Source: Eisenbergiella porci
GTDB lineage: Bacteria > Bacillota > Clostridia > Lachnospirales > Lachnospiraceae
Direction of reading: 5' to 3'
NCBI RefSeq assembly: GCF_009696275.1
Contig: NZ_VUMI01000001.1
Span: forward strand, 1 to 64,000
Length of the DNA stretch: 64,000 nucleotides
The notes under the pieces are model-generated. The model saw only the letters and a program-made list of their open reading frames with translations. It did not search any database and had not been told where the DNA came from. Shown here piece after piece: positions 1 to 64,000 of the stretch (position 1 is its first letter; every line of letters begins with the position of its first letter). Both the position numbers and the translations under genes were made by a program.

Positions 1-160
1 TAATCGGGCGGTTGACGGAAACCGTATTGGCAGTAACCGGCACAAGCTATTACCACAATAATAAGGATATAAGAACGGCTGGGATATTGACTATATAACC
101 TTACCAACACATTTACGGACTAACACCTTATAAAAATATCAGGTTTTCTTTTCGAAAATA

Positions 161-1312
161 TTAATTTTTACCATTCCTGAAAAAATAGCCTCCCTCCTGT
201 CCCGCCGCTCCTTCCATATGCAGCTCCAGCAGCTGCTGCATGAGGATGGGAAGAGGAATGATACAGCCGCTTTTACGCATTTTTTCATAGAGCTGCCCCG
301 GTGTCTGGGGGGTAAAATCAAGGCAGGCGGCCACCCGCTGCTTCAGGCTCTTCTCTTTCATGGGACGGTTTTCCTGGGAATTCCTCTCCCTTGGACAATT
401 CGATACCGTCCGTTTTCCCGAAGGAATTTCCATCTGCCGCGGCCGGCAGTTTTGGCCCAGTTCTTCCAGAAGTGCCGACGGGCTGATTGCGACACCGGCT
501 CCCTGCCTGATAAGCGTATTGCAGCCGCTGCTCAGGGCATCCGTTACCCGCCCGGGAATTGCAAATACCTCCCTGCCCTGTTCCAGAGCCATATCCACCG
601 TAATCAGCGTACCGCTTTTTTCTCTGGCCTCCACCACGAGGATCAGGTCGGACAGGCCGCTGATGATACGGTTTCTGGGCGGGAACAGTCTTGCCTGGGG
701 GAGGGTTCCCGGCGGATATTCGGACACAATTCCGCCCCGCGCAGGTATCCGGTCAAACAGTCTGCCGTTCTCCGCAGGATAACATACATCCACGCCGCAG
801 CCAAGTACCGCATAGGTCCTTCCGCCGCAATCAAGCGCCGCTTCCTGGCTGATGCCGTCAATCCCCCTTGCCAGGCCGCTTACTACCTGGACACCCGCTG
901 CAGCCAGCGCGGAGGCGAAATATCTGGCCGCCTGTTTACCATATTCGGAACACATCCTGGCGCCTATCACTGCCACGCTCGGCGTCCCCTCTTCCGGAAG
1001 CCCGCCCCGAACGTAAATACCCTGAGGGGCATCCGGAATTTCCTGAAGCCTTGCAGGATACTCCGGATCAGAAACAGGGAGAAAACGGATTCCCCGTTTA
1101 AGAAGCATCTGATATTCCTGTTTCACATTTTTCTCTTTTCTGGCGCGCTGAAAACTTTTCAGCTGGGCCGCAGACAGAAGCCCGGCCAGCTCCTGTTCTT
1201 TCATTTCATACACGGCCTGTGCGCTGCCGGCCCTCTTAAGCAGCCTGCCCGCTGTCACTCTGCCTATTCCTTCTATATTACATAGCCAGTAAGAAAATTC
1301 CCTTTCCGTCAC
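161..1312 (-). CDS. dprA: DNA processing protein DprA (Smf)
   Basis: DprA binds incoming single-stranded DNA during natural transformation and loads RecA onto it in the cytoplasm. The 383-residue product has the Rossmann-like DprA core: GARMCSEYG near residue 115, the SGLARGID phosphate-binding motif, a GCGVDVCYPAEN stretch and PPRNRIISGLSD. An N-terminal helical region (about 1-60) and a C-terminal winged-helix-like tail follow the usual family layout, and the length is normal. The start is GTG at 1310-1312, overlapping the stop of the upstream comM-like gene as GTGA, so the two are translationally coupled. Family assignment is firm; whether this organism is transformable is not shown here. 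Confidence 0.96.
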   Translation of the reverse strand: MTEREFSYWLCNIEGIGRVTAGRLLKRAGSAQAVYEMKEQELAGLLSAAQLKSFQRARKEKNVKQEYQMLLKRGIRFLPVSDPEYPARLQEIPDAPQGIYVRGGLPEEGTPSVAVIGARMCSEYGKQAARYFASALAAAGVQVVSGLARGIDGISQEAALDCGGRTYAVLGCGVDVCYPAENGRLFDRIPARGGIVSEYPPGTLPQARLFPPRNRIISGLSDLILVVEAREKSGTLITVDMALEQGREVFAIPGRVTDALSSGCNTLIRQGAGVAISPSALLEELGQNCRPRQMEIPSGKRTVSNCPRERNSQENRPMKEKSLKQRVAACLDFTPQTPGQLYEKMRKSGCIIPLPILMQQLLELHMEGAAGQEGGYFFRNGKN

Positions 1313-2940
1313 CCTTTTTTCCTCCAGTACTTTCCATCGGCCATCCGGTAACAGGCCGCTTCACTTAGATGAACCTGTCCGATAGTATCTTTTCCGTCCA
1401 AATCTGCCAGCGTACGCGCCAGGCGGATAATCCTGTGATATGCTCTGGCGCTTAACTGCAGTGCATGAAATAGCTGTTCCATATATTGCTGCTGCGCCAG
1501 GCCCAGACGGCAGTATTTCCTGATTTCCCCTGGTCCCAGCTGGGAATTAAAACGCAGCCCGGTTCCTGCATAGCGAGCCTCCTGCCTGGCTCTGGCTTCC
1601 ATCACCTGCATTCTCAGGCTCCGGCTGTCTGCTCCCGTACCGGCATTTTCGCCTGCCAGTCCCGCAAAATCTATCCGTGATACCTCTGTAAAAATATCCA
1701 TTCTGTCAAGAATCGGACCGGACACACGGTTCAGATACCGCTGAACCTCACCGGGCGTACAGCGGCACCTGTTTCTGTCAGGATAGTAGCCGCAGGGGCA
1801 GGGATTCATGGCAGCCACAAGCATGAAATCCGAAGGATATACATAAGTGCCGCTGTTTCTGGCAATCTGTACCCGGCGTTCCTCCATGGGCTGCCGCAGC
1901 AAATCCAGCGTGGCTCTTTTAAACTCTGTCAGCTCGTCCAGAAACAGGACGCCTCTGTGTGCAAGACTGATCAATCCCGGCCTGGGCACCTGACCGCCTC
2001 CGGTGAGGGCCCGCGAGGTAACGGTATGATGCGGACTGATAAAAGGCCTGTTTTTAAGAAGCCCTGCCCCTTCTTCCATCAGTCCCGCCACACTGCGAAC
2101 CTTCGTCACCTCCAGCCGTTCCTGGGTCGACAGAGGCGGCAGAATGGACGGGATGCAGCGGGCCAGCATGGTTTTACCGGAGCCGGGAGGGCCGATCATG
2201 AGTAAATGATGAAAGCCCGCGGCGGCTACCACAGCCGCCCGTTTAGCGCTCTCCTGCCCGGAAACATCCGCAAAATCCGGCAATGTTTCAGCCAGGTCCG
2301 CCGTTCTTTCCATATTGGCTGCCACATTGCCCGACAAGCTGTCTGCGTCTGTATTTTTTTCTGTTTTTTCCATATACATGATATCTTTATACAACAGGTT
2401 TTCCGGGATACCGTCACGGCACTGCAGAAGCTCTATCAGCTGTATGAGACAGCCGGCTCCCAGAATCTTTATTCCTTCCACCAGCTGTGCTTCCGCAAGG
2501 TTTTCCAAAGGGACGATACATCGCTTTAAGCCCTGCTTCTTTGCTTCCAGCGCCATGGGAAGAATCCCCCTCACCGGTTTAATTTCCCCGCTCAGGCCCA
2601 GTTCTCCCGCTATCATGGAGTCCTTTACGTAATCCTGGGGGATCATGCCCGTGGAAACCAGTATTCCCACCGCCACAGGCAAATCGTAGGAGGTGCCCTC
2701 CTTGTGGAGGCTGGCCGGAGAGATATTCACTGTAATACGCACAGGAGGCAGCGCCGCCTCCGCATTTTTTAAGGCTACACGGATTCGCTCCCTGGCCTCC
2801 TTGACTTCGCTCCCCAAGAGGCCCACCATTTCAAAGCCCGGCAATCCCCTGGAAGCGTCCACTTCCACCCGGGCCAGATAGCTCTCCATACCATGCAGCC
2901 CGCCTGTATAAACTGTACTGTACATTTTTTTCTCCTGCAA
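1309..2940 (-). CDS. comM: YifB/ComM family magnesium-chelatase-like AAA+ ATPase
   Basis: The 543-residue protein has an N-terminal Lon-protease-like S5 fold domain (about 1-170), then a Mg-chelatase AAA+ module with Walker A GPPGSGKTML, Walker B-like VLFLDELTEF and the zinc-finger-like MNPCPCGYYPD segment, and a C-terminal Mg-chelatase domain. In Haemophilus and Vibrio, ComM is a branch-migration helicase for integrating transforming DNA; in Firmicutes (YifB) the role is inferred. A polar linker of about 45 residues between the two domains makes it somewhat longer than usual. It is the first gene of a comM-dprA operon (GTGA overlap), behind a near-consensus sigma-A promoter overlapped by a dyad. 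Confidence 0.93.
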   Translation of the reverse strand: MQEKKMYSTVYTGGLHGMESYLARVEVDASRGLPGFEMVGLLGSEVKEARERIRVALKNAEAALPPVRITVNISPASLHKEGTSYDLPVAVGILVSTGMIPQDYVKDSMIAGELGLSGEIKPVRGILPMALEAKKQGLKRCIVPLENLAEAQLVEGIKILGAGCLIQLIELLQCRDGIPENLLYKDIMYMEKTEKNTDADSLSGNVAANMERTADLAETLPDFADVSGQESAKRAAVVAAAGFHHLLMIGPPGSGKTMLARCIPSILPPLSTQERLEVTKVRSVAGLMEEGAGLLKNRPFISPHHTVTSRALTGGGQVPRPGLISLAHRGVLFLDELTEFKRATLDLLRQPMEERRVQIARNSGTYVYPSDFMLVAAMNPCPCGYYPDRNRCRCTPGEVQRYLNRVSGPILDRMDIFTEVSRIDFAGLAGENAGTGADSRSLRMQVMEARARQEARYAGTGLRFNSQLGPGEIRKYCRLGLAQQQYMEQLFHALQLSARAYHRIIRLARTLADLDGKDTIGQVHLSEAACYRMADGKYWRKKG

Positions 2941-3017
2941 ATCAGATGAATGGCCTTGAAAAAGGCAACAGATAGTTGATCGATAAAAAGATTAAGATAA
3001 TAAGAATAAATAAAGAA

Positions 3018-3046
3018 ATTATAAATAAGAAAATACAAGATTGCAA
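3018..3046 (-). promoter_or_regulatory. Sigma-A-type promoter of comM-dprA
   Basis: On the minus strand the -35 is TTGCAA (3041-3046), the spacer is 17 bp and the -10 is a perfect TATAAT (3018-3023). Transcription would start near 3010, leaving a leader of about 70 nt before the comM start. The -35 lies inside a TTGCAA-type dyad, so a repressor or activator bound there would act directly on this promoter. Confidence 0.75.
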
Positions 3047-3102
3047 TTTGCAATTTCTTTTCAGAATAAGAAATCACGATACGAAGGAACTGCAAATTGC
3101 AA
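3041..3102. promoter_or_regulatory. Paired TTGCAA(A/T)TTGCAA dyads upstream of comM
   Basis: Two 13-bp dyads, TTGCAATTTGCAA at 3041-3053 and CTGCAAATTGCAA at 3090-3102, lie in the 179-bp gap between sigK and comM. They are inverted copies of each other, with centres about 49 bp apart, close to five helical turns. The first covers the -35 box of the comM promoter. This arrangement fits a dimeric regulator binding two phased sites; the regulator is unknown. Confidence 0.6.
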
Positions 3103-3119
3103 TATTCTTTTGTGCTTCG

Positions 3120-3773
3120 TTACAGGTAGTGGACCTCCATTTTTTCGAAGCCCTCACGCAGCTTGTTCAGAGCCCTTTTTTCAATCCGGGACACATAGCT
3201 TCTGGAAATATCCAGCTTTTTGCCGATTTCCCGCTGAGTGACCTCCTCGCCGCCGTACAGTCCGTAGCGCAGACAGATGATTTCCTTTTCCCGTTCCGTT
3301 AACAGGGTATCAATCAGGCCGGAAAGCTTGCCGAGACTTCTCTCCAGCTCCATCTGATCCACGATGTCAGGCTGCTCCTGCGGCGTAACATCCAGCAGGC
3401 TGATTTCATTTCCTTCCCGGTCGGTGCCTATCGGATCATAAAGCGAAACCTCGCGGGATGTCTTTTTTTTGCTTCTGAGCATCATCAGCAGCTCGTTATC
3501 TATGCATCTGGCCGCATAGGTGGCCAGCTTGCTGTTTTTGGATGAATCAAAGGATTCCACCGCTTTGATGAGGCCTATGGTCCCAATGGATATCAAATCC
3601 TCCATATCCTCATCTACGTTCTGATACTTTTTTGCGATATGGGCTACCAGCCGCAGATTTCGCTCAATCAGTATCTGCTTGGCTTCCCTGGCTTTTACGC
3701 CGTCACTCCCCTGCAGCGCTTCCAGACACGCGCTTTCCTCCTCTTTCGACAGTGGTTTCAGAAAGGTTTTCAA
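3120..3773 (-). CDS. sigK: RNA polymerase sigma factor SigK (late mother-cell sigma)
   Basis: The sigma-70 family protein of 217 residues carries region 2 (AHIAKKYQNVDEDMEDLISIG near residues 47-67; LATYAARCIDNELLMMLRS) and region 4 with a helix-turn-helix (TQREIGKKLDISRSYVSRIE). KTSREVSLYDPIGTDREGNE between them is typical of SigE/SigK. The N-terminus, reading KPLSKEEE within the first dozen residues, matches mature SigK, so this version has no pro-sequence; the frame is closed by a TGA just upstream. The start is a TTG at 3771-3773, with GGGGG six bases upstream as a possible ribosome site. The gene is uninterrupted: no skin-type element splits it here. SigK directs coat and exosporium genes in the mother cell. 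Confidence 0.92.
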   Translation of the reverse strand: MKTFLKPLSKEEESACLEALQGSDGVKAREAKQILIERNLRLVAHIAKKYQNVDEDMEDLISIGTIGLIKAVESFDSSKNSKLATYAARCIDNELLMMLRSKKKTSREVSLYDPIGTDREGNEISLLDVTPQEQPDIVDQMELERSLGKLSGLIDTLLTEREKEIICLRYGLYGGEEVTQREIGKKLDISRSYVSRIEKRALNKLREGFEKMEVHYL

Positions 3774-3860
3774 CAGGAGCCCCCATAGTCAATTTAATAC
3801 TATTCTATGTGGCGCCAAAGCTTATAGTGCCAGTACTTTTCAAAACCTTTCAGGAGTCTT

Positions 3861-5060
3861 TCAGAATAAAAATTCGGAAAGCGCATAGTTACTGACGTCA
3901 ATTCCATAATCAGTCAGCTTTAAAAATTCTTCGTGCACACCGTTTTTTTCCTGGGAATACCGTTCCAGCAGCCCTTCGTGCGTGAGCTTTTCCACCGGTC
4001 CTGCGTAAACCTCCTCCACAGTCCTGCCAAAGGCCTCACGGAACCGTCGGAGGGAAATACCTTCGGTAATCCGCAGACCCAAAAACATGAATTCTTCCAT
4101 CTGCTCCTCTGCGGACAGCGTCTGAACCGCCTGCTTCACAGGTGTGGCAAACCCTTCAGCTGCAGAACCGGACAGGTATTCCTTCATATCCGATGTATTG
4201 TTCCAGCGCACATTCTGCCGAAGGGAAGCCGCCCCCAGCCCGAAGCCCGCGTAGTCGGTCCGTTTCCAGTAGGAGAGATTGTGGCGGCAGGAAAAACCCG
4301 GCCGGGCGTAGTTGGATATCTCATAACGGCCATAGCCGGCTTCTGCCAGATACGCCTTCGTCTGACTGTACATGAGACGGTCCGTTTCCTCATCCGGCAG
4401 GGGCGGATGTCCCGCCGCCGGTTTTTCCCCGCCGTAAAACGTATAAAACGGCGTACCTTCCTCAATGATAAGGCTGTAGGCGGAAATATGTTCCGGTTCA
4501 AGGGCTGCCGTTTTCTTCAGGGTATCCATCCAGGCCTGCGGCGTCTGGCCCGGAAGCGCCGACATGAGATCCACATTAATATTGGAAAAGCCCGCCTCTC
4601 TGGCCAGCCTGAAGCTGTTAAGGAACTCCCCCCAGGTATGGATCCGTCCCAGCGCCTTCAGTTCCCGGTCATTGGCTGACTGCAGTCCGATGCTGAGCCT
4701 GTTGATTCCCGCCCTGCGGTACCATTCCAGATTATCTGCCGTAAGCGTTCCCGGATTGGCTTCCATAGTGATTTCCGGTGCTTCTTCCTCCGGGGCAAAT
4801 GAAAAATTTTGCCGCAGGCATTCCATAATCCGGAAAAGCTCCTTCCCCGGAAGCAGGGACGGCGTGCCGCCTCCAAAAAAGACGGTCTTTACCGCATAAT
4901 CACTGTAAAGCGGAGCCTGGGCCCGTATTTCCGCAAGCAGGGCTTCCACATATTCTGTTTTCGTCTGTTCATCTGTGGGGGCTGAAAGGAAATCACAATA
5001 AAGACATTTGCGTACGCAAAAGGGAATGTGTAAATAGATGCCAAGGGGGGCCTGCTTCAT
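3861..5060 (-). CDS. hemW: HemW-type radical SAM heme chaperone (oxygen-independent coproporphyrinogen oxidase-like)
   Basis: The 399-residue protein opens with GIYLHIPFC and the radical SAM cluster CVRKCLYC (CxxxCxxC), followed by FFGGGTPSLL and the EANPGTL and GLQSAND segments of the HemN/HemW family. The C-terminal HemN-like domain (ISNYARPGFSCRHNLSYW onwards) is complete. The family was long annotated as coproporphyrinogen III oxidase, but proteins of this length with this cysteine arrangement are now assigned to heme insertion or trafficking. In many Firmicutes hemW sits beside lepA, as here, with 274 bp and a terminator between them. Confidence 0.93.
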   Translation of the reverse strand: MKQAPLGIYLHIPFCVRKCLYCDFLSAPTDEQTKTEYVEALLAEIRAQAPLYSDYAVKTVFFGGGTPSLLPGKELFRIMECLRQNFSFAPEEEAPEITMEANPGTLTADNLEWYRRAGINRLSIGLQSANDRELKALGRIHTWGEFLNSFRLAREAGFSNINVDLMSALPGQTPQAWMDTLKKTAALEPEHISAYSLIIEEGTPFYTFYGGEKPAAGHPPLPDEETDRLMYSQTKAYLAEAGYGRYEISNYARPGFSCRHNLSYWKRTDYAGFGLGAASLRQNVRWNNTSDMKEYLSGSAAEGFATPVKQAVQTLSAEEQMEEFMFLGLRITEGISLRRFREAFGRTVEEVYAGPVEKLTHEGLLERYSQEKNGVHEEFLKLTDYGIDVSNYALSEFLF

Positions 5061-5242
5061 TTGTTCTGCTCCTGTTCCTCTGCCGGGCCGGCTTCCTCTG
5101 CTGTTTCAGAATAACAGAAAAAAGTCCGGCTGGGAAGAGTGTAAATTATAAAATGTTTGTAAACTCCGGGTTTCCCGTTATAGTCCAAAAATCAAGATAA
5201 ATAAGCTGCTCTGTTTTTATGCTTTTGTGCCTTGTCTCACAG

Positions 5243-5272
5243 AAAAAGCCCATGGAAGCCATGGACTTTTTT
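5243..5272. terminator. Intrinsic terminator downstream of lepA
   Basis: Hairpin with arms AAAAAGcCCATGG and CCATGGaCTTTTT around a three-base AAG loop. The A and T runs on both sides make it able to act in either direction. It lies after the lepA stop and before hemW on the minus strand. Nothing else recognisable occupies the rest of the 5061-5334 gap. Confidence 0.8.
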
Positions 5273-5334
5273 GCTATTGTCCATTCGGAAGCGGACCTGC
5301 TGCAGAGGCTGCCGACGGACGTTTTATAAGTCAT

Positions 5335-7149
5335 TTACTTCTTATCGTCAAGCTTCAGTACGCTCATGAAGGCTTCCTGTGGAATTTCCACATTGCCTAC
5401 CTGACGCATGCGCTTCTTACCTTCCTTCTGCTTTTCCAGCAGCTTTTTCTTACGGGAGATATCACCGCCGTAGCACTTGGCGAGAACATCCTTGCGCATG
5501 GCCTTCACGGTTTCCCTGGCGATAATTTTGCCGCCTACCGCCGCCTGAATCGGGATTTCAAACAGATGTCTGGGAATTTCGTCCTTCAGCCGTTCACACA
5601 TTCTGCGGCCTCTCTCATAAGCGCTGTCCTTATGGACAATAAAGGAAAGAGCGTCTACTTCTTCCCGGTTAATCAGGATATCAAGCTTCACAAGCTCTGA
5701 CTGTTCATAGCCCTTCAGTTCATAATCAAAAGACGCATAGCCCTTGGAACGGGATTTGAGGGCGTCAAAGAAATCGTAAATAATTTCATTCAAAGGAAGC
5801 TCATATTTGAGCAGCGCCCTTTTTTCCTCCATATATTCCATGCTCAGATAACGGCCTCTGCGTTCCTGGCAAAGATCCATGATGGAACCGATAAACTCGC
5901 TGGTTACCATAATTTCGGCGCTGACAATGGGTTCTTCCATGTATTCGATTACGGAAGGGTCGGGCAGATTGGAGGGATTGGTCAGATCCATGACCTCCCC
6001 GTTCGTCTTATGCACCTTATAAACAACGCCCGGCGCCGTGGTAACCAGATCCAGGTTGTATTCCCTTTCCAGCCTTTCTTCGATTACCTCCAGGTGAAGA
6101 AGTCCCAGGAACCCGCAGCGGAAGCCAAAACCCAATGCCGCCGAGGTTTCCGGCTCATAGAAAAGGGAGGCGTCATTGAGCCGCAGCTTTTCCAGGGCAT
6201 CCCGCAGATCCGGATATTTTGCGCCGTCTGCCGGATACATGCCGCAGTAAACCATGGGATTTACTTTCTTATAGCCGGGCAGGGGCTTAGCGCAGGGATG
6301 TTCCGCATTGGTTACGGTATCGCCCACGGCGGTGTCCTTTACATTTTTAATGGAGGCGGTGATATATCCTACCATTCCTGCGCTTAGCTCTTCACAGGGA
6401 ATGAACTGGCCCGCGCCAAAGTAGCCTACCTCCACAACCTCCTCCTGCGCTCCTGTGGCCATCATGCGGACAGGGGTTCCTTTACTCACTTTGCCTTCCA
6501 TAATCCGGCAGAAAATAATAACGCCTTTATATGGATCATACAGGGAGTCAAAAATAAGAGCCTGTAGGGGGTTGTCCGGGCTGCCGCCGGGAGCCGGGAT
6601 CTTGCTCACAATCTGTTCCAGCACTTCATCGATGCCGATGCCGTTTTTAGCGGAAATCAACGGCGCGTCATGGGCTTCCAGGCCGATCACGTCCTCAATT
6701 TCCTCTTTCACCCGGTCCGGCTCCGCGCTGGGCAGATCTATTTTATTGATGACGGGGAATACGTCCAGGTCGTGATCCAGCGCCATGTAAACATTCGCCA
6801 GCGTCTGAGCCTCGATTCCCTGGGCTGCATCCACAACGAGCACCGCGCCGTCGCAGGCCGCCAGGGAACGGCTGACCTCGTAATTGAAGTCCACGTGACC
6901 CGGAGTGTCTATCAGGTTGAGAATATACTCTTCTCCGTTTTTCGCTTTATATACGGTACGGACCGCCTGGGATTTGATGGTAATCCCTCTTTCCCTCTCC
7001 AAATCCATATTGTCAAGCACCTGCTCCTGCATTTCCCTGCTTGTCAGGAGCCCGGTCCGTTCAATGATCCTGTCCGCCAGTGTGGATTTGCCGTGATCAA
7101 TGTGGGCAATAATACAGAAATTCCTGATTTTACTCTGATCTATGGACAT
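5335..7149 (-). CDS. lepA: Elongation factor 4 (LepA), ribosome back-translocating GTPase
   Basis: LepA/EF4 is a translational GTPase acting on stalled or mis-translocated ribosomes and in ribosome assembly. The product of about 604 residues shows G1 AHIDHGKST, the G2/G3 region with [10 protein letters not shown] and DTPGHVDF, G4 NKIDL and the LepA-specific C-terminal domain with [16 protein letters not shown]. The start is taken at 7149 ([11 protein letters not shown]), eight codons inside the longest frame, because GGAGGAAATAT lies directly before that ATG. Its promoter overlaps the end of spoIIP, and its leader of about 115 nt contains a small AGGAACC/GGTTCCT hairpin (roughly 7178-7206). 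Confidence 0.97.
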
Positions 7150-7272
7150 ATATTTCCTCCAAATCTTTTGCATACTTCAGGAACCAGCCTGATGCAGCAG
7201 GTTCCTTTATTCATAAAATATTAGGTTTTTCAGACGCTCAGGGTTCTGCGCGCCTTACATTTTCACCTGCTA

Positions 7273-7301
7273 AGTATAGCAAAATCAGGGTTCCCGGTCA
7301 A
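7273..7301 (-). promoter_or_regulatory. Sigma-A-type promoter of lepA
   Basis: Minus-strand TTGACC (7296-7301), 17-bp spacer, TATACT (7273-7278), with a TGC just upstream of the -10 (extended -10). The -35 overlaps the stop codon of spoIIP, so lepA can be transcribed in vegetative cells independently of the sporulation genes upstream. Confidence 0.75.
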
Positions 7302-8623
7302 TACAAACCCTTACCGGATAATTCCAGATCGAGAATGTGGGCAATCGGTGCGCAGGCATTCCTGATTTCTTCCACCGTATTTGTCTGTGCACCCAGCTCT
7401 ATCAGCAGGGAACGGGGACGAAGATGCATGTTATATCGGTAACCCTTTAAATAAATACGTCTTGTCAGTCCCGGGTAATACTCATTTGCAATCACCTGCA
7501 TCTGGAAGGAAAAAGCCAGATTATCGTCTATGTATGGGTTTTGTAAATACTCAATCTCTCCGTGGGCTTTGGTATAGGACAGTCCGTTAAAAAACATAAA
7601 TTTCGCCGTGGGTTTTCCGTTCAGATCCATAACCAGCTTCCTGCCCTCCAGCACTTCATCCCTGTGCAGGTCAATCACCACTTCAATGGTGGGATTTTCC
7701 GCAAGCACCTGCTCTATGGCAGGCAGTGAATTGGAATAAGCATAGTCTCTGGCTTCCACATCGTATTCCCCGGTGTGGTGAATTACATTATAGCCGTACT
7801 CCTCCCGCAGTATCTGTGCCAGCAGCTCCCCGGCGCCCATAATAGTCGTGGAAGAATCCCCCGGTACGGAATCCACAAAATCCTCCTGGGAATGGGTGTG
7901 ATAAATCAGGATTTGCGGCACATCCGGATTTTTTGTAATCGCCATGGTTTTGCCAAGCAGGGAATCCAGGTTCAGACGGGCGGGGCTGGCCTGCGTGGTA
8001 GCATCAACGGCATAAAATTCCTTAATCAACGCGTCAAAATCCTGATAATAGCTCCAGTTGTATTCCTGGCTTCTTCCTGCCGCCCTGATAAAGCCGAACT
8101 GATCTGCTGACGGGACCGGAGTTTCCTCCTGATCTGCACTTTCCTCTTCCTCCGGCCGGCCTGTCTGATTTTCCTCCTGGAGCAGCTGCGTCATTTTATC
8201 ATCCAGCTGTATTCTCCCTTCAGATGTTTCCGGCGCCTCCAGCGCATCCCCGTCCTCGCTTTCCGTATATTCACTCGCTCCCTCCAGCAAAAGGATCCGT
8301 TCATAGGTGCTTCCGCTCTCCGTCTGCAGCCCACCGTCCTCCTGGCTTCCCGCATAGGCAAACAATGGTACCTGCTGTCCCAGCATATTGAGAAACCAGC
8401 TTCCCTGTGTACTGCTGCGGTCCGCAAAAGCAAAGGAAGGAAGCCATACATTCAGCACGCTTTCTTCCGCTTTCCCTGCCAGCGCTTCCTTCCATGAGAA
8501 ACTGCTCCCTCCGCCTCCGTCTGAGGAGCTTCGCCCTGTGAACAGAAAATCCCCCAGGGCAATTACAAGAAGCACAAGCACACATTTATGAAAAATATTT
8601 CTTCCGTTCCATTTTTTATTCAT
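7298..8623 (-). CDS. spoIIP: Stage II sporulation protein P (peptidoglycan hydrolase SpoIIP)
   Basis: SpoIIP is an amidase/endopeptidase that, with SpoIID and SpoIIM, thins septal peptidoglycan during engulfment. The 441-residue product has an N-terminal membrane anchor (about 13-30), a long acidic Glu/Ser-rich linker to about residue 190, and the C-terminal SpoIIP domain with the metal-binding signature ILIYHTHSQEDF, VIDLHRDEV and LIELGAQTNTVEE near the end. It lies directly downstream of gpr on the same strand (41-bp gap), a common clostridial arrangement. The Shine-Dalgarno site is weak, AGGTG about 13 bases before the ATG. Confidence 0.93.
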   Translation of the reverse strand: MNKKWNGRNIFHKCVLVLLVIALGDFLFTGRSSSDGGGGSSFSWKEALAGKAEESVLNVWLPSFAFADRSSTQGSWFLNMLGQQVPLFAYAGSQEDGGLQTESGSTYERILLLEGASEYTESEDGDALEAPETSEGRIQLDDKMTQLLQEENQTGRPEEEESADQEETPVPSADQFGFIRAAGRSQEYNWSYYQDFDALIKEFYAVDATTQASPARLNLDSLLGKTMAITKNPDVPQILIYHTHSQEDFVDSVPGDSSTTIMGAGELLAQILREEYGYNVIHHTGEYDVEARDYAYSNSLPAIEQVLAENPTIEVVIDLHRDEVLEGRKLVMDLNGKPTAKFMFFNGLSYTKAHGEIEYLQNPYIDDNLAFSFQMQVIANEYYPGLTRRIYLKGYRYNMHLRPRSLLIELGAQTNTVEEIRNACAPIAHILDLELSGKGLY

Positions 8624-8664
8624 AGAAGAATATATGCACCTGCGCTTCTCAATTATGCAGACAA

Positions 8665-9576
8665 TCAGGCAATATCCAGCGCAATGTTGATCGCCTCGGA
8701 AATTGTAAAGCTCAGACGTTTTACCGTTTCGTCAATATCCTTGCTTGTGACGTACATATTATTCAGTTCAGACATGGCCTTGGGATGCTCGCGGTTAAAA
8801 AAATGTCCGCTTTCCCCGTATTCCTGCAGCATGCTTTCTATGGCATCGCCTACAATGGTCGCCGCATCAACTACGGTGGGCACGCCGATGGCAATCACAG
8901 GAACTCCCAGGCTTTCCTTTGTGATGGCATTCCGGTGATTTCCCACCCCGGATCCGGGATGGATGCCCGCATCTGAAACCTGGATAGTGCGGTTTAGCCG
9001 CTTCGTGCTTCTTGCCGCCAATGCGTCCACCACTATCAGGGCATCCGGCTTCGTCTGATCAACCACGCCTTTTACAATCTCCGCAGTTTCCATACCGGTC
9101 ATTGCCGTAACGCCCGGGACAATACTGCTGACCTGATGCATTTTTTCCCTGCCGTAGGCGGCTTTGCCGTATTCCTTAATCACATGCCTGTTGATAAACA
9201 GATTATCCACCACCTCCGGCCCCAGGGCATCCGCAGTGACATCCCGGTTTCCCAGGCCTACCACCAGAATAGACTGTTCTTTTTCAATCTCCGGGATCAG
9301 CCTGCGCAGCTGCTTTGCCAGCTCCTCGGAAACCTCCCGGTGGTAATCCTCATCCGGCTCTATCAGTGCCGGCGCTTCCAGTGTGACATAGGTACCCATA
9401 GGTTTCCCCATGGCTTTTGCTCCGTTTTTAGTATCAATGATGACACGGGTAATCTGCACCTCGCTCTTCTCACTCCGGGACTCCTCCACCCGGACCCCCC
9501 GCAGCTCTCCGTCCGCATCCGTAATACTTTCCCTGGCTTCCAGCGCCAGGTCCGTTCTTACCTGAAAACAACTCAT
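8665..9576 (-). CDS. gpr: Germination protease GPR (spore SASP endopeptidase)
   Basis: GPR is made in the forespore as a zymogen and, on germination, cleaves the small acid-soluble proteins that coat spore DNA. The 303-residue protein starts with a short pro-peptide ending in the self-cleavage region FQVRTDLALEARE, followed by VVGLGNRDVTADALGP and PDALIVVDALAARSTKRLN, all typical of peptidase family A25. GGGAGAGTACAG precedes the ATG. It is divergent from rpsT; its upstream region holds a perfect dyad and a CATAGTA box that resembles sigma-F/G -10 elements. Confidence 0.94.
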   Translation of the reverse strand: MSCFQVRTDLALEARESITDADGELRGVRVEESRSEKSEVQITRVIIDTKNGAKAMGKPMGTYVTLEAPALIEPDEDYHREVSEELAKQLRRLIPEIEKEQSILVVGLGNRDVTADALGPEVVDNLFINRHVIKEYGKAAYGREKMHQVSSIVPGVTAMTGMETAEIVKGVVDQTKPDALIVVDALAARSTKRLNRTIQVSDAGIHPGSGVGNHRNAITKESLGVPVIAIGVPTVVDAATIVGDAIESMLQEYGESGHFFNREHPKAMSELNNMYVTSKDIDETVKRLSFTISEAINIALDIA

Positions 9577-9618
9577 CTGTACTCTCCCGCTTTTCCCTTT
9601 TTATATTTTGATTATTCG

Positions 9619-9651
9619 TACTATGGTAACAGTTCAGACTCGTCTGAACTG
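9619..9651 (-). promoter_or_regulatory. Ten-bp-arm palindrome and CATAGTA box upstream of gpr
   Basis: A perfect inverted repeat with arms CAGTTCAGAC and GTCTGAACTG and a two-base centre covers 9630-9651. Next to it, reading toward gpr, is CATAGTA (9619-9625), which fits the CATnnTA form of forespore sigma -10 elements. No good -35 was found 15-18 bp upstream because that region is the palindrome. The repeat may be an operator; it also lies 43 bp upstream of the rpsT promoter. Confidence 0.45.
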
Positions 9652-9693
9652 ATTCGTAATGACTATTTTTTGCAAAAATAAGCAAATTATGTA

Positions 9694-9722
9694 TTGACAT
9701 ATAACAACACGTCAGATAGAAT
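9694..9722 (+). promoter_or_regulatory. Sigma-A promoter of rpsT
   Basis: TTGACA (9694-9699), 17-bp spacer, TAGAAT (9717-9722). This near-consensus promoter suits a highly expressed ribosomal protein gene. It gives a leader of about 90 nt before the TTG start of rpsT. Confidence 0.85.
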
Positions 9723-9818
9723 ATATTCGTATGTTTCCATTAGAACGACCGTGTCCGGGTTTAATGAAACATTTTCATAAAGAATGGAAAATTTCGCTTG
9801 AAAATGGAGGTGAAAATC

Positions 9819-10082
9819 TTGGCTAACATCAAATCTGCTAAGAAGAGAATTCTGGTTAATAAAACCAAAGCTGACAGAAACAAAGCTATCAAATCTGGTG
9901 TAAAGACTTCTGTTAAGAAGGTATACACTGCTATTGAAGCTGGTGATAAGGCAGCTGCTCAGGCAGCTCTTCTTGCTGCTACATCTACAATTGATAAAGC
10001 AGCTACCAAAGGTGTATATCACAAAAATACAGCATCCAGAAAGGTGTCTCGTCTTTCCAAAGCTGTAAACCAGATGGCATAA
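9819..10082 (+). CDS. rpsT: 30S ribosomal protein S20
   Basis: S20 binds 16S rRNA early in small-subunit assembly. The product is 87 residues, Lys/Ala-rich and all helical, starting MANIKSAKKRI as in other bacteria. The start is a TTG at 9819-9821 preceded by GGAGGTGAAAATC; an ATG 15 bases upstream lies inside the Shine-Dalgarno sequence and would add residues not seen in the family. Codon use is strongly restricted (many GCT, AAA and ACT codons), unlike its neighbours, as expected for a highly translated gene. A strong terminator follows at once. Confidence 0.97.
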   Translation: MANIKSAKKRILVNKTKADRNKAIKSGVKTSVKKVYTAIEAGDKAAAQAALLAATSTIDKAATKGVYHKNTASRKVSRLSKAVNQMA

Positions 10083-10112
10083 TTCAGATATACAATAGTT
10101 TATACAAAAAGC

Positions 10113-10148
10113 CCTGTCCTATACCGTCATGTAGGACAGGTTTTTTTT
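10113..10148. terminator. Terminator shared by rpsT and the convergent acetyltransferase gene
   Basis: Stem CCTGTCCTA / TAGGACAGG followed by eight T residues on the plus strand; on the minus strand it is followed by GCTTTTTG, so it can act both ways. The stop codon of the convergent GNAT gene (10127) lies inside this hairpin, so the last few codons of that gene are formed by terminator sequence. Confidence 0.88.
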
Positions 10149-10933
10149 GTGTTTTCCGGCACCTTTCTTCCTGTCAATGCATTTGAAAAGCTGATGGTCT
10201 TAGCATTAAGCTCCACCCAGGCCGGGATAAAGCCGGACTGTACGGCATTTCTCACCGATTTCACATTTGCCCAGGCCACACAGTAGTACGGGACCCTACC
10301 TGCGGCAAGAATTTCAAGCGCCAGCCTGCTTGTCAGGGCTGAAGCAATTCCCTGCCGTCTGTATTCAGGCAATACATCAATTCCTATCTGCCACATCGTA
10401 TCACAATCGGCGGAGCATCCGGCAAGTCCCACCAGCCTGGCACCGTCATATGCGCCGACAGCAAGCACATCCAGTTCCCTGCATCCACTGGTAAGCGCAT
10501 TGCTCCATTCCGGGACATAAAATTGCGTTAAATCCTCCGGCCTCAGCATTTCCATCCGGAAGCCGCATTCACGTTCCTTTAGCCGTTCCACATCAGGAAG
10601 AAAAAATTCCGCCATAAAACAGATACACATACCATCCCTGCGAAACGCATCATTCAATAAATAAATATTAGGGGTGCCAAAACAGTGCCCCGGTTCAAAT
10701 TGTTCCAGATACTTTTCTACAGTTTCTTTTACTGCCGGATTTACGGAAGCGACAATATTGCTGCCGTAAGAAATCAGATTACAGTAGGCAGGCAGTGCCA
10801 GATTTCTTCTTGCCCCCTTATTTCCGGTGGAAATTGTTACTATGTTTTCACTGCGGAAAAAGTCCTCCGGACTGCAATTCGCTTCAAGTGCAGACTGTTC
10901 CGTCGCAATCCGCATAATATCTTTATTCGTCAT
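10127..10933 (-). CDS. GNAT family N-acetyltransferase (C-terminal GNAT domain)
   Basis: The product is about 268 residues when started at the ATG at 10933 (MTNKDIMRIATEQSALE), preceded by GGAGCAGCACA; longer in-frame starts would overlap the upstream gene. The N-terminal half is a GNAT-associated domain and the C-terminal half has the acetyl-CoA binding signature DVLPEYRRQGIASALTSRLA (about 195-215), then WANVKSVRNAVQSGF. The substrate cannot be read from sequence. The tail KTCPT is encoded within the rpsT terminator stem, suggesting that the natural 3' end was reshaped by the junction. It lies 25 bp downstream of another GNAT gene, probably as one transcript. Confidence 0.82.
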   Translation of the reverse strand: MTNKDIMRIATEQSALEANCSPEDFFRSENIVTISTGNKGARRNLALPAYCNLISYGSNIVASVNPAVKETVEKYLEQFEPGHCFGTPNIYLLNDAFRRDGMCICFMAEFFLPDVERLKERECGFRMEMLRPEDLTQFYVPEWSNALTSGCRELDVLAVGAYDGARLVGLAGCSADCDTMWQIGIDVLPEYRRQGIASALTSRLALEILAAGRVPYYCVAWANVKSVRNAVQSGFIPAWVELNAKTISFSNALTGRKVPENTKKTCPT

Positions 10934-10958
10934 TGTGCTGCTCCATTTTATTTTTACT

Positions 10959-11414
10959 TTACCGGTCTCCGCGTTTTTCGGCAAGCATGTAGCCATCATA
11001 TACCATTGCTACATTTTGAGAATCCGGCATGGAAAAACCGCATTTCCTATAAAATTCATAGTTTTCAGGAGTGGTTCTTGCAGACCAGTTCCCGCACGGC
11101 AGCTTCTGCAGACAAAGGGAGATGAGAAAGCTTCCCAGGCCTTTTCTCCTGTATTCCGGCAAAATCATTAAATCCTGAACAGAAGCGACCATTACCTTGT
11201 CAGACACCACTCTTACCATTCCCACCAGTTCTTCTTTATTCCATACGGTAAATCCCCATGCCGAATTGCGAAGGGCCTCCGTGAATTTTTCATTCTGCCG
11301 CTGAGGAAGTTCTTTGCCGCACCAGCCAATTTTTTCATACAGTCCCCGTAGAAGCTCCGGCGCTATACCCTCTATTCCTTCCCGGATCAGCAGTCCTTTA
11401 TAGTATTGATACAT
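10959..11414 (-). CDS. GNAT family N-acetyltransferase
   Basis: A single-domain acetyltransferase of 151 residues. It has the conserved acetyl-CoA loop LPEYRRKGLGSFLISLCLQK (about residues 89-108) preceded by VMVASVQDLMI, and ends with RTTPENYEFYRKCGFSM, the usual last strand/helix of the fold. Such small proteins acetylate amines on antibiotics, polyamines or protein N-termini; nothing here specifies the substrate. It belongs to a run of short minus-strand genes from 10.1 to 12.6 kb. Confidence 0.85.
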   Translation of the reverse strand: MYQYYKGLLIREGIEGIAPELLRGLYEKIGWCGKELPQRQNEKFTEALRNSAWGFTVWNKEELVGMVRVVSDKVMVASVQDLMILPEYRRKGLGSFLISLCLQKLPCGNWSARTTPENYEFYRKCGFSMPDSQNVAMVYDGYMLAEKRGDR

Positions 11415-11441
11415 GGGCTTTTCCTCTTTTATATTTATGCT

Positions 11442-12245
11442 TTATTTCCGGTTCCTTAAAATTGCCATTCCTGCATAGTGAAGCACATTAAAATGTTCAG
11501 GCGTCTCCGCTTCCAGCATCCGTCTGTGTTCTATGTCAAATTCCTCCACCTCTTCCCGGGAAAGCGACGCTCCGATTCCACGGCAGGCACGGATGCGTCC
11601 ATTCCAGCTTTCGCGCGTAAACGGTACCTGAAGATCAAAAACTTCATTTTTTTCCAGCTCAAAATATTCACCATAAGCCTTCGGAACAGCAATGGGATGT
11701 CTGGTTTCTCCGCAACCGGACCAGGAGGGATTATATTTAAGAACCAGTCTTTCACTTTCTCCCGCAATCCGGTCCTCAAAAGGCAGCCATGCCATATATA
11801 AGATCACAAAGCGGCCGGAAGGCTTCAGTATACGGGAAAGCATGGGCGCAAGCATCTCATGGTTGAAATAAAAATAGCATTGGCAGGCAGTAATCACATC
11901 GAAGCTGTTTTCAGGAAAATCCATGTCCTCCGCACCAGTGCTCATAAAACGGATGTCCATATCCGCTTCCGCAGCCAGCCGCTTAGCTGTCTCGATCTGG
12001 TTTTCTGAAATATCGGTTCCGGTAAACTCCGCACCATAAGAATACAGGCAGCGCGGCAGAACTCCTGTCCCTGTTCCGATATCAAGCACCTTCTGACCAT
12101 CCCTGCACAGTCCCTCATCCAGAATCCGCCGGTAAAACTCCTGCGGATAAATATCCCTGTATTTTGCATAATCTGAAGAAGTCTTACCCCAGTCGAAAGC
12201 CTTTCCTCCATCAATCCCCTTATCAATTATCATCCTTTTCCTCAT
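11442..12245 (-). CDS. Class I SAM-dependent methyltransferase
   Basis: A 267-residue methyltransferase with motif I VLDIGTGTGVLPRC (about residues 53-66), motif II FTGTDISENQIE, and the NSFDVITACQCYFYF and LKPSGRFVILYM segments of UbiE/type 11 methyltransferases. The substrate is unknown. Its ATG overlaps the stop of the upstream VOC gene as ATGA, so the two are coupled. The family call is secure; no pathway can be inferred. Confidence 0.88.
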   Translation of the reverse strand: MRKRMIIDKGIDGGKAFDWGKTSSDYAKYRDIYPQEFYRRILDEGLCRDGQKVLDIGTGTGVLPRCLYSYGAEFTGTDISENQIETAKRLAAEADMDIRFMSTGAEDMDFPENSFDVITACQCYFYFNHEMLAPMLSRILKPSGRFVILYMAWLPFEDRIAGESERLVLKYNPSWSGCGETRHPIAVPKAYGEYFELEKNEVFDLQVPFTRESWNGRIRACRGIGASLSREEVEEFDIEHRRMLEAETPEHFNVLHYAGMAILRNRK

Positions 12246-12598
12246 TCTTTCCGATACGGCGCAGTCAGCTCAATATGGTTTCCTTCACTGTCCTCAAATT
12301 CCGAAACCCAGTTCTGTCCAATCTGCTTTAATGGAAATACAATTTTCAGGCCAGACAGCTTATTTTTCAGGATGTCAAGGGAATCCACCTCCAGGCTTGG
12401 CAGACAGTTGCTTCCAAATATGTGCTTTTCTCCTGCTTTTTCATAAGCAAAAAGGCCGAGCCGGAAGCCCTGGATGTCAAAAACACTGTAAAGTTCATCT
12501 TTTTCTGTAACCGGCTGCTCCAGAAAAGCTTCATAAAAACGGATAGCCCTCTCCATATCCCTGACACAAAGGTATAATGATTTCACGGTACAATTCAT
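12242..12598 (-). CDS. VOC superfamily (glyoxalase/bleomycin resistance-like) protein
   Basis: A 118-residue protein with the vicinal-oxygen-chelate fold: YLCVRDMERAIRFYEAFL at the N-terminus and SEFEDSEGNHIELTAP at the C-terminus, the latter holding the usual terminal Glu metal ligand. Members bind a metal and act as lyases, dioxygenases or drug-sequestering proteins. It is the first gene of a VOC-methyltransferase pair. No residues point to a particular substrate. Confidence 0.8.
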   Translation of the reverse strand: MNCTVKSLYLCVRDMERAIRFYEAFLEQPVTEKDELYSVFDIQGFRLGLFAYEKAGEKHIFGSNCLPSLEVDSLDILKNKLSGLKIVFPLKQIGQNWVSEFEDSEGNHIELTAPYRKE

Positions 12599-12635
12599 TG
12601 CTGTCTCTCCTCATTTCTGCCCCTTCTGCTGAAAA

Positions 12636-13550
12636 TCAGCCATGATAACGGCTGACTCTGACACCATGAATATTCATTACCCGAACCCGCTTTGCGTCAG
12701 GCGTCAGCGTATAAAGAATATTATCAATTTCCATCACCGGAACGCTTCCGGTTGATTTCAACTCACAGATATGGCCATTGGACTCTAAAATGCTTTTTAC
12801 CGCATTGATGCACTCCTCGCCATTGGGAAACATTGTTTCCGTTTCTATAAAGATGGTATCCTGTCTTTTTCCTGCCTCTGAACCACTCAGGAATCTGCTC
12901 AGCCCCTTCTCCGGCGTCACTTCGATTCTGCATGCAGTAAGGCTGCGTATAAAAGCGTTTTTAGCGGAAACTTCCTTCAGTACCTCTTCAAATTCCTTTC
13001 TTTCTTCAGGCAAAAATATTTCATCCCATTTACCATCCCGGCAAAGCAGCCAAATCAGGCATACGTCCGCATCGGTAAGGGTATTCTTTAAGACGGCGTT
13101 TTTCAGTAAAGCCTTTTCACTTCTGTAACGATTAAAATCGCTCCGGTATGCATTTTCTTTGATGCCATTCATACGATAATCGCAGTCCGATTCCAGCAGT
13201 GAGGGTATCACATCCATCGTTCCGGCATCTATCAGTGTCTCCAGCTTCTTTTGCCGCATATCAGAACAGACTTTTCCCGGCAGCCCGGCAATGGCATCCA
13301 TCCAGCTCTGCAGCGGGTAATATCCTGACTTATCCTTAAAAATGCTGCCGAAACTCTCTGCTGCCTCCAGATTTTTACCGAGCGCATATTCCCCATTTTT
13401 TTCTTCCAGCTTACCATCTGTAAGCAGTTCAAGGAACCGGGCAGCAACAAGGAAGTGGTTTTTTCGATTCTGCTCCGATCCATGTCCTGCTGCCTCCTCC
13501 CCATTGAAGGAAAGTATAACATACCTGTCTGTTAATAAATTTTTGCTCAT
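12636..13550 (-). CDS. Hypothetical protein, 304 residues, cytoplasmic
   Basis: I do not recognise this family. It has no signal peptide or membrane segment and is rich in charged residues. The N-terminal part (KNHFLVAARFLELLTDGKLE) looks like a helical, winged-helix-like region, and the C-terminal 80 residues (ETMFPNGEECINAVKSILES onwards) look like a mixed alpha/beta domain. The start MSKNLLTDRY is preceded by GAAAGGGGCATACAA. It sits between the VOC/methyltransferase pair and a GNAT remnant, with no obvious functional link. A distant relation to GPP34-like proteins crossed my mind but is not supported by clear motifs. Confidence 0.6.
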   Translation of the reverse strand: MSKNLLTDRYVILSFNGEEAAGHGSEQNRKNHFLVAARFLELLTDGKLEEKNGEYALGKNLEAAESFGSIFKDKSGYYPLQSWMDAIAGLPGKVCSDMRQKKLETLIDAGTMDVIPSLLESDCDYRMNGIKENAYRSDFNRYRSEKALLKNAVLKNTLTDADVCLIWLLCRDGKWDEIFLPEERKEFEEVLKEVSAKNAFIRSLTACRIEVTPEKGLSRFLSGSEAGKRQDTIFIETETMFPNGEECINAVKSILESNGHICELKSTGSVPVMEIDNILYTLTPDAKRVRVMNIHGVRVSRYHG

Positions 13551-13569
13551 TTGTATGCCCCTTTCGAAA

Positions 13570-13733
13570 TTACAGTCTGCATCTCATTGTCTTCTGAACA
13601 TCTGAAAAACCCATTTTCTCATATAGCCTGCTTGCTCCCTCATTGCCTGCAAGACTTGGCCCATGCTCTGGCCTGCTGGAGCAGCATCGTACCGACGCCC
13701 TGATCCTCATTCCTTTTAACCTCCGGCCAGCTG
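13570..13733 (-). pseudogene. Remnant of a GNAT acetyltransferase gene
   Basis: Two out-of-frame pieces encode parts of a GNAT domain. The upstream piece reads WPEVKRNEDQGVGTMLLQQA..AWAK (acetyl-CoA loop), and the downstream piece reads LAGNEGASRLYEKMGFSDVQ to a TAA at 13570-13572. The strand that normally joins them, about 10-15 residues, is missing and the frame changes at the join near 13653-13660. The 5' part of the gene is absent, cut off at the end of the next gene. It cannot make a working enzyme. Confidence 0.75.
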
Positions 13734-13982
13734 CTATTTATGTCTGCGCTTAACGGCAAACATTCCAAGCGCTGCTGTGGCAATTATGCATAAATCGGTT
13801 ACGATATATATGACAGCACTGTTTCCTATTTTACCTGCAATAAAAATACTGGTTGGACCGTCAGCTCCTCCGATAATGCTGACAGCAGTGTTATTTCCCC
13901 ATAAACACATGATGCTTGCGGCAATTCCTGCCACGCTGATAAGTGATAGTATAATCAATCCTGTTTTGAGTCCTTTTTTCAT
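13734..13982 (-). CDS. Small membrane protein with OadB-like GGADGPT motif
   Basis: An 82-residue protein with two predicted membrane helices (about 7-27 and 55-76) joined by a loop containing IIGGADGPTSIFIAGK. That loop is a hallmark of the beta subunit of sodium-pumping decarboxylases (OadB/GcdB), where it lies in the ion-conducting core, but those proteins have about 370-430 residues. Database entries for such short proteins are often named as the beta subunit; there is no alpha or gamma subunit here, so decarboxylation is unlikely. It may be a truncated derivative or a separate small family. AGAAAGGAACAAACC precedes the ATG. Confidence 0.72.
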   Translation of the reverse strand: MKKGLKTGLIILSLISVAGIAASIMCLWGNNTAVSIIGGADGPTSIFIAGKIGNSAVIYIVTDLCIIATAALGMFAVKRRHK

Positions 13983-14002
13983 TGGTTTGTTCCTTTCTGC
14001 TT

Positions 14003-15157
14003 TTATTTGTTGGCCGTAAAACCAATTTTTAATGTACTTCCTTCCAGCACTTCACTTTTACTGCAGGTTATGGGCAGCTTTTGGTTTTCTGAAAATCCGA
14101 GGGTTTCACCCGCATGAAGTGTTACATTTCCGTCAAGTACATAATAAACGATGTCGAGCAGGAAATTGCGAAGTTCTTCCGGCTTTGCGTCCGCTTGCAG
14201 CACCTCCATCTCTTCCTTGCCGAACATCCGCATTCCATAGGTATAGGCGTTCCAGGTCTTTCCCTCCTGATATAGGCCGAAATAAATCCAGTTGAGTACC
14301 GGAAGGCCGCCGTCTGTCAGCATCTGCGCCGCATCCAGGTAAAACTGGGGCTGAAATACGGTACCGCTGGTATATACACCCAGAACGGTTTCCTGTTTAC
14401 AGCAGGCAGCAATAAATTTTACAAGAAGCTTCCCCCTCTCCAGAACCGGCGCCTGATTTCCCAATACAGCTACCAATATCTGCGCTGTATGAGCCTTTGC
14501 AGCTGCCACAGCTCCCGGCCACATATAATTATTTGCAGCATTCGCAACTGCTTCTTCCTCCGGCACCGGAGCTTCAATCAGGCTGACTGCAGCCATCATA
14601 TCACCGACGCATATGACAAAAGAAGTATTATCTGCGTTTTCTTCTCCGTCTTCAGCCTCATTCTCATCCGCATTCCAGTCAATATCCCAGTCAGTTTTCA
14701 GATCTGTTTTCAGTTGTGAAAGGTTCCATTCCGGCTTTGAAAGCAGCACAAATCCCAGAAAGGAGCCTGCCTGGCTGTCATTTCCTTCCTCATCTTCTGC
14801 ACTGTCATGATCCTTTGCCATTTTCCCGGCTTCGTATTTCTGTGCCTGTTCCATCCAGTAGCTGCGTATCATTTCAACCATTGCTATGGCTTTTTCTTTC
14901 GCAGTCGTTTCTTCATAAGGCTCCATTTCACTGAAAACGTGACCACAGTGCTCTGTTTCACCCGGTTCATAGCCGCCGCATACTCCCAGAAGCCATTTAC
15001 CCAGAATACTTTTCTTATACTTAAAAATATAATAATGCAGCTCATGTAGGTCGAACTCACCCGCCAGTTCTATTTTGGCAGGTTCTTTTCCCAGCTCGTC
15101 CGGATGGGCAAGCCATTCTTTCATGCTTTTAAGCGCGGCGTTTTGCTGTTGATTCAT
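14003..15157 (-). CDS. DUF4261 domain-containing protein
   Basis: A 384-residue cytoplasmic protein. The N-terminal 190 residues are variable and highly acidic (a run rich in Asp/Glu at about 115-185). The C-terminal half matches the pattern I associate with DUF4261: FVICVGDMMAAVSLIEAPVP, WPGAVAAAKAHTAQILVAVLG, an AYTYGMRMFGKEEMEVL segment and a final GETLGFSENQKLPITCS. The function of the domain is not established. A second protein with the same C-terminal architecture lies 1.7 kb downstream (16887-17756). GGAGGATATTT precedes the ATG. Confidence 0.7.
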   Translation of the reverse strand: MNQQQNAALKSMKEWLAHPDELGKEPAKIELAGEFDLHELHYYIFKYKKSILGKWLLGVCGGYEPGETEHCGHVFSEMEPYEETTAKEKAIAMVEMIRSYWMEQAQKYEAGKMAKDHDSAEDEEGNDSQAGSFLGFVLLSKPEWNLSQLKTDLKTDWDIDWNADENEAEDGEENADNTSFVICVGDMMAAVSLIEAPVPEEEAVANAANNYMWPGAVAAAKAHTAQILVAVLGNQAPVLERGKLLVKFIAACCKQETVLGVYTSGTVFQPQFYLDAAQMLTDGGLPVLNWIYFGLYQEGKTWNAYTYGMRMFGKEEMEVLQADAKPEELRNFLLDIVYYVLDGNVTLHAGETLGFSENQKLPITCSKSEVLEGSTLKIGFTANK

Positions 15158-15263
15158 AAATATCCTCCGACATAATATCCTGTCTTTTCTATAATTTTCA
15201 TCTGCTGTATTGATATCCTGTATCTTAGCGGTTTAATTGAACAGATTTTTCACAGATATCTTT

Positions 15264-15984
15264 TTAGCGCCACACAGCTCCGTCTATTTTGGGTGACAGT
15301 CCAAGTGTTTTTAAGAGATTACGGTATATGAGAAGTTGTGCAGCATCTGCAGGATGACAGCCGTCATTGCTGCAGCCACAGCCAAATAAAATTTCATCGA
15401 TTTTCTTTCCGGAAAATAATAGATATTCCATGATATAATTATAATTATCTGCCAGGAGAACACCTTCCTTTTCAGCTACATCAATAATTATGTTAGCCAC
15501 GTCCTCCATATGGTACAGACGGTTTACATAAGCTTCATTCATTACAGTTGAAGGGGTCGGTGTAAAAACAACCATCTCTTTTCCCTTCTCCCTGAAAAAA
15601 CGAATCATCCATGAAAGATTATCCCGAAGCTCCTGCATGCCGTTTTCCCTTTTCCTGTCATTTGCCCCGAAAAAAAAGGAATATAATATCGTCCCTATCT
15701 TCGCAGAAAAGCTGTTCAATCCCATTGCGCAATTGTCCGGAAGATGCGCCGCCACAGCCGTTATTTTCCAGTGTACACCCAGGGAATTTATCCTTCAAAT
15801 AGGTTTCAAAACTGCCCCACCAGCTGTTTGGAGCAATCCTTCTCATAAAATTTTCTTCTCCGTCACAAAGAATAACCTTATCCGTTTTCCAGCTTCCAGA
15901 ACTGCCGGCACCAGCCGCCAGGCTGTCACCAATAATATTTATATGCGCTCCCCGCTGCAATAATTGTCTGATTTCTATTCGCAT
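15264..15984 (-). pseudogene. SGNH/GDSL-type esterase gene, split by a frameshift in an eight-base homopolymer
   Basis: The 5' part (15984 down to about 15670) encodes the SGNH hydrolase block I HINIIGDSLAAGAGSS and ends FLFFRGK. The 3' part, in another frame, carries block III GAND and the catalytic Asp/His block CSNDGCHPAD. The break is a run of eight A residues on the plus strand (15670-15677); with seven, the frame would read FLFFGANDRKR and give one protein of about 240 residues. All catalytic blocks are otherwise intact, so this is a recent mutation, a phase-variable tract or a sequencing error. Its start overlaps the stop of the HAD gene (TAATG). Confidence 0.8.
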
Positions 15985-16763
15985 TAAGCCTCCTTTGCTG
16001 CATTCAGGATATGCTGTTCCAGCCAGCCGGCGACTCCGTCCGCATCATTGTCTGCACAGACCTCATCCGCAAGCCTTTTTACGTCATCGATTGCATTTTC
16101 CATGGCCACACCGATACCACATCTCTGCAGCATTTCCATATCATTATAATCATCACCGAAAGCCACAATTTCTTCCGGGGTGATCTGATAATGCGCGGCA
16201 ATTTCCTTCACTGCCCGCATCTTTTCCGCTTTTTTGTTCATTATCATTGCTACTGCATTTTCAGACAGCTGTATATACAAATCCTGTGGAAGAAGCGGTT
16301 CGTAGCGCTTCATGTCCTCCACCGATGTCGCTTCCAGCAATAGTTTATCCGCTTCCCCAGAGGGCAGATCCGTAAAATCCGTAAGTGTATATTCTATGCC
16401 CTCCCAGATATTTCCGGGATCAAAATTCACATACAGCCGGTCCTGCATTTCTACGCAGGCATGGAGTCCGGGATGCGCGTCCAGGAGAATGGAAATGATT
16501 TTTCCCGGATTAGGTATTCCGAACCCGGAAAAGGGTTCATCTCCCAGCTTTACAACAGCGCCATTGTGAAAAATTGCGCCGTCATAATCCGATTCGGAAA
16601 GAAAATCCTTCACCGCCCGGATTGGCCTGGCAGTTGCAATAATGAACAAAAGGCCTTTGTTCCTGCATTCTGTAATTATTTTCCTGGAATATTCGGATAT
16701 GGTTTTATCTGTGCGAAGATAGGTGCCGTCCAAATCCGTTACTATCATTTTAATATTCTTCAT
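15984..16763 (-). CDS. Cof-type HAD-IIB family phosphatase
   Basis: A 259-residue HAD hydrolase with motif I MIVTDLDGTYLRTD, motif II region IIATARP, a C2-type cap, the motif III lysine in the second half and motif IV VAFGDDYNDMEML. Cof-type enzymes dephosphorylate sugar phosphates, nucleotides or flavin precursors; the exact substrate cannot be told. Its stop overlaps the ATG of the broken SGNH hydrolase gene, so the two were once co-translated. Confidence 0.9.
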   Translation of the reverse strand: MKNIKMIVTDLDGTYLRTDKTISEYSRKIITECRNKGLLFIIATARPIRAVKDFLSESDYDGAIFHNGAVVKLGDEPFSGFGIPNPGKIISILLDAHPGLHACVEMQDRLYVNFDPGNIWEGIEYTLTDFTDLPSGEADKLLLEATSVEDMKRYEPLLPQDLYIQLSENAVAMIMNKKAEKMRAVKEIAAHYQITPEEIVAFGDDYNDMEMLQRCGIGVAMENAIDDVKRLADEVCADNDADGVAGWLEQHILNAAKEA

Positions 16764-16886
16764 CGATCCTGCCTCTCACTATTTCCTGCTTTTTCCGGTT
16801 CGATACTGTACAAACCATCCATAATTACAGCATTTTCAATGTTCCAATTCCGTTTCCTGTTTATAAATGCTGCTGACAAGCGCAGG

Positions 16887-17756
16887 TTATCTGTTTCCTC
16901 CTGCAAATTCACCCATATGTATATCCAGGACAACCCGCATGGGACTGATAATGGCATCTTCTTTCCTGCAAACCCATTTTTCGTGATGGATACCCTCCAC
17001 CGTATTCCCGTCTTCAATAACATCTCCATATTCAAACAGGTATGCCGCCAGGTTCCGCATAAAAACAACTACCTGGTTTGGTTCCAGATTTTTACAGTGG
17101 CACTGCAGATCCGGCAGTCCAATGGGTGTCAGCCCCAGTGTGTCAAACAACATCTCATTTGTTCCGGTAATATTAAAAAAACGTACATTCAGGCCGCCGT
17201 CCAGAAAATGAAGCTCCGGGGAATTCCAGGAGGAATGCTCGTAAACCTCTCTCGGCAGCAGGTTCTGGCTGTGCGGCCAATAGATACCGATACAATCCGG
17301 GAACAGTTCAAGAACAGCATCCGCATAATCGGCCAGAATTCCATACTGCTCCAAAACAGGCAGCCCTGCCGCCAGCATGTTGCTTGCCATAATTGAATAA
17401 CGGCATCTTGCAATAAAAGCTTCTTTTTCAGGGCAGCTCCAGAACTGTGCCCGAACTGCTTCATCAAATTGGGCTGTATCAAAGGTATCCGCCCCATAAA
17501 GAATCAGCTGGGATGGAAATTCTCTTTTTCCCTTTTCGTAATAGACCTGGTGCTCCCACAGCACAAAGGATTTCAGTTCGGATGGCTTCTGCGGCATATT
17601 CTGTTCTTCAGCCAGTTCAGTTACCTTTCCGAATTTTTCAGCCAGTTTTGCACAAACAGCCTCCGCCGTCGGCATGATAACCGGATTTTCAAACAACGGG
17701 ATAAAAAAATAAACAGAGGACCATCTATCCGTAAAACCATTTTCCTTTTTTTCCAT
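16887..17756 (-). CDS. Second DUF4261-like protein
   Basis: A 289-residue soluble protein. Its C-terminal half follows the same order as the larger DUF4261 protein at 14003-15157: ARCRYSIMASNMLAAGLPVL, IGIYWPHSQNLLPREVY, LDTLGLTPIGLPDLQ-like text (here FDTLGLTPIGLPDLQCH), and a final GDVIEDGNTVEGI. The N-terminal third is a different alpha/beta region. Function is unknown. The two relatives flank an SGNH hydrolase and a HAD phosphatase, which may reflect a duplication. Confidence 0.62.
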   Translation of the reverse strand: MEKKENGFTDRWSSVYFFIPLFENPVIMPTAEAVCAKLAEKFGKVTELAEEQNMPQKPSELKSFVLWEHQVYYEKGKREFPSQLILYGADTFDTAQFDEAVRAQFWSCPEKEAFIARCRYSIMASNMLAAGLPVLEQYGILADYADAVLELFPDCIGIYWPHSQNLLPREVYEHSSWNSPELHFLDGGLNVRFFNITGTNEMLFDTLGLTPIGLPDLQCHCKNLEPNQVVVFMRNLAAYLFEYGDVIEDGNTVEGIHHEKWVCRKEDAIISPMRVVLDIHMGEFAGGNR

Positions 17757-17818
17757 TTTGCTCCTATCCGCACACCGAAGGTGCGCCTGCTATTCAGGGA
17801 AATTGAATATATTCTTCT

Positions 17819-18211
17819 TTATGATATTTTCCTGCCGATCTTTTTATCAAGCCTCCATGCGGGGGCGGGGCCGTCATCTCCCCAGTATTCATCAACGCTT
17901 ATAATCCTGTTATCTTCCATCCGGAAGAAGGATACCACATGAAAGGATAGAGTACCGTCCTTTGTATGGACATGGGCCGCTGTGATCATCGTATCTCCGG
18001 CACACTCCATGCGCTGTATGCTGCCGTCCCATTCACCGGGGTATTCGCAGTTTGCCCTGACAAATTCATGTACGGTAAATTCTTCATCCGTGTTATGCCG
18101 TCTGATAAGGGCGTCTCCCTAAAAAAATTCAGGCAGTGTTTTTTCATCCTGCTCCAGTACAGCCTTCCAGTAATTTTTAAGGAAAATTTCTTTTTGTTGG
18201 ATATCGCTCAC
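17819..18211 (-). pseudogene. NTF2/SnoaL-like gene interrupted by an in-frame TAG
   Basis: From a GTG at 18209-18211, preceded by AAAGGAGGCATAAAAGCT, an otherwise open frame of 130 codons encodes a small SnoaL-like protein: NYWKAVLEQDEKTLPEFF, then TAG at codon 31 (18119-18121), then GDALIRRHNTDEEFTVHEF, CEYPGEWDG and VVSFFRMEDNRIISVDEYW. Both sides of the TAG are in the same frame and match one continuous NTF2-like fold, so a single nonsense change has occurred. A shorter product from the ATG at 18010 would lack half of the fold. Confidence 0.75.
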
Positions 18212-18332
18212 AGCTTTTATGCCTCCTTTTTTATCCATCTTAACAGATATTTATTAAGATTTTATGTAAAATCTGCATTTTTCTCCCCATTCCGAATCAT
18301 GAAGAAAAATAATGCTTTCTGCAGGTTCTTTT

Positions 18333-18749
18333 TCAGTCTGCAGGGGCATTTGCCGCATTCAGGGCTTTCTTCAAATCCTCCATATATACTTTCTGCTGTC
18401 TGGCAAGATACATTCCCGCAAAAGGCTTCATCCACACCTTTTTTGCAGTCACCTTTTCCGTAAAATTAAGCATCGTGCCTCTCTGTGTCTGTTCCAGAAT
18501 ACCGATCCAGTGTCCCTGGATATTTTCGTTTTCCATATCGAACTCATAGCGGTTCATGGGCTTACATACTGTAATCGTAAAGGTCGTAGCAAAGCCGTCA
18601 CGTGTATATTCCCGGAATGTCTTTCCAGGCGCCAGGATTTCTATCCTGTCTAAATCACTGCGCCAGGAATAATTTTCCAGGCTGGTTATCAAATCCCATA
18701 CAGCAGCTATGTCCGCGTTCACTTCTTCTTTTCTGTTTGCTTCTGCCAT
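18333..18749 (-). CDS. SRPBCC (START/Bet v1-like) family protein
   Basis: A 138-residue protein with the helix-grip pattern of the SRPBCC superfamily: an N-terminal IAAVWDLITSLENYSWRSDL, a beta-rich centre (TTFTITVCKPMNRYEFDME) and the C-terminal long helix VWMKPFAGMYLARQQKVYME. Such proteins bind hydrophobic ligands in a deep pocket, and polyketide cyclase-like members are common. No catalytic residues are assignable. It follows the HAD gene upstream by 26 bp and may share its transcript. Confidence 0.8.
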   Translation of the reverse strand: MAEANRKEEVNADIAAVWDLITSLENYSWRSDLDRIEILAPGKTFREYTRDGFATTFTITVCKPMNRYEFDMENENIQGHWIGILEQTQRGTMLNFTEKVTAKKVWMKPFAGMYLARQQKVYMEDLKKALNAANAPAD

Positions 18750-18775
18750 GTCTGATTTTCTCCTTATAAGCTGTT

Positions 18776-19489
18776 TTATTTGATAAGCTGTATTAAATCT
18801 GGTAAAAAACTGATTTCATATGCAGGCTTTATGGAATGGTTATAAGCTTTCCTGCTGCGATTATACCAGCAGGTATCCATTCCTGCCTCATTTGCACCAA
18901 CTATATCTGTACTTATGGAATTCCCCACCATCAGGCAGACGGCCGGATTATTCACGTGTAATGTATTTAGAATACAGGAATAAAAAGCTGATGACGGTTT
19001 GATTGCGCCCACTTCTTCTGATATAAATACATGGGTAATATAATTCATAAACGGAGATATACGAGATCGCTGTATCTCTGCCAGACCGTTTGTGGCAAGT
19101 ACCAGCTGGCAGTATTTTGACAGTGTCCGGCACACTGCAATGGCACCCTCTTCCGGCCAGAACTCTTCTTTATACTTCTGAAAATACAGTGCGCTCAGTT
19201 GTTCCGGCGGCATTCCCGTTTTGATTTTCTCTTCCAGATGGACAAATCGTTCTACTGCATAGCTGCGGTAATATTTGTGATAATTTTTTAGTATGTCTGC
19301 ATTGTTTGTATTATCAAGATCATATTTCAACCAAACTTCATCGCATATCTCAATAAAAAGCTTTTGGAGCCTTTCCTCCGGTACGATTTTACAAGCTTCC
19401 ATCGTCCTGAGAAAAGCATTCAGCTCGCATTTTTCAAAATTCAAAAGAGTATCGTCCACATCCAGTATCAGGTATTCGTATTTTGCCAT
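18776..19489 (-). CDS. YjjG-family noncanonical pyrimidine nucleotidase (HAD-IA)
   Basis: A 237-residue HAD hydrolase with motif I LILDVDDTLLNF, a helical C1 cap, motif II LVLATNG, the motif III lysine in GAIKPSSAFY and motif IV VGNSISTDIVGANEAGMDT. YjjG-type enzymes hydrolyse nucleoside monophosphates, including mutagenic or halogenated pyrimidine nucleotides. The match in cap type and length supports the subfamily, but substrate preference cannot be proved from sequence. Confidence 0.85.
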   Translation of the reverse strand: MAKYEYLILDVDDTLLNFEKCELNAFLRTMEACKIVPEERLQKLFIEICDEVWLKYDLDNTNNADILKNYHKYYRSYAVERFVHLEEKIKTGMPPEQLSALYFQKYKEEFWPEEGAIAVCRTLSKYCQLVLATNGLAEIQRSRISPFMNYITHVFISEEVGAIKPSSAFYSCILNTLHVNNPAVCLMVGNSISTDIVGANEAGMDTCWYNRSRKAYNHSIKPAYEISFLPDLIQLIK

Positions 19490-19687
19490 CTTATCCTCTT
19501 TTTGCCTCGTCAGTCTATCAGCTTTTATTTTATAACTGTTTCATTTTATGAACCCGCTATTATCATTATTTCATAATGATTTACATATTATAGAATACCA
19601 TATCCGCGCAAAAATGAAAAATGTTTTTATAAACAAAATCGGTATTTTCCAACAGCCCCCTTTTCTTTTATGGAGATAAATTTATAG

Positions 19688-19719
19688 GGAGGGTGTGACC
19701 GTCATCGGTTACACCCTCC
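19688..19719. terminator. Strong hairpin, probable terminator
   Basis: Arms GGAGGGTGTGACC and GGTTACACCCTCC with a six-base loop. It is followed by TTTATT on the plus strand and by CTATAAATTT on the minus strand. It closes the udp transcription unit on the minus strand. The surrounding 19490-19760 interval holds no gene that I can recognise. Confidence 0.65.
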
Positions 19720-19760
19720 TTTATTGAGGCTATCATTTCCCGACAGCCCCCCCCGACTAC

Positions 19761-20372
19761 TTATTCCGTCCCAATGCCCAGACACTCATTGTAAAATGCC
19801 TCTGCTTCATCCAGCAATGGAATCAAAGTCTCTTCATTATAGGTTTCTGTCGCCGGATAAACAACATCCAAAAGGAAATAAGTCCAATATTCATTGAAAT
19901 CTTCACAGGTCCGCTCTCCAATCCTGTCATTTCCATGTCGGAATTCTTCATAAGCAACATTATATAACTTCTTTATAGTAAACTGCATTCTGCTATATTC
20001 CTTCATTCTTTGACGATATTCATTGTAAGTCGTACCGCTTTCTTCATAGTAAGCTTCAAACTCCGCAAAATTGGATGCCGATTTAATTATTTTATCCTGC
20101 TCATCCATACACATCTTAAGTTCTTCTTCCGTAACAGAATACCCATTCTGTACCGCATAATAATATTGTTCCATCTGACCCGACAGCTTTTTCCTGACTG
20201 CCTGAACCACTTCCTGCCTCGGACTTACGTTTTCTGCCTGGTTAAGCATTTCTAACGCAAATAATGCCCGCAGGTCAGTTAAACTATAAGAGATATTCCA
20301 ATCTTCTAACTGTAAAGCGGCCACGCCAAAGAAATGACATGACCGCCGATGCAGGGAAAGGAAATCCCCCAA
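19761..20372 (-). pseudogene. Helical hypothetical ORF, probably 5'-truncated
   Basis: A frame of 203 codons that begins directly at the stop of udp; the only start is TTG with no Shine-Dalgarno sequence. The encoded protein is helical and charged, with LFALEMLNQAENVSPRQEVV, EQYYYAVQNGYSVTEEELKM and YNEYRQRMKEYSRMQFTIKK; this resembles SurA-like N-terminal helices, but I cannot assign it. The first 25 residues (MGDFLSLHRRSCHFFG) look like accidental coding. The likely reading is the C-terminal part of a secreted or lipoprotein gene whose start was lost when it was joined to udp. Confidence 0.5.
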
Positions 20373-21146
20373 TTACTTATTTTTATCTTCCGCAATCAGT
20401 TTACGCAGTGCGCCGATACCGGCGCGGATAGCCGCCTCCGTGTCGTGCTCCACAGGATTATACAGGCCCGCTTTCTCTCTTTCCTGATTTGCCACCACAA
20501 GGAATACGGAGCCGCAGCGGACTTTCAGATAATCCGCAACCACAAAGAGTGCCGCGGACTCCATCTCGGAGGCCTTGCAGCCAAGGCGCAGCCACGCCTG
20601 CCATTTATTTTCCAGCTCATAGCTGACAGGCATGATTTCCGGTTCATGCTGTCCGTAAAAGGAATCCTTGCACTGCACAATCCCTTTGTGCCAGTCATGG
20701 CCGCTCTCTTTTGCCGCCGCAATCAGGGCATTTACCACATCGATGTCCGCTACCGCCGGAAATTCAATAGGGGCATATTCCCGGCTGGTTCCTTCATTGC
20801 GGATCGCTCCCGTGGCTATGACCAGATCGCCGCTTTTCACATCAATATCCATACCGCCGCAGGTACCGACCCTGACAAAGGTATCAGCTCCCGCTTTTAC
20901 CAGCTCTTCCATGGCAATGGATGCGGACGGACCGCCGATTCCTGTTGAAGTTACGCTTACCCTTTCTCCGTCCAGATACCCAGTATAGGTGACAAATTCC
21001 CTGCTGTCCGCCACAAGCTTGGGAGAGTCAAAAAAAGCGGCTATTTTTTCACAGCGCTTCGGATCTCCCGGCAGGATTACATAGCGCCCCACATCCCCCA
21101 TTTTTATTTGCAGGTGATATTGGATTCCGTTTTCCGTATATTTCAT
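20373..21146 (-). CDS. udp: Uridine phosphorylase-type nucleoside phosphorylase
   Basis: A 257-residue NP-I family enzyme that splits pyrimidine nucleosides with phosphate to base and ribose-1-phosphate. Visible features are the phosphate-binding VILPGDPKR (about 23-31), [17 protein letters not shown], the [10 protein letters not shown] loop, [12 protein letters not shown] typical of uridine phosphorylase rather than DeoD, and [10 protein letters not shown] with the ribose-binding Met-Glu. AGGAGCAAAG precedes the ATG. Substrate choice (uridine versus purine nucleosides) is inferred from the KDSFYGQ region and is likely but not certain. Confidence 0.88.
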
Positions 21147-21289
21147 CTTTGCTCCTGTCTGCGCGCCGCAGCGCGCTCATGAATCAGCCGGACGGCATTC
21201 CTGCCCCGGGCTTTACATCTTCCATTTCTTTTCCCCAAAAATCCCTTTCTCTATTCCCCTTACGGCTTACTGCAATGATGCCCCAAAGA

Positions 21290-22246
21290 TTACTGTTCAG
21301 CCGCTTCGACTTCCTCCGTCCAGACCGAGGTTCCGTCCGATATAAAATCAGTTGCCAGCTGCTCCCCTTCTGAATAAAATGCCTGTACTCCGCAATCCTT
21401 CAGGCGTCCTGCGATTTCCTCATTCATGGACTCGGGACTTTCCTCCCGGCTGCCTGTAATAATTCCGTACTGCGGTTTTACCTTTTCCAGGAATTCTTTT
21501 CCTGTGGAATCCGTTTTTCCATGATGTCCCAACTTCAGGACGTCAGCTGATATTTCCCAACCGCTTTCCAGCAGTCTGGCTTCCGCTTTCTTTTCCATAT
21601 CACCTGTCATGAGAAATGCGGTTTTTCCATAACAGAACCGCAGAACCATGGAATTATTATTATCCTTTTTCTTATATAGCTTATCCGGAATCCATACCTG
21701 TACTTTTGCTGCTCCAAGCTGCAGTGCCTCCCCGCCGGAAAGGGCAACCAGCCTGGCGCCGTATTTCGCGGCCAGGGCAGGTACATCGATGGATTCATAA
21801 GTAACCGAATCCGCTGCCGACAGATAAATACATTCGGTACGAAAATCAGCCAGGACAGCCTCCAGGCTTCCTGTATGATCCTTATGCCCATGTGACAGGA
21901 AAATCCCTTTCAGCGAATCCACACCCTTGTGTCTAAGAAGCCTGGAAATCAAGGGGTAATCCTCTGCTTTTCCGGTATCGCACAGATAATAGCCATCCTC
22001 CGGAAACTTCAAAAGAAAAGCATCGCCTTTTCCTATATTAATAAAGGAAAGAATCATCTGATTTTCTGACGCTTCGGTGGTTTTTGGGACATCAGCCTGC
22101 GATCCGGAGGAAGGAAGTCCGCCGCCATCTTCCTTCAGGCCGCCCCTGTTTGCGCAGCCCATAATAAGCATCACTGTAAAAATAATACAGATAAAGCAGG
22201 TTACTTTTTTATGCGGCCTGGTTCCGGCCTTTCTTTTTACATTCAT
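21290..22246 (-). CDS. ComEC/Rec2-like metallo-beta-lactamase-fold lipoprotein
   Basis: A 318-residue exported protein. Residues 1-31 form a lipoprotein signal with lipobox LIMGC, so it should be anchored outside the membrane. The rest is a metallo-hydrolase of the type found at the C-terminus of ComEC: NIGKGDAFLLKFP, DTGKAEDYPL, the metal motif LSHGHKDHTG, MVLRFCYGKTAFLMTGDME and DVLKLGHHGKTDS. It has no competence membrane channel, so it is a stand-alone form. Possible roles are extracellular nuclease or phosphodiesterase; the substrate is unknown. Confidence 0.86.
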   Translation of the reverse strand: MNVKRKAGTRPHKKVTCFICIIFTVMLIMGCANRGGLKEDGGGLPSSGSQADVPKTTEASENQMILSFINIGKGDAFLLKFPEDGYYLCDTGKAEDYPLISRLLRHKGVDSLKGIFLSHGHKDHTGSLEAVLADFRTECIYLSAADSVTYESIDVPALAAKYGARLVALSGGEALQLGAAKVQVWIPDKLYKKKDNNNSMVLRFCYGKTAFLMTGDMEKKAEARLLESGWEISADVLKLGHHGKTDSTGKEFLEKVKPQYGIITGSREESPESMNEEIAGRLKDCGVQAFYSEGEQLATDFISDGTSVWTEEVEAAEQ

Positions 22247-22326
22247 TTTTCCTCCGAAAACATCATTTTTTCAGGCTCTTGCAGGATTTCCAGTGCCAAT
22301 GGCTGATCGTTTCCTGATAATACAGC

Positions 22327-22350
22327 GGCATACCCGCAGCAGGGTATGCC
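22327..22350. other. Intergenic hairpin GGCATACCC/GGGTATGCC
   Basis: A perfect nine-base-pair stem with a six-base loop lies between the stop of the YcxB-like gene (22400) and the start of the MBL lipoprotein gene (22246). No clear T run follows on either strand, so it may slow or protect RNA rather than terminate efficiently. Confidence 0.5.
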
Positions 22351-22399
22351 TCTCAGTTTATATTATTAAAGCAGCGGTACGAATCAATGAGCGCCGGCT

Positions 22400-23146
22400 T
22401 TATTTTATCTTCCATTTTCCTTTTGTGGACATGAAGGTTTTCCATTCTTCCACATTGCCCAGAATAAAGCTGTTTTTCGGGACCAGCAGGGAAAGCTTCT
22501 TCTGGACGACAACAACATAAATATTTTTGGAGCTGATAACCTTGGTGATGTCAGAGTATTGGAATACGGAATGCGCGCCGTTGTTGGAGAAGATTTCCAG
22601 GCCGTCCGAATAAAAGCTTATTTTTCTCTCCAGCGGTTTTCCCCCGTTATTCTCCACCTGCTTTGCGAACTTTTTATCCCTGGAGGAACGATACAGGAAG
22701 AAGGGCATTACAAGGCATACGATACCTACCAGCACAAAAATGAAGCCTGAGCTGAAGGCGCCCCCGAGAATACTGAAAAGTCCCAGGAAAATACTGAGGC
22801 CGCCCATTATATAATACAGCTTTCTGTACTGGCTCATGAATGCTTTCACAAATTCCAGATAAATTTCCTTTGTGATTGTAAATTCATTCTGGAACATCAG
22901 CCGGCCGCTGATATGGAAGCCTCTGGCCATCTTCGGAATGGGCGGTATCGTGCCGACGCCGTCATCGTCCTCTTCCTCCTCAGCTTCAGAATCGGCGTCT
23001 TCGGATGCCTCTTCAATATCGTTGTCTTCCGCTTCGGCAACGTCTTCTTTTGCACAGCCGACTTCGTTTTCCGCTTCCGGCTCTGCGTCAGGGAGTATGT
23101 CCTCTTTTTCTTCCATGCCTTCCGGCGCGTTCTTTTGTTCTTCCAT
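22400..23146 (-). CDS. YcxB-like membrane protein with acidic N-terminal extension
   Basis: A 248-residue protein. Residues 1-75 are disordered and extremely acidic (runs of Glu/Asp, for example EASEDADSEAEEEEDDDG). A linker, FTITKEIYLEFVKAFMSQ, is followed by two membrane helices (about 118-160) and then a C-terminal YcxB-like soluble domain (KISFYSDGLEIFSNNGAHSV, YSDITKVISSKNIYVVVV, LVPKNSF). The function of the domain is unknown. The acidic segment is not part of the usual family and could bind cations or basic partners on the inner face of the membrane. Confidence 0.75.
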   Translation of the reverse strand: MEEQKNAPEGMEEKEDILPDAEPEAENEVGCAKEDVAEAEDNDIEEASEDADSEAEEEEDDDGVGTIPPIPKMARGFHISGRLMFQNEFTITKEIYLEFVKAFMSQYRKLYYIMGGLSIFLGLFSILGGAFSSGFIFVLVGIVCLVMPFFLYRSSRDKKFAKQVENNGGKPLERKISFYSDGLEIFSNNGAHSVFQYSDITKVISSKNIYVVVVQKKLSLLVPKNSFILGNVEEWKTFMSTKGKWKIK

Positions 23147-23322
23147 GTTTACCTCTCATTCCGCCACCCTTTGGCAGCTTTTTCTGTTTTTAATAGTCCG
23201 CACCGCACAGTGTCTGAACTGCCTGTCAGTGCGTCTCAAAATCAAGCTTAAGTATTCACTGGACAGTACAATTATAATAAAAAGCTTCCTGTCCGTCTAC
23301 CTCTATTTTCTTCGCTTCAGCG

Positions 23323-23350
23323 AACAGGTGTATTATCTGTGCATATTATA
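23323..23350 (+). promoter_or_regulatory. Sigma-K-like promoter of the collagen-like gene
   Basis: CATATTATA at 23342-23350 matches the CATAnnnTA form of sigma-K -10 elements, and AACA at 23323-23326, 15 bp upstream, suits the short AC-containing -35. The start codon follows about 33 bp after the -10. This fits late mother-cell expression of a spore-surface collagen-like protein. It is a sequence match only. Confidence 0.5.
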
Positions 23351-23383
23351 GAATAGAATACCATAACCGGATGTGAATGAAAA

Positions 23384-24139
23384 ATGAATTCTTCAGAATA
23401 TTATAGAAATTGTCCCTGCCGCAACACCTGCAGTCAGGACTGCTGCTGTCAGCAGGGACCGCCCGGGCCGCAGGGGCCTCCCGGATTACAGGGGGAACCC
23501 GGGCCGCAGGGGCCTCCCGGCGCCAGAGGAGAACGCGGCCCGCAGGGGCCTGCAGGCCCTATGGGGGAACGGGGCCCTCAGGGTATTCCCGGCCCCCGCG
23601 GAGAAAGAGGGCCCCAGGGTATCCAGGGGACTAGGGGAGAACAGGGGCTTCAGGGAATTCAGGGAATTCCCGGAGAGCGTGGGCCTGCGGGAGAACGCGG
23701 GCCTGCCGGCTGGCAGAATACTGCTTATGCCCAGTATGGAGTCACATCCTCTCCTGCCAGCGGAAGCTTTCTTCCTCTGTATCCTGTATGGGGCGCAGGA
23801 GGGCTTACAAGCCTTCCCACGGATGATACCATTACGCTGCAGCCCGGATACGTTTATGCCATATCCTATGTTTTCCTGGCAACGCCGGAGCCCGGAAATT
23901 ATTTTCAGATACTTCCTTTTATGAACGGCACGCCAAGGCTGCTTTATTCCTTTACCGGCAACGCGGCTAACGGCAGGAATGCCGCGGCGAGCGCATTTTT
24001 CCTCACAAATGAAGCTCTGTATGAGCCGGTGGATCTTTCTTTCTCCCTGACCTATCCTGATACTGTAAGGAATATTGATATTTCCGGGGCTGTTTCCATA
24101 TATCCCGCTGCCATCGCTGTATCGGAGGAGTTCTTCTGA
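23384..24139 (+). CDS. Collagen-like (BclA-type) spore surface protein
   Basis: A 251-residue protein. Residues 1-24 are Cys-rich ([14 protein letters not shown]); residues 25 to about 108 are about 28 uninterrupted Gly-X-Y triplets, mostly GPQ, GPP, GER and GIQ, that would form a collagen triple helix; and residues 110-251 form a C-terminal domain with beta-rich segments ([39 protein letters not shown]) like the trimeric TNF-like heads of BclA proteins. The Cys-rich N-terminus, instead of a signal peptide, suggests attachment to coat or exosporium proteins from the mother cell. The ribosome site is weak (GGATGTG). It stands alone on the plus strand. Confidence 0.85.
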
Positions 24140-24166
24140 CATCTGTTTGAAAATTGCTTTGGGGAC

Positions 24167-24215
24167 AAAAAGAGGTTATCATTTCCGCTGTTTTCAGGAA
24201 ATGATAACCTCTTTT
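24167..24215. terminator. Bidirectional terminator between the collagen-like gene and acylphosphatase gene
   Basis: Nearly perfect 19-bp stem (AAAAGAGGTTATCATTTCC and its complement) with a ten-base loop and A/T runs on both ends. It serves the convergent collagen-like and acylphosphatase genes. Confidence 0.92.
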
Positions 24216-24255
24216 GATGGTACCGGGCCTTGTCGGCTCCGGTTTTTTCCACGTC

Positions 24256-24525
24256 TTAGTTGGCGATGCGGAAGTGTTTTTCTTTTTTCAGGGGAATCTT
24301 TTCTTCTTCGATTCCGGTAATCTCTATCCATTGGCCGTTTCGCAGCTTTTCGGTGAGGAGATCTATGTCACGTTCCCGGCCCTGGACCTCCATTTCCACC
24401 CTGCCGTCCTCCAGATTTGCAACCCATCCGGACAGGCCCAGCTTACCGGCCGCCATATATGCCGTATAGCGGAAGCCCACGCCCTGTACTTCGCCTGAGA
24501 ATATCATATGCTTTCTGATTTCCAT
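24256..24525 (-). CDS. acyP: Acylphosphatase
   Basis: An 89-residue enzyme hydrolysing carboxyl-phosphate bonds. It has the phosphate-binding loop GEVQGVGFR, with catalytic Arg, and WVANLEDGRVEMEVQG, with catalytic Asn, spaced as in small acylphosphatases. The start is the ATG at 24523-24525 (MEIRKHMIF), preceded by AGGAAAGGGTTGTCT, rather than an upstream in-frame ATG, because the upstream extension does not belong to the fold. It follows the S1-domain gene by about 90 bp without a terminator between. Confidence 0.92.
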   Translation of the reverse strand: MEIRKHMIFSGEVQGVGFRYTAYMAAGKLGLSGWVANLEDGRVEMEVQGRERDIDLLTEKLRNGQWIEITGIEEEKIPLKKEKHFRIAN

Positions 24526-24614
24526 AGACAACCCTTTCCTGAACATGGTATGAAAGCCCCTCCTCATTTTACCTCCTCAAAGAATGCAGCACAGCATGTA
24601 AACGCTTTATCGTC

Positions 24615-25529
24615 TTACAGCTTCAGCTTTTTGAACAGGTCTCCCAGCGAAGTGGTTGCCTCTTCTTTGGAGCTGTATTCTTCGGCCTGATGCGCTTCCA
24701 TTTCATCGGCTTCCGTGTTCTCTTCCACCGCTTTCATGCTCAGGCTGATTTTGCCGTCATTGGTGTTCAGCACTTTTACCTTTACCTTATCGCCGGTGTT
24801 AAGCACCTCGGAAGGCTTTTTGATTCTTCTTTGTGAGATCTGTGAAATATGCACAAGGCCGCTCAGGCCTTCGGGAAGGCTGATAAATGCGCCGTAAGGC
24901 ATCAGGCTCTCCACCGTCCCCTCGAGGATAGTCCCGGGCGCCAGCATGGAAATCTTATGATTGATTTCGGCTTCCGCTTTTTCCTTTTCAATGGCTTTGG
25001 CGGAAAGAACCAGCTTATTCTTTTCCTGATCTACGGTGATGACTCTGACCTCAAGCTGTTTTCCAAGCCATGGCTCCAGATCCTCCACATAGGTTAAGGA
25101 CAGCTGGGAAGCGGGGATAAAGCCGCGTATTCCTTCTCCAAAAGCTACTGCGCCTGCTTTTACGATTTCACTGATTTTTACCTGGATGCTTTTCTTTTCG
25201 TCCATGTAGCCCTTCAGGATATCCCAGGCAAGCACCTGGACGGCTTCCTTCTTGGAAAGGAGGATGTTTCCTTCGCCGTCGTCCGTTTTAACTACTGTGG
25301 CTTCAATGGTGTCTCCGGTTTTAACATCCTCCAGGATGTTAAAGTTCGGATCGCTGCTCATATCCTCCGCTTTAATTACGCCCTGGGCATAGTACTGCAG
25401 ATCCAGAATCGCGCCCTCTTCGTTAACCGCGATTACGGTACCGGTGATGATGTCGCCTTCTTTGATGGAACGGAAGGATGCCTCCAGTTCCTTTGCGTAG
25501 TCTTCCATGGTTTCTTTTCTTTCTTCCAC
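24615..25529 (-). CDS. S1 RNA-binding domain protein (RpsA-like)
   Basis: A protein of 304 residues with three S1 repeats: about 17-85 (GDIITGTVIAVNEEGAILDL), about 100-170 (IQVKISEIVKAGAVAFGEG) and about 190-265 (GTILEGTVESLMPYGAFISL). This is shorter than Gram-negative ribosomal S1 and is typical of Firmicute S1 homologues, which aid translation of weakly translated mRNAs or RNA turnover. The start is a GTG at 25527-25529, with AAAGGACGGACGAAACA before it; an ATG seven codons further in is a possible alternative. The upstream region is unusually G-rich. Confidence 0.88.
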   Translation of the reverse strand: MEERKETMEDYAKELEASFRSIKEGDIITGTVIAVNEEGAILDLQYYAQGVIKAEDMSSDPNFNILEDVKTGDTIEATVVKTDDGEGNILLSKKEAVQVLAWDILKGYMDEKKSIQVKISEIVKAGAVAFGEGIRGFIPASQLSLTYVEDLEPWLGKQLEVRVITVDQEKNKLVLSAKAIEKEKAEAEINHKISMLAPGTILEGTVESLMPYGAFISLPEGLSGLVHISQISQRRIKKPSEVLNTGDKVKVKVLNTNDGKISLSMKAVEENTEADEMEAHQAEEYSSKEEATTSLGDLFKKLKL

Positions 25530-25589
25530 TGTTTCGTCCGTCCTTTCTGGGGTTTTTTATAATTATAATGAAAAGCTGTGTGATTGTCG

Positions 25590-25797
25590 AGGGGGGTGGG
25601 GGGAATTCTTTTTTTGAGGGGGGACATATAGAAAAACAAGCAGGCGGGGAGGGGGGAGGAAGCTTTCATTCTTTGGCTGGCTCTGCTTTGGGATTGCCTC
25701 TCTCTATCCCGCCATTGCATTCATAATTTGGCGTTTGCTGGTTTTGTGGGACGAAAGGGTTCTTTCGCCAAATTATGAATGTAGGGCTTCGCCCTAT
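25590..25797. repeat. G-rich tract and inverted repeat in the S1-hypE gap
   Basis: This 208-bp non-coding stretch has four or more G runs of five to seven on the plus strand (25590-25660, possible G-quadruplex). It also has a 16-bp perfect inverted repeat, CATTCATAATTTGGCG (25718-25733) against CGCCAAATTATGAATG (25766-25781), and a TAGGGC/GCCCTA hairpin (25782-25796). The sequence ATAGAAAAACAAGCAGGC (about 25628) recurs next to the terminator at 25797. It resembles a mobile, palindromic intergenic repeat, but copies elsewhere cannot be seen here. Confidence 0.6.
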
Positions 25798-25800
25798 AGA

Positions 25801-25860
25801 AAAAAACAAGCAGGCAGGTCTTTGTGAGTAAACTCCCACGCTTTGCCTGCTTGTTTTTTT
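25801..25860. terminator. Terminator of the ech-hyp operon
   Basis: Stem AAAAAACAAGCAGGCA (25801-25816) and TGCCTGCTTGTTTTTT (25844-25859) around a 27-base loop, with T runs on both strands. On the minus strand it lies 17 bp after the hypE stop. Confidence 0.85.
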
Positions 25861-25876
25861 CTGCATGGCTCATGGG

Positions 25877-26863
25877 TTAGCATATCCTCGGTAATCCCTC
25901 TCCTATTAGTTCTGATAGGATGCGGGTACCGCCTATGGGGGTGGTTAGGAGGATTTTTCCTTTTTCTTTTTGGGAAATATGGCCTATGATGGCGGCGTTC
26001 TCTCCGTAGCGGCTTTTTTTCATGCATTCCAGGGCAAGGGGGGCATCTTCGCCGGCTACTACTGCGGTCATTTTGCCTTCGTTTCCCATGTAGAGGGGAT
26101 CCAGTCCCAGGAGGCCGCAGAAGCCTTTGACGGGGGCGGATACCGGGAGGCGGTTTTCTTCAAGCTCCACGCAGCAGTCGGAAGAAACCGCGAATTCATG
26201 CAGGACGGTCGCAAGGCCTCCGCGGGTCACGTCACGCATCGCTTTGATACGGACGCCTGCCTCCTGCATGGATTGTACCATTTCTCCCAGAGGGGCGCAG
26301 TCGCTCAGGATCTGGTTTTCAATTCCCATCCGCGCGCTGAGAATCGCTGCATGATGCTCTCCCAGATAGCCGGAAACAAGGACCGCATCTCCTTCCCTGC
26401 ACAGGGATGCACTTATGTTTACACCCTCCGGCACAAAACCCACCCCTGCCGTATTGATATAGACTCCGCCGTTTCCTTCTATGACCTTGGTATCCCCGGC
26501 CACAATCGTCACGCCTGCTTCCGAAGCAGTTTGGGCCATGGAGGCCGCAATCCGTTCAAGCTCCCCGCTCTGCGCTCCCTCTTCAATGATGAATCCGCAG
26601 GTCAGGTATTTGGGCTGTGCGCCGCTCATCAGCAGATCGTTCACCGTTCCGCATACGGAAAGCTTGCCGATATCCCCTCCCGGGAAAAAAATAGGGTTCA
26701 CAACAAAGCTGTCGGTCGTTACCGCAATTCTCCCGCTTCCCGGAACCACGGCGGAATCTTCCATTCTGGAGAGCACTTCATTATTGAAATTCCGGGCAAA
26801 TATATCCGCAATCAACTGAGAGGTTGCCCGTCCCCCGCTTCCATGCGCCATTGTTATCTTCAT
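25877..26863 (-). CDS. hypE: Hydrogenase maturation protein HypE (thiocarboxamide-forming dehydratase)
   Basis: HypE receives a carbamoyl group from HypF on its C-terminal cysteine and dehydrates it with ATP to thiocyanate, the source of the CN ligands of [NiFe] hydrogenases. The 328-residue protein shows MAHGSGGRAT at the N-terminus, TTDSFVVNPIFFPGGDIG, VAGDTKVIEG, RDVTRGGLATVLHEFA and the obligatory C-terminal tail LPRIC. It is the last gene of the ech-hyp operon, 43 bp after hypD. Confidence 0.97.
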   Translation of the reverse strand: MKITMAHGSGGRATSQLIADIFARNFNNEVLSRMEDSAVVPGSGRIAVTTDSFVVNPIFFPGGDIGKLSVCGTVNDLLMSGAQPKYLTCGFIIEEGAQSGELERIAASMAQTASEAGVTIVAGDTKVIEGNGGVYINTAGVGFVPEGVNISASLCREGDAVLVSGYLGEHHAAILSARMGIENQILSDCAPLGEMVQSMQEAGVRIKAMRDVTRGGLATVLHEFAVSSDCCVELEENRLPVSAPVKGFCGLLGLDPLYMGNEGKMTAVVAGEDAPLALECMKKSRYGENAAIIGHISQKEKGKILLTTPIGGTRILSELIGEGLPRIC

Positions 26864-26906
26864 TTTCTTACCTCCAGCGTATCACAGGCTTTCCCGTGAT
26901 ACTGCA

Positions 26907-27938
26907 TTAATTGTAACAGCTGTTAAAGCAGCTGCCCTCCGTGGAAACCATACAGGCTCCCTGGGGTGTCTGCGGCGTGCATACCTTTCCAAACAGAGGA
27001 CACTGGGAAGGCTTTATTTTTCCCGTGAGCACCTGCGCGCAGCAGCATGCGGAATTTTTTTCCCGATCCTCGGTCAGCTCCCGGCTGCCGGCGTCGAAGG
27101 CTTCGTATTCTTTCCGCAGCACCATGCCGGAACCGGGAATGATCCCCATTCCTCTCCACGCGGCATCCGCAGGTTCAAAATAATCGGCCACCGTCGCGCG
27201 GGCCTGAAGGTTTCCTTCTCTTGTCACGGCCGAAGGATAAAAATTTGCCACCCGGCCCTTCCCCTGAAGCTTAACCAGCGCCGCAATGGCAGTAAGGATC
27301 TGTTCTCCTTCAAAGCCTGCCACCACGAAGGGGATTCCAAATTGTGCCGCCAGCCCCTCAAAGGCCTTGCTGCCCGTGATCACACAAACATGCCCGGGCG
27401 CGAGGAAGCCGTCTATTCCGCAGTCTGCGCTGCCTGCGCACATCCAGGATATGACCGGCGGCATCACCTTCAGCGAGGTGAGAAGGCGGATATTTTTGAT
27501 TCCTTTTTCCAACGCTTTTTTCAGCAGCATGGCATAAACAGGGGCTGTTGTTTCAAAGCCCACTGCCGCAAAAATATAAATATGCTCCCTGTCTTCCTCC
27601 GCCAGCCGTAAGATATCCATGGGCGAATAAACCATTTTCACTCGGCAGCCCCCGGCCTTTGCCTCGCTCAGGCTGCACCTGCTTCCCGGCACACGCAGCA
27701 TGTCCCCGAAGGTGACGATGATATTCTGCGGTTCCTTTCCCAAATCGATCAGCCTGTCAATATATTCCGTTACCGTGACGCAGACTGGGCATCCCGGCCC
27801 TGATACCAGCTGGATGGAAGGCGGCAGAAGGCCGGGGATACCGTTTTTGTTGATTTCAGCCGTATGGGTGCCGCAGACCTCCATCAGCTTCAGCGGCCTT
27901 CCCTGATAGCTCTGCAGATATTCAAGAATTTCCTTCAC
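26907..27938 (-). CDS. hypD: Hydrogenase maturation protein HypD (Fe(CN)2CO scaffold)
   Basis: HypD, a [4Fe-4S] protein, works with HypC to assemble the Fe(CN)2CO group. The 343-residue product has the conserved MEVCGTHT near residue 20, SGPGCPVCV, VGFETTAPVYA, and the C-terminal cysteines that bind the cluster (CPLFGKVCTPQTPQGACMVS). Its start lies inside the end of hypC (17-bp overlap), so the two are translationally coupled, as expected for partner proteins. Confidence 0.97.
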   Translation of the reverse strand: MKEILEYLQSYQGRPLKLMEVCGTHTAEINKNGIPGLLPPSIQLVSGPGCPVCVTVTEYIDRLIDLGKEPQNIIVTFGDMLRVPGSRCSLSEAKAGGCRVKMVYSPMDILRLAEEDREHIYIFAAVGFETTAPVYAMLLKKALEKGIKNIRLLTSLKVMPPVISWMCAGSADCGIDGFLAPGHVCVITGSKAFEGLAAQFGIPFVVAGFEGEQILTAIAALVKLQGKGRVANFYPSAVTREGNLQARATVADYFEPADAAWRGMGIIPGSGMVLRKEYEAFDAGSRELTEDREKNSACCCAQVLTGKIKPSQCPLFGKVCTPQTPQGACMVSTEGSCFNSCYN

Positions 27939-28152
27939 CCGCTATTTCCTCCAATTCCTCAAAAAGCTCCCGCAGCTGCCTGCCCTCCGTTTCCGACAGA
28001 ACCTGTAAAATACAGCCCGCATGTACGAGTACCTGATCTCCCGGCTTCACCCGGACAAGCCCTGCCTCCGCCCGAACCGTATTCCCCTGAAAATCCACTG
28101 CTGCTGTTGTTCCTTCCACTGATACCACCCTGCCGGGCAACGCTACACACAT
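27922..28152 (-). CDS. hypC: Hydrogenase assembly chaperone HypC/HupF
   Basis: A 76-residue OB-fold chaperone that starts MCVALPG; Cys2 binds the iron centre and carries it to the large subunit. Other signatures are VDFQGNTVRAEAGLVRVKPGDQVLVHAG. An AGGAGCGGAACAGAT sequence precedes the ATG. One HypC is present, fitting a single hydrogenase served by this operon. Confidence 0.95.
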   Translation of the reverse strand: MCVALPGRVVSVEGTTAAVDFQGNTVRAEAGLVRVKPGDQVLVHAGCILQVLSETEGRQLRELFEELEEIAGEGNS

Positions 28153-28237
28153 ATCTGTTCCGCTCCTTCTTCCTACTGTCGGCAGAAGTCCGGCAGCTTT
28201 AAAAATATAAAACTGTCGGCCCGCTGCATATTTTTAC

Positions 28238-30598
28238 TTACTGTTTCATCGTAAGGGACGCCAGCCAGGCCTGTCCCAGCGCGATGCCGCCGTCATTTCC
28301 CGGCACCTGTTCGTTTACATATACCTTAAATCCATCCTGCTCCAGAAGCTGCCGGCACCGTTCCTGTAAAATCACATTGGCAAAAACACCGCCGCCAAGC
28401 GTCACCTTGTTTTCATGAAACCGTTCTCTCAGCAGACGGCACATCGCAAGCACCATCCCGGCCGCCGCTTCATGGAAGCCCAGCGCCAGCGCCTGTATTT
28501 CCGGGCCGGGGGCATTTTTCTCCCCGTCTTTTCCCCGGTTTTTATCCCTTCCGAAGGGAACAAGCTCCCTGCACAGGATACGGATAAGCTCACGGCGATC
28601 CACAGTCAGTCCCTCCGGTGTTTCCCTTATGGGAAAAGGCAGCCAGACAGGCGCAAGTCCTTTTTCCATGGCCCCGGCTGCGGCGTTTTCCAGGGCTATT
28701 GCGCATTCGCCTTCATAGGTATTATACTCCCGGATTCCCAAAAGCGCACTTACCGCATCAAAGAGACGGCCCATGCTGGTGCTTTTTTCCGTATTGATAT
28801 GGGAGGCGACAGCGGCGTCCACGATGGCTGAATTACAATCAGGCAAAAGCTTTGCCAGAGCGTCATCCCGGGGAGCAAACCCAGCATGGAGAAGATGGCA
28901 CGCTGCCGTCAGGGCAGCATCCTTTGCCGAGGCATCCCCACCGCAAAGCTCTGTTTCATCCAAATGCCCTGCCCTGACAAAGGAGGAATCTGTGCATATG
29001 AGGAACTCTCCGCCCCAGATACTGCCGTCCGTCCCATAACCGGTTCCGTCAAAAATAACGGCAATGCAGCTGTTCAGCCCGTGTTCCGCCATGATTGACG
29101 CCGCATGGGCATGATGATGCTGAAACAAAAGCAGCTCCAGGTTGTGCAAAGACGCTATTTTTTCAGCCTGTGCAAAGGTAAGATAGCCCGGATGCATATC
29201 GCATGCCACCGTCTTGGGATGCAGTCCGAAAAGCCGCTCCATCCGCTCTTTGGCAGCCATATAGGTCTGGAATACCTTGTAATTTTCCATATCGCCAAAA
29301 TACTGGCTCATATAGGCCCGGTTCCCTGAAGCAAGGCAAAAGGCCGATTTCAAATCCCCGCCCATGGCCAGCACCGTGCCTGCGCATTCCCCGGGAAGCA
29401 GAATGGGGGAGGGTACGAAGCCTCTGCTGCGGCGAAGCATCTGGGGCCGCTCTCCGGTAACACGCATCAGGGAATCATCCAGCGGCGTTACGATTTTTCT
29501 GGTATTCCAGGCTATGCCATCCAGGCAGGAGGGCTGCTTCTCCCACAGCTGCTGTATTTCTTCTTCAGTTGTAAGAATCGGTTCCTCCGTCACATTGCAG
29601 CTGGTCATAATAAGGGGCCCGGCTTCCTCCGTGAGCATCTGATGAAGCCCTGTACAGGGAAGGAAGGCGCCCAGATAACGGCTTTCACCGCCTACTGCAT
29701 CTGAAAAAGCCTTACCGCCTTCTTTCCAGGAAAGAAGAACAATCGGCCTTGCGGCAGAACACAGAAGCTTTTCCTCCTCTGCGGACAGGATACAGTATTC
29801 CCGGATGCTGTCAAGGGATGGAAACATGACCGCAAAGGGTTTTTTCTCCCTTTGCTTCAGTATGCGCAGCCTCCTGACAGCGTCTTCAGATGCCGGCTGG
29901 CAGGAGAGCTGGTACCCTCCCACTCCCTTTAACGCCAGGACTCCGCCGTTTTTCAGCTGCCTTATGGCCGCCTCCAGCGCTTCGTCCCGGCTGAGCACGG
30001 CGCTGCCGTTATCCGTCCATAAAAGCTGAGGCCCGCAGTTCCTGCAGGAAATGGTCTGGGCATGCCTTCGTCTGTCCGCCTGCCGTGTATATTCCCGCTG
30101 GCACGCAGGGCACATGGGAAATTCACGCATGGTAATATGTTCCCTGTCGTAAGGAATTTCTTCAATAATACTGTAGCGGGGACCGCAGTTCACACAACTG
30201 ATGAAGGGATAGTGAAATCTTGCGTCCGATGGATTGTGCATCTCGGCAAGGCAATCCTCACAGACAGGAAGATCCGGCGGGAGCAGCGGAATATCCGTTT
30301 CATTTTTCCCTTCGCTAGGCACGATATAAAAGTCTGCCGGGCAGTTCTCATCTTCCAGACTCTTTTGCGCCAGCTTCTTGGCACGCACCTCTTTTACCTG
30401 GGCCGCCGGAGGGGCAGACGAACGAAGGCGACAGATAAATTTATCCATCGCCTCCTCGTTTCCAAATGCATCTATCTTCACTACGCCGCCGCTGTTGCAG
30501 ACGCTGCCGCTGATATGAAGTTCTTCCGCCAGGGCGGCAACAAAGGGTCTGAAGCCCACGCCCTGGACCACTCCCGTAATGGTGATTTCGTATCTCAT
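28238..30598 (-). CDS. hypF: Carbamoyltransferase HypF
   Basis: HypF makes carbamoyl-adenylate from carbamoyl phosphate and ATP and transfers the carbamoyl group to HypE. The 786-residue protein has the full domain order: acylphosphatase-like domain (VVQGVGFRPFVAALA, about 1-90), two zinc fingers (CEDCLAEM..CVNCGP and CPACQREY..CRNCGP, about 108-185), a YrdC-like domain (about 200-380), and a Kae1-like domain with metal-binding HHHAHAASIMAEHG near residue 500. Its ATG overlaps the echF stop (ATGA). Confidence 0.96.
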   Translation of the reverse strand: MRYEITITGVVQGVGFRPFVAALAEELHISGSVCNSGGVVKIDAFGNEEAMDKFICRLRSSAPPAAQVKEVRAKKLAQKSLEDENCPADFYIVPSEGKNETDIPLLPPDLPVCEDCLAEMHNPSDARFHYPFISCVNCGPRYSIIEEIPYDREHITMREFPMCPACQREYTRQADRRRHAQTISCRNCGPQLLWTDNGSAVLSRDEALEAAIRQLKNGGVLALKGVGGYQLSCQPASEDAVRRLRILKQREKKPFAVMFPSLDSIREYCILSAEEEKLLCSAARPIVLLSWKEGGKAFSDAVGGESRYLGAFLPCTGLHQMLTEEAGPLIMTSCNVTEEPILTTEEEIQQLWEKQPSCLDGIAWNTRKIVTPLDDSLMRVTGERPQMLRRSRGFVPSPILLPGECAGTVLAMGGDLKSAFCLASGNRAYMSQYFGDMENYKVFQTYMAAKERMERLFGLHPKTVACDMHPGYLTFAQAEKIASLHNLELLLFQHHHAHAASIMAEHGLNSCIAVIFDGTGYGTDGSIWGGEFLICTDSSFVRAGHLDETELCGGDASAKDAALTAACHLLHAGFAPRDDALAKLLPDCNSAIVDAAVASHINTEKSTSMGRLFDAVSALLGIREYNTYEGECAIALENAAAGAMEKGLAPVWLPFPIRETPEGLTVDRRELIRILCRELVPFGRDKNRGKDGEKNAPGPEIQALALGFHEAAAGMVLAMCRLLRERFHENKVTLGGGVFANVILQERCRQLLEQDGFKVYVNEQVPGNDGGIALGQAWLASLTMKQ

Positions 30599-31134
30599 GC
30601 TTTACCCTGTGCTTCGGAAGCGTTTGCTGCCGGGGCCGCATTTGCCTGCGCTGTATTTACCGTAGCCGAATTCGCCTGCGCCGTATTTACCGGGGCGGCA
30701 TTTGCCTGTGCCGCAGGCTTTGACGCGTATGCATCCGCCGCCGGGGCAGCCGGCTTAACCACAGGCTTTACCACCGGATCGGGCATATTTGTTTTCAGGA
30801 AGCTTTCCGTTTTCTTCACGTCCCCGGGCTGTGTATAGGTTTGCTTCATGGAAAGGCATTTCTTCGGGCACACCTCTACGCAGCAGCCGCACTGGATACA
30901 GCCAAACCGCTGGATTTCCCAGGTTTTGCCGGCCCGATCCACTGTAATGGCTCCGGTGGGACATTTTCTGGAGCACAGGCCGCAGAGCACACAGGTGTCT
31001 ATATCGATTTCCACGTGGCCCCTTGTCCTGTCAGGATATTCTCTCGGCTGCTCAGGATAAGGCCTTGTGGCGGGCTTGCTGAACAGGTTCTTGAGAACCG
31101 TACCCGTGAATTTCATGGTGTTCATGTTTTTCAT
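30595..31134 (-). CDS. echF: Ech hydrogenase polyferredoxin-like subunit EchF with Ala-rich tail
   Basis: A subunit with two [4Fe-4S] clusters passing electrons from ferredoxin to the hydrogenase. The core has two CxxCxxCxxxCP motifs, CVLCGLCSRKCP and CIQCGCCVEVCP. The start is taken at 31134 (MKNMNTMKF), with GAGGTTAAT before it. After about residue 125 an unusual 50-residue tail of Ala, Asn, Gln, Pro and Val follows, encoded by a 30-bp imperfect tandem repeat (roughly 30620-30710, unit NTAQANAAPV-like). That tail is not needed for the fold and could be a flexible linker or docking arm. The stop overlaps the hypF start. Confidence 0.92.
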   Translation of the reverse strand: MKNMNTMKFTGTVLKNLFSKPATRPYPEQPREYPDRTRGHVEIDIDTCVLCGLCSRKCPTGAITVDRAGKTWEIQRFGCIQCGCCVEVCPKKCLSMKQTYTQPGDVKKTESFLKTNMPDPVVKPVVKPAAPAADAYASKPAAQANAAPVNTAQANSATVNTAQANAAPAANASEAQGKA

Positions 31135-31172
31135 ATTAACCTCGATTCCTGCGGAGTTCATACCGCATTTTC

Positions 31173-31202
31173 CGTCACAGTCCGTACATCTGAACTGTGA
31201 CG
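31173..31202. other. Perfect hairpin in the echE-echF gap
   Basis: A nine-base-pair stem, CGTCACAGT/ACTGTGACG, with a 12-base loop sits in the only sizeable gap (about 140 bp) inside the ech operon. In the plus direction it is followed by ACTTTTTTC; in the direction of transcription it is preceded by A residues. It could mark an RNA processing site that sets the echE-to-echF ratio. Confidence 0.5.
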
Positions 31203-31275
31203 ACTTTTTTCTTTCCTGCCAATGCGCTGCAGTTTGACCAGCCGCACTGAATGCAGCTTCAGCCGCCCTGTAACG

Positions 31276-32355
31276 TCAACGCTCCGTACAGCTGATGCAG
31301 GGATCGATTGTCAGAATCAGAATCGGCACATCCGCCAGCTGGCAGCCCTTTAAAGTTTCCAGCAAAGCGGGCAGATTGGCAAAGGTAGGGGTGCGGACCC
31401 TGAAACGGTCAATAAATTTCGTGCCGTTTGCCTTTACATAGTAGATAGCTTCGCCTCTGGGCTGCTCTTCCCTCATGAAGTACTCCCCTTCCGGGAAGCC
31501 CTTGAAGGGTACTGCCACTTCACCGCCGGGGATCCTGGAAATTGCCTGCCTGATGAGATCAATGGACTGGAAGATTTCCCGGATACGCACGTCACATCTT
31601 GCATAGCAGTCGCCTATATCACTGGTCACGGGTTCAAAATTCAGATCTGAATAGGCTGCATAGCCCAGCTTCCTGTTATCCAGGGCGATTCCGCTGGCAC
31701 GCATAAACGGGCCGACCGCTCCAAGATCATGAGCCTGTTGCTTTGTCAGGAAGCCCACATCGCGCAGACGGCTGTTAACAGCGGTATCTTCCAGGAAGGT
31801 CCTGGCCACCACCTTCAGTTCCTTTTCAATATCATTAAAATCAGCAATAAAACTGCGCAGCATGGAAGCATCCATATCCTTGCGCTGTCCGCCGATCTTG
31901 TTTACGGAAAAAATAACCCGGCCGCCGGTGGAAGCTTCAAACATATCAAGTACCTTTTCCCGGATTTTCCAGGACTGCATGAACAGGCTTTCGAACCCGA
32001 AGGCATCCGCCAGAAGCCCCAGCCAGAGCAGGTGGCTGTGGATTCTTGACATCTCACACCAAATGGTGCGCAGATACTGCGCCCTGGGCGGTATTTCTAT
32101 GTTCATGATGTGCTCAACGGCTTCGCAGTAGCCCATACCATGCATAAAACTGCAGATACCGCAGATACGCTCCGCCACGTACACATATTCCGTAAATTCT
32201 TTTTTCTCAACGAGCTTCTCCAGCCCTCTGTGGACAAAACCGATGGAAGGGACTGCTTCCACTACCTTTTCATCCTCTAAAACCAAATCCAGATGAATCG
32301 GCTCCGGCAGAACCGGATGCTGCGGTCCAAAAGGAATCGTACTGCGTGTGGACAT
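31276..32355 (-). CDS. echE: Ech [NiFe] hydrogenase large subunit EchE
   Basis: The catalytic subunit of a group 4 [NiFe] hydrogenase, 359 residues. The N-terminal nickel ligands are in RICGICSFMHG and the C-terminal ones in DPCISCTER. The protein ends right after that motif, so there is no C-terminal peptide to be cut off. Other [NiFe] large subunits carry such an extension and need a dedicated protease; consistently, no protease gene is in this operon. It follows echD by 18 bp. H2 production from reduced ferredoxin, or the reverse, is expected at the inner membrane face. Confidence 0.96.
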   Translation of the reverse strand: MSTRSTIPFGPQHPVLPEPIHLDLVLEDEKVVEAVPSIGFVHRGLEKLVEKKEFTEYVYVAERICGICSFMHGMGYCEAVEHIMNIEIPPRAQYLRTIWCEMSRIHSHLLWLGLLADAFGFESLFMQSWKIREKVLDMFEASTGGRVIFSVNKIGGQRKDMDASMLRSFIADFNDIEKELKVVARTFLEDTAVNSRLRDVGFLTKQQAHDLGAVGPFMRASGIALDNRKLGYAAYSDLNFEPVTSDIGDCYARCDVRIREIFQSIDLIRQAISRIPGGEVAVPFKGFPEGEYFMREEQPRGEAIYYVKANGTKFIDRFRVRTPTFANLPALLETLKGCQLADVPILILTIDPCISCTER

Positions 32356-32373
32356 AATCTATTCTCCTTGTCA

Positions 32374-32712
32374 TTACCCTCTGAAGGGTGCCTCTTGCTT
32401 GATACGGTACAGGTTTCCATGATAATCCAGGGTGATCATCTTAATGGGGATTCCAAAAAGATCATGGATTTCATTCTCATAAAGGAATGCCGGCTCATAA
32501 ATATCACTGATGCTTACGATTTCCGTATCCGGTGAAATAACGAGCCGCAGCCCCACCATTTTATATTCTTTACCGAAGGAGTAGGTCACTTCCATTTTAT
32601 CTCCCGCTTTCGCCGCGCAAATCTGGACGATCCGATAGTCCCTGTGCTTCAGCTTCAGGACCTCCGTAACCAGATTTTCCGGTTCCACCTGCATGATTTC
32701 GCCGTCAATCAT
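32374..32712 (-). CDS. echD: Ech hydrogenase subunit EchD (NuoC-like)
   Basis: A 112-residue protein related to the 30-kDa (NuoC) subunit of complex I, seen in VTYSFGKEYKMVGLRLVIS, PAFLYENEIHDLFGIPIK and a short C-terminus. It has no cofactor and links the small and large subunits. It overlaps echC by four bases (ATGA). The length is typical of the minimal Ech type rather than of complex I. Confidence 0.9.
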   Translation of the reverse strand: MIDGEIMQVEPENLVTEVLKLKHRDYRIVQICAAKAGDKMEVTYSFGKEYKMVGLRLVISPDTEIVSISDIYEPAFLYENEIHDLFGIPIKMITLDYHGNLYRIKQEAPFRG

Positions 32713-33182
32713 TTTGCTCCTCCTTCCTGCTTCGCCTGCATTTTCTCTTCTTTCTTCCGCGCGGCGCGTTCCTCTCTCTTTTTATCCAGAAGAGCCACGG
32801 CCTTTACCACGCCGTCAATGATCGCTTCCGGTCTTGCCGCACAGCCCGGCACATAGATATCCACCGGAATGATGGTATCCACGCCGCCGATAATATTATA
32901 GCACTCTTTAAAAATGCCGCCGTTGCATGCGCAGATTCCCACCGCTACCACCACCTTCGGCGAAGGCATCTGGGAATAAAGCTGCTGTACCACCGGTTTA
33001 TTCTGTTCATTAATACCGCCGGTAATCAGGAAAATATCCGCATGCTTCGGATTTCCCGTATTAATGACCCCGAACCGCTCCACATCGTATACCGGAGTCA
33101 GGCAGGCCAATACTTCTATATCACATCCATTGCAGCTGGAGCCGTCATAATGCAGCAGCCAGGGTGATTTTGATACTTTCAT
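32709..33182 (-). CDS. echC: Ech hydrogenase small subunit EchC (NuoB-like)
   Basis: The electron-transfer small subunit, 157 residues, with the proximal [4Fe-4S] cluster ligands in SSCNGCDIEVLACLTP, VGICACNGG and VPGCAARPEAI. It lacks the extra clusters of larger small subunits, as in other Ech and NuoB proteins. The C-terminal 25 residues are a charged Lys/Glu tail. GGAAGGATGTAAC precedes the ATG. Confidence 0.94.
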   Translation of the reverse strand: MKVSKSPWLLHYDGSSCNGCDIEVLACLTPVYDVERFGVINTGNPKHADIFLITGGINEQNKPVVQQLYSQMPSPKVVVAVGICACNGGIFKECYNIIGGVDTIIPVDIYVPGCAARPEAIIDGVVKAVALLDKKREERAARKKEEKMQAKQEGGAK

Positions 33183-33208
33183 GTTACATCCTTCCTTTCC
33201 TGCTGCGA

Positions 33209-34075
33209 TTACTTCATCAGCATGACTATCATCAGATTAATTCCGCCGGCCGCCAGCGTCACGATCCAAGTCCATTTCAGCATGGTCTGCCATCTCACTC
33301 TGGGGAACACGTTATCGATCAGCGTTTCCAGAAGGAATGAGGCCAGACATACCAGAATGGCTGCAGGAATGCTCAACCAGCTGGAGTTGACGATGAAAAG
33401 TCCGATGACTCCCAGCAGGAACACATTTTCATACCAGTGGGAAAGAGTTACCAGCGCCAGGATATTGCCGGAAAGCTCTGTAGTCAGGCCTCTGACCATT
33501 TCCTGATGGGCATGGTGGGAGGTACTGATGTCATAGGGTGATTTTCTGAACTTAATGGTCAGGATATAAAGGAAGCCGATAAAAAATCCGGGCAGAAGGC
33601 AGATTGCGGAAATATTGCTCTGCGCAATCTCCTTTACGGAAAAGCTTCCCGTCGCAATATAAAATCCAATGGCCGTCAGAAGCACCATCGGCTCGTAAGC
33701 CATCATCTGCATCAGCTCTCTCTGCGCCCCCATGGAGCTGTACGGCGCATTGGCCGAGCAGGCCGACATAATAAAGAAAATACCCGCCAGCGTCAGTGCG
33801 AAGAACACCAGCAGAATGTCTCCGCCCCAGAAGAACAATGCCCCTGTGAACACGACAAAAACCAGAAATCCGCAGACAAGGAAATCCTGCACGCTGTTTA
33901 CCACAACGGACTGCTTTGCAAAGAGCTTGTTGATTTCATAAAAGGGCTGCAGCACGGAAGGCCCTTTCCTGCCCTGCATTCTGGCAGCGACCTTACGGTC
34001 AATACCTTCCAGGAGGCCGCCGATAAAAGGCGCGCATACGATATACAGAATGGCAAACCAGAAATATTTTGACAT
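33209..34075 (-). CDS. echB: Ech hydrogenase membrane subunit EchB (NuoH-like)
   Basis: A 288-residue integral membrane protein with about eight helices, related to NuoH/HycD, which connects the hydrophilic arm with the ion pump. Recognisable are GGLLEGIDRKVAARMQGRKG in the first cytoplasmic loop and YDISTSHHAHQEMVRGLTTE. Its ATG overlaps the echA stop (TAATG). The acidic residues in the loops are typical of the ferredoxin-reducing hydrogenase version. Confidence 0.93.
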   Translation of the reverse strand: MSKYFWFAILYIVCAPFIGGLLEGIDRKVAARMQGRKGPSVLQPFYEINKLFAKQSVVVNSVQDFLVCGFLVFVVFTGALFFWGGDILLVFFALTLAGIFFIMSACSANAPYSSMGAQRELMQMMAYEPMVLLTAIGFYIATGSFSVKEIAQSNISAICLLPGFFIGFLYILTIKFRKSPYDISTSHHAHQEMVRGLTTELSGNILALVTLSHWYENVFLLGVIGLFIVNSSWLSIPAAILVCLASFLLETLIDNVFPRVRWQTMLKWTWIVTLAAGGINLMIVMLMK

Positions 34076-36000
34076 TACAGCGCACCTCCTATCGTCATAA
34101 TCATCAGAATAATCAAAGCCCCGCTGGCCAGTACCAGGGAAGGCAGAAGAAGCTTGTTTTCCGCAAAATAATCCGGCATATACCAGTTTGCCAGATACAT
34201 ATGCTTTTCTTCACCGAAGGAATCCGTGAAGTTTCTGTCGTCTCCCGCATTGGCTCCGCCCATGTAGGACATGACGATCTTGTTTTTCTTTCCAAGTGTG
34301 AGAATCCGCACCGCTATCGGAAGAACGAGGATGGTACACAGCATCATGATCATGATGTACAGGTTGCCGGTTCCGATAAGGTTAGGCACGTACTGATGAT
34401 ACATTTCCATCAGGAAAGGCTCAATCAGATAGGTGGACACCAGAGGGAAGGTCAGGCACAGTGTAACCATGAGTACGCTCAGGGAAATCAAAGAGGTCCA
34501 TTCGCTTTTCTTGGTCACGTTATTCAGGCGTTCCGAATGATGATGCACCGCTACCAGGGTGCCCAGCCACTTTGTCCAGTAAAAAAGTGTGGTGGCGCTG
34601 CCGAATACCAGGAAAATAACCAGCAGGATGCTTCCTGAATCCACATAAGCCTTTAATGCGGCCCATTTGGAAATCAGCATGCCGAAGGGCGCAAGGAACA
34701 TACCTGCAATACCGATAATCATAACATAGGCCAGCCCGGGCAGCTTCACAATCAGCCCGTGCATATCTTCAATATTCCTGCTTCCCGTACAGTTCTCCAC
34801 CGCGCCCACGGAAAGGAACATCAGGGATTTGGACACCGCATGGAACATCATCAGAAGGATCGCAGCCCACACCGCTTCATGCATACCCACACCGGCACAG
34901 GCTGTAATCAGCCCCAGATTGGAAATTGTGGAATATGCCAAAACCTTTTTCCCATCGTCCTGGGAAATGGCCAGCATGGAGGTTACAAGGAAGGTAAAGC
35001 CGCCGATGGTGGTAACCATCAGACCCGCCAGATTGCCTTCCATGGCAGGCGCCAGACGGATTAACAGGTATACGCCCGCTTTTACCATGGTTGCGGAATG
35101 CAGCAGCGCGCTGGTAGGCGTAGGCGCCACCATGGCTCCCAGAAGCCATCCGGAAAAAGGGAGCTGCGCGCTCTTGGTAAGTCCTGCAAAGGCAAGAAAT
35201 ACCACCGGGATCAAAGCCAGGCCCGCTTTCGCATCCGAGCTTACCGCAAGGGCCACCAGATCCTGAATATTGATAACCTGGAGGGAAATCGCCGCATAGG
35301 CAATTGCCACCGCAAAGCCCAGGCCGCCCAGCAGGTTCATCCACAGGGCCTTAAAGGAATTCTCCATGGCCTCATCCGTCTGATTGTAGCCAATCAGCAG
35401 GAAGGAACAGATACTGGTGATTTCCCAGAAGAAATAAATCCAGATCAGATTGCTGGAGAAAATCAGCCCCATCATGGCTCCCAGGAACAGAAACAGCATA
35501 CCGAAGAAAAAGTATCTTCTGTCCTTGTAATCCAGATGGTGTCTGTTGTAATCCTTCATATATCCAATTGCGTACACACAGATCAGACAGCCTACTATAC
35601 CGATAATCAGACTCATGGCAATGGTCAGCTTGTCCGCAAAAATATGATCGCCGGGTATCTCCGTCCGGCCGGTAAGCTCCAGCCAGGTCATCAGCCCCGT
35701 CTGCGCAATGGACAGCAAAGCACAATAATACTTTCTGAATTTAAAGCTGTAATAAAATACAAGAACTACCAGCGCCCATTCCACTACCAGCATCAGCATA
35801 TCGATACCGTGTGTGTGAGGCAGGTAGGAGACGGTCTCCCCTGAAACCAGGCTGGTTACCGCAAATAAAATGACTGCCGCTACTAAAATCCCGCAGAGAG
35901 TAAACTGGACGCATCTTCTGACCAGTCCGCTCTTTCTCATGCATGACATAACGAGCGCAGCAAAGAATGGAAACAGAATTAAAAAACCTATCATTCCCAT
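34075..36000 (-). CDS. echA: Ech hydrogenase ion-pumping subunit EchA (NuoL-like)
   Basis: A 641-residue antiporter-like membrane protein with 14 or more helices, homologous to NuoL/MrpA. It shows YFFWEITSICSFLLIGY, the SAQLPFSGWLLGAMVAPTPT segment with the pumping lysine region, LLHSATMVKAGVYLLIRLAP and conserved lysines in VLAYSTISNLGL. It should pump H+ or Na+ as electrons flow from ferredoxin to protons. It is the first gene of the operon, with a 105-nt leader after the promoter. Confidence 0.94.
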   Translation of the reverse strand: MGMIGFLILFPFFAALVMSCMRKSGLVRRCVQFTLCGILVAAVILFAVTSLVSGETVSYLPHTHGIDMLMLVVEWALVVLVFYYSFKFRKYYCALLSIAQTGLMTWLELTGRTEIPGDHIFADKLTIAMSLIIGIVGCLICVYAIGYMKDYNRHHLDYKDRRYFFFGMLFLFLGAMMGLIFSSNLIWIYFFWEITSICSFLLIGYNQTDEAMENSFKALWMNLLGGLGFAVAIAYAAISLQVINIQDLVALAVSSDAKAGLALIPVVFLAFAGLTKSAQLPFSGWLLGAMVAPTPTSALLHSATMVKAGVYLLIRLAPAMEGNLAGLMVTTIGGFTFLVTSMLAISQDDGKKVLAYSTISNLGLITACAGVGMHEAVWAAILLMMFHAVSKSLMFLSVGAVENCTGSRNIEDMHGLIVKLPGLAYVMIIGIAGMFLAPFGMLISKWAALKAYVDSGSILLVIFLVFGSATTLFYWTKWLGTLVAVHHHSERLNNVTKKSEWTSLISLSVLMVTLCLTFPLVSTYLIEPFLMEMYHQYVPNLIGTGNLYIMIMMLCTILVLPIAVRILTLGKKNKIVMSYMGGANAGDDRNFTDSFGEEKHMYLANWYMPDYFAENKLLLPSLVLASGALIILMIMTIGGAL

Positions 36001-36111
36001 ATGGAATATCCCCCGCTTTCGCCTTATTGGACTATTATTCAGGCTTCCAGGTGGGTAGTACGTGTGCCGGACGTATTGCTCATCTTTTGAAGTTTAAATC
36101 AGTCCTTATCC

Positions 36112-36140
36112 ATCCTACTTCTCTTGTCCAAAAGTGTCAA
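36112..36140 (-). promoter_or_regulatory. Near-consensus promoter of the ech-hyp operon, with overlapping inverted repeat
   Basis: Minus-strand TTGACA (36135-36140), 17-bp spacer, TAGGAT (36112-36117). An inverted repeat, CTTGTC (36123-36128) and GACAAG (36143-36148), brackets the -35 and could be an operator. The perfect -35 suggests strong expression unless repressed. Start near 36105. Confidence 0.75.
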
Positions 36141-36192
36141 GTGACAAGTACAAAAATTTTGTTAAAACAAAAAACATCACGACACTATTCTG

Positions 36193-36201
36193 TGGTATAA
36201 T
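36193..36201 (+). promoter_or_regulatory. Extended -10 promoter for the small membrane protein gene
   Basis: TGG immediately before TATAAT (36196-36201) makes an extended -10; no good -35 lies 17 bp upstream. It faces the gene at 36313 and lies about 55 bp from the divergent ech promoter, so the two may be co-regulated. Confidence 0.55.
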
Positions 36202-36312
36202 AGGAAAAAGGGTAAATTTTTAACAAACGCACTGAAGGCCGCAAATACGGGCGGAAACGCTTCCGCCTGTGCTCTGCCTGCCGCATTTTCTTAATTAAAA
36301 GGAGGAATTTCC

Positions 36313-36558
36313 ATGAAATGTCTGTTCAGCTATGCCAATGAATATGTAAAGGAATCTGACTGGAAGGATCTGGCTCTGGTTAAATTCTGCCTGTGTGCCA
36401 CAGGCGTCATGATAGGCCTTTGCATTCCCAAAGAAAAAAAGAAAGTGCCTTTATTGATTGCATGCGCTGTTTTCACAGTGACCTACATACCGCTTATGAC
36501 AAAATTTCTCCGTATCATACTTCGTAAGGATGAAAATGCTGCATGCGAAGAAGAATAG
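36313..36558 (+). CDS. Small two-helix membrane protein
   Basis: An 81-residue protein that starts MKCLFSYANEYVKESDWKDL, has two membrane helices (about 25-42 and 48-66) and a charged C-terminus. Similar small clostridial proteins have been called 'permease of phosphate ABC transporter' in databases, but the length rules out a permease and the name seems to be propagated. AAAGGAGGAATTTCC is a very strong ribosome site. It is divergent from the ech operon. Function unknown. Confidence 0.75.
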   Translation: MKCLFSYANEYVKESDWKDLALVKFCLCATGVMIGLCIPKEKKKVPLLIACAVFTVTYIPLMTKFLRIILRKDENAACEEE

Positions 36559-36576
36559 GATAGGGAAAACCCGGAC

Positions 36577-36618
36577 AAAAAGGGAACTGCCTGTGAAGAA
36601 AGGGCGGTTCCTTTTTTT
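36577..36618 (+). terminator. Intrinsic terminator after the small membrane protein gene
   Basis: AAAAAGGGAACTGCC pairs (with one G-U) to GGGCGGTTCC, followed by seven T residues. It lies 19 bp after the stop of the 81-residue membrane protein gene. Confidence 0.82.
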
Positions 36619-36738
36619 GTCGTCACAAGGCTGCAGGCTGATCATAATTTTTTTATTTAAGCGGACCAAAATCCCCCTCCTGCCATCTAATCATTGTAAT
36701 GACCAGAAAGTCCGGACGTTATTACAAGGAGAAAACTT

Positions 36739-37392
36739 ATGAAAACACTGATTAAAAAAGCACAGCATAAAGATGCCGATGCTTTTGTGGAGCTGATGCA
36801 GGAAAACATGAAGGACATGTATAAGGTTGCCCGAGCCATTTTATCTAACGATGAAGATGCCGCAGATGCCATCCAGGACACGATCCTGGCCTGCTGGGAA
36901 AAATTATGACAAACCAGTTCGGGAAGCAGTCCCTCTTTCTTGATATGGATACCGATTTCAGCTTCCGGGATACTCCTGTGACTGAACAAGCATCCCCATG
37001 CCATGCAGCATTACTGGTTCGAAGGCCCCTGGACCTTTACACTGCCCATTAAGGTTAATACCGCCAATAACCGCACCATATCCGTAAATGATGTGAATGA
37101 AGCCGGTATCGGGCTGGAATCCGTCACGGTTACGCCATTTGAAATCCATATCAATGAAGTCTATCTGAACCATGACAAGGCGGACTATTTCCCTGTTGTT
37201 CTTGACGCCCAGGGAAAATATATCGACGCCGCCTTCCTGCCCGTGGCGGATCACGATATTTCCAGAATTACCGTTTATCTGTGCGACTATCTGGAATATA
37301 TGGATGAACTGAAAGGGCTGAAGTATGAAGATGGTTTCAAGGAACTGCTGGAGGAACGGGCGGTTTATAAAAAAGAGGTTTTGCTTGAGTGA
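36739..37392 (+). pseudogene. Fused remnant of an ECF sigma factor and its DUF4179-type anti-sigma factor
   Basis: The 5' part (36739-36909), after AAGGAGAAAACTT, encodes sigma-70 region 2 (DADAFVELMQENMKDMYKVA, NDEDAADAIQDTILACWEKL) and stops there; region 4 is missing. The next part encodes a piece of an anti-sigma protein, and after one more frame change near 37003 the frame runs to 37392 with HYWFEGPWTFTLPIKV, SVTVTPFEIHINEVYL and ISRITVYLCDYLEYMDELKG, which is the extracellular C-terminal part of such anti-sigma factors. The intervening sigma-4 and anti-sigma N-terminal and membrane parts are gone. This is a deletion scar of a two-gene regulatory operon. Confidence 0.75.
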
Positions 37393-37437
37393 CAGGGTAT
37401 CGTGAATGGGAATGCCCGGATTAACAAACATACTGGT

Positions 37438-37462
37438 CAGGGCCTGTCATTGACAGGCCCTG
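37438..37462. other. Perfect 11-bp hairpin between the sigma/anti-sigma scar and the polysaccharide operon
   Basis: CAGGGCCTGTC and GACAGGCCCTG with a three-base loop, 21 bp beyond the stop of the polysaccharide operon on the minus strand. It lacks a T run on either side but is a plausible 3' end structure for the operon transcript. Confidence 0.55.
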
Positions 37463-37483
37463 ATGCAATACAACCACAAATTT

Positions 37484-39388
37484 TTAATTCTGTTTTGCTT
37501 CCAGCTCATCAAAGGAATCCTGACTCACCGGATAATAATAATAGAAGCCGGTGGCATAATCACAGCCAATGCTCTTTAAATACTCCGCCTGCTCTACGTT
37601 CTCCACTCCCATGCAAACCACCTTCAGATGCAGCTGACCGCAGAAATTCATGATGCTTTGGATGACCGTTTTCCCTTCCGGCTTATCAACGTGACGGATA
37701 AGGTCGTGCCTTAACTTAATGCTGTCCACGCCGCAGTCAAGGAAATCAAAAAAAACACGATCCAGTTCCAGCCCGGCCAGACAGATATGAAAACCATATC
37801 CGCGCAGTTTGCGGATTGTGTCCATAAAGCTGTCAGAACGGCTCATTTCGACCATCTGGTTCAGCTGTATTACAATTCTGTCCCGATCTATTCCATATTG
37901 CTCCGCAACCGTATTAAGTTCCTCCGCGAACTGTTCATCTCCTACGTTCTCAACCGTAAAATTAAACAGCAAATCCAGCTTTTTCCCCTTATCCGCCTCC
38001 TCTCTCAGGAAACGGCAGCCCTGACGGAAAATATCCATGTTCATTTTCCCTGTAAGCTGCTTACGTTTAATTACATCCAGGAAATCTCCCGGCTGCATAA
38101 GTCCCCGTCCCGGATTCTGCCAGCGTACAAGCGCTTCGGCTCCCATAATTTTCCCGCTGCCTATCTCAACAATCGGCTGGAGATACATAATGAATTCCTG
38201 ATGCATAAGGCCATGTATTGCCTCATGTTCCATGGCATATCCCGTTACGGTCTCCCGTTCTACCATTTCATCGTATACCGCGCATTCCATAAAATGGTTC
38301 CGCGCAAACTCCGCTGCAATTTCCGCTCTCTGAATTGTTTTCAAAGGCTCCGTTTCAAGTCCTGCCATGCGGTAAATACCGGTATGCGGTTCCAGGAAGT
38401 ATCTCTTCTGCTGCTTCTTAACCGCTTCCGCGATCCCTTCATGGATCTTTCCGATTCTTTCTTTTATACTGTCCACACTGGTATACTGCAGGGAAAAAAC
38501 ATAATAGAATTCATTGAACCGTGACATCGCTTCCTGTTTTTCATCCAGCATCGGTTCACAGAAATCACGTATTATCTGCAGCACCTTTTCAGATTCCGGA
38601 TACCCGTATATATGGCTGATCGTTTCAAGACCGGCATCCAGAAAAAGCACCGCATAATGTTCCCTGTTGCCGTCGTTTATCCGTTCTGAAAATTTCTGTT
38701 TCCAGGCCGTAAAATTATCCCCGCCCGTCAGCTCATCCCGATAAGCAAGCCGTATTACCTCCCTCCGTTTTCTTATGAGGTAAAGAAAAAGCGCAAGGAC
38801 AGCCAGCAAAAGGATAATAATTGAAATCCACATGTAAACAGCAGGCTTCCTGTTCTCCTGGTAAACAGATCTTGCATACTGCAGCAGCAGGTTTTCCAAT
38901 CGTGCATCATCTATGCCATCCAGCCCGGCTTCCAGTTTTTTCAGGTCTTCTTCCCGCATGCTTTCCGTATAAGCAAGACAAATATTTACCTTATCTTCCC
39001 CTTCCTGGAATACAAAACTGACATTACTCTTCCTTAGTCCCGCCTCTTCCAGTTCTTTTTCGGACAGGTCCAGTGTCCATACAGCATCCACCTGTATATT
39101 TCCTGCCAGTTCCAGACGTTTGTCTGTTTCCGACGGATCCACATAATGGATACCGAGTCCGGATTGTCCTGCCGCTTCTTCCAAAATATCCGGCAATACT
39201 CCCTGGTAGTTTTTGCTCTGGCTGTCATAATATTCAAGAGGCCAGGAATCAGGAATCCCTGCCATATATATCACATCCTCAGCGCCAAAAACAGCTCTGA
39301 GAGGCACCAGGAACCATAGAGCGGTAAATATGGCCGCCGCTGCAGGCCATCCCATAATTTTCCTTCTTTTCCCTTTATATTCACGCAT
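37484..39388 (-). CDS. Membrane protein with extracytoplasmic SBP-like domain and degenerate GGDEF-EAL domains
   Basis: A 634-residue protein: signal or anchor (about 12-36), an extracellular domain resembling family-3 solute-binding proteins (about 38-170), a membrane helix (about 184-204), then GGDEF and EAL domains. The GGDEF site reads RFNEFYY and there is no RxxD inhibitory site, so no cyclase activity is expected. The EAL domain keeps EALVRW but has LAGLEL where DDFG is needed, LNQM for the TE motif and MGVEN for EGVE, so it should not hydrolyse c-di-GMP. It is best seen as a receptor or scaffold that controls the GT2 synthase encoded just upstream (8-bp overlap). It is the last gene of the operon. 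Confidence 0.85.
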   Translation of the reverse strand: MREYKGKRRKIMGWPAAAAIFTALWFLVPLRAVFGAEDVIYMAGIPDSWPLEYYDSQSKNYQGVLPDILEEAAGQSGLGIHYVDPSETDKRLELAGNIQVDAVWTLDLSEKELEEAGLRKSNVSFVFQEGEDKVNICLAYTESMREEDLKKLEAGLDGIDDARLENLLLQYARSVYQENRKPAVYMWISIIILLLAVLALFLYLIRKRREVIRLAYRDELTGGDNFTAWKQKFSERINDGNREHYAVLFLDAGLETISHIYGYPESEKVLQIIRDFCEPMLDEKQEAMSRFNEFYYVFSLQYTSVDSIKERIGKIHEGIAEAVKKQQKRYFLEPHTGIYRMAGLETEPLKTIQRAEIAAEFARNHFMECAVYDEMVERETVTGYAMEHEAIHGLMHQEFIMYLQPIVEIGSGKIMGAEALVRWQNPGRGLMQPGDFLDVIKRKQLTGKMNMDIFRQGCRFLREEADKGKKLDLLFNFTVENVGDEQFAEELNTVAEQYGIDRDRIVIQLNQMVEMSRSDSFMDTIRKLRGYGFHICLAGLELDRVFFDFLDCGVDSIKLRHDLIRHVDKPEGKTVIQSIMNFCGQLHLKVVCMGVENVEQAEYLKSIGCDYATGFYYYYPVSQDSFDELEAKQN

Positions 39389-40820
39389 TTTTGCCTTCCA
39401 CCTTCTGTTCTTCCGATTGCTTCAGTTGAATTTTCTGACGCTGAATCTGTCCCCACACATTTTTCTTTTTCCGATAGCCGATAAATGCCGTCATTCTGGT
39501 GAACGCCTGTATAAAACGGAAAAATACGCTTTCTGAAATACACAGATAAATTGATTTAACCACATCCAGAAAGGACAGCTTGATGTTCTGCGTATAAATC
39601 CTTGCAAAAAAAGCAGTAATTGTAAGTACCGCTCCGTAAAGCGCATAAATCATGAAAAACAGCACCATAAAAGGGACGTTTATCAGATTAACCGCATATG
39701 CAAGTATAATAGTGAGCAGACCAAAAAGCTCAATAAACGGCGACAGCAGTTCATAAAGAAGATAGTATAAATAGGACACATAGCCCACCACGCCGAACTC
39801 AGGGGCAAGAAACATCCTGCGATGCTTGCTCAGGCACTGGAACAGCCCCAGATACCATCTGCGGCGCTGCTTCTTCAAATCCTTAATGCTGGACGGACAC
39901 TGGCTCCAGCAGATGGCATCCGGAACATAACGGATACTGTAGGGGATTTTATTTATCCGGCAGAAGGAATGGAGCTTTACCACCAGTTCCATATCTTCTC
40001 CCATGGTGTCGGTATCATATCCCTTCACAGCGGCTGCCATATCCTTCCTGAATAAACCGAACGCCCCTGAAATAATCAGGTTGCCGTTAAATTTATCCAG
40101 GAAAATACGGGATGCCATAAATGAACGGTCATATTCCAGAATCTGCATCCCCACAATCGGATTCCAGGGCATATGATAGTCCACCAGTTCTCCTTCATTA
40201 AGAACCGCACAATTAGAAATACGTACCAGTCCTCCAACGGCTACTATGGTATCATCCTGCAGTACCGGTTTTACAATTTCCTTCAGCGAGTCCTTCTGCA
40301 GAACACTGTCAGCATCCATACAGATAAAGTATAGATACCTGGAGGCATTAATGCCCATGTTCAAAGCATCAGCCTTTCCGCCGTTTTCCTTCTGCACAAG
40401 GGTAACAGTAATACCATTCACTACCGTTTCATAAACGTTGATTCCCCTTTTACAGGGAATCTGGCGGTTAATCGGACGATTTACCTTTCTGAGCGAAAAC
40501 GTATCGAGGAGCACCTGCGTTGTATTATCACTGGATCCGTCATCTACCACAACGATTTCATACAGCCTGTAATCCATCATCAGCAGGGATTTAACCGTAT
40601 CCGCCACAGTGATTTCCTCATTATAAGCAGGAACGATAATAGTCACCGGCACATAATAATCATGTGATATTTCATTATGATATTTTTTCTTTTTGTTTTC
40701 TTTATACAGATCCAGTGAGCCATATATGACAGACAGCATCAGAAATGTGGAATAGCCCAGCAGATATATAACAAAAATGACGCCAACACAGCTGTAAAAT
40801 AACTTTATCGCATCAAACAT
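39381..40820 (-). CDS. Processive GT2 membrane glycosyltransferase (glycan synthase)
   Basis: A 479-residue enzyme of the BcsA/IcaA/YdaM type that polymerises a sugar and passes the chain through its membrane helices. There is an N-terminal helix (about 10-30), a GT-A domain with VVVDDGSSDNT, MDADS, GEDMEL and QRRRW, and three or four C-terminal helices (about 335-430). The motifs D, DxD-like, ED and QxxRW are all intact. There is no PilZ domain, so any c-di-GMP control must come from another protein, such as the degenerate GGDEF-EAL protein. The sugar is unknown. It overlaps the preceding and following genes by eight bases each. Confidence 0.92.
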   Translation of the reverse strand: MFDAIKLFYSCVGVIFVIYLLGYSTFLMLSVIYGSLDLYKENKKKKYHNEISHDYYVPVTIIVPAYNEEITVADTVKSLLMMDYRLYEIVVVDDGSSDNTTQVLLDTFSLRKVNRPINRQIPCKRGINVYETVVNGITVTLVQKENGGKADALNMGINASRYLYFICMDADSVLQKDSLKEIVKPVLQDDTIVAVGGLVRISNCAVLNEGELVDYHMPWNPIVGMQILEYDRSFMASRIFLDKFNGNLIISGAFGLFRKDMAAAVKGYDTDTMGEDMELVVKLHSFCRINKIPYSIRYVPDAICWSQCPSSIKDLKKQRRRWYLGLFQCLSKHRRMFLAPEFGVVGYVSYLYYLLYELLSPFIELFGLLTIILAYAVNLINVPFMVLFFMIYALYGAVLTITAFFARIYTQNIKLSFLDVVKSIYLCISESVFFRFIQAFTRMTAFIGYRKKKNVWGQIQRQKIQLKQSEEQKVEGKNA

Positions 40821-41958
40821 TTACCTGTTCCTCTTTCATTTCCTGCTGTCTGATTTGTTCCTTCTCCAGAACGTATCTGATAATTTCCCTGGCATACCGG
40901 TCTCTTCCGTTTTCCACATCGAAAAGCCGGAGCCTTGATATTCCCAAACCGTAAATCAGGGCCTCCGCGCAGTTAAGGCGAACATACCAGTTAGCCGCCT
41001 TCAGGCCTTCCTTCAGGCAGAAAACAGTATCCTCCCCCGGATAAGACGCAAGGGTGGAGGCGGCCATCGCCGCATACTCCCAGTCTATATATTCCTGATA
41101 ACGGACGTAGTTCTGAAGAATTTCCCTGACTGGCTCATAGGGATATCTGCGGAAATAACGGATAGCTTCCAGCTGTATCTCCTTATCTTCATTTTTTCCT
41201 GACAGCAGCGTAAAAAACTGCTGCTGAAAGTCCCCTGTAAAAAAACGGATAAACTGCATGACCGGCAGAAAAAGTGTGGTGCCAAACTCTTCCCTGTGGG
41301 CGAAAAGCAGCTTTGCAAGCTCCTTCCTGTCTCCCCGGAAGCTCAAAAGGCCATCGGCCAGCAGCTTACGGCTGTGGCTAATTTCATTGTCCTCCAGTTT
41401 TCTCCATATGGCCAGAATTGCGCTTTCATTGCCAATGGCATAAAAAGCCCTCATTGCATTTTCACGGGCATTTACATCCTTGCCTGTAATCATATCCATG
41501 AGGAAATCCATAATGCCGTCAAAGCTTTCCCTTCCTTCATCAATTCTGAATTTTTCAATCAGATAGGCAAAATAAGCCTGCTCAATCGTATCACTCTTAC
41601 GGTATACGCCTGCCAGCTCCAGAAATACGCCCCGCAGGCTTCGCAGATATTCCGCGGTGTATTCCTCCGGCGCCTGTTGCTTTACAGTAAGCACGGAGTA
41701 TTCAAACGCCCGCAGCTTTTCCGGATTTTTCAGTTCCTTCCTCAGCCTTTTGTAATGTGCGGCCTCAGGCTCCCTGGCCTCCTTCAGCCGTTCGATTTGA
41801 GCCGATATTTCTCCTACAAAGGACAGGCTTCTTTTTTCCAGCGCCCTTCCTTTATATTTGTCAGCAAAAATATAAAGGATATTGAAAACAAGCACGGATA
41901 TGCAGCTTGCCATATAAATATACAGGATAACCTCCGGCCGGAATGACAGCACATGCAT
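40813..41958 (-). CDS. HEAT-repeat-like membrane protein of the polysaccharide operon
   Basis: A 381-residue protein with one N-terminal membrane helix (about 8-30) and a long all-helical cytoplasmic part. Repeating helical pairs (AMRAFYAIGNESAILAIWRK, QLEAIRYFRRYPYEPVREIL, CAEALIYGLGISRLRLF) suggest a HEAT/Armadillo solenoid, a protein-binding scaffold. It is encoded directly before the glycan synthase with eight bases of overlap, so it likely docks on it. No enzyme motif is visible. The 3' end encodes a basic/acidic tail. Confidence 0.78.
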   Translation of the reverse strand: MHVLSFRPEVILYIYMASCISVLVFNILYIFADKYKGRALEKRSLSFVGEISAQIERLKEAREPEAAHYKRLRKELKNPEKLRAFEYSVLTVKQQAPEEYTAEYLRSLRGVFLELAGVYRKSDTIEQAYFAYLIEKFRIDEGRESFDGIMDFLMDMITGKDVNARENAMRAFYAIGNESAILAIWRKLEDNEISHSRKLLADGLLSFRGDRKELAKLLFAHREEFGTTLFLPVMQFIRFFTGDFQQQFFTLLSGKNEDKEIQLEAIRYFRRYPYEPVREILQNYVRYQEYIDWEYAAMAASTLASYPGEDTVFCLKEGLKAANWYVRLNCAEALIYGLGISRLRLFDVENGRDRYAREIIRYVLEKEQIRQQEMKEEQVNV

Positions 41959-41975
41959 GATGCTCCTCCTTTATA

Positions 41976-44138
41976 CTACCCGGCATTTTTTGCCCATATT
42001 TCCTTTACAGCATAGTAAGACTGCTTCAGGCGCTCATGATACTCGGGATTTTTTCCCCATCCCACCAGCGGCATTTCTCCCATTCTGATTCTTGTCCCTT
42101 TATCCTCCGATGATCCAAGCCCTGCATATATACTGTCAATCTTCAGATTCTCAATGCCGTAATTTTCATAGTAATCATCGTGTACCTGCTGTTCTGCGGG
42201 ATTGGAAAAATTAAGAAGCTGCCAGGGAAGGCGGATTTCGATTTCATTGCCTTTTACAATAAAATCCGATACGGAATTATAGTCTTCACTGTAAGGGTTC
42301 CCGTTTCCAAAGGTGAGGCGGCCTGTCTCAAACCTTTCAGCCATCTTATCTTCTTCCTGCACTGCATTAATTTTTCCGAGCTGCAGCGCCATATAAATAT
42401 TGACAAATAACGGTGAATCTTTATCCGGGACATTAAAATAGGGATTTTCTTCCCCGTAATCTTCTGCAAAAATTACCCGGAATGCCTCGTATCGCTCCTG
42501 AACCAGTACCTTGCTGTTGTCTTCACCATCAAGAACGATCAGGAAATCTGCCTGACTGTCAAATTTAAGTTCTTCTTTTTTCGCATAATAGCTTCCTGTT
42601 TTCGGGGTAACATCGACAGGAATATAGAGAATTTCCTTCGGATTCGGATGTTCCTGATGTATTCTGAAATATATAAATTTCTCGTCGTATTTCATATACA
42701 GCCGGGAGCTTCCATAATCTGCAATCAGATCCTTCTCGCTCCATTCATCCACATCCCCATCCGTATAACATACGCTTGTCTCCTTGCCCGGATCAAAAGC
42801 CATAAGCCCGAAGAACTGTTCATTTGTCTGGAAATTACTCCAATATGCCGTTTTGGATAAATCAACATTAGCCATGGTATTCCAGGTCCGTTTAAACCAT
42901 TCATCCTGCCAGGAAAAAATAACACAGCCGGCACATCCGGCCCTGCGGATGTCTTTATAGCTTTCCACAATAGCCGTCCCTTGTTCCTGTTCCGACATAT
43001 AGCCCTGGGATCGAGCTGTAAAAAAGTCAAGCTGCGCCCTTCCTCTGGAGGTAGGGACGCCGAATTCCGATATGACCACCGGCATTTTATGATGCCTGCA
43101 GAGTAATTCCAGATAAATGCCATAGGTGTTATAATCACCATCTTCCAAACGATATTCTTCTGCGAATGGGATTTCATTCTTCCAGCTGTCATAGTGGGCC
43201 AGATAATCCGGATAATAGGAATACACATGATAAGAAGCAAATTGTCCTGATTTAAAACGATCCGTAGAAAGAATATGCTCCACATCCACGCTGGCGCACT
43301 TCATAAAAAGCTTTTTGACCTCTTCCGGATAATCCAGAGGATCTGTAGTAGGCCAGTTAGAGAAAGCGATAAGACGCTGTTCTTTATATTTTTCACTTTC
43401 ATACCTGATGATTTTGTTTCCGACTTCAGCAAGCATAGCTTCAAATGGCGTGGCTTCTTCGGACGTATACATATAATCCCCATGATAGCCGTTGTTTTCC
43501 GGCTTCATATGATTCGTATAGGCGACGGTAACATCTTCCCATTCTACGCCCAGAATATAACCCAGCACCCAGTCTGAAATATCCTTATTATAAACGCCGC
43601 TGGCACTGGTCGCCTGATAACCCAGATTGATTTTACGCCTGCCGTGAATAACATCCACAAGCGTTCTGCAATCTTCCAGAAGCGCCTCTCTAATGGAGTC
43701 ATCATAGGCGTCCACATGTGAATTCTGGACATAATCGTTCACCCATACACCATGCAGTATATATAAGGGATTAGGATTATCCTTGTTATATTCGTATACC
43801 GCCTCGTAAAAATCCGGTATCTGTATAGTATAAACACGGATGGTATTCGCCCCCATCTCCTGAATCATACCAAACCAGCGAAGATACGTTTCCTTATCAA
43901 TCGCAAACTCTGTGGAAAAATATCCCGGTATTCCTACTCCCATGTCAACGCCCCGGATTTCAAAGGGTTCCATTCCCTTTCCCGTATCAGCCAGGATTTC
44001 TTTTCCCTGCGTAGTCGCAAAAAAAGATACCTCCTGATCTTTATTTAAATCTATGTATACGCCCCATCGGTAATACGCCATATCCAACAAAAAAAGGAGA
44101 AGGATTGCCGTAATTGCCGCAATTAAAAACTTTTTCAA
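41976..44138 (-). CDS. Membrane-anchored glycoside hydrolase-like protein
   Basis: A 720-residue protein with an N-terminal membrane anchor (about 4-22) and an extracellular TIM barrel (about 55-470) of the GH clan A kind: RGVDMGVGIPGYF, MGANTIRVYTIQIPDFY, a candidate acid/base in LGVEWEDV, and a candidate nucleophile in VISEFGVPTSRG. A C-terminal beta-sandwich (about 480-720), with RLYMKYDEKFIYFRIHQEHP and EIRLPWQLLNFSNP, resembles carbohydrate-binding domains. In an export operon such an enzyme would trim or transfer the glycan after export. The exact GH family is not clear to me. Confidence 0.75.
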   Translation of the reverse strand: MKKFLIAAITAILLLFLLDMAYYRWGVYIDLNKDQEVSFFATTQGKEILADTGKGMEPFEIRGVDMGVGIPGYFSTEFAIDKETYLRWFGMIQEMGANTIRVYTIQIPDFYEAVYEYNKDNPNPLYILHGVWVNDYVQNSHVDAYDDSIREALLEDCRTLVDVIHGRRKINLGYQATSASGVYNKDISDWVLGYILGVEWEDVTVAYTNHMKPENNGYHGDYMYTSEEATPFEAMLAEVGNKIIRYESEKYKEQRLIAFSNWPTTDPLDYPEEVKKLFMKCASVDVEHILSTDRFKSGQFASYHVYSYYPDYLAHYDSWKNEIPFAEEYRLEDGDYNTYGIYLELLCRHHKMPVVISEFGVPTSRGRAQLDFFTARSQGYMSEQEQGTAIVESYKDIRRAGCAGCVIFSWQDEWFKRTWNTMANVDLSKTAYWSNFQTNEQFFGLMAFDPGKETSVCYTDGDVDEWSEKDLIADYGSSRLYMKYDEKFIYFRIHQEHPNPKEILYIPVDVTPKTGSYYAKKEELKFDSQADFLIVLDGEDNSKVLVQERYEAFRVIFAEDYGEENPYFNVPDKDSPLFVNIYMALQLGKINAVQEEDKMAERFETGRLTFGNGNPYSEDYNSVSDFIVKGNEIEIRLPWQLLNFSNPAEQQVHDDYYENYGIENLKIDSIYAGLGSSEDKGTRIRMGEMPLVGWGKNPEYHERLKQSYYAVKEIWAKNAG

Positions 44139-44152
44139 TTGATTGCCCCCAA

Positions 44153-45601
44153 TCAGTGGTTAAACTTCTTATTTATCGATTCATGGCTGTAGGAACGCAA
44201 ATCCTCAATATGCTCATCCATCCACCTCATACGCCTGACCAAACGCGTTTCATATTGTTCCACAGCAGCTTCATAGGAGCCTATTTTCCGCTCATCCTCA
44301 TACAGCAGATCCTTTTCCGGCAGGAAACTGTATCCCCATTTTCCAAAATTGCGTTCTATGGCCGGGCCCAGATAACTCTGTACCCCGGCGATATAGCTTT
44401 CCACCGCTTCCTCACTGAGTATCCCCTTACGTAGCTGATGGTATCTTGTTATCACCTTTTCCATAAAAGCTTCATCCTTACACAGCATGAAATACCAGGG
44501 ACGGTTCTGCATAAAGAAGCCTGCCATCGGAGTCTGATCTTCTATATAATTATCACAACAGTTATTGAAATCCCAGACGCACATTTTAAGCTTTCCGCTG
44601 ACATCCTTATAAAAATAAGTGGAATAAAGACCCGCGTCTGTATTCTGGGTAACTTCATTTATGATAAAGTAATCGACAAAGCTGTCCACATCAATATAAT
44701 TCTGATATCCGTATCTGGCCGTATCATAGTCAAAGGAATATAATGCTTTTTCAAATCTGGAAAAATCACGGCTGATGTATTCAGTCAGTTCCGGCGTTAT
44801 CCGTGATGTTCCCGGATATTTTACCTCCAGCTTTCCGTTGATTCTCAAAACATAGCTTGTGAAATTATCCAGGTACTGCACATCATTGACACTCTCACGG
44901 TCAGCACAGACAATATAACTGGAAATATTGGACTTTCCGTCATATTTCGTCATTTCGATTCTGCCTTCTCCCATACTGATCTGCTCAGCCATTACATAAA
45001 GCCCCTGATACTCGTGATCCAGAAAGACTTCACAGTACCGGACATCCGGCGCCCATTCCATAATCTGCCCTGCCAGATTGTACCACATGTAATTACGCAT
45101 CAGGGTTTTATCCAGATAAGGCCCGTGAAGCACCCATGTGCTGTCCTTTTCCATACCCATGACTTCCAGTTTGCGTTCCATGCCCGCATCATCCGTAAAT
45201 TTGAACAGATACCCCATTTTATCAAACGTCCTGGAGGAATTGCCCCTGACGCGAATATTGATTTTAGATTCCAATACAGGCTGGGAGCTTAGCTTATTCA
45301 GTTCCCCTTCCCTGTCATAAATCCGCATATCCGCCTGTATAAAGCTGTTCTCAATATCTTTTACATGCTGCCCCTGCTCCGGCCGGCCTGGAATAACCAC
45401 CCCGCCAGTTTCGATACTGACCACCGACAGATGTGATGAGAAAGTATCCTCATCAATTGACAGACTGGTATCTTCTATCTGTGTATTGTATGACAGATGC
45501 TGCTGATACCGCTGCTTTTCCGGATCGATATGCCTGGAAAGCAGCAAGGCTGCCAGAAGCAGAAGCACTACCAGTCCTGTGTAAATTTTTCTGCTGTTCA
45601 T
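44153..45601 (-). CDS. cotH: CotH-family protein kinase-like protein
   Basis: CotH proteins are atypical kinases; Bacillus CotH phosphorylates spore coat proteins. The 482-residue protein has a membrane anchor (about 8-24) and a complete CotH domain: INIRVRGNSSRTFDK, YLFKFTDD, GPYLDKTLMRNYMWYNLAGQ, EYQGLYVMAEQIS and the active-site KMCVWDFNNCCDNY. The anchor suggests an extracytoplasmic domain. It sits next to DUF4956 (four-base gap) and near a VTC protein, a trio often found together. Possible substrates are the glycan or a surface protein. Kinase activity here is inferred from motifs. Confidence 0.88.
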   Translation of the reverse strand: MNSRKIYTGLVVLLLLAALLLSRHIDPEKQRYQQHLSYNTQIEDTSLSIDEDTFSSHLSVVSIETGGVVIPGRPEQGQHVKDIENSFIQADMRIYDREGELNKLSSQPVLESKINIRVRGNSSRTFDKMGYLFKFTDDAGMERKLEVMGMEKDSTWVLHGPYLDKTLMRNYMWYNLAGQIMEWAPDVRYCEVFLDHEYQGLYVMAEQISMGEGRIEMTKYDGKSNISSYIVCADRESVNDVQYLDNFTSYVLRINGKLEVKYPGTSRITPELTEYISRDFSRFEKALYSFDYDTARYGYQNYIDVDSFVDYFIINEVTQNTDAGLYSTYFYKDVSGKLKMCVWDFNNCCDNYIEDQTPMAGFFMQNRPWYFMLCKDEAFMEKVITRYHQLRKGILSEEAVESYIAGVQSYLGPAIERNFGKWGYSFLPEKDLLYEDERKIGSYEAAVEQYETRLVRRMRWMDEHIEDLRSYSHESINKKFNH

Positions 45602-45605
45602 TTTC

Positions 45606-46283
45606 TTACCCGCTTATTTCATCATTCTGCGTCACGACGTTCACATACTCAATAGATTCCAGCTCATACAGCATTTCAATGATGCTTTTTTCCTTTTTAT
45701 TGGAAAGCAGATAAGTTTTCCGGGGCATTTCAAATATCAGCTCAATGGAATCCCTGCTGGTATTCTTGACACGCATCATGGCCTTTGCCTGAAAATAATC
45801 AAAAACCACCGCCTCAATTCTGCGTTCCATGTTTCTCGCGCCCCGGATGATGAGAAGTATCCTGTTGTCATTTTTTACTCTTCCCAGAATCAGAAGTACA
45901 ATAAATACAGCGCCGCTGCCAATAACAGCCACTATATAATCCCCTACGCCGCAGCAGATTCCAACGATTATTGTCCAGAAAATATATGCGGTATCTCTGG
46001 AATCCTTAATCGCCGTACGGAATCTGACGATGGAAAGCGCGCCGACCATACCAAGGGAAAGCGCTATGTTATTGCCGATAACTGTCATAACCGTTGCCGT
46101 AAGAATGGTCAGGGTGATAAGTGAGACGTTGAATTTTTTGGAATAGACGCCGCCTGCATGCGTAAAATAATAGGATAAGTAAATAACGCAGGCCAAAATT
46201 GATGCTACAAGGATATGCAGGAAAATTTCTTCCGTAGACAGGGAACCAGATTCCTGAAATATTGTATAAATATAATCTTTCAT
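45606..46283 (-). CDS. DUF4956 membrane protein
   Basis: A 225-residue protein with an N-terminal region, three to four membrane helices (about 20-130) and a C-terminal cytoplasmic alpha/beta domain (RNMERRIEAVVFDYFQ, SIEYVNVVTQNDEIS). The signature VGALSIVRFRTAIKDSRDTAYIFWTI is the conserved core of DUF4956. The function is unknown; the family is nearly always next to VTC-domain and CotH genes. The soluble tail resembles an ACT-like or ligand-binding domain. It follows the VTC gene by 96 bp. Confidence 0.85.
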   Translation of the reverse strand: MKDYIYTIFQESGSLSTEEIFLHILVASILACVIYLSYYFTHAGGVYSKKFNVSLITLTILTATVMTVIGNNIALSLGMVGALSIVRFRTAIKDSRDTAYIFWTIIVGICCGVGDYIVAVIGSGAVFIVLLILGRVKNDNRILLIIRGARNMERRIEAVVFDYFQAKAMMRVKNTSRDSIELIFEMPRKTYLLSNKKEKSIIEMLYELESIEYVNVVTQNDEISG

Positions 46284-46379
46284 GAGTTTTTCCTCTCTTA
46301 TGCACGATTGTTGAATTAAATACGGGTGAATCAGTTTTCACCCAAAAGCTGCTTCCAGCTTCACAATAGCAGCTTCCCA

Positions 46380-47075
46380 TTAAAACAGATAATGAAGCCC
46401 GGCGCTCCTGGATAAACAGTATTTACTTACTGATGTGGGGGTTTTCCCTTCCAGACTCACCATCTGTTTAATATAACTGAGCATAAATCCGTTATACTTT
46501 ACTTCCATTACCACAAGATACGGATCAAGTACCGGATTCTGATTCAATACAGGTGAAAACAGCCGGAAATCGCTTTCTGTCGCCTTAATTGCAAAATCAA
46601 AGGTAATTCTCGTTTTATTTTCACTGGTCACATAAGCCTTTCTCTGATATTCCACTATTGCTTTCGGCCTGTAGCAGAGCATATTCATCAGTCCATAGCA
46701 CTCCATGGCAAAGGAATCTGTATAGTGAAGCAGGCAGGAATATTCTCCCCGTGACAGAGCTTCTGCATCCTCCCGGTCAAGGCGCAGAGAACGCTTTTTC
46801 TGATTTTCTCCCTGCTTCTGTTTCATTTCCAGCATGGCAAAATCAGAATCGGGTGAATATGTTCTCAGCCGGATTTTTCTCCGTATCTCAAGACCGTCTT
46901 CTTTTTCGTAAAAATCTCGCTCCTGCATGGTATCAAAATATAGACTTCTTATCGGATACCCCATCTTTCCATTATGTGAATCAGGATGCAGTACCTGTTC
47001 AAAGGTATGATCCAGCCTGCGGAACTGGTCATAGGAAAGCAGGTATTTCTTTTCCTGCCGAAGAACCTCATTCAT
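46380..47075 (-). CDS. VTC-domain (polyphosphate polymerase-like) protein
   Basis: A 231-residue protein with the triphosphate-tunnel fold of VTC4, which makes polyphosphate from ATP in yeast. Seen here are EKKYLLSYDQFRRLD, YPIRSLYFDTMQ, GLEIRRKIRLRTY, FAMLEMKQKQGENQKKRS, VEYQRKAY, ITFDFAIKA and LVVMEVKYNGFMLSY, giving alternating Arg/Lys and Glu on the tunnel strands. Bacterial members are usually encoded with DUF4956 and CotH. It has no membrane segment. It might make polyphosphate or transfer phosphate for the exported polymer. Its start overlaps the upstream lipoprotein gene by four bases. Confidence 0.88.
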   Translation of the reverse strand: MNEVLRQEKKYLLSYDQFRRLDHTFEQVLHPDSHNGKMGYPIRSLYFDTMQERDFYEKEDGLEIRRKIRLRTYSPDSDFAMLEMKQKQGENQKKRSLRLDREDAEALSRGEYSCLLHYTDSFAMECYGLMNMLCYRPKAIVEYQRKAYVTSENKTRITFDFAIKATESDFRLFSPVLNQNPVLDPYLVVMEVKYNGFMLSYIKQMVSLEGKTPTSVSKYCLSRSAGLHYLF

Positions 47076-47968
47076 GCATTCTCCTCCTTCTCCATAAGGT
47101 GCAGGCAGGGCTTCAGATAGTGCCAGGAAAATCCAAGATATTCGTAAGGATATTCCTGCCTGAGCCTCTCCCAGCTTTCCAAAACCGCGTCAAAGCCATC
47201 GTAATAATATGTATTCTGTTCCGTCAGGCTGTGATATCCGGGTTTCTGCATTTCAGTAATATGGATAATTCCTTTTTTATACTTTTCAGCGAGTTCCATT
47301 TCACCGGCAATCTGTCCCGTTTCATCCCTTTTGTCGTAATTCATAACAGCAATACCGTCACAGCCTTTCTGTACCAAAAGCTCAAGCTGTTCCGTCAGGC
47401 CTGTTCTGTCATAAAAATTGGGGATACAGACGATAACTGCCAGTTGTTCCTTTTGGGCTTCTTCATAAGCATGAATACAGTTTTCAACATACTGCTGCAT
47501 ATATTCTTCCCTGTTATCTTCCCATTCATCCAGCAGATATGGCTCCACATCCCATACAATGCCTGTAAATCCTTTTCCTTCTCCGGCTTTTCGGTTCCAT
47601 TCTGCGGTATTTTTTACAGCTTCCAGCATGTAAACTGCATTTTCCTGCAGGCCCCATTCAGATGCGCCGGCAAGATAATACACCAGCTGCCCTTTTTCCC
47701 CGCGCCGTTTCAAATAATCAAGTACCTCCGCCTCCTGCGCATCCGACGGGATCTGCTGGTATACCACATTGCAGCCAAGCCGTTCCATCACCTTTTCTAC
47801 TTCTTCCTCCATTTCCGGCAGTATATACTCTTCTTCCCAGGAAAAAAGGCTTGTCTCACTTACCAATGCTGTCTTACTCTCCTTTCCAGGCCCGCATCCC
47901 GATAATACGATCGATGCTGCTGAAAGCCAGATTCCCGCTTCGGCAAATATGCAAAAATGTCTTTTCAT
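47072..47968 (-). CDS. Lipoprotein with TIM-barrel glycosidase-like fold
   Basis: A 298-residue exported lipoprotein (lipobox LSGC at about residue 25). The mature part looks like a TIM barrel related to family 18/other glycosidase-like folds: FTGIVWDVEPYLLDEW, LAVIVCIPNFYDRTG, CDGIAVMNYDKRDETGQIAG and YEYLGFSWHYLKPCL. The WDVEPY acid pair is a candidate active site. It is the first gene of the eight-gene polysaccharide operon, so it probably acts on the glycan outside the cell. No exact family could be fixed. Confidence 0.72.
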   Translation of the reverse strand: MKRHFCIFAEAGIWLSAASIVLSGCGPGKESKTALVSETSLFSWEEEYILPEMEEEVEKVMERLGCNVVYQQIPSDAQEAEVLDYLKRRGEKGQLVYYLAGASEWGLQENAVYMLEAVKNTAEWNRKAGEGKGFTGIVWDVEPYLLDEWEDNREEYMQQYVENCIHAYEEAQKEQLAVIVCIPNFYDRTGLTEQLELLVQKGCDGIAVMNYDKRDETGQIAGEMELAEKYKKGIIHITEMQKPGYHSLTEQNTYYYDGFDAVLESWERLRQEYPYEYLGFSWHYLKPCLHLMEKEENA

Positions 47969-47987
47969 AGCTTATGTCTCCGGTTTC

Positions 47988-48033
47988 TGTTTACGTAAAC
48001 AAACCGCATGTTGTTTAAACATACGGCTTTTTT
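47988..48033. promoter_or_regulatory. Leader dyads upstream of the polysaccharide operon
   Basis: A perfect 14-bp palindrome TGTTTACGTAAACA (47988-48001) is followed by a hairpin CCGCATGTT/AACATACGG (48004-48026) with a T run on the plus strand (48028-48033). Read toward the operon, the hairpin is followed by TTTGTTTACG, a weak attenuator-like end. The palindrome lies 20 bp upstream of the first start codon and could be an operator. The rest of the 47969-48305 gap is AT-rich, with no clear promoter or c-di-GMP riboswitch. Confidence 0.5.
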
Positions 48034-48212
48034 ATCCTGAAAGGTATCAACTATACTCTTTGTCCCGACATAATTCAGATACAAATCTTACTTTGCATTA
48101 TTCTTTAATGAAATTATAATACTATTTTATCGTTTTATACGCTGGAAATAATGTTATCACATATACCTTGCTTATGGCAAGTGTTTTATGAAATTTTTCC
48201 GTCTTTTTATTC

Positions 48213-48255
48213 AAAAAAGCAGCCCGGAGTTTTTTATCTTCTCCGGACTGCTTTT
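48213..48255. terminator. Terminator downstream of the GH106-like gene
   Basis: AAAAAAGCAGCCCGGAG and CTCCGGACTGCTTTT form a stem with an 11-base loop; the minus strand ends in six T residues, serving the GH106-like gene (stop at 48306). Confidence 0.85.
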
Positions 48256-48305
48256 GGCAGAATACTCTGTATATATTTACTTACATTGTCCATTTATTTT
48301 TGCTG

Positions 48306-51300
48306 TTATTCTACCCGGAACACCCTGGGCGCCGCCAGGATTCCCATTCTCTTCAGCTGATACTCATAGCTGTAGCCGGCTCCCTCCGTTCTCCATGCAT
48401 TCGGGCCTGCCCAGGCGTTCTTCTCGTCACAGATATGGACGGTTCCGAAAGCATTATAACGGTTGCCGTAGGACGTCAGCGTAATGCTGTGCCTGCCTTT
48501 TTTCAGATATCCCAGGGATAACTGGTACGGGGAGAGGGCAATTCTTCCTGCAGCTTTCCCGTCTACCTCCACCTTCAGAAGCGGCGCGCGGAACTTTTCT
48601 GCGGCAATCACATACTCTCCGTCCTCTTCTGCATCCAGCTGTGCTTCATAAATCATGTTTCCTGCATAGAAGGGGAAGCCCTGTGTGCTGTAATCACCGA
48701 AGGCCACGGTCTCCGGCAGCTTTGTCAGGCAGGCCTCGCTGCCCTCCGCTCTTACGCCGAAGCTGCCCAGCAAATAGCACCATTCCGGGTTGGTGTCCCT
48801 GGAATATGCCAGCTTCAGGATAAGCTCCGAGGTGCCTGCGGGTATGGCGGGCAAAGGGAACCTGCGGATGCATTCGTCCACAAAATAGCCGCAGTCCTTC
48901 TTTTCCACTTTCTCCCCGTTTAAGTATATGGTGGTTGCGCCTGATTCTTCGAGAGCCAGCGAGGCATCCGTCACCTGGATTTCCGACCGGATGGTGAACC
49001 TCATTTCCAGCACATGCTCCGGCTGTGCCTTTTCCGATGTCCAGGGCTGTGCAAAGGCTTCCATCCGAAGAGGATAACCTGCAGCCTTCCTGCATTCATT
49101 GTCCAATCTGAGAATCTCTTCCTTATCCTTCCAGGAGTCTCCTTCCTTCCCGTCAAAACGGTACTCCGCCATGTCCAGAAGAAGCACATTCGGCTCCGAC
49201 AGACGGTAAGGCATACGGGTAGGAAGCCTGCGGCCCTCCGCCTTTGTAAAGCAGGCTGCGTGGCCTTCCTTTACACCGGCTGCAGTGCCGGCCGCCGGCA
49301 CCTGCGTGGAAACCAGCTTCAGCAGCACGCTGGAATGATCATACATGCGGCGGGTAAATGATGTAACCCCGTTTTCTGTTCCTGCAGAAAGCGCCTTAAT
49401 TTCTCCGGTCATGGTATCATATTCCCAAACCTCCCAAAGCCCTTTCAGGCGGAAGGTGATATTTTCTTCCGTGGGGATATCCTTGTTGACCGTTTTTTTG
49501 CCGTTTACAACGAACAGCCAGCGGCCGTCGTTGTCCTGGCGCATCTGGTAAAGCAGATGATCTGCCAGGCTGCCGTTTTCGCTGCGCAGTTCCACTTCCC
49601 TGTAATCTTCCAGCGCTCTTACCAGCTCGCTTCTGGAAAAACCGGCGCTGCGGCTGTTTTCATAAAGCGCTTTTCCTTCTTCATCCGGCACAGCATCCAC
49701 CAGTTCGGGGGCTGCGCCAAGGAAAAGAAGGTCGCCTCCTGCCAGGCGGTATTCCTTCAGGCAGGAAACCGTAGTGGAACGCAGGGTTTCGCAGCCGGGA
49801 ACGATAACCACATCATAGGCCATTTCTCCTACATGAAGCCTGCCGTCCTCCGTTTTTTCATACTGTATGGGAAGAAGGGATTCTGCGATAAAGTCAAAAT
49901 CCAGCTGGGAGAAAAGGAGCCATTCCGTCAGGTTCCGGAATCTGCTTTCCATCTCTTCCCTGATCAGGGCAGTCTGTTCCTTCGGCCCATAGTGCAGCCA
50001 GTAGCTTTCAATCGGATGGACAACGCCGATGCGTACACGGGCCTTCCCGCGGGTAAGGGCCGTATTTACCCTTGCAAAATGATCCTCTATCATGCGGTAT
50101 TCCTTATACCAGGGGGACTGATAGAAGATGGAGGCCGGATAGTCCCTCTTTGCCTCACCGTTCATGCTGTCCCAGGAAAGATGATGGACACGCAGGGTCA
50201 CTCCCAGCGCCGCCTGCCAGTCTCCCGCCAGCTTATGTCCCCTGAAATCAAAATCCCAGTTGGTTACGCCGTACAGCTCGCTGAGCACGCCGGGACAGCC
50301 AAACTGATGGGATGCGGACTGAGCCTGTTTCGCCGTGGTGTATTCCCGCCAGTCACAGAGCATATCGATGCCCGGCATCTGAAAACTGCGGTAAGAACGC
50401 ATGGCTTCTCCCAAAGCGTTGGTCTGGGAGGTCAGCGTAGGCTCCTCCATCATATGTCCGGTGAGCATGATATTGTGATCCCGGCACCAGTTCCCGATGG
50501 TATCCGCAAAGGAGGAGGCAAAACGCTCCGCCACAAAATCATGATAATGATACCGGGCAACGGACACCTTATCCTCCGGAAGCTCCCAGATAAGCTCCGG
50601 CACCGAGGCAAAGAAATCTTCGCCATAAGCCTCCCTGTATGCCGCCGGCAGCCCGTCGGTATAGGGAAGGATGACATCCTCTCCTGACTCGGCAAAGCTC
50701 AGCGTGGTTTTATGGGAAAACTGAGGCTCATCCGTAAAAATGGAGGGCACTGTTTTCCCGAATTCATCACCCACACAGTCCAGATACTGTTCATGCGTTT
50801 CTTCAATAAACCTGCGGATTGCCCTGGGATTCAGCGTATCCACATAGGTTTCGTTATTGTACCAGGGGCTTTCTCCGGCGATTTCTTCATACAGATACCA
50901 GACGTTGCTTCCTGTTTCCCCTTCCTGCAGCCGGCGGTACTCCTTCAGGCAGCCGTCCTCCAGCGTGATATCATAACGGGCAAGAAGCGTTCCGTTCCCC
51001 TGTACGGCAGCCTTGCTGGAGGAATCAAAACGTTCCTCCTCTCTTTTCCTCTCTTCATTGGAAAAAGGAGTAAAAACCAGATATCTGCTGCGGTATTCCA
51101 CATCCTTTGTCACCTTTCCTCCGGCCGCGCCGGAAGGCCAGCGATCCTCGTCATACAGATAGGCGTACATGCCGTCTTTTTTTGCCTTATCCACACAGGC
51201 GCGCACGCAGGCCTTATACTCATCGCCCAGATAGGGCGTGTCCAGACCCGTACGGCAATGCATATGAAAACCGCCGATCCCCATTTCCTTGAAATAATCG

Positions 51301-51431
51301 ATGTGCTTTACCAGCACTTCAGGCGAAAGCGCCTGGTTCCACGCCCAGAACGGCGCCCCTCTGTATTCATTTGTTGGATTTTGGAACAATTCAGCACTCA
51401 GGCTTTTTTCTTCTTTTTTTGGATATAACAT
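48306..51431 (-). CDS. GH106-like glycoside hydrolase (alpha-L-rhamnosidase-type)
   Basis: A 1041-residue enzyme without a signal peptide, so cytoplasmic. The N-terminal segment is typical of the GH106-like superfamily: RGAPFWAWNQALSPEVLVKH, GIGGFHMHCRTGLDTPYLGD and AYLYDEDRWPSGAAGG, followed by a TIM barrel to about residue 480 and C-terminal beta-sandwich domains with WEVWEYDTMTGEI and a final galactose-binding-like domain. GH106 enzymes release L-rhamnose from plant pectin or glycosides; many relatives are uncharacterised. It is divergent from an AraC gene at 51609, which is likely its regulator. Confidence 0.82.
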   Translation of the reverse strand: MLYPKKEEKSLSAELFQNPTNEYRGAPFWAWNQALSPEVLVKHIDYFKEMGIGGFHMHCRTGLDTPYLGDEYKACVRACVDKAKKDGMYAYLYDEDRWPSGAAGGKVTKDVEYRSRYLVFTPFSNEERKREEERFDSSSKAAVQGNGTLLARYDITLEDGCLKEYRRLQEGETGSNVWYLYEEIAGESPWYNNETYVDTLNPRAIRRFIEETHEQYLDCVGDEFGKTVPSIFTDEPQFSHKTTLSFAESGEDVILPYTDGLPAAYREAYGEDFFASVPELIWELPEDKVSVARYHYHDFVAERFASSFADTIGNWCRDHNIMLTGHMMEEPTLTSQTNALGEAMRSYRSFQMPGIDMLCDWREYTTAKQAQSASHQFGCPGVLSELYGVTNWDFDFRGHKLAGDWQAALGVTLRVHHLSWDSMNGEAKRDYPASIFYQSPWYKEYRMIEDHFARVNTALTRGKARVRIGVVHPIESYWLHYGPKEQTALIREEMESRFRNLTEWLLFSQLDFDFIAESLLPIQYEKTEDGRLHVGEMAYDVVIVPGCETLRSTTVSCLKEYRLAGGDLLFLGAAPELVDAVPDEEGKALYENSRSAGFSRSELVRALEDYREVELRSENGSLADHLLYQMRQDNDGRWLFVVNGKKTVNKDIPTEENITFRLKGLWEVWEYDTMTGEIKALSAGTENGVTSFTRRMYDHSSVLLKLVSTQVPAAGTAAGVKEGHAACFTKAEGRRLPTRMPYRLSEPNVLLLDMAEYRFDGKEGDSWKDKEEILRLDNECRKAAGYPLRMEAFAQPWTSEKAQPEHVLEMRFTIRSEIQVTDASLALEESGATTIYLNGEKVEKKDCGYFVDECIRRFPLPAIPAGTSELILKLAYSRDTNPEWCYLLGSFGVRAEGSEACLTKLPETVAFGDYSTQGFPFYAGNMIYEAQLDAEEDGEYVIAAEKFRAPLLKVEVDGKAAGRIALSPYQLSLGYLKKGRHSITLTSYGNRYNAFGTVHICDEKNAWAGPNAWRTEGAGYSYEYQLKRMGILAAPRVFRVE

Positions 51432-51608
51432 AGCCCTTCCCTTCTTTTTTCGAATAATACAACAGAATCCATTGCATTATGTATTTTATTTCTGTAAGAT
51501 AATCATAGAAAATATGGAATAAATGTAAATGGGAAGAAGGCATAAAATTGTAATTTGGAATGATAAAAAACAATTTTAATTTTCCAGGGAAGGGAGACGG
51601 AAGGCTTT

Positions 51609-52670
51609 ATGGACGGATTGCTTTTGCAGAAGCCTGAAAAAGAGGCGGCAGGGCAAAAAAAGGCGGAGAACTTCATCCGCATGGACAGGATTGCCCCCTA
51701 TGTCAGATATGTGAATTATAAAATATTTGAAGGAGGGACGCTTCTGCCGGAACGGATCATCTATGATCATGAGCTGATATACTGTCTCAGCGGGGAAGCC
51801 GTGTTTCTTTATAACGGCAGTGAATACCGGCTCCGCAAGGGAGAGCTTTTCTATCTTATGCCCTATCTGCACAATACAATGATCGTTCCCGAGGGCAAAA
51901 CCTTCCGGGCGCACTGTATCCATTTTGACTGGATTTCTCCTGAAGAACAGTATGATTTCCGGGCGGAGCAGGTCTATCTGCATATGGAAAATCTTCCGGG
52001 CACAGACAGTCCCGCCCCGGCGCTGTATAATAAGCCCCATTCCACTCCGGGGAAAAATGAAGACAGCGCGCCGGCCAATGAGGAGGTTCTGTTAAGAAGG
52101 CCGAATCCGGAGGTGGATCCCGCCTTTTTCCCTCCGCTGATAACCGGGCTGGATTATGATACAACGGCTCCTGTTTTCAAGGAGCTGTACCAGAACTATT
52201 CCCAGCTTGGCACCGGGGCCAGGCTGCGGGAGCGTTCGCTCTTTCTTCAGATTGCCGCCGCAGTCTGTGATTTGTCTTCGCCCGCCGGGAAAGCGCCTTC
52301 GGGTCTGTTCCATGAAAAAACCATCAGCGAATCCGTAAACTATATCCAGGAATATTATACGGAGGATATTTCCCTTCCGCTGCTGGCCTCCCATTCCGGG
52401 CTGTCTCCCAAATATTTCGGGCAGCTTTTTAAGGAACAGACCGGTATGGCCGTCCGGGAATACCTGACAGAGGTACGTATCCGGAACGCCAGGCATCTGC
52501 TCTCCCACACGGACAATACGCTGGAGCAAATCGCAGCGGATACAGGATTTCAGGATAAGTTCTATTTTACAAAGGTGTTTAAGAGACAGACGGGGATTAC
52601 GCCGGGAAAATACAGAAAGCTTTATGGCCACCTGGATCGTATGAAGAAAGGGGAACTGGCGCTTTCATGA
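51609..52670 (+). CDS. AraC family transcriptional regulator
   Basis: A 353-residue regulator with an N-terminal cupin-like sugar-sensing domain (about 25-120; ELIYCLSGEAVFLYNGSEYR), a linker, and two C-terminal helix-turn-helices of AraC type: DISLPLLASHSGLSPKYFGQ and TLEQIAADTGFQDKFYFTKV, ending with FKRQTGITPGKYRK. GGGAGACGGAAGGCTTT lies before the ATG. It is divergent from the GH106-like gene, so it probably activates that gene in response to a released sugar. Confidence 0.9.
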   Translation: MDGLLLQKPEKEAAGQKKAENFIRMDRIAPYVRYVNYKIFEGGTLLPERIIYDHELIYCLSGEAVFLYNGSEYRLRKGELFYLMPYLHNTMIVPEGKTFRAHCIHFDWISPEEQYDFRAEQVYLHMENLPGTDSPAPALYNKPHSTPGKNEDSAPANEEVLLRRPNPEVDPAFFPPLITGLDYDTTAPVFKELYQNYSQLGTGARLRERSLFLQIAAAVCDLSSPAGKAPSGLFHEKTISESVNYIQEYYTEDISLPLLASHSGLSPKYFGQLFKEQTGMAVREYLTEVRIRNARHLLSHTDNTLEQIAADTGFQDKFYFTKVFKRQTGITPGKYRKLYGHLDRMKKGELALS

Positions 52671-52704
52671 GGATGGGATTATTTTTTGCAGCTGTGAAAG
52701 CTGC

Positions 52705-52742
52705 ATGCTTCCGGCCGGCCAGTTGCATACGGCCGGAAGCAT
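52705..52742. terminator. Perfect 13-bp hairpin between convergent AraC and GH13 remnant
   Basis: ATGCTTCCGGCCG and CGGCCGGAAGCAT with a 12-base loop. A second stem, GCAGCT..AGCTGC, lies beside it on the AraC side (52688-52704). There is no clear T run after either, so termination strength is uncertain. Confidence 0.55.
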
Positions 52743-52795
52743 TTGCAAAGGAATACATTGGGTAATCTGTGTCAATCCGCCGACGGGCCGAACAG

Positions 52796-54010
52796 TTACG
52801 GAAAAAGCTCAAATACGGCACAGTCACAGGGATTTAAAGTAATCTGGAGCGCTTCTGTCTGCTTTGACAGCAGTTTGCTTTCGGTAAGGCCGCTGTCATT
52901 GGACAGAAGAAGCTTTGCATTCTGTCCGGGCAGAAGCGGCGTTCTCTGCTCCTGTGCAAAATTTGCAGCAACCATGACCTGACGGCCGTTAAGACTGCGT
53001 GAAAAGGCAAAAATCCCGTCCAGCTCTTCAAAGGCGGGAATAAATTCCCCATAAGTAAAAATCTCCCTGTACTCATCCGACTTACGCAGGGCAATCAGCC
53101 TTCTGTAGTAACAAAGCACAGAATCTTCATCATTTTCCTCATCCTGCACATTCACTGAAGTATAATTCGGGTTTACCTTCAGCCAGGGGGTTCCGGCCGT
53201 AAATCCGGCGTTTGCGCCGCTGCTCCACTGCATCGGCGTCCGGCTGTTATCACGGCTGAAACGGGCCGCCGCCTGCAGCGCCTCTTCCTCGCTCAATCCC
53301 GCTTCCAATGCAACCCTGTACTGATCCTTCGTGCTGATATCATCAAACTCTTCTATACTGTGGAACGGACAGTTCGTCATTCCCAGCTCCTGCCCCTGAT
53401 ACAGGAACGGGATACCGCGCAGAAGTACGCTGGTCGTTCCCGGTGCAGCTTACCAGCCCGTCGCTGCCGTCCTCCGGATAATCCGGGAAAGCAGGATCCT
53501 TCTTTATATTAATGATGGCATCAATACGGAACCCGGCCACGCCCTTTTCCAGCCACCAGTTCACCATATCAAAAAGCTCCCTTTTTAATTCAGGGTTCTC
53601 CCAGTTCAGATCCGGCTGCTCCTTTGCAAACATATGCAGATAATACTGATCCGTACCCGGCACCGGCTCCCAGGTACTGCCGCCGAAATAGGAACGGTAA
53701 TTACTGGGCGCTTTCCCGTCCTTCCCCTTTCTGAAATAAAAATAATCCGCATATTTACCCTCCGGATCTGCCAGAGCCTTCTGAAACCATTCATGCTTAT
53801 CGGAGCAATGATTGATCACCAGAACCATGATAACATACATGCTCCGCTTCTTCGCTTCCGCCAGCAGCTCATCAAAATCCTCCATCGTCCCAAACTCCGG
53901 GGCAATAGCATAATAATCAGATATATCATACCCCTGATCCACAAACGGAGACTGATAAACCGGAGAAAGCCAGATAATATCCACCCCCAGCTCCAGCCTT
54001 CGGCCGAACT
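52796..54010 (-). pseudogene. GH13 alpha-glucosidase (oligo-1,6-glucosidase type), internally deleted and 5'-truncated
   Basis: Two pieces of one alpha-glucosidase are present. The 5' piece (down to about 53460) has LELGVDIIWLSPVYQSPFVD, VLVINHCSDKHEW, TDQYYLHMFAKEQPDLNWEN and GVAGFRIDAI, which includes the catalytic nucleophile Asp, and breaks at DGSDGLV. The 3' piece resumes in another frame with LLRGIPFLYQGQELGMTN and runs to the normal C-terminus (SRTPMQWSSGANAGFT, ALRKSDEY). About 130 residues between them, with the acid/base Glu and the third Asp, are missing. The first 35-40 codons are also replaced by a hairpin-rich sequence at 54006-54122. The gene cannot be active. Confidence 0.85.
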
Positions 54011-54122
54011 GTTACTGCATCCGCCCATGATAAGTCGCCTTCGGCGAGGGGCGGATGCCTGCTGTCACCACGTTTTCTCACGGTTTGCGCAGTGAATGCG
54101 CAAACCTGCCTGAACTGTAACA
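54006..54122. repeat. Hairpin-rich element abutting the GH13 remnant
   Basis: About 117 bp flanked by near-identical direct repeats GAACTGTTAC (54006-54015) and GAACTGTAAC (54113-54122). Inside are two strong hairpins: GCATCCGCCC/GGGCGGATGC, with a nested CGCC-TTCG-GGCG stem-loop, and GGTTTGCGCA/TGCGCAAACC. It replaces the 5' end of the glucosidase gene. It has the look of a small non-autonomous repeat or REP-like element. Confidence 0.6.
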
Positions 54123-54209
54123 AGAATAACATAAGAAATAAAGAAATTTCTTGCATAAAACCAAGACATACTAACACAATCCTATGATCCTTCACCACCT
54201 CATCCAATA

Positions 54210-54365
54210 AAAAAACGGTGATGTTTCTTACTGCCCCGGGACGGCAGGCTTCTGTCGTCCTTAGCAACTTGCCTGACAAGTGAGACGACGGAAGCCGCTC
54301 ACGAAGAGTTCAGTTGCATTGACAGAAACCTAACGTTCCGGGACAGTTAGAAACACCCCGTTTTT
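54210..54365. repeat. Element of about 156 bp with nested long inverted repeats
   Basis: The outer arms, about 30 bp each (54210-54241 and 54336-54365), are imperfect inverted repeats beginning AAAAACGG and sharing TGTTTCT and CCCGG. The inner arms GGCTTCTGTCGTC (54247-54259) and GACGACGGAAGCC (54284-54296) have one G-T pair, with an ACTTG/CAAGT stem at their tip. It has no coding frame of note. It could be a MITE-like element or a structured RNA. Confidence 0.6.
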
Positions 54366-54495
54366 GAGTCTGGAACATAAAATATCCCCCGCACAGCCCG
54401 GAAAGGCCTGGACGGAACCGGTTTGGGACTGGCCGGCGCGGATCATGGCAGGGCGGCCGGGAGCACACACCAGGCCCCTCTACCCTTAGCTAATT

Positions 54496-55350
54496 CTAAT
54501 ACAATATCTTTTGAAGGGCACGGTATGCGGTGCAGAAGGCTTCCTCCCCATCGGTCCTTCCGCGGCTTGCCGCTGATTTTTCCAGGTTCTTTAATCCGGC
54601 GAAATCAGCCAGATGGGGTTCCAGGCTCAAAAAGCCGTCAAACCCTTTTTTCTCCAGTCTGCCCAGGATTTCCGCTACCTGTCCGTCTCCTTCTCCGGCA
54701 GGCACAACGCTGCCGTTTTCAAAAAGGGCGTCCTTGATATGTACATAGGAAATATAAGGCTCCAGCATTTCATAGGCTTCCAAGGTATCCTGCCCGCACT
54801 GAACAAAGTTCGCGAAATCAAAGGTACACCGGAAGCTGCTGCCATAAAATTCCTTCATCAGGTCAAGGCAGCGGGGCGCCAAATCCCCATATATGTCCTT
54901 TTCATTTTCATGAAGCAGCACCAGATTTTTGGATGCGGCATAGTCCACCAGGCGGGACATCCTTTTCATCACTTCATCACGATATGCTGACACGTCCGCA
55001 CCCTCCGGCATAAAGAAGCTGAACATACGGATTTTGTCAGTCCCGTAAATTTCCGTCAGCTCCGCCATTGCCTGAAAGGTTTTAAAATGCGGCTCAAAAT
55101 CCTGGGTAATGTCTATTTTACCGATGGGCGATCCCAGGGCGGAAATGCGGATGCCGGCGCCATCCAGCTTTTCCCGCAGCGCCTGCGCTTCTTTTGCTGT
55201 ATAATCGGCCACGCCCTTTCCATCTCCACTGCGGAATTCTATCCAGGAGATACCCAGCTCTTTAAGCAGTGCAATCTGCTTATCTACAGAGGAATCTATC
55301 TCATCAGCAAAGCAGCTGATAGGTGAGTTGTGTAAAAGCTTGCGTTCCAT
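54496..55350 (-). CDS. Sugar phosphate isomerase/epimerase-family TIM barrel protein
   Basis: A 284-residue xylose-isomerase-like TIM barrel: an N-terminal FADEIDSSVDKQIALLKELG, GISWIEFRSGDGKG, the metal-ligand Glu in VLLHENEKDIYGD, CTFDFANFVQCG, YVHIKDALFENGSVVPAGEGDG and SLEPHL at the end. These residues fit a divalent-metal site. In glycoside-oxidation operons such proteins isomerise or cleave keto-sugars. It is the last intact gene of the Gfo/Idh operon and follows its neighbour by 37 bp. Substrate unknown. Confidence 0.85.
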   Translation of the reverse strand: MERKLLHNSPISCFADEIDSSVDKQIALLKELGISWIEFRSGDGKGVADYTAKEAQALREKLDGAGIRISALGSPIGKIDITQDFEPHFKTFQAMAELTEIYGTDKIRMFSFFMPEGADVSAYRDEVMKRMSRLVDYAASKNLVLLHENEKDIYGDLAPRCLDLMKEFYGSSFRCTFDFANFVQCGQDTLEAYEMLEPYISYVHIKDALFENGSVVPAGEGDGQVAEILGRLEKKGFDGFLSLEPHLADFAGLKNLEKSAASRGRTDGEEAFCTAYRALQKILY

Positions 55351-55387
55351 ATATAATTATCCTTCCTTGCTGTAACGCATTGTTTTC

Positions 55388-56389
55388 TTATAAATCCACA
55401 GGTCTTGCGGTCCGGGCGGATTCATAGGCGCCCAGCATCAGACGGATCGTTTCCCTCATTCCGGGAAGATCCTGCATAAAACGTTCCCCGGTGCGCACAC
55501 AGCGGTAGAAATCCCCGATGCAATCCTTATGTCCGCAGCCCCAGTAGCTCTTTCCCAGCGCTTCCTTCCTGTCTATCTCAGGCTTTTCCACACGGCCGTC
55601 CCTGTAATAATAGGTAACGTCCAAATCTTCGATCCGGATAGTCATATTTTCACAGGAAATTTCAATCAAAGGCGGCACATCGTCACAATAGGCCGTGGTA
55701 GCATAAAAACAGGCGGTGCTGTCCGCGAAACGGATATAAGCCTCCATGGTATCCTCCACCTCAATGATGCCCTTCAGGTGGTGGTTCTGTATGCCGGCCT
55801 CCACAGCCAGGGGAGTTCCTAAAAAATATGCCAGTAAATCCAATGTATGTACGGACTGGTTAATCAGCGCCCCGCCGCCCTCTGTGGCAAAGCTGCCCCG
55901 CCAGCCGCTCTCCGTGTAGTATTCCCTGCCCCTGCTCCAGGTGACAAGTCCTCTGGCCCCGCGGATCCTGCCCGCTTCCCCGGAGGCCAGAAGCTTCTTT
56001 ACTTCCTGTACGCTGGGATTATAACGGTTCTGGAAGCACAGGCCCAGACGCCTGTCGCTTCCGGCCACCGCCTTTTCCAGCTGTGCAAGCTGCTCTCCGG
56101 AGATGACGGGAGGCTTCTCCATAAATACATGCACGCCATGGGTCAGGCCATATACCGCCATGGGGACATGCAGATAATGCGGGGTGCAGATGTGCATTAC
56201 ATCCGGTTTTTCCTGCGCCAGCATTTCCTCCAGGCAGGAATAAGCCCTTCCTCCATATTTAGCAACAAAGTTCTCCGCTCTTTCCTTTTTAATATCCGCA
56301 AAGCCAGCCAGCTCGCTTTCTCCCAGCTGGCTGAGGCTTGCGGCATGGACGGCGGCAATGCCGCCGCATCCGACTATGACTGATTTCAT
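55388..56389 (-). CDS. Gfo/Idh/MocA family oxidoreductase
   Basis: A 333-residue NAD(P)-dependent sugar oxidoreductase. The Rossmann motif is VGCGGIAAVHAASL, followed by HICTPHYLHVPMAVY, the catalytic-region EKPP, and the C-terminal alpha/beta domain with GGGALINQSVHTLDLLAYFL. Its ATG overlaps the stop of the second Gfo/Idh/MocA gene (ATGA). Family members oxidise sugar hydroxyls or reduce keto-sugars. Two of them side by side suggest an oxidation and a reduction step on the same glycoside. Confidence 0.9.
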   Translation of the reverse strand: MKSVIVGCGGIAAVHAASLSQLGESELAGFADIKKERAENFVAKYGGRAYSCLEEMLAQEKPDVMHICTPHYLHVPMAVYGLTHGVHVFMEKPPVISGEQLAQLEKAVAGSDRRLGLCFQNRYNPSVQEVKKLLASGEAGRIRGARGLVTWSRGREYYTESGWRGSFATEGGGALINQSVHTLDLLAYFLGTPLAVEAGIQNHHLKGIIEVEDTMEAYIRFADSTACFYATTAYCDDVPPLIEISCENMTIRIEDLDVTYYYRDGRVEKPEIDRKEALGKSYWGCGHKDCIGDFYRCVRTGERFMQDLPGMRETIRLMLGAYESARTARPVDL

Positions 56390-57564
56390 AATGTCTCCTC
56401 TTTTGTCCCGTAGCTTCCTGCCGTACTGAAGGTCACTTCCTGTACGTTTTCCTTCACCCTGGAGTTTTTTCTCAGCTCGTTCAGCTTCTCCAGGAACAGA
56501 TCCTCATCAAAGGGAATGTCCACGGGTTTGCCCAGCCAGCTGGATAAATGCATGGCGTTGGAAAGGGTCAGGCCGTTAATGCCTTCCTCTCCCCGGGCGA
56601 TAATCGGCTCGCCGCGCAGGATATTCGCCGCAAACGCGCGCAGCACGCCCACATGCTGAGGGTTTTCCCCATCGGTGGTAAGAGCGACCTCATGTCCGGC
56701 AGGCTTGGCAAAGCCTTCCGTCGCCGTATAGCAGTACTCTCTTTCGCTGACCTCCAGCTCGTAGAAGCTCAGCTTGTCGTTTTCACATACCAGCTTTCCC
56801 CGTTCCAGGGTCACTTCAAACCGGTTGGTTCCCGGCGCATCCCCGGTGGTGGTAACGAATACGCCTGTGGCTCCGTCCAGGAATTCCAGATATGCCGTCA
56901 CATCATCCTCCACCTCAATATCATGCCATTTACCCACATGGCAGAAGGCCTGCACCCTGGAAGGCATGCCGCAGATCCACTGGAGCAGATCCAGGTTATG
57001 AGGGCACTGGTTCAGCAGGACGCCGCCGCCCTCTCCGTCCCAGGTAGCCCGCCAGCCGCCGGAATTATAATAGGCCTGGGTGCGGTACCAGTCGGTAATG
57101 ATCCAGTTCACTCTTTTTATTTTCCCGTACTCGCCGCTGTGGACGATTTCATACATTTTCCGGTATACATGGTTGGTGCGCTGATTGAACATCATGGCAA
57201 ATACCCGGTCGGTTTTCGACGCCGCTTCGTTCATTTCCCGCACCTGTTTGGTATAGACTCCCGCAGGCTTCTCACACAGCGCATGAAGGCCATGGGCAAA
57301 GGCCTCCATAACGAGCCTGGGATGTTCGTAATGAGGCGTTGCCACCAGGACCGCGTCGCAGCAGCCGGAGGCAATCAGGGCGTCCCCGTCTTCAAAAATA
57401 CGGACGGATTCAGGCAGGTTTTCCCTGGCCCATTCCCTTCTTGACTCTCTTAAATCAGCTACCGCCGCCAGCTCCATATCCGGCACCTTTCCCTCCAGAA
57501 TAGAGCCGCAGTGGCCGCTTCCCATGTTTCCGATTCCGATAATTCCCAACCTGACTTTTTCCAT
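56386..57564 (-). CDS. Gfo/Idh/MocA family oxidoreductase
   Basis: A product of about 392 residues when started at the ATG at 57564 (MEKVRLGIIGIGNMGSGHCG), which places the Rossmann motif at the N-terminus as usual; a longer frame would overlap the upstream gene. Signatures are VATPHYEHPRLVMEAFAHG, CEKPAGVYTKQVREMN, WDGEGGGVLLNQCPHNLDLL and FVTTTGDAPGTNRFEV. AGAGAGGATACATTCATCT precedes the start. It probably acts on a glycoside or cyclitol; the partner is the other oxidoreductase downstream. Confidence 0.9.
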   Translation of the reverse strand: MEKVRLGIIGIGNMGSGHCGSILEGKVPDMELAAVADLRESRREWARENLPESVRIFEDGDALIASGCCDAVLVATPHYEHPRLVMEAFAHGLHALCEKPAGVYTKQVREMNEAASKTDRVFAMMFNQRTNHVYRKMYEIVHSGEYGKIKRVNWIITDWYRTQAYYNSGGWRATWDGEGGGVLLNQCPHNLDLLQWICGMPSRVQAFCHVGKWHDIEVEDDVTAYLEFLDGATGVFVTTTGDAPGTNRFEVTLERGKLVCENDKLSFYELEVSEREYCYTATEGFAKPAGHEVALTTDGENPQHVGVLRAFAANILRGEPIIARGEEGINGLTLSNAMHLSSWLGKPVDIPFDEDLFLEKLNELRKNSRVKENVQEVTFSTAGSYGTKEETL

Positions 57565-57598
57565 AGATGAATGTATCCTCTCTTTCCCCTGTTCGTTT

Positions 57599-58384
57599 TT
57601 ATCTGTATCCGGCAGCCGCCAGATTGTCATAGCTTGTTTTCAGGCAGTCGAAAGGACTTCCCTGGCAGGTATCCTGCTCCACGAGCATGTATTCGCAGCT
57701 GGTATTCTCAAGCGCCTTCAGAATCGCCGGGAAATTAAGATTTCCTTCCATTACGGGGGCCATCAGCTGGCTGAAGCCTTCCACGGCCATATCCTTCAGA
57801 TGCACGCAGGGAATCCTGTCGGAGAGTTCCGCGATCCACTGGCACACATCGCCGCCTGCCGCAGCCACCCAGTAGGTATCCAGGGTAAAGCCCATTTCCT
57901 CCGGCTTGAAGCCCTCAAGCAGATATTCAATAATCCGCTTCTCCCGATCTGCGCCGTTGTCCCTGCAGGGGGCAAGCTTCTGGAATTCAAAATTATGGTT
58001 GTGGTACATGAGCAGCTTTCCGGCATCCGCTATTTTCTTCGCCGGCTCCCTGAAATCATCCATAAAATGGGTGATCCATTCCTTCGTGCGGTACTTGTCC
58101 GGCATCGCGCCCAGCCCGATGTAGCGGCTTCCCAGGATATCGTGCTCTTTGATCAGATTTTCCGTATCATTGAGAATACGGTTCACATCGCTGTGGGTCA
58201 GTACGATTTCCAGCCCTGCCCCATCACAGATTTCACGGACTCTTTCCGGCCTGATATCCTTCCCGATGCCTGATATCTGCACGGTTTTATAACCCATTTC
58301 TGCAATTTTCCCTATGGTGCAGGAAAAGTCCTTTTCATTTTGCGTGTACGCCCTTACCGTATACAGCTGCGCTCCTGTCTTCAT
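57599..58384 (-). CDS. Sugar phosphate isomerase/epimerase-family TIM barrel protein
   Basis: A 261-residue xylose-isomerase-like TIM barrel that starts MKTGAQLYTVRAYTQNEKDF. Metal-site candidates are in LMYHNHNFEF, GFTLDTYWVAAAGGDV, IPCVHLKDMAVEG and MLVEQDTCQG. It belongs to the same superfamily as the gene at 54496 but is not a close copy. It is the first gene of a four-gene operon: isomerase-like, oxidoreductase, oxidoreductase, isomerase-like. GAAAGGAAATGACAGT precedes the ATG. Confidence 0.87.
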   Translation of the reverse strand: MKTGAQLYTVRAYTQNEKDFSCTIGKIAEMGYKTVQISGIGKDIRPERVREICDGAGLEIVLTHSDVNRILNDTENLIKEHDILGSRYIGLGAMPDKYRTKEWITHFMDDFREPAKKIADAGKLLMYHNHNFEFQKLAPCRDNGADREKRIIEYLLEGFKPEEMGFTLDTYWVAAAGGDVCQWIAELSDRIPCVHLKDMAVEGFSQLMAPVMEGNLNFPAILKALENTSCEYMLVEQDTCQGSPFDCLKTSYDNLAAAGYR

Positions 58385-58508
58385 ACTGTCATTTCCTTTC
58401 TGTGCCGGCTTTTTCCCATGTTTTCCGGGATATGTACTGCCCGACGGGCCCTTTTTACGTACCGGTCTGTTCCTTTCTAATATAGCTTTCAGGCCATATT
58501 TTTACCAT

Positions 58509-58536
58509 TGTATATAGGAACTTTTTTATTGCAAAA
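58509..58536 (-). promoter_or_regulatory. Candidate promoter of the Gfo/Idh operon
   Basis: Minus-strand TTGCAA (58531-58536), 16-bp spacer, TACAAT (58509-58514) in the 307-bp gap between the operon and the divergent AraC gene. It leaves a leader of about 120 nt. I saw no gene or strong repeat in the rest of the gap. Confidence 0.45.
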
Positions 58537-58691
58537 ATAGCGGTGGTGGATTATTCTGTAAAAAGATGCAGCTGTCAGGGTGTAAAACAGTTGCCAAAAG
58601 AAAGAATGCAAAGATCCGCCTGCCCTGCTCGTCAGGCAGCACAGGCCGCGGAAAAAAGCAACGCAAACGCAGGAAAGGAGCACCTTAACTA

Positions 58692-59576
58692 ATGAATCCA
58701 GCCGCTTTTATACATACGGATAAGGTCAGCCTCGGCTACAGGGAAAGCGATGAGGCTACGGAGGACTATTTCCTTCATTGTCACAATTTTTACGAGGTCT
58801 ATTTCTTCCTGGACGGGGACGTGGACTATCTGGTGGAGGGCCGGCAATACAAGCCCACGCCCAACAGCCTTCTGCTGCTGTCCCCCCATGAGTTCCACGG
58901 GGTAAAAATAAACGGAGGAAAAACCTACAAACGGTTTTCCATCCATTTTCATCCGGATATCCTCTCTTTAGAGAGACGTTCCTTCCTTTTATCCGCGTTT
59001 CCGGCCTTTGAGAAACAGCCCTCCCGGAGAATTTACTATGAGCAGGTGGACCGGTACCGCATTCCCTGTTATTTTGAGGCGCTGGAGGACTGCGCCCTGA
59101 AAAATGAATCGCTCCGGGATGCGCTGCTTCCTGTGTGTGTGGAAGCCCTGCTTGCCCAGATCGTTTCCATGGGGGATGCCTGCGAAAGCGCGCCCTCCCT
59201 GACCGGCGCGCCTGACACCGTTACCCGTATTATCTGGTACTTAAACCAGCATCTGAAGGAAAATATTACGCTGGATCAGCTTTCAGAACGCTTTTTTATC
59301 AGTAAGCACCATTTGAATAAGGTATTCCGCAAGGCTACGGGAACCACCGTTTTTGATTATCTGCTGCACAAGCGGATCACGGCGGCGCAGCAGCTCCTCA
59401 TTACCGGCTATAGCGCCCAGGAAGCGGCTTCGCAGGCGGGATTCGGCGATTATTCTTCCTTTTACAGGGCTTATACCAGAATAAACGGCCACTCCCCCCT
59501 TCGGGACCGGGGCGTCCTCCCTTCTCTGGATACCGGAAGGGATGCAGGGCTTATGGATGTGTGGCTGAAGGAATGA
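58692..59576 (+). CDS. AraC family transcriptional regulator
   Basis: A 294-residue regulator. The N-terminal cupin domain (about 20-130) has FYEVYFFLDGDVDYLVEGRQ and LLLSPHEFHGVKI; the C-terminal double helix-turn-helix has NITLDQLSERFFISKHHLNK and SAQEAASQAGFGDYSSFYRA. It is divergent from the Gfo/Idh-isomerase operon and is its likely sugar-responsive activator. AGGAAAGGAGCACCTTAACT precedes the ATG. Confidence 0.9.
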   Translation: MNPAAFIHTDKVSLGYRESDEATEDYFLHCHNFYEVYFFLDGDVDYLVEGRQYKPTPNSLLLLSPHEFHGVKINGGKTYKRFSIHFHPDILSLERRSFLLSAFPAFEKQPSRRIYYEQVDRYRIPCYFEALEDCALKNESLRDALLPVCVEALLAQIVSMGDACESAPSLTGAPDTVTRIIWYLNQHLKENITLDQLSERFFISKHHLNKVFRKATGTTVFDYLLHKRITAAQQLLITGYSAQEAASQAGFGDYSSFYRAYTRINGHSPLRDRGVLPSLDTGRDAGLMDVWLKE

Positions 59577-60529
59577 CTTTGTCCGCATCCGTCCTTATAC
59601 AGGCGGTTACCGTGAATTTGCGGCCTGCAGTCTTTATTTCCATCCTGCCGTCATATTCCTCCACGATCTGCCTTACCAGCTTTAACCCCAGGCCGTACAG
59701 CTCCTTATCCGTGCTCTTGCTCGTCCGGCAGTAATATTTTTTTCCTCCGCCAATCTTTTTTTCAGCACCAGCACGGAATTCACAATGGGATTTTCGCAGT
59801 AAACAGCTCTCTCACAGGTGCGGATCTGACGGAAGGAATCCTCCAGCGTATTTCTCACCGTCCCGAAGTCTTCCTTCTCTTCCAGCATTTCATAAGCCTT
59901 GTCCAGACGGCTCATGCAGTCCCGCCAAATCCGCCTCCTCTCCTGCTCATACTGCACCCCCAGCCTGTGAATATCCCGGTTTTCCTGACGAAGCTTTACT
60001 TTTCCGCTCCATTTACCCGTTTCTTCAGTTCATCCATCAGTTCCCGGATCTGTTCTTCCTTACCGCCCTGCGCATAAAGCGAGTCCACCAGCTGCAGCTG
60101 GTTGGAGAAATCATGCCTCATGAGCCGCACCTCTTCCAGATAACGGCTGTTCTGCGCACTGTATTCCAGTTCTTTTCTCCGTTCCTCATTCAGGCGGTTC
60201 ACCTGTTCTTCCATTTCCGCCCTCAGGTTCTGTCCGTCGATCAATCCTGCCGTAAGCCAGTCCAGCAGCAGGCTGAACAGGACAATCAGCATTCCCGCGC
60301 CCAGAACCTCCCGGGAAAAATCGCTGCACATGTAAAACATACAGCCAAGAAGCGCCAGCTGGTATACCGGAATCGTTATAAGCAGAAGGATATTTTTCCT
60401 GCGCTTTCCCTGCACCCGGAATTTCCAGATAACCAGAACAAGCATAATAAAAAACATTTCAATGATACACGCAAACAGCGTTGCGGTTACATGCAGCTCC
60501 ATGTGCTTATTTGTCTGTTCACAGCTCAC
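59570..60529 (-). pseudogene. Remnants of one or two GHKL sensor histidine kinase genes
   Basis: The 5' piece (60529-59996) encodes two to three membrane helices, a coiled linker and an H-box-like VRLMRHDFSNQLQLVDSLY, then stops. A second frame continues with QENRDIHRLGVQYEQERRR, YEMLEEKEDFGTVRNTLEDS and YCENPIVNSVLVLKKRLAEE, and a third frame contains only the end of the ATPase domain, TDKELYGLGLKLVRQIVEEY. The N-box and first ATP-lid of the kinase are missing, about 75 residues, and the frames do not agree. The pieces may come from one gene with deletions or from two paralogues joined by recombination. No response regulator is near. Confidence 0.75.
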
Positions 60530-60730
60530 ACAAACCGGACGCTATACATTCCGGACAAAGGCTCTGCGGCAAGTGCGGCTTTAAGTTACTACACATTTAA
60601 ATCATAACATATTTTTTCACAGATACCATTCTATTTTGCCTGTAAAAGCCACACCTTTTGTTTCCCGGCATATCTTAAGGTATGGGAGTATAACTTTCCC
60701 CAAATTTTTTCCGAAGAAAGGAGGATACCT

Positions 60731-61237
60731 ATGAAAAATGCTACTAAATTCTGCATTATCACCATTGTCGTCGGTATGCTGCTGGCGTTCACCATTTTTA
60801 CGCTCTTTGCAAACGGGATGCTGACGCTGGCAAACCCGTCCCTTTTCTTTATCGTGCTCATCGCGTTCGCCTGCATCATACTGGCGGCAATACTGGCAGG
60901 ATCTCTTGCGGCCAAAAATGAAGCCCGGCTGAGGGAGGCCTATTACTGCTGCGGCAATCTGGCGGTTACGGGAGGCACCTGTCTGACGCTCGCCGCATTT
61001 CTTACTTTCCTGAGTCCGGTTTCCACAGGTATAGTATTTGCCATCGGCATAGCCGTTTGTTTTTTCTTTCTCGTACTGCTCCTGGGCGGAATTCTCTGTT
61101 TTCTTCATTCCTATTTTTCCTACCGTTCCCCTTCCTGCGGCTCTCCTGCCGCTCCGGGACATACCTTTGGGCGGCCGGGGTATGAGGATCTTCCCCTCAG
61201 CGATGAAGGGAGCTGCCGAAGGAGGCCAATCCTGTAA
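60731..61237 (+). CDS. Four-helix membrane protein of unknown function
   Basis: A 168-residue hydrophobic protein with four membrane helices (about 8-30, 38-60, 75-95 and 100-128), a YYCCGN motif after the second helix and a polar C-terminal tail with CGSPAAPGHTFGRPGYEDLP. AAAGGAGGATACCT is a very strong ribosome site. Small clostridial proteins of this shape with a CCG motif occur in sporulating species, but I cannot name a family. It is flanked by pseudogenes and a CAP-domain gene. Confidence 0.7.
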   Translation: MKNATKFCIITIVVGMLLAFTIFTLFANGMLTLANPSLFFIVLIAFACIILAAILAGSLAAKNEARLREAYYCCGNLAVTGGTCLTLAAFLTFLSPVSTGIVFAIGIAVCFFFLVLLLGGILCFLHSYFSYRSPSCGSPAAPGHTFGRPGYEDLPLSDEGSCRRRPIL

Positions 61238-61287
61238 TATGCTCCCAGCTCTGGCGCAGGTTCTGTCCGCAGGATTCCAAAGAAAAA

Positions 61288-61325
61288 ATCAGCCTCAGAT
61301 TTCTCTGGGGCTGATCCTTCTTTTT
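61288..61325. terminator. Bidirectional terminator between membrane protein and CAP-domain genes
   Basis: ATCAGCC pairs with GGCTGAT (plus a shorter CAGA/TCTG part), with A residues before and CTTCTTTTTG after. It serves the convergent genes at 61237 and 61348. Confidence 0.75.
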
Positions 61326-61347
61326 GTTTCATTGCAGAATCGTTATT

Positions 61348-62214
61348 TTAATAGGTAAAAAGCTGTGTCCAGTAATTCACGCCGCCAATCTGCACATAGC
61401 CCACGCCGATAGAAGTGAACTTTTCATTCAGGATATTGGCACGGTGTCCTGCGCTGTTCATCCAGCCTTCCATAACCTGTTCCGGGGATTTCTGTCCCCA
61501 GGCAATATTTTCGCCGGAGCCTCTGTAGCTGACGCCCTGCTCCTTCAACGCCGTACTGAAATCTCTTCCGTCCGGTCTGGTATGGGAAAAGGACGTCTTG
61601 ATTTCAACCGCCCTTACCTGTGCGGCAGCCTGTACGTTCTGATCAACCTGCAGCGGGGACAGGCCTGCTTTTGCACGTTCCTCATTTACCAGCCTTGCCA
61701 CCTGGGCAGCAAAGGAAAGCTGGGTTTCATTATCCTGTGTTCCATCATTTCCCGTATCTCCGCCCGGTTTTTCCTGGTCGGGATTGTCCTGGCCCGGTTC
61801 GTTCTGATCCGGCTTCTGATCCGGTTTGTCCTGGTCCGGCTGATCGGTTCCCGGCTTATTCTGATCCGGCGTGCCGTTATCGGGCTTTCCCGTATCAGGC
61901 TGGCTGCCGTCCGGCTTTCCTGTATTCTGATCGCCGCCGGGCGTTCCCGGAAACGTATCACAGGGAGGAATGATTACCGGGCAGTCGCCCCACTGGATGG
62001 AGCCAAAGGAATTTCCCAGGCCGTTCAGCTTATCCTTGATATCCTCCGCGCTGCTGCCCTGAATAACTATCATATTTTTATAGGCAGCGTTCTGTATTCC
62101 ACGGCTGTTTCCAGCTGCATGTGCGGTTAATGCCGAGCCGGGAGCAATCCCCGCCGCCATTCCCAGAACAGATACCGTAACTGCGCCTGCTGTAAGTAAT
62201 GTTAATTTTCTCAT
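61348..62214 (-). CDS. Secreted CAP/SCP-domain protein with Pro/Asp/Gln-rich linker
   Basis: A 288-residue exported protein. Residues 1-33 are a signal peptide (TAGAVTVSVLGMAAGIAPGSA..AHA). A region with WGDCPVIIPPCD is followed by a low-complexity linker of about 60 residues built from PDQ/NKPGTDQ/PGQDNPDQ-like repeats, probably a wall-spanning arm. The C-terminal CAP domain (about 175-288) has VNEERAKAGLSPLQVDQN, IKTSFSHTRPDGRDF, GENIAWGQKSPEQVMEGWMN and SAGHRANILNEKFTSIGVGY. Bacterial CAP proteins are linked to spore or surface functions, usually of unknown activity. Confidence 0.88.
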   Translation of the reverse strand: MRKLTLLTAGAVTVSVLGMAAGIAPGSALTAHAAGNSRGIQNAAYKNMIVIQGSSAEDIKDKLNGLGNSFGSIQWGDCPVIIPPCDTFPGTPGGDQNTGKPDGSQPDTGKPDNGTPDQNKPGTDQPDQDKPDQKPDQNEPGQDNPDQEKPGGDTGNDGTQDNETQLSFAAQVARLVNEERAKAGLSPLQVDQNVQAAAQVRAVEIKTSFSHTRPDGRDFSTALKEQGVSYRGSGENIAWGQKSPEQVMEGWMNSAGHRANILNEKFTSIGVGYVQIGGVNYWTQLFTY

Positions 62215-62345
62215 TGCTGTCTCCTTTACAATTATTACGAATTTGTTACAAATATGTTACAAACACATAATAATACAAAAAACAGCATTGTGATCGTGGA
62301 AAGTTATGGAAACAGCAGCTTTGGGTACTGTCCGGACTGCTGGCA

Positions 62346-62472
62346 TTACAGCCTGTGCTCCTGATAAAAGTCCTTCAGGCCGCTTTTTATCTCCGGCGCA
62401 AGCTCCGTTTTCCTGACTCCTTCAATTGCGCCCTCCAGCGCCGAAAGCCTGTGGATACAGGCTTTCGGCGCT
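62346..62472 (-). pseudogene. C-terminal fragment of an unidentified gene
   Basis: A closed frame, ending in TAA at 62346-62348, reads RLSALEGAIEGVRKTELAPE then IKSGLKDFYQEHRL: coding-like composition and an amphipathic helical pattern, but no start. Its upstream end runs into the perfect palindrome at 62435-62474. Probably the tail of a lost gene. I cannot name the family. Confidence 0.4.
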
Positions 62473-62474
62473 GG
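62435..62474. repeat. Perfect palindrome with 18-bp arms
   Basis: CCAGCGCCGAAAGCCTGT (62435-62452) and its exact complement (62457-62474) with a four-base loop GGAT. No T run follows on either strand, so it is not a typical terminator. It joins the decayed ABC transporter region to the CAP-domain side. Confidence 0.75.
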
Positions 62475-62493
62475 GATTGATTGTGTTTAGAAA

Positions 62494-63230
62494 TCATTTC
62501 ATCTGCTGCTCTGCATGTTTGTTCCAAAGTTCATAAAAGTCAGATCGATTTTTAATTAGTTGGGCAAAGCATCCCTCTTCTCTGATTTCACCATTTTCGA
62601 GTAAGAATATTTTGTCAACAAATTTTATTGCTTTTAACCGATGGGTTATAAGCAAAATCAAACTGTCTTTTTTCTCTGAAAACAAATTCTGCAATACTTT
62701 TTCCTCTGACAAATAATCCATAGAAGCTGTTGCCTCATCCAAAATAATTATTGAAGCATCCTGTAATAAAACACGTGCAATATGCCAGTTTTTGTTTCTC
62801 TCCTGCTGATAATTTAATACCCTTTTCGCCAATATTAGTATCTAATCTTTTGTCCAAACCTTCTATTTTTTTCCTTTAATAATACCATATCGAGTACACT
62901 CCAAATTTCCTCCTGGGCATAACATTTATTCATAGTAATATTTTCTAATATAGTACCATCAAAAATTGGTGCATCCTAAGATACATATGATATATATTGA
63001 TAATATTTATCTAAATTTATTGTGCTTATATCTAACTCGTTAATGAATAACTTTCCTTTTGTTCCCTTTATAATACCCAGCAACGTTTTCACAAAAGTTG
63101 ACTTTCCGGCTCCGCTCTTACCAACAAGCGCATACTTTTTGCCGGCTTCCATTTCATATGATAGATTATGTACGGCATCTCTTCTGCCATAATCCCATAT
63201 ATACTTATAGTTAACATTTTATCATTATAT
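62494..63230 (-). pseudogene. Decayed ABC exporter ATPase domain
   Basis: Parts of one ABC ATPase are visible in several frames: Walker A LVGKSGAGKSTF near 63115, the Q-loop region now reading S-stop-DAPIFDGTI, the signature LSAGEKQK near 62815, Walker B IIILDEATASMD and the H-loop LLITHRLKAI. A TAG replaces the Q-loop Gln codon, at least two frameshifts separate the segments, and the membrane domain is absent. The region is much richer in A+T than its neighbours, hinting at foreign origin. The downstream frame 62494-62832 alone, with MAKRVLNYQQERNKN at its start, is not a functional protein. Confidence 0.8.
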
Positions 63231-63386
63231 AAATAATTTGAATAGTCTAAATTGAGTAAAAAAAGCACCTCCCGTGATGATGTCGAGAGATGCTTTCCCT
63301 TAATAGTGTACAACAGTTACAAAACAAATTATAAAGCAATTTTGCATTATATGCAAATACTGCAAGACTATACTTTCCAGGCCAGT

Positions 63387-64000
63387 TCAGCAGTTACCTG
63401 TGAACACATGCTTCAGGCGCCTGCCTGCGACATCCGCCAGCCGGCAGACAGTCTCCACTTTTGTGGGCGGCCGATCCGTCATTTTCCATCTGGGGAAAAA
63501 ACGGGTCACATGTAACGGTATTTTATCGTCAACTCCTGCTACCCAGGCCGCCAGCTGCTCCATCTGTCCCTCCGAATCATTTTCACCGGGGACAATCAGG
63601 GTGGTAAGCTCCACATGGCAGGCCGGGGCCGCCCTTTTGATAAACCGCTTCACAGTCTCCAAATCTCCGCCCAGGCTTCGGTAAAAGGCGTCCGTAATGC
63701 CCTTTAAATCAATATTCATGGCATCCGTAAATGGAAGGATTTCCTCCAGTACCTCTTCCGTCACGCTGCCGTTGGTCACGATAACATTTTTCATTCCCAC
63801 ACTGCGCACCAGCGCCGCCGTATCACGCACATATTCATAGCCCACCAACGGTTCGTTATAGGTATAGGCCACGCCGATATTTCCCTGCCTTCGAAGCTCC
63901 AGGGCTTTTCCCGTTTTCATTTTTTCTTGCCCGGCATCGCCCGATCTGCCCCGGCTGAAGCAGACAGTGATGCATGCATACCGGACAGCGTATCTGCCTT
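63387..64000 (-). pseudogene. amrS: AmmeMemoRadiSam-system radical SAM enzyme (AmrS), internally deleted
   Basis: The window edge cuts the 5' end. From 64000 down, a frame reads CPVCMHHCLLQPGQIGRC and RARKNENGK, which is the N-terminal Cys-rich segment of AmrS. At about 63905-63920 this frame joins, out of frame, the C-terminal two-thirds: ALELRRQGNIGVAYTYNEP, LVGYEYVRDTAALVRSVG, NIDLKGITDAFYRSLGGDLE and VTRFFPRWKMTDRPPTKVET, up to HVFTGNC. About 70 residues between them, including the CxxxCxxC cluster that binds the radical SAM [4Fe-4S], are missing. An ATG-initiated C-terminal product could not do radical chemistry. Confidence 0.8.

Follow-up and report, generated by a model that had tools for sequence, protein, structure and literature searches.

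It is proposed that a cluster of eight genes in the 64-kb window (the whole 64,000-nucleotide stretch analysed) is centred on an operon for a synthase-dependent exopolysaccharide, a reading to which we give a probability of about 0.6; the GT2 protein likely polymerises and extrudes the polymer, and a trio of VTC, DUF4956 and CotH proteins likely adds phosphate chemistry at the surface. By sequence comparison the inner six genes, VTC to GT2, form a real unit, conserved in clostridia and their relatives, and VTC plus DUF4956 is a newly recognised independent module that lies mostly outside both pel loci and this operon. The eight ORFs all read from the minus strand within 37484..47968 (Table 1) and have the spacings given by the sequence-only reading: in transcription order, g1 and VTC overlap by 4 bp, gaps of 96, 4, 14 and 17 bp separate VTC/DUF4956, DUF4956/CotH, CotH/g5 and g5/HEAT, and HEAT/GT2 and GT2/GGDEF-EAL each overlap by 8 bp. 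No Rfam family reaches threshold in the window and a tRNA scan found none; promoter-like sites (23 versus 24.2 in shuffles, sd 4.6) and terminator-like sites (14 versus 10.2, sd 3.3) are near the shuffle level, so the case for co-transcription is made by spacing and conservation, not by mapped signals.

Table 1. Genes of the cluster in transcription order, with predicted products.
Gene	Position in window	Strand	Predicted product	Pfam
g1	47072..47968	-	predicted TIM-barrel, lipoprotein-like, putative glycoside hydrolase; optional operon member	
VTC	46380..47075	-	polyphosphate-polymerase (TTM) domain; predicted cytosolic	PF09359
DUF4956	45606..46283	-	MgtC-like membrane protein with C-terminal ACT/ferredoxin-like domain	PF16316
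CotH	44153..45601	-	CotH-family kinase, membrane-anchored, predicted outward-facing	PF08757
g5	41976..44138	-	GH-A-like TIM barrel, membrane-anchored, with C-terminal beta-rich region	
HEAT	40813..41958	-	HEAT-repeat protein, anchored; predicted cytosolic synthase scaffold	PF13646
GT2	39381..40820	-	predicted processive family-2 polysaccharide synthase	PF00535
GGDEF-EAL	37484..39388	-	GGDEF and EAL domains, both degenerate here, behind an SBP-like N-terminal domain	PF00563, PF00990

Apart from the window, 25 of 33 order-level neighbourhoods have the exact order VTC-DUF4956-CotH-g5-HEAT-GT2 on one strand, as do both other genus genomes with a GT2 orthologue (L024 and L025) and 11 of 80 named loci; because this order recurs in many other genomes, the arrangement is beyond chance. 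Four of the remaining order-level neighbourhoods are cut by contig ends and four have no trio, HEAT lying beside GT2 in these, with g5 also present in three. The latter four, together with the 65 of 80 named relatives that have no trio within the stretch examined, run against a one-system reading. Across 38 complete operons (the window, L024, L025, 23 order-level, 11 named and L197; L058 and L076, counted among the 25 but with one gene split into two ORFs, are excluded here and from both trees), the distance matrices of all 15 gene pairs correlate, with r 0.59-0.93 and none of 999 permutations reaching such values, a correlation that can partly mirror host descent. The operon VTCs form one clade (98/97) in a 77-row VTC tree; it comes with a long-branch warning, in which L083, a member of the operon set, is among those named, and it has no VTC rows for L186 and L205. 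The GT2s that accompany the trio form one clade (SH-aLRT 98) in a quick-type tree without bootstrap, built from GT2 frames of up to 560 aa, in which L127 stands twice, once mislabelled 'g5_no_trio', so that the label shows 2 changes. The two trees would fit a single joining of the trio to the synthase and are compatible with one VTC origin. That the genes are neighbours without joint function on a co-mobilised island would accord with their patchy spread (3 of 13 genus genomes carry a GT2 orthologue, and 34 of 295 genomes of the order the HEAT gene), but is very improbable in view of the fixed order, the short junctions and the correlated histories. A check for the trio and the GT2 in unrelated places came out negative where this GT2 lineage occurs, in keeping with the single system first proposed.

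The GT2 protein (Pfam E 1e-26) keeps the motifs D, DxD, ED and QxxRW in 38/38 operons, supporting its earlier assignment as a polysaccharide synthase. Its best NCBIfam match is the model of the PNAG synthase PgaC/IcaA, though below cut-off (147.4 bits against 422.3), and by Pfam none of the operon's genes has a deacetylase domain of the PgaB/IcaB kind. The HEAT protein (HEAT_2, E 2.2e-6) has a single N-terminal TM segment by hydropathy in 38/38 operons, and in several phyla a homologue immediately precedes a related GT2. Of the HEAT-like scaffold that had been read from the sequence, the anchored HEAT protein and its place just before the GT2 are supported; it would hold the synthase at the cytosolic face. 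For g5, which has no Pfam match over cut-off and nothing at E 0.01 in a PDB profile search, the fold is taken from a predicted structure model; at least 3,971 relatives at E <= 1e-10 were found among 7,993 candidates scored, and the putative catalytic Glu is missing in many operons. The g1 protein, also with no Pfam match over cut-off, has a hydrophobic N-terminus with LSGC, and its profile matches 10yv (deposited as putative GH97) at E 1.6e-7; D140, E142 and P143 are invariant in 9/9 aligned homologues, and 85 homologues score E <= 0.001. The earlier description of both proteins as extracellular and glycosidase-like is supported, each having an N-terminal anchor or signal, with the Glu loss of many g5 proteins as a correction; outside the cell they may bind the polymer or act on it.

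The GGDEF-EAL protein (EAL E 2.1e-44, GGDEF E 5.6e-8, PF00497 under cut-off) has a TM segment at 187-205. Its GGDEF motif is lost in 12/12 aligned homologues; ExTE and DDFG are lost in the proteins of the window, L024 and L025 (3/3 genus members aligned) and kept in 9/9 homologues from other families. Degenerate c-di-GMP receptors of the LapD/FimX kind have lost the catalytic motifs and kept ligand binding, and the genus protein would be a second-messenger or ligand receptor rather than an enzyme. The catalytic degeneracy suggested earlier is borne out here for both domains, but that of the EAL domain is peculiar to the three genus members aligned. By neighbourhood comparison, g1 and GGDEF-EAL are optional neighbours, which corrects the eight-gene operon first proposed. 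The ydaJKLMN genes of B. subtilis and the Listeria pss operon combine a GT2 synthase, a degenerate GGDEF protein and a hydrolase, and BcsB-like and NodB-like partners are on their defining list. The analogy drawn with them holds in logic but not in membership, since Pfam finds no BcsB-like or NodB-type protein among the eight genes; the trio, HEAT and g5 are extra here.

Within the trio, CotH matches its Pfam model over the full length (positions 1-322 of 322, E 1.1e-57), has D322, D344 and N346 invariant in 38/38 operons, and carries one N-terminal TM segment by hydropathy in each of them. D322 and D344 may correspond to the known active-site aspartates; the profile match to B. cereus CotH 5jd9 (E 3.4e-7) covers an N-terminal stretch only. 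The protein is predicted to face outward, an orientation that we infer. The operon might instead build a spore-surface polysaccharide, in which CotH would play the part it has in the spore coat of Bacillus, after which it is named; of 32 genomes carrying the operon, whole or cut by a contig end, 28 have SpoIVA, as do 21 of the 23 that are >= 90% complete and <= 5% contaminated. The SpoIVA test nevertheless weakened this reading, which we consider improbable: SpoIVA was not found in carriers G280 and G468 (96% and 94% complete; the other two SpoIVA-less genomes are < 85% complete, so absence there says little), CotH is membrane-anchored here, and a like trio serves in non-sporulating streptococci.

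The VTC protein (Pfam E 2.6e-41, over cut-off) has no TM segment by hydropathy in 38/38 operons, and its profile matches yeast Vtc4 3g3q at E 7.1e-11. R69, R71 and E191, invariant in 38/38 operons, align with Vtc4 R264, R266 and E426, the residues changed to inactivate Vtc4 (PMC9911596), a correspondence that assumes a chain-number offset of 3 and whose E426 end falls in a weak second alignment stretch. With the domain and signature residues of VTC polyphosphate polymerases, the protein is predicted to convert ATP to polyphosphate. The catalytic domain and these three residues are common to the eukaryotic VTC complex (Vtc1/3/4; PMC9911596), but the VTC here has no SPX domain and no TM part of its own, and its partner is the MgtC-like DUF4956, not Vtc1. 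Single-sequence PDB searches with CotH and VTC gave no relevant match. DUF4956 (Pfam E 4.2e-13) also matches MgtC PF02308 at E 1.2e-6, under the cut-off (29.3 bits against 31.4); its structure model (pLDDT 78.9) has long helices and an ACT-like C-terminus, its top Foldseek match is the MgtC C-terminal domain 2lqj (E 1.2e-3), and a PDB profile search gave chance-level matches only. A Vtc1-type channel was considered for DUF4956 and rejected, the Foldseek top being MgtC/ACT with no match at E <= 0.001; a channel role would be conjectural. MgtC is a regulator, and likeness to it rather than to the Vtc1 channel counts against a donor-chain reading.

The same trio stands beside a polysaccharide synthase in Gram-positive pel loci, where two reports list CotH, polyphosphate polymerase (PPP), DUF4956 and DUF4832 as accessories, and bifidobacterial pel loci have a GGDEF/EAL protein too, like the operon here (PMC7112168, PMC12345266). 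The pel polymer, in contrast, is made by PelF/PelG without a GT2-HEAT-g5 core; Pfam finds no PelG or GT4-type domain in the eight genes (PelG matches lie on another contig, C2), and the gene order is CotH-CotH-VTC-DUF4956 in pel locus L187 versus VTC-DUF4956-CotH here. NELoc-2 of Clostridium perfringens (CP4_0458-0468; PMC2879425, PMC11677781) looks like the same operon, judged from the lengths and order in Table 4 of PMC2879425: VTC (230 aa), 'tubulin/FtsZ' (222 aa, close to DUF4956 in length), CotH (497), a 685-aa unknown, HEAT (377) and GT2 (466). The table also lists a second VTC/'tubulin' pair, a resolvase and a sigma factor, and no GGDEF-EAL protein; the authors considered chitin synthesis and plasmid segregation. 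The pairing of trio and synthase, put forward as possibly new, is thus known from pel loci, and the gene set apparently exists, uninterpreted, in NELoc-2. Among the full-text matches listed (seen as titles and abstract beginnings, with few subscription papers), no paper treats the operon as a polysaccharide system; the word DUF4956 also occurs in PMC6848847 and PMC10434189. Zetaproteobacterial stalk genes with a CotH domain, as described in part of PMC8250860, are a different gene set and were dropped.

Of 249 genomes sampled across the phylum, 35 have VTC, and exactly these 35 have DUF4956; among 14 control genomes, too, the two families were detected in the same three. The phylum sample contains 43 VTC loci, and at 41 of them DUF4956 lies within 1.5 kb. 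Only one of the 43 adjoins pelG and two belong to this operon, indicating that the module is bound neither to pel nor to the GT2 synthase; the tie between the trio and this GT2 that had been supposed does not hold generally. The 16 loci with no nearby CotH and the small share in the operon also run against a trio-synthase reading. At ten of these 16, counted by sequence cluster with three members Pfam-checked, the third gene groups with carbohydrate-binding proteins of the Cthe_2159 type.

We envisage that VTC would make polyphosphate from ATP inside, DUF4956 would couple it to the membrane, and outward-facing CotH would transfer phosphate to the polymer or a partner protein; a phosphorylated exopolysaccharide is a plausible product. 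In the available part of a Streptococcus intermedius study (PMC12345266), loss of the CotH or DUF4956 homologue of the pel locus alters the amount of Pel (more in the DUF4956 mutant, less in the CotH mutant) and cuts aggregation by >50% in 10% ASM. The mutant of the VTC homologue, SIR_1593, did aggregate and does not appear there among the mutants changed in aggregation or Pel. A simple donor chain predicts like phenotypes for all three mutants, and these knockouts therefore speak against its simplest form. It is possible, though clearly less likely than the exopolysaccharide reading above, that the trio regulates, VTC and DUF4956 sensing polyphosphate or phosphate status and CotH phosphorylating a protein partner that tunes synthesis. 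Consistent with this are the MgtC-like fold and ACT domain of DUF4956, the opposite effects on Pel amount of losing SIR_1592 and SIR_1594 (PMC12345266, available part), a response-regulator/histidine-kinase-like pair often beside VTC-DUF4956 (cluster c0, assigned by eye from N-terminal sequence and length), and the protein phosphorylation suggested by the 2020 pel authors (PMC7112168). An intracellular regulator, however, leaves the N-terminally anchored CotH of 38/38 operons unexplained, and the Cthe_2159-type third gene of the ten CotH-less loci points outward. A bolder version of the donor reading, which we regard as doubtful, is that VTC-DUF4956 is a bacterial polyphosphate polymerase-translocase, passing polyphosphate across the membrane as the phosphoryl donor of outward-facing CotH, so that exopolysaccharide would be phosphorylated in a place devoid of ATP; the operon would then be the dedicated GT2 version of a module shared with pel and other loci, and VTC-DUF4956 would correspond in prokaryotes to the VTC complex of the vacuole.

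Earlier descriptions treat the trio as an accessory of pel with no role assigned, and the 2025 study, in its available part, reported it only beside another polysaccharide system. Here the module appears, in one lineage, to have been joined to a GT2-HEAT core whose range extends over several phyla. As a single test bed, the operon may serve to study the role of bacterial VTC proteins and the reason for which polysaccharide synthases are accompanied by an anchored CotH kinase, and it offers a reading for NELoc-2, described in 2010 without a settled function.

The sequence-only reading described eight closely spaced genes on one strand (neighbours overlap by 4-8 bp or lie 4-17 bp apart, save for a single gap of 96 bp), and this arrangement is borne out by the ORF positions in the window and by the Pfam families of the products (see table). 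The order of transcription is g1, VTC, DUF4956, CotH, g5, HEAT, GT2 and GGDEF-EAL, with VTC, DUF4956 and CotH referred to here as the trio; homologue searches with g1 and g5 placed their closest named relatives in Lachnospiraceae, including Blautia.

Features of the window and of compared loci
Feature	Position	Strand	Description
Operon (window)	47968 to 37484	minus	eight genes
g1		minus	298 aa, lipoprotein-like; no Pfam match above cut-off
VTC, DUF4956, CotH, HEAT, GT2		minus	families by Pfam search
g5		minus	720 aa; no Pfam match
GGDEF-EAL		minus	SBP-like/GGDEF/EAL domains (Pfam search)
Hairpin (window)	46323-46344	minus	8 pairs, in the 96-bp VTC/DUF4956 gap; such sites number near shuffle level
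Gene beyond operon	34075-36000	minus	large multi-TM protein, like proton-pumping NADH dehydrogenase/antiporter subunit (by eye)
Gene 337 bp upstream of operon	48306-51431	minus	1041 aa, glycosidase-like (by eye)
L173	4961-11970		other GT2, LRR protein, DHHW protein, then VTC-DUF4956-CotH
L209	1877-9628		other GT2, bactofilin-like protein, DHHW protein with sub-threshold MBOAT match, then VTC-DUF4956-CotH
L023 (own genome, contig C106)	7592-10308		CotH-VTC-DUF4956 without pel
L211 (own genome, contig C2)	about 124263-131316		pel locus; 1018-aa DUF2194/GT fused frame; in-frame fusion of a shortened PelG with DUF4956 (477 aa)

With the HEAT protein as query, homologues were present in 34 of 295 genomes of the order (21 of 130 genera), and up to 20 kb was examined around each of the 33 HEAT loci other than the window. 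Exactly this order, VTC-DUF4956-CotH-g5-HEAT-GT2, is kept on a single strand in 25 of these neighbourhoods, CotH being split into two ORFs in L058 and HEAT in L076; contig ends cut four (L066, L067, L079, L088), and the trio is missing from four (L081, L085-L087), three of which keep g5-HEAT-GT2. In the 25 complete neighbourhoods, GGDEF-EAL comes after GT2 in 10 and g1 adjoins the operon in 3, so both are regarded as optional members. Within the genus, a GT2 orthologue (89-100% identity) occurs in 3 of 13 genomes, each with all eight genes.

Among named genomes, the GT2 alignment served as query; the best 80 of at least 464 relatives were kept and up to 10 kb fetched on either side. The ordered six-gene set is present in 11 of these 80, L091 having an insert of 1.45 kb; another 4 (L089, L092, L094, L098) are cut short or incomplete, and 65 have no VTC, DUF4956 or CotH within the fetched stretch; HEAT lies directly upstream of GT2 in 37 of the 65, across several phyla. 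A picture that fits is that GT2-HEAT is a widespread pair, which g5 joined mainly in Firmicutes, and that the trio joined a single lineage of GT2 in clostridia and their relatives; records titled Solobacterium (L099), Erysipelotrichaceae (L100) and Bacilli (L096) also have it. Across 38 operons (the window, L024, L025, 23 of the 25 order-level loci, the 11 named ones and L197), distances correlate for every pair of the six genes (r 0.59-0.93; 0 of 999 permutations as high), part of which may reflect host descent. The operon VTCs form one clade (support 98/97) in a 77-row tree carrying a long-branch warning, and the trio-bearing operon GT2s form another (SH-aLRT 98) in a quick 98-row tree; these two trees fit a single, retained joining of trio and synthase without proving it.

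At the level of the phylum, VTC was found in 35 of 249 genomes and DUF4956 in exactly those 35 (chance about 2e-43 if independent, phylogeny ignored). At 41 of 43 VTC loci a same-strand DUF4956 is no more than 1.5 kb away and at one more it is within 3 kb, the last locus sitting at a contig end; of 44 DUF4956 places, the 2 without an adjacent VTC are one in G368, which lies at a contig end, and the one in L211, where the frame is fused. Among 14 control genomes, the two families match in an identical set of 3: a Bacteroides, a Corynebacterium and a Methanosarcina. CotH is within 3.5 kb of VTC at 27 of the 43 loci, and 10 of the other 16 have a third gene from one sequence cluster, three tested members of which are Cthe_2159 carbohydrate-binding proteins. 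Among L169-L210, some VTC-DUF4956 pairs may have a Cthe_2159 or LRR/lamin-tail protein where others have CotH, and the pair often adjoins genes for proteins of about 225 and 410 aa, response regulator/histidine kinase-like by eye (cluster c0). A GT2 of the operon kind (E <= 1e-40) occurs in 7 of the 35 VTC genomes, and VTC lies inside the operon of such a GT2 at only 2 of 43 loci (the window and G468). L173 and L209, whose VTCs are the sister group of the operon VTCs in the 77-row tree, represent a further operon type: the trio is joined to a different GT2, a DHHW protein and a protein of the LRR or bactofilin-like kind, with matches to bactofilin, AlgX and MBOAT all below cut-off.

The trio beside a polysaccharide synthase is already known from pel loci: CotH, poly-phosphate polymerase, DUF4956 and DUF4832 accompany clostridial and streptococcal pel, and DGC/PDE replaces DUF4832 in bifidobacteria (PMC7112168). 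A 2025 Streptococcus intermedius study placed the trio only beside pel (PMC12345266), and our phylum data, with gene order left free, go against this, since PelG occurs in 3 of the 35 VTC genomes and adjoins VTC at one locus (L187, genome G411). Taken strictly by gene order, the two differ: CotH-CotH-VTC-DUF4956 in L187, as opposed to VTC-DUF4956-CotH in the window. The order CotH-VTC-DUF4956 does exist away from pel in the window's own genome, in a second set (L023); it lies in a region that is capsule-like in its glycosyltransferases by eye, and its DUF4956 is short (143 aa). L211 looks like a decayed or collapsed pel locus; VTC and CotH matches are absent from its contig.

The operon is a real, conserved type for which a name or function was not found in print. 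NELoc-2 of C. perfringens matches it in gene order and lengths, compared by published table (PMC2879425); its genes are named polyphosphate polymerase, CotH, HEAT and glycosyltransferase, alongside polysaccharide deacetylase and anti-sigma factor (PMC11677781). It is reported from all necrotic-enteritis strains studied and some non-chicken strains (PMC5964661), with two genes lowered in vivo (PMC4983038). No treatment of NELoc-2 as a polysaccharide system was found in these papers, nor any of the operon among the matches listed by full-text searches, judged by titles and abstract starts.

It is proposed that GT2, held by HEAT inside the cell, would make and extrude a beta-type glycan, which anchored g5, with g1 where present, may guide, bind or trim outside, as fold and hydropathy suggest. 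VTC would be cytosolic, DUF4956 a membrane protein and CotH on the outside; VTC, as inner polymerase of a high-energy phosphate chain, could provide a phosphate donor for the outer CotH kinase. This route is attractive because an external kinase would be without ATP and VTC co-occurs with a membrane protein in every sampled VTC genome. Against it, the S. intermedius VTC-homologue mutant still aggregated, and Pel amount rose in the DUF4956 mutant and fell in the CotH mutant (PMC12345266); that DUF4956 looks like a regulator also counts against it. The version in which VTC-DUF4956 sends polyphosphate through the membrane as CotH donor is therefore unlikely, and we put at about 60% the probability that the trio is a phosphate-linked module of an exopolysaccharide system.
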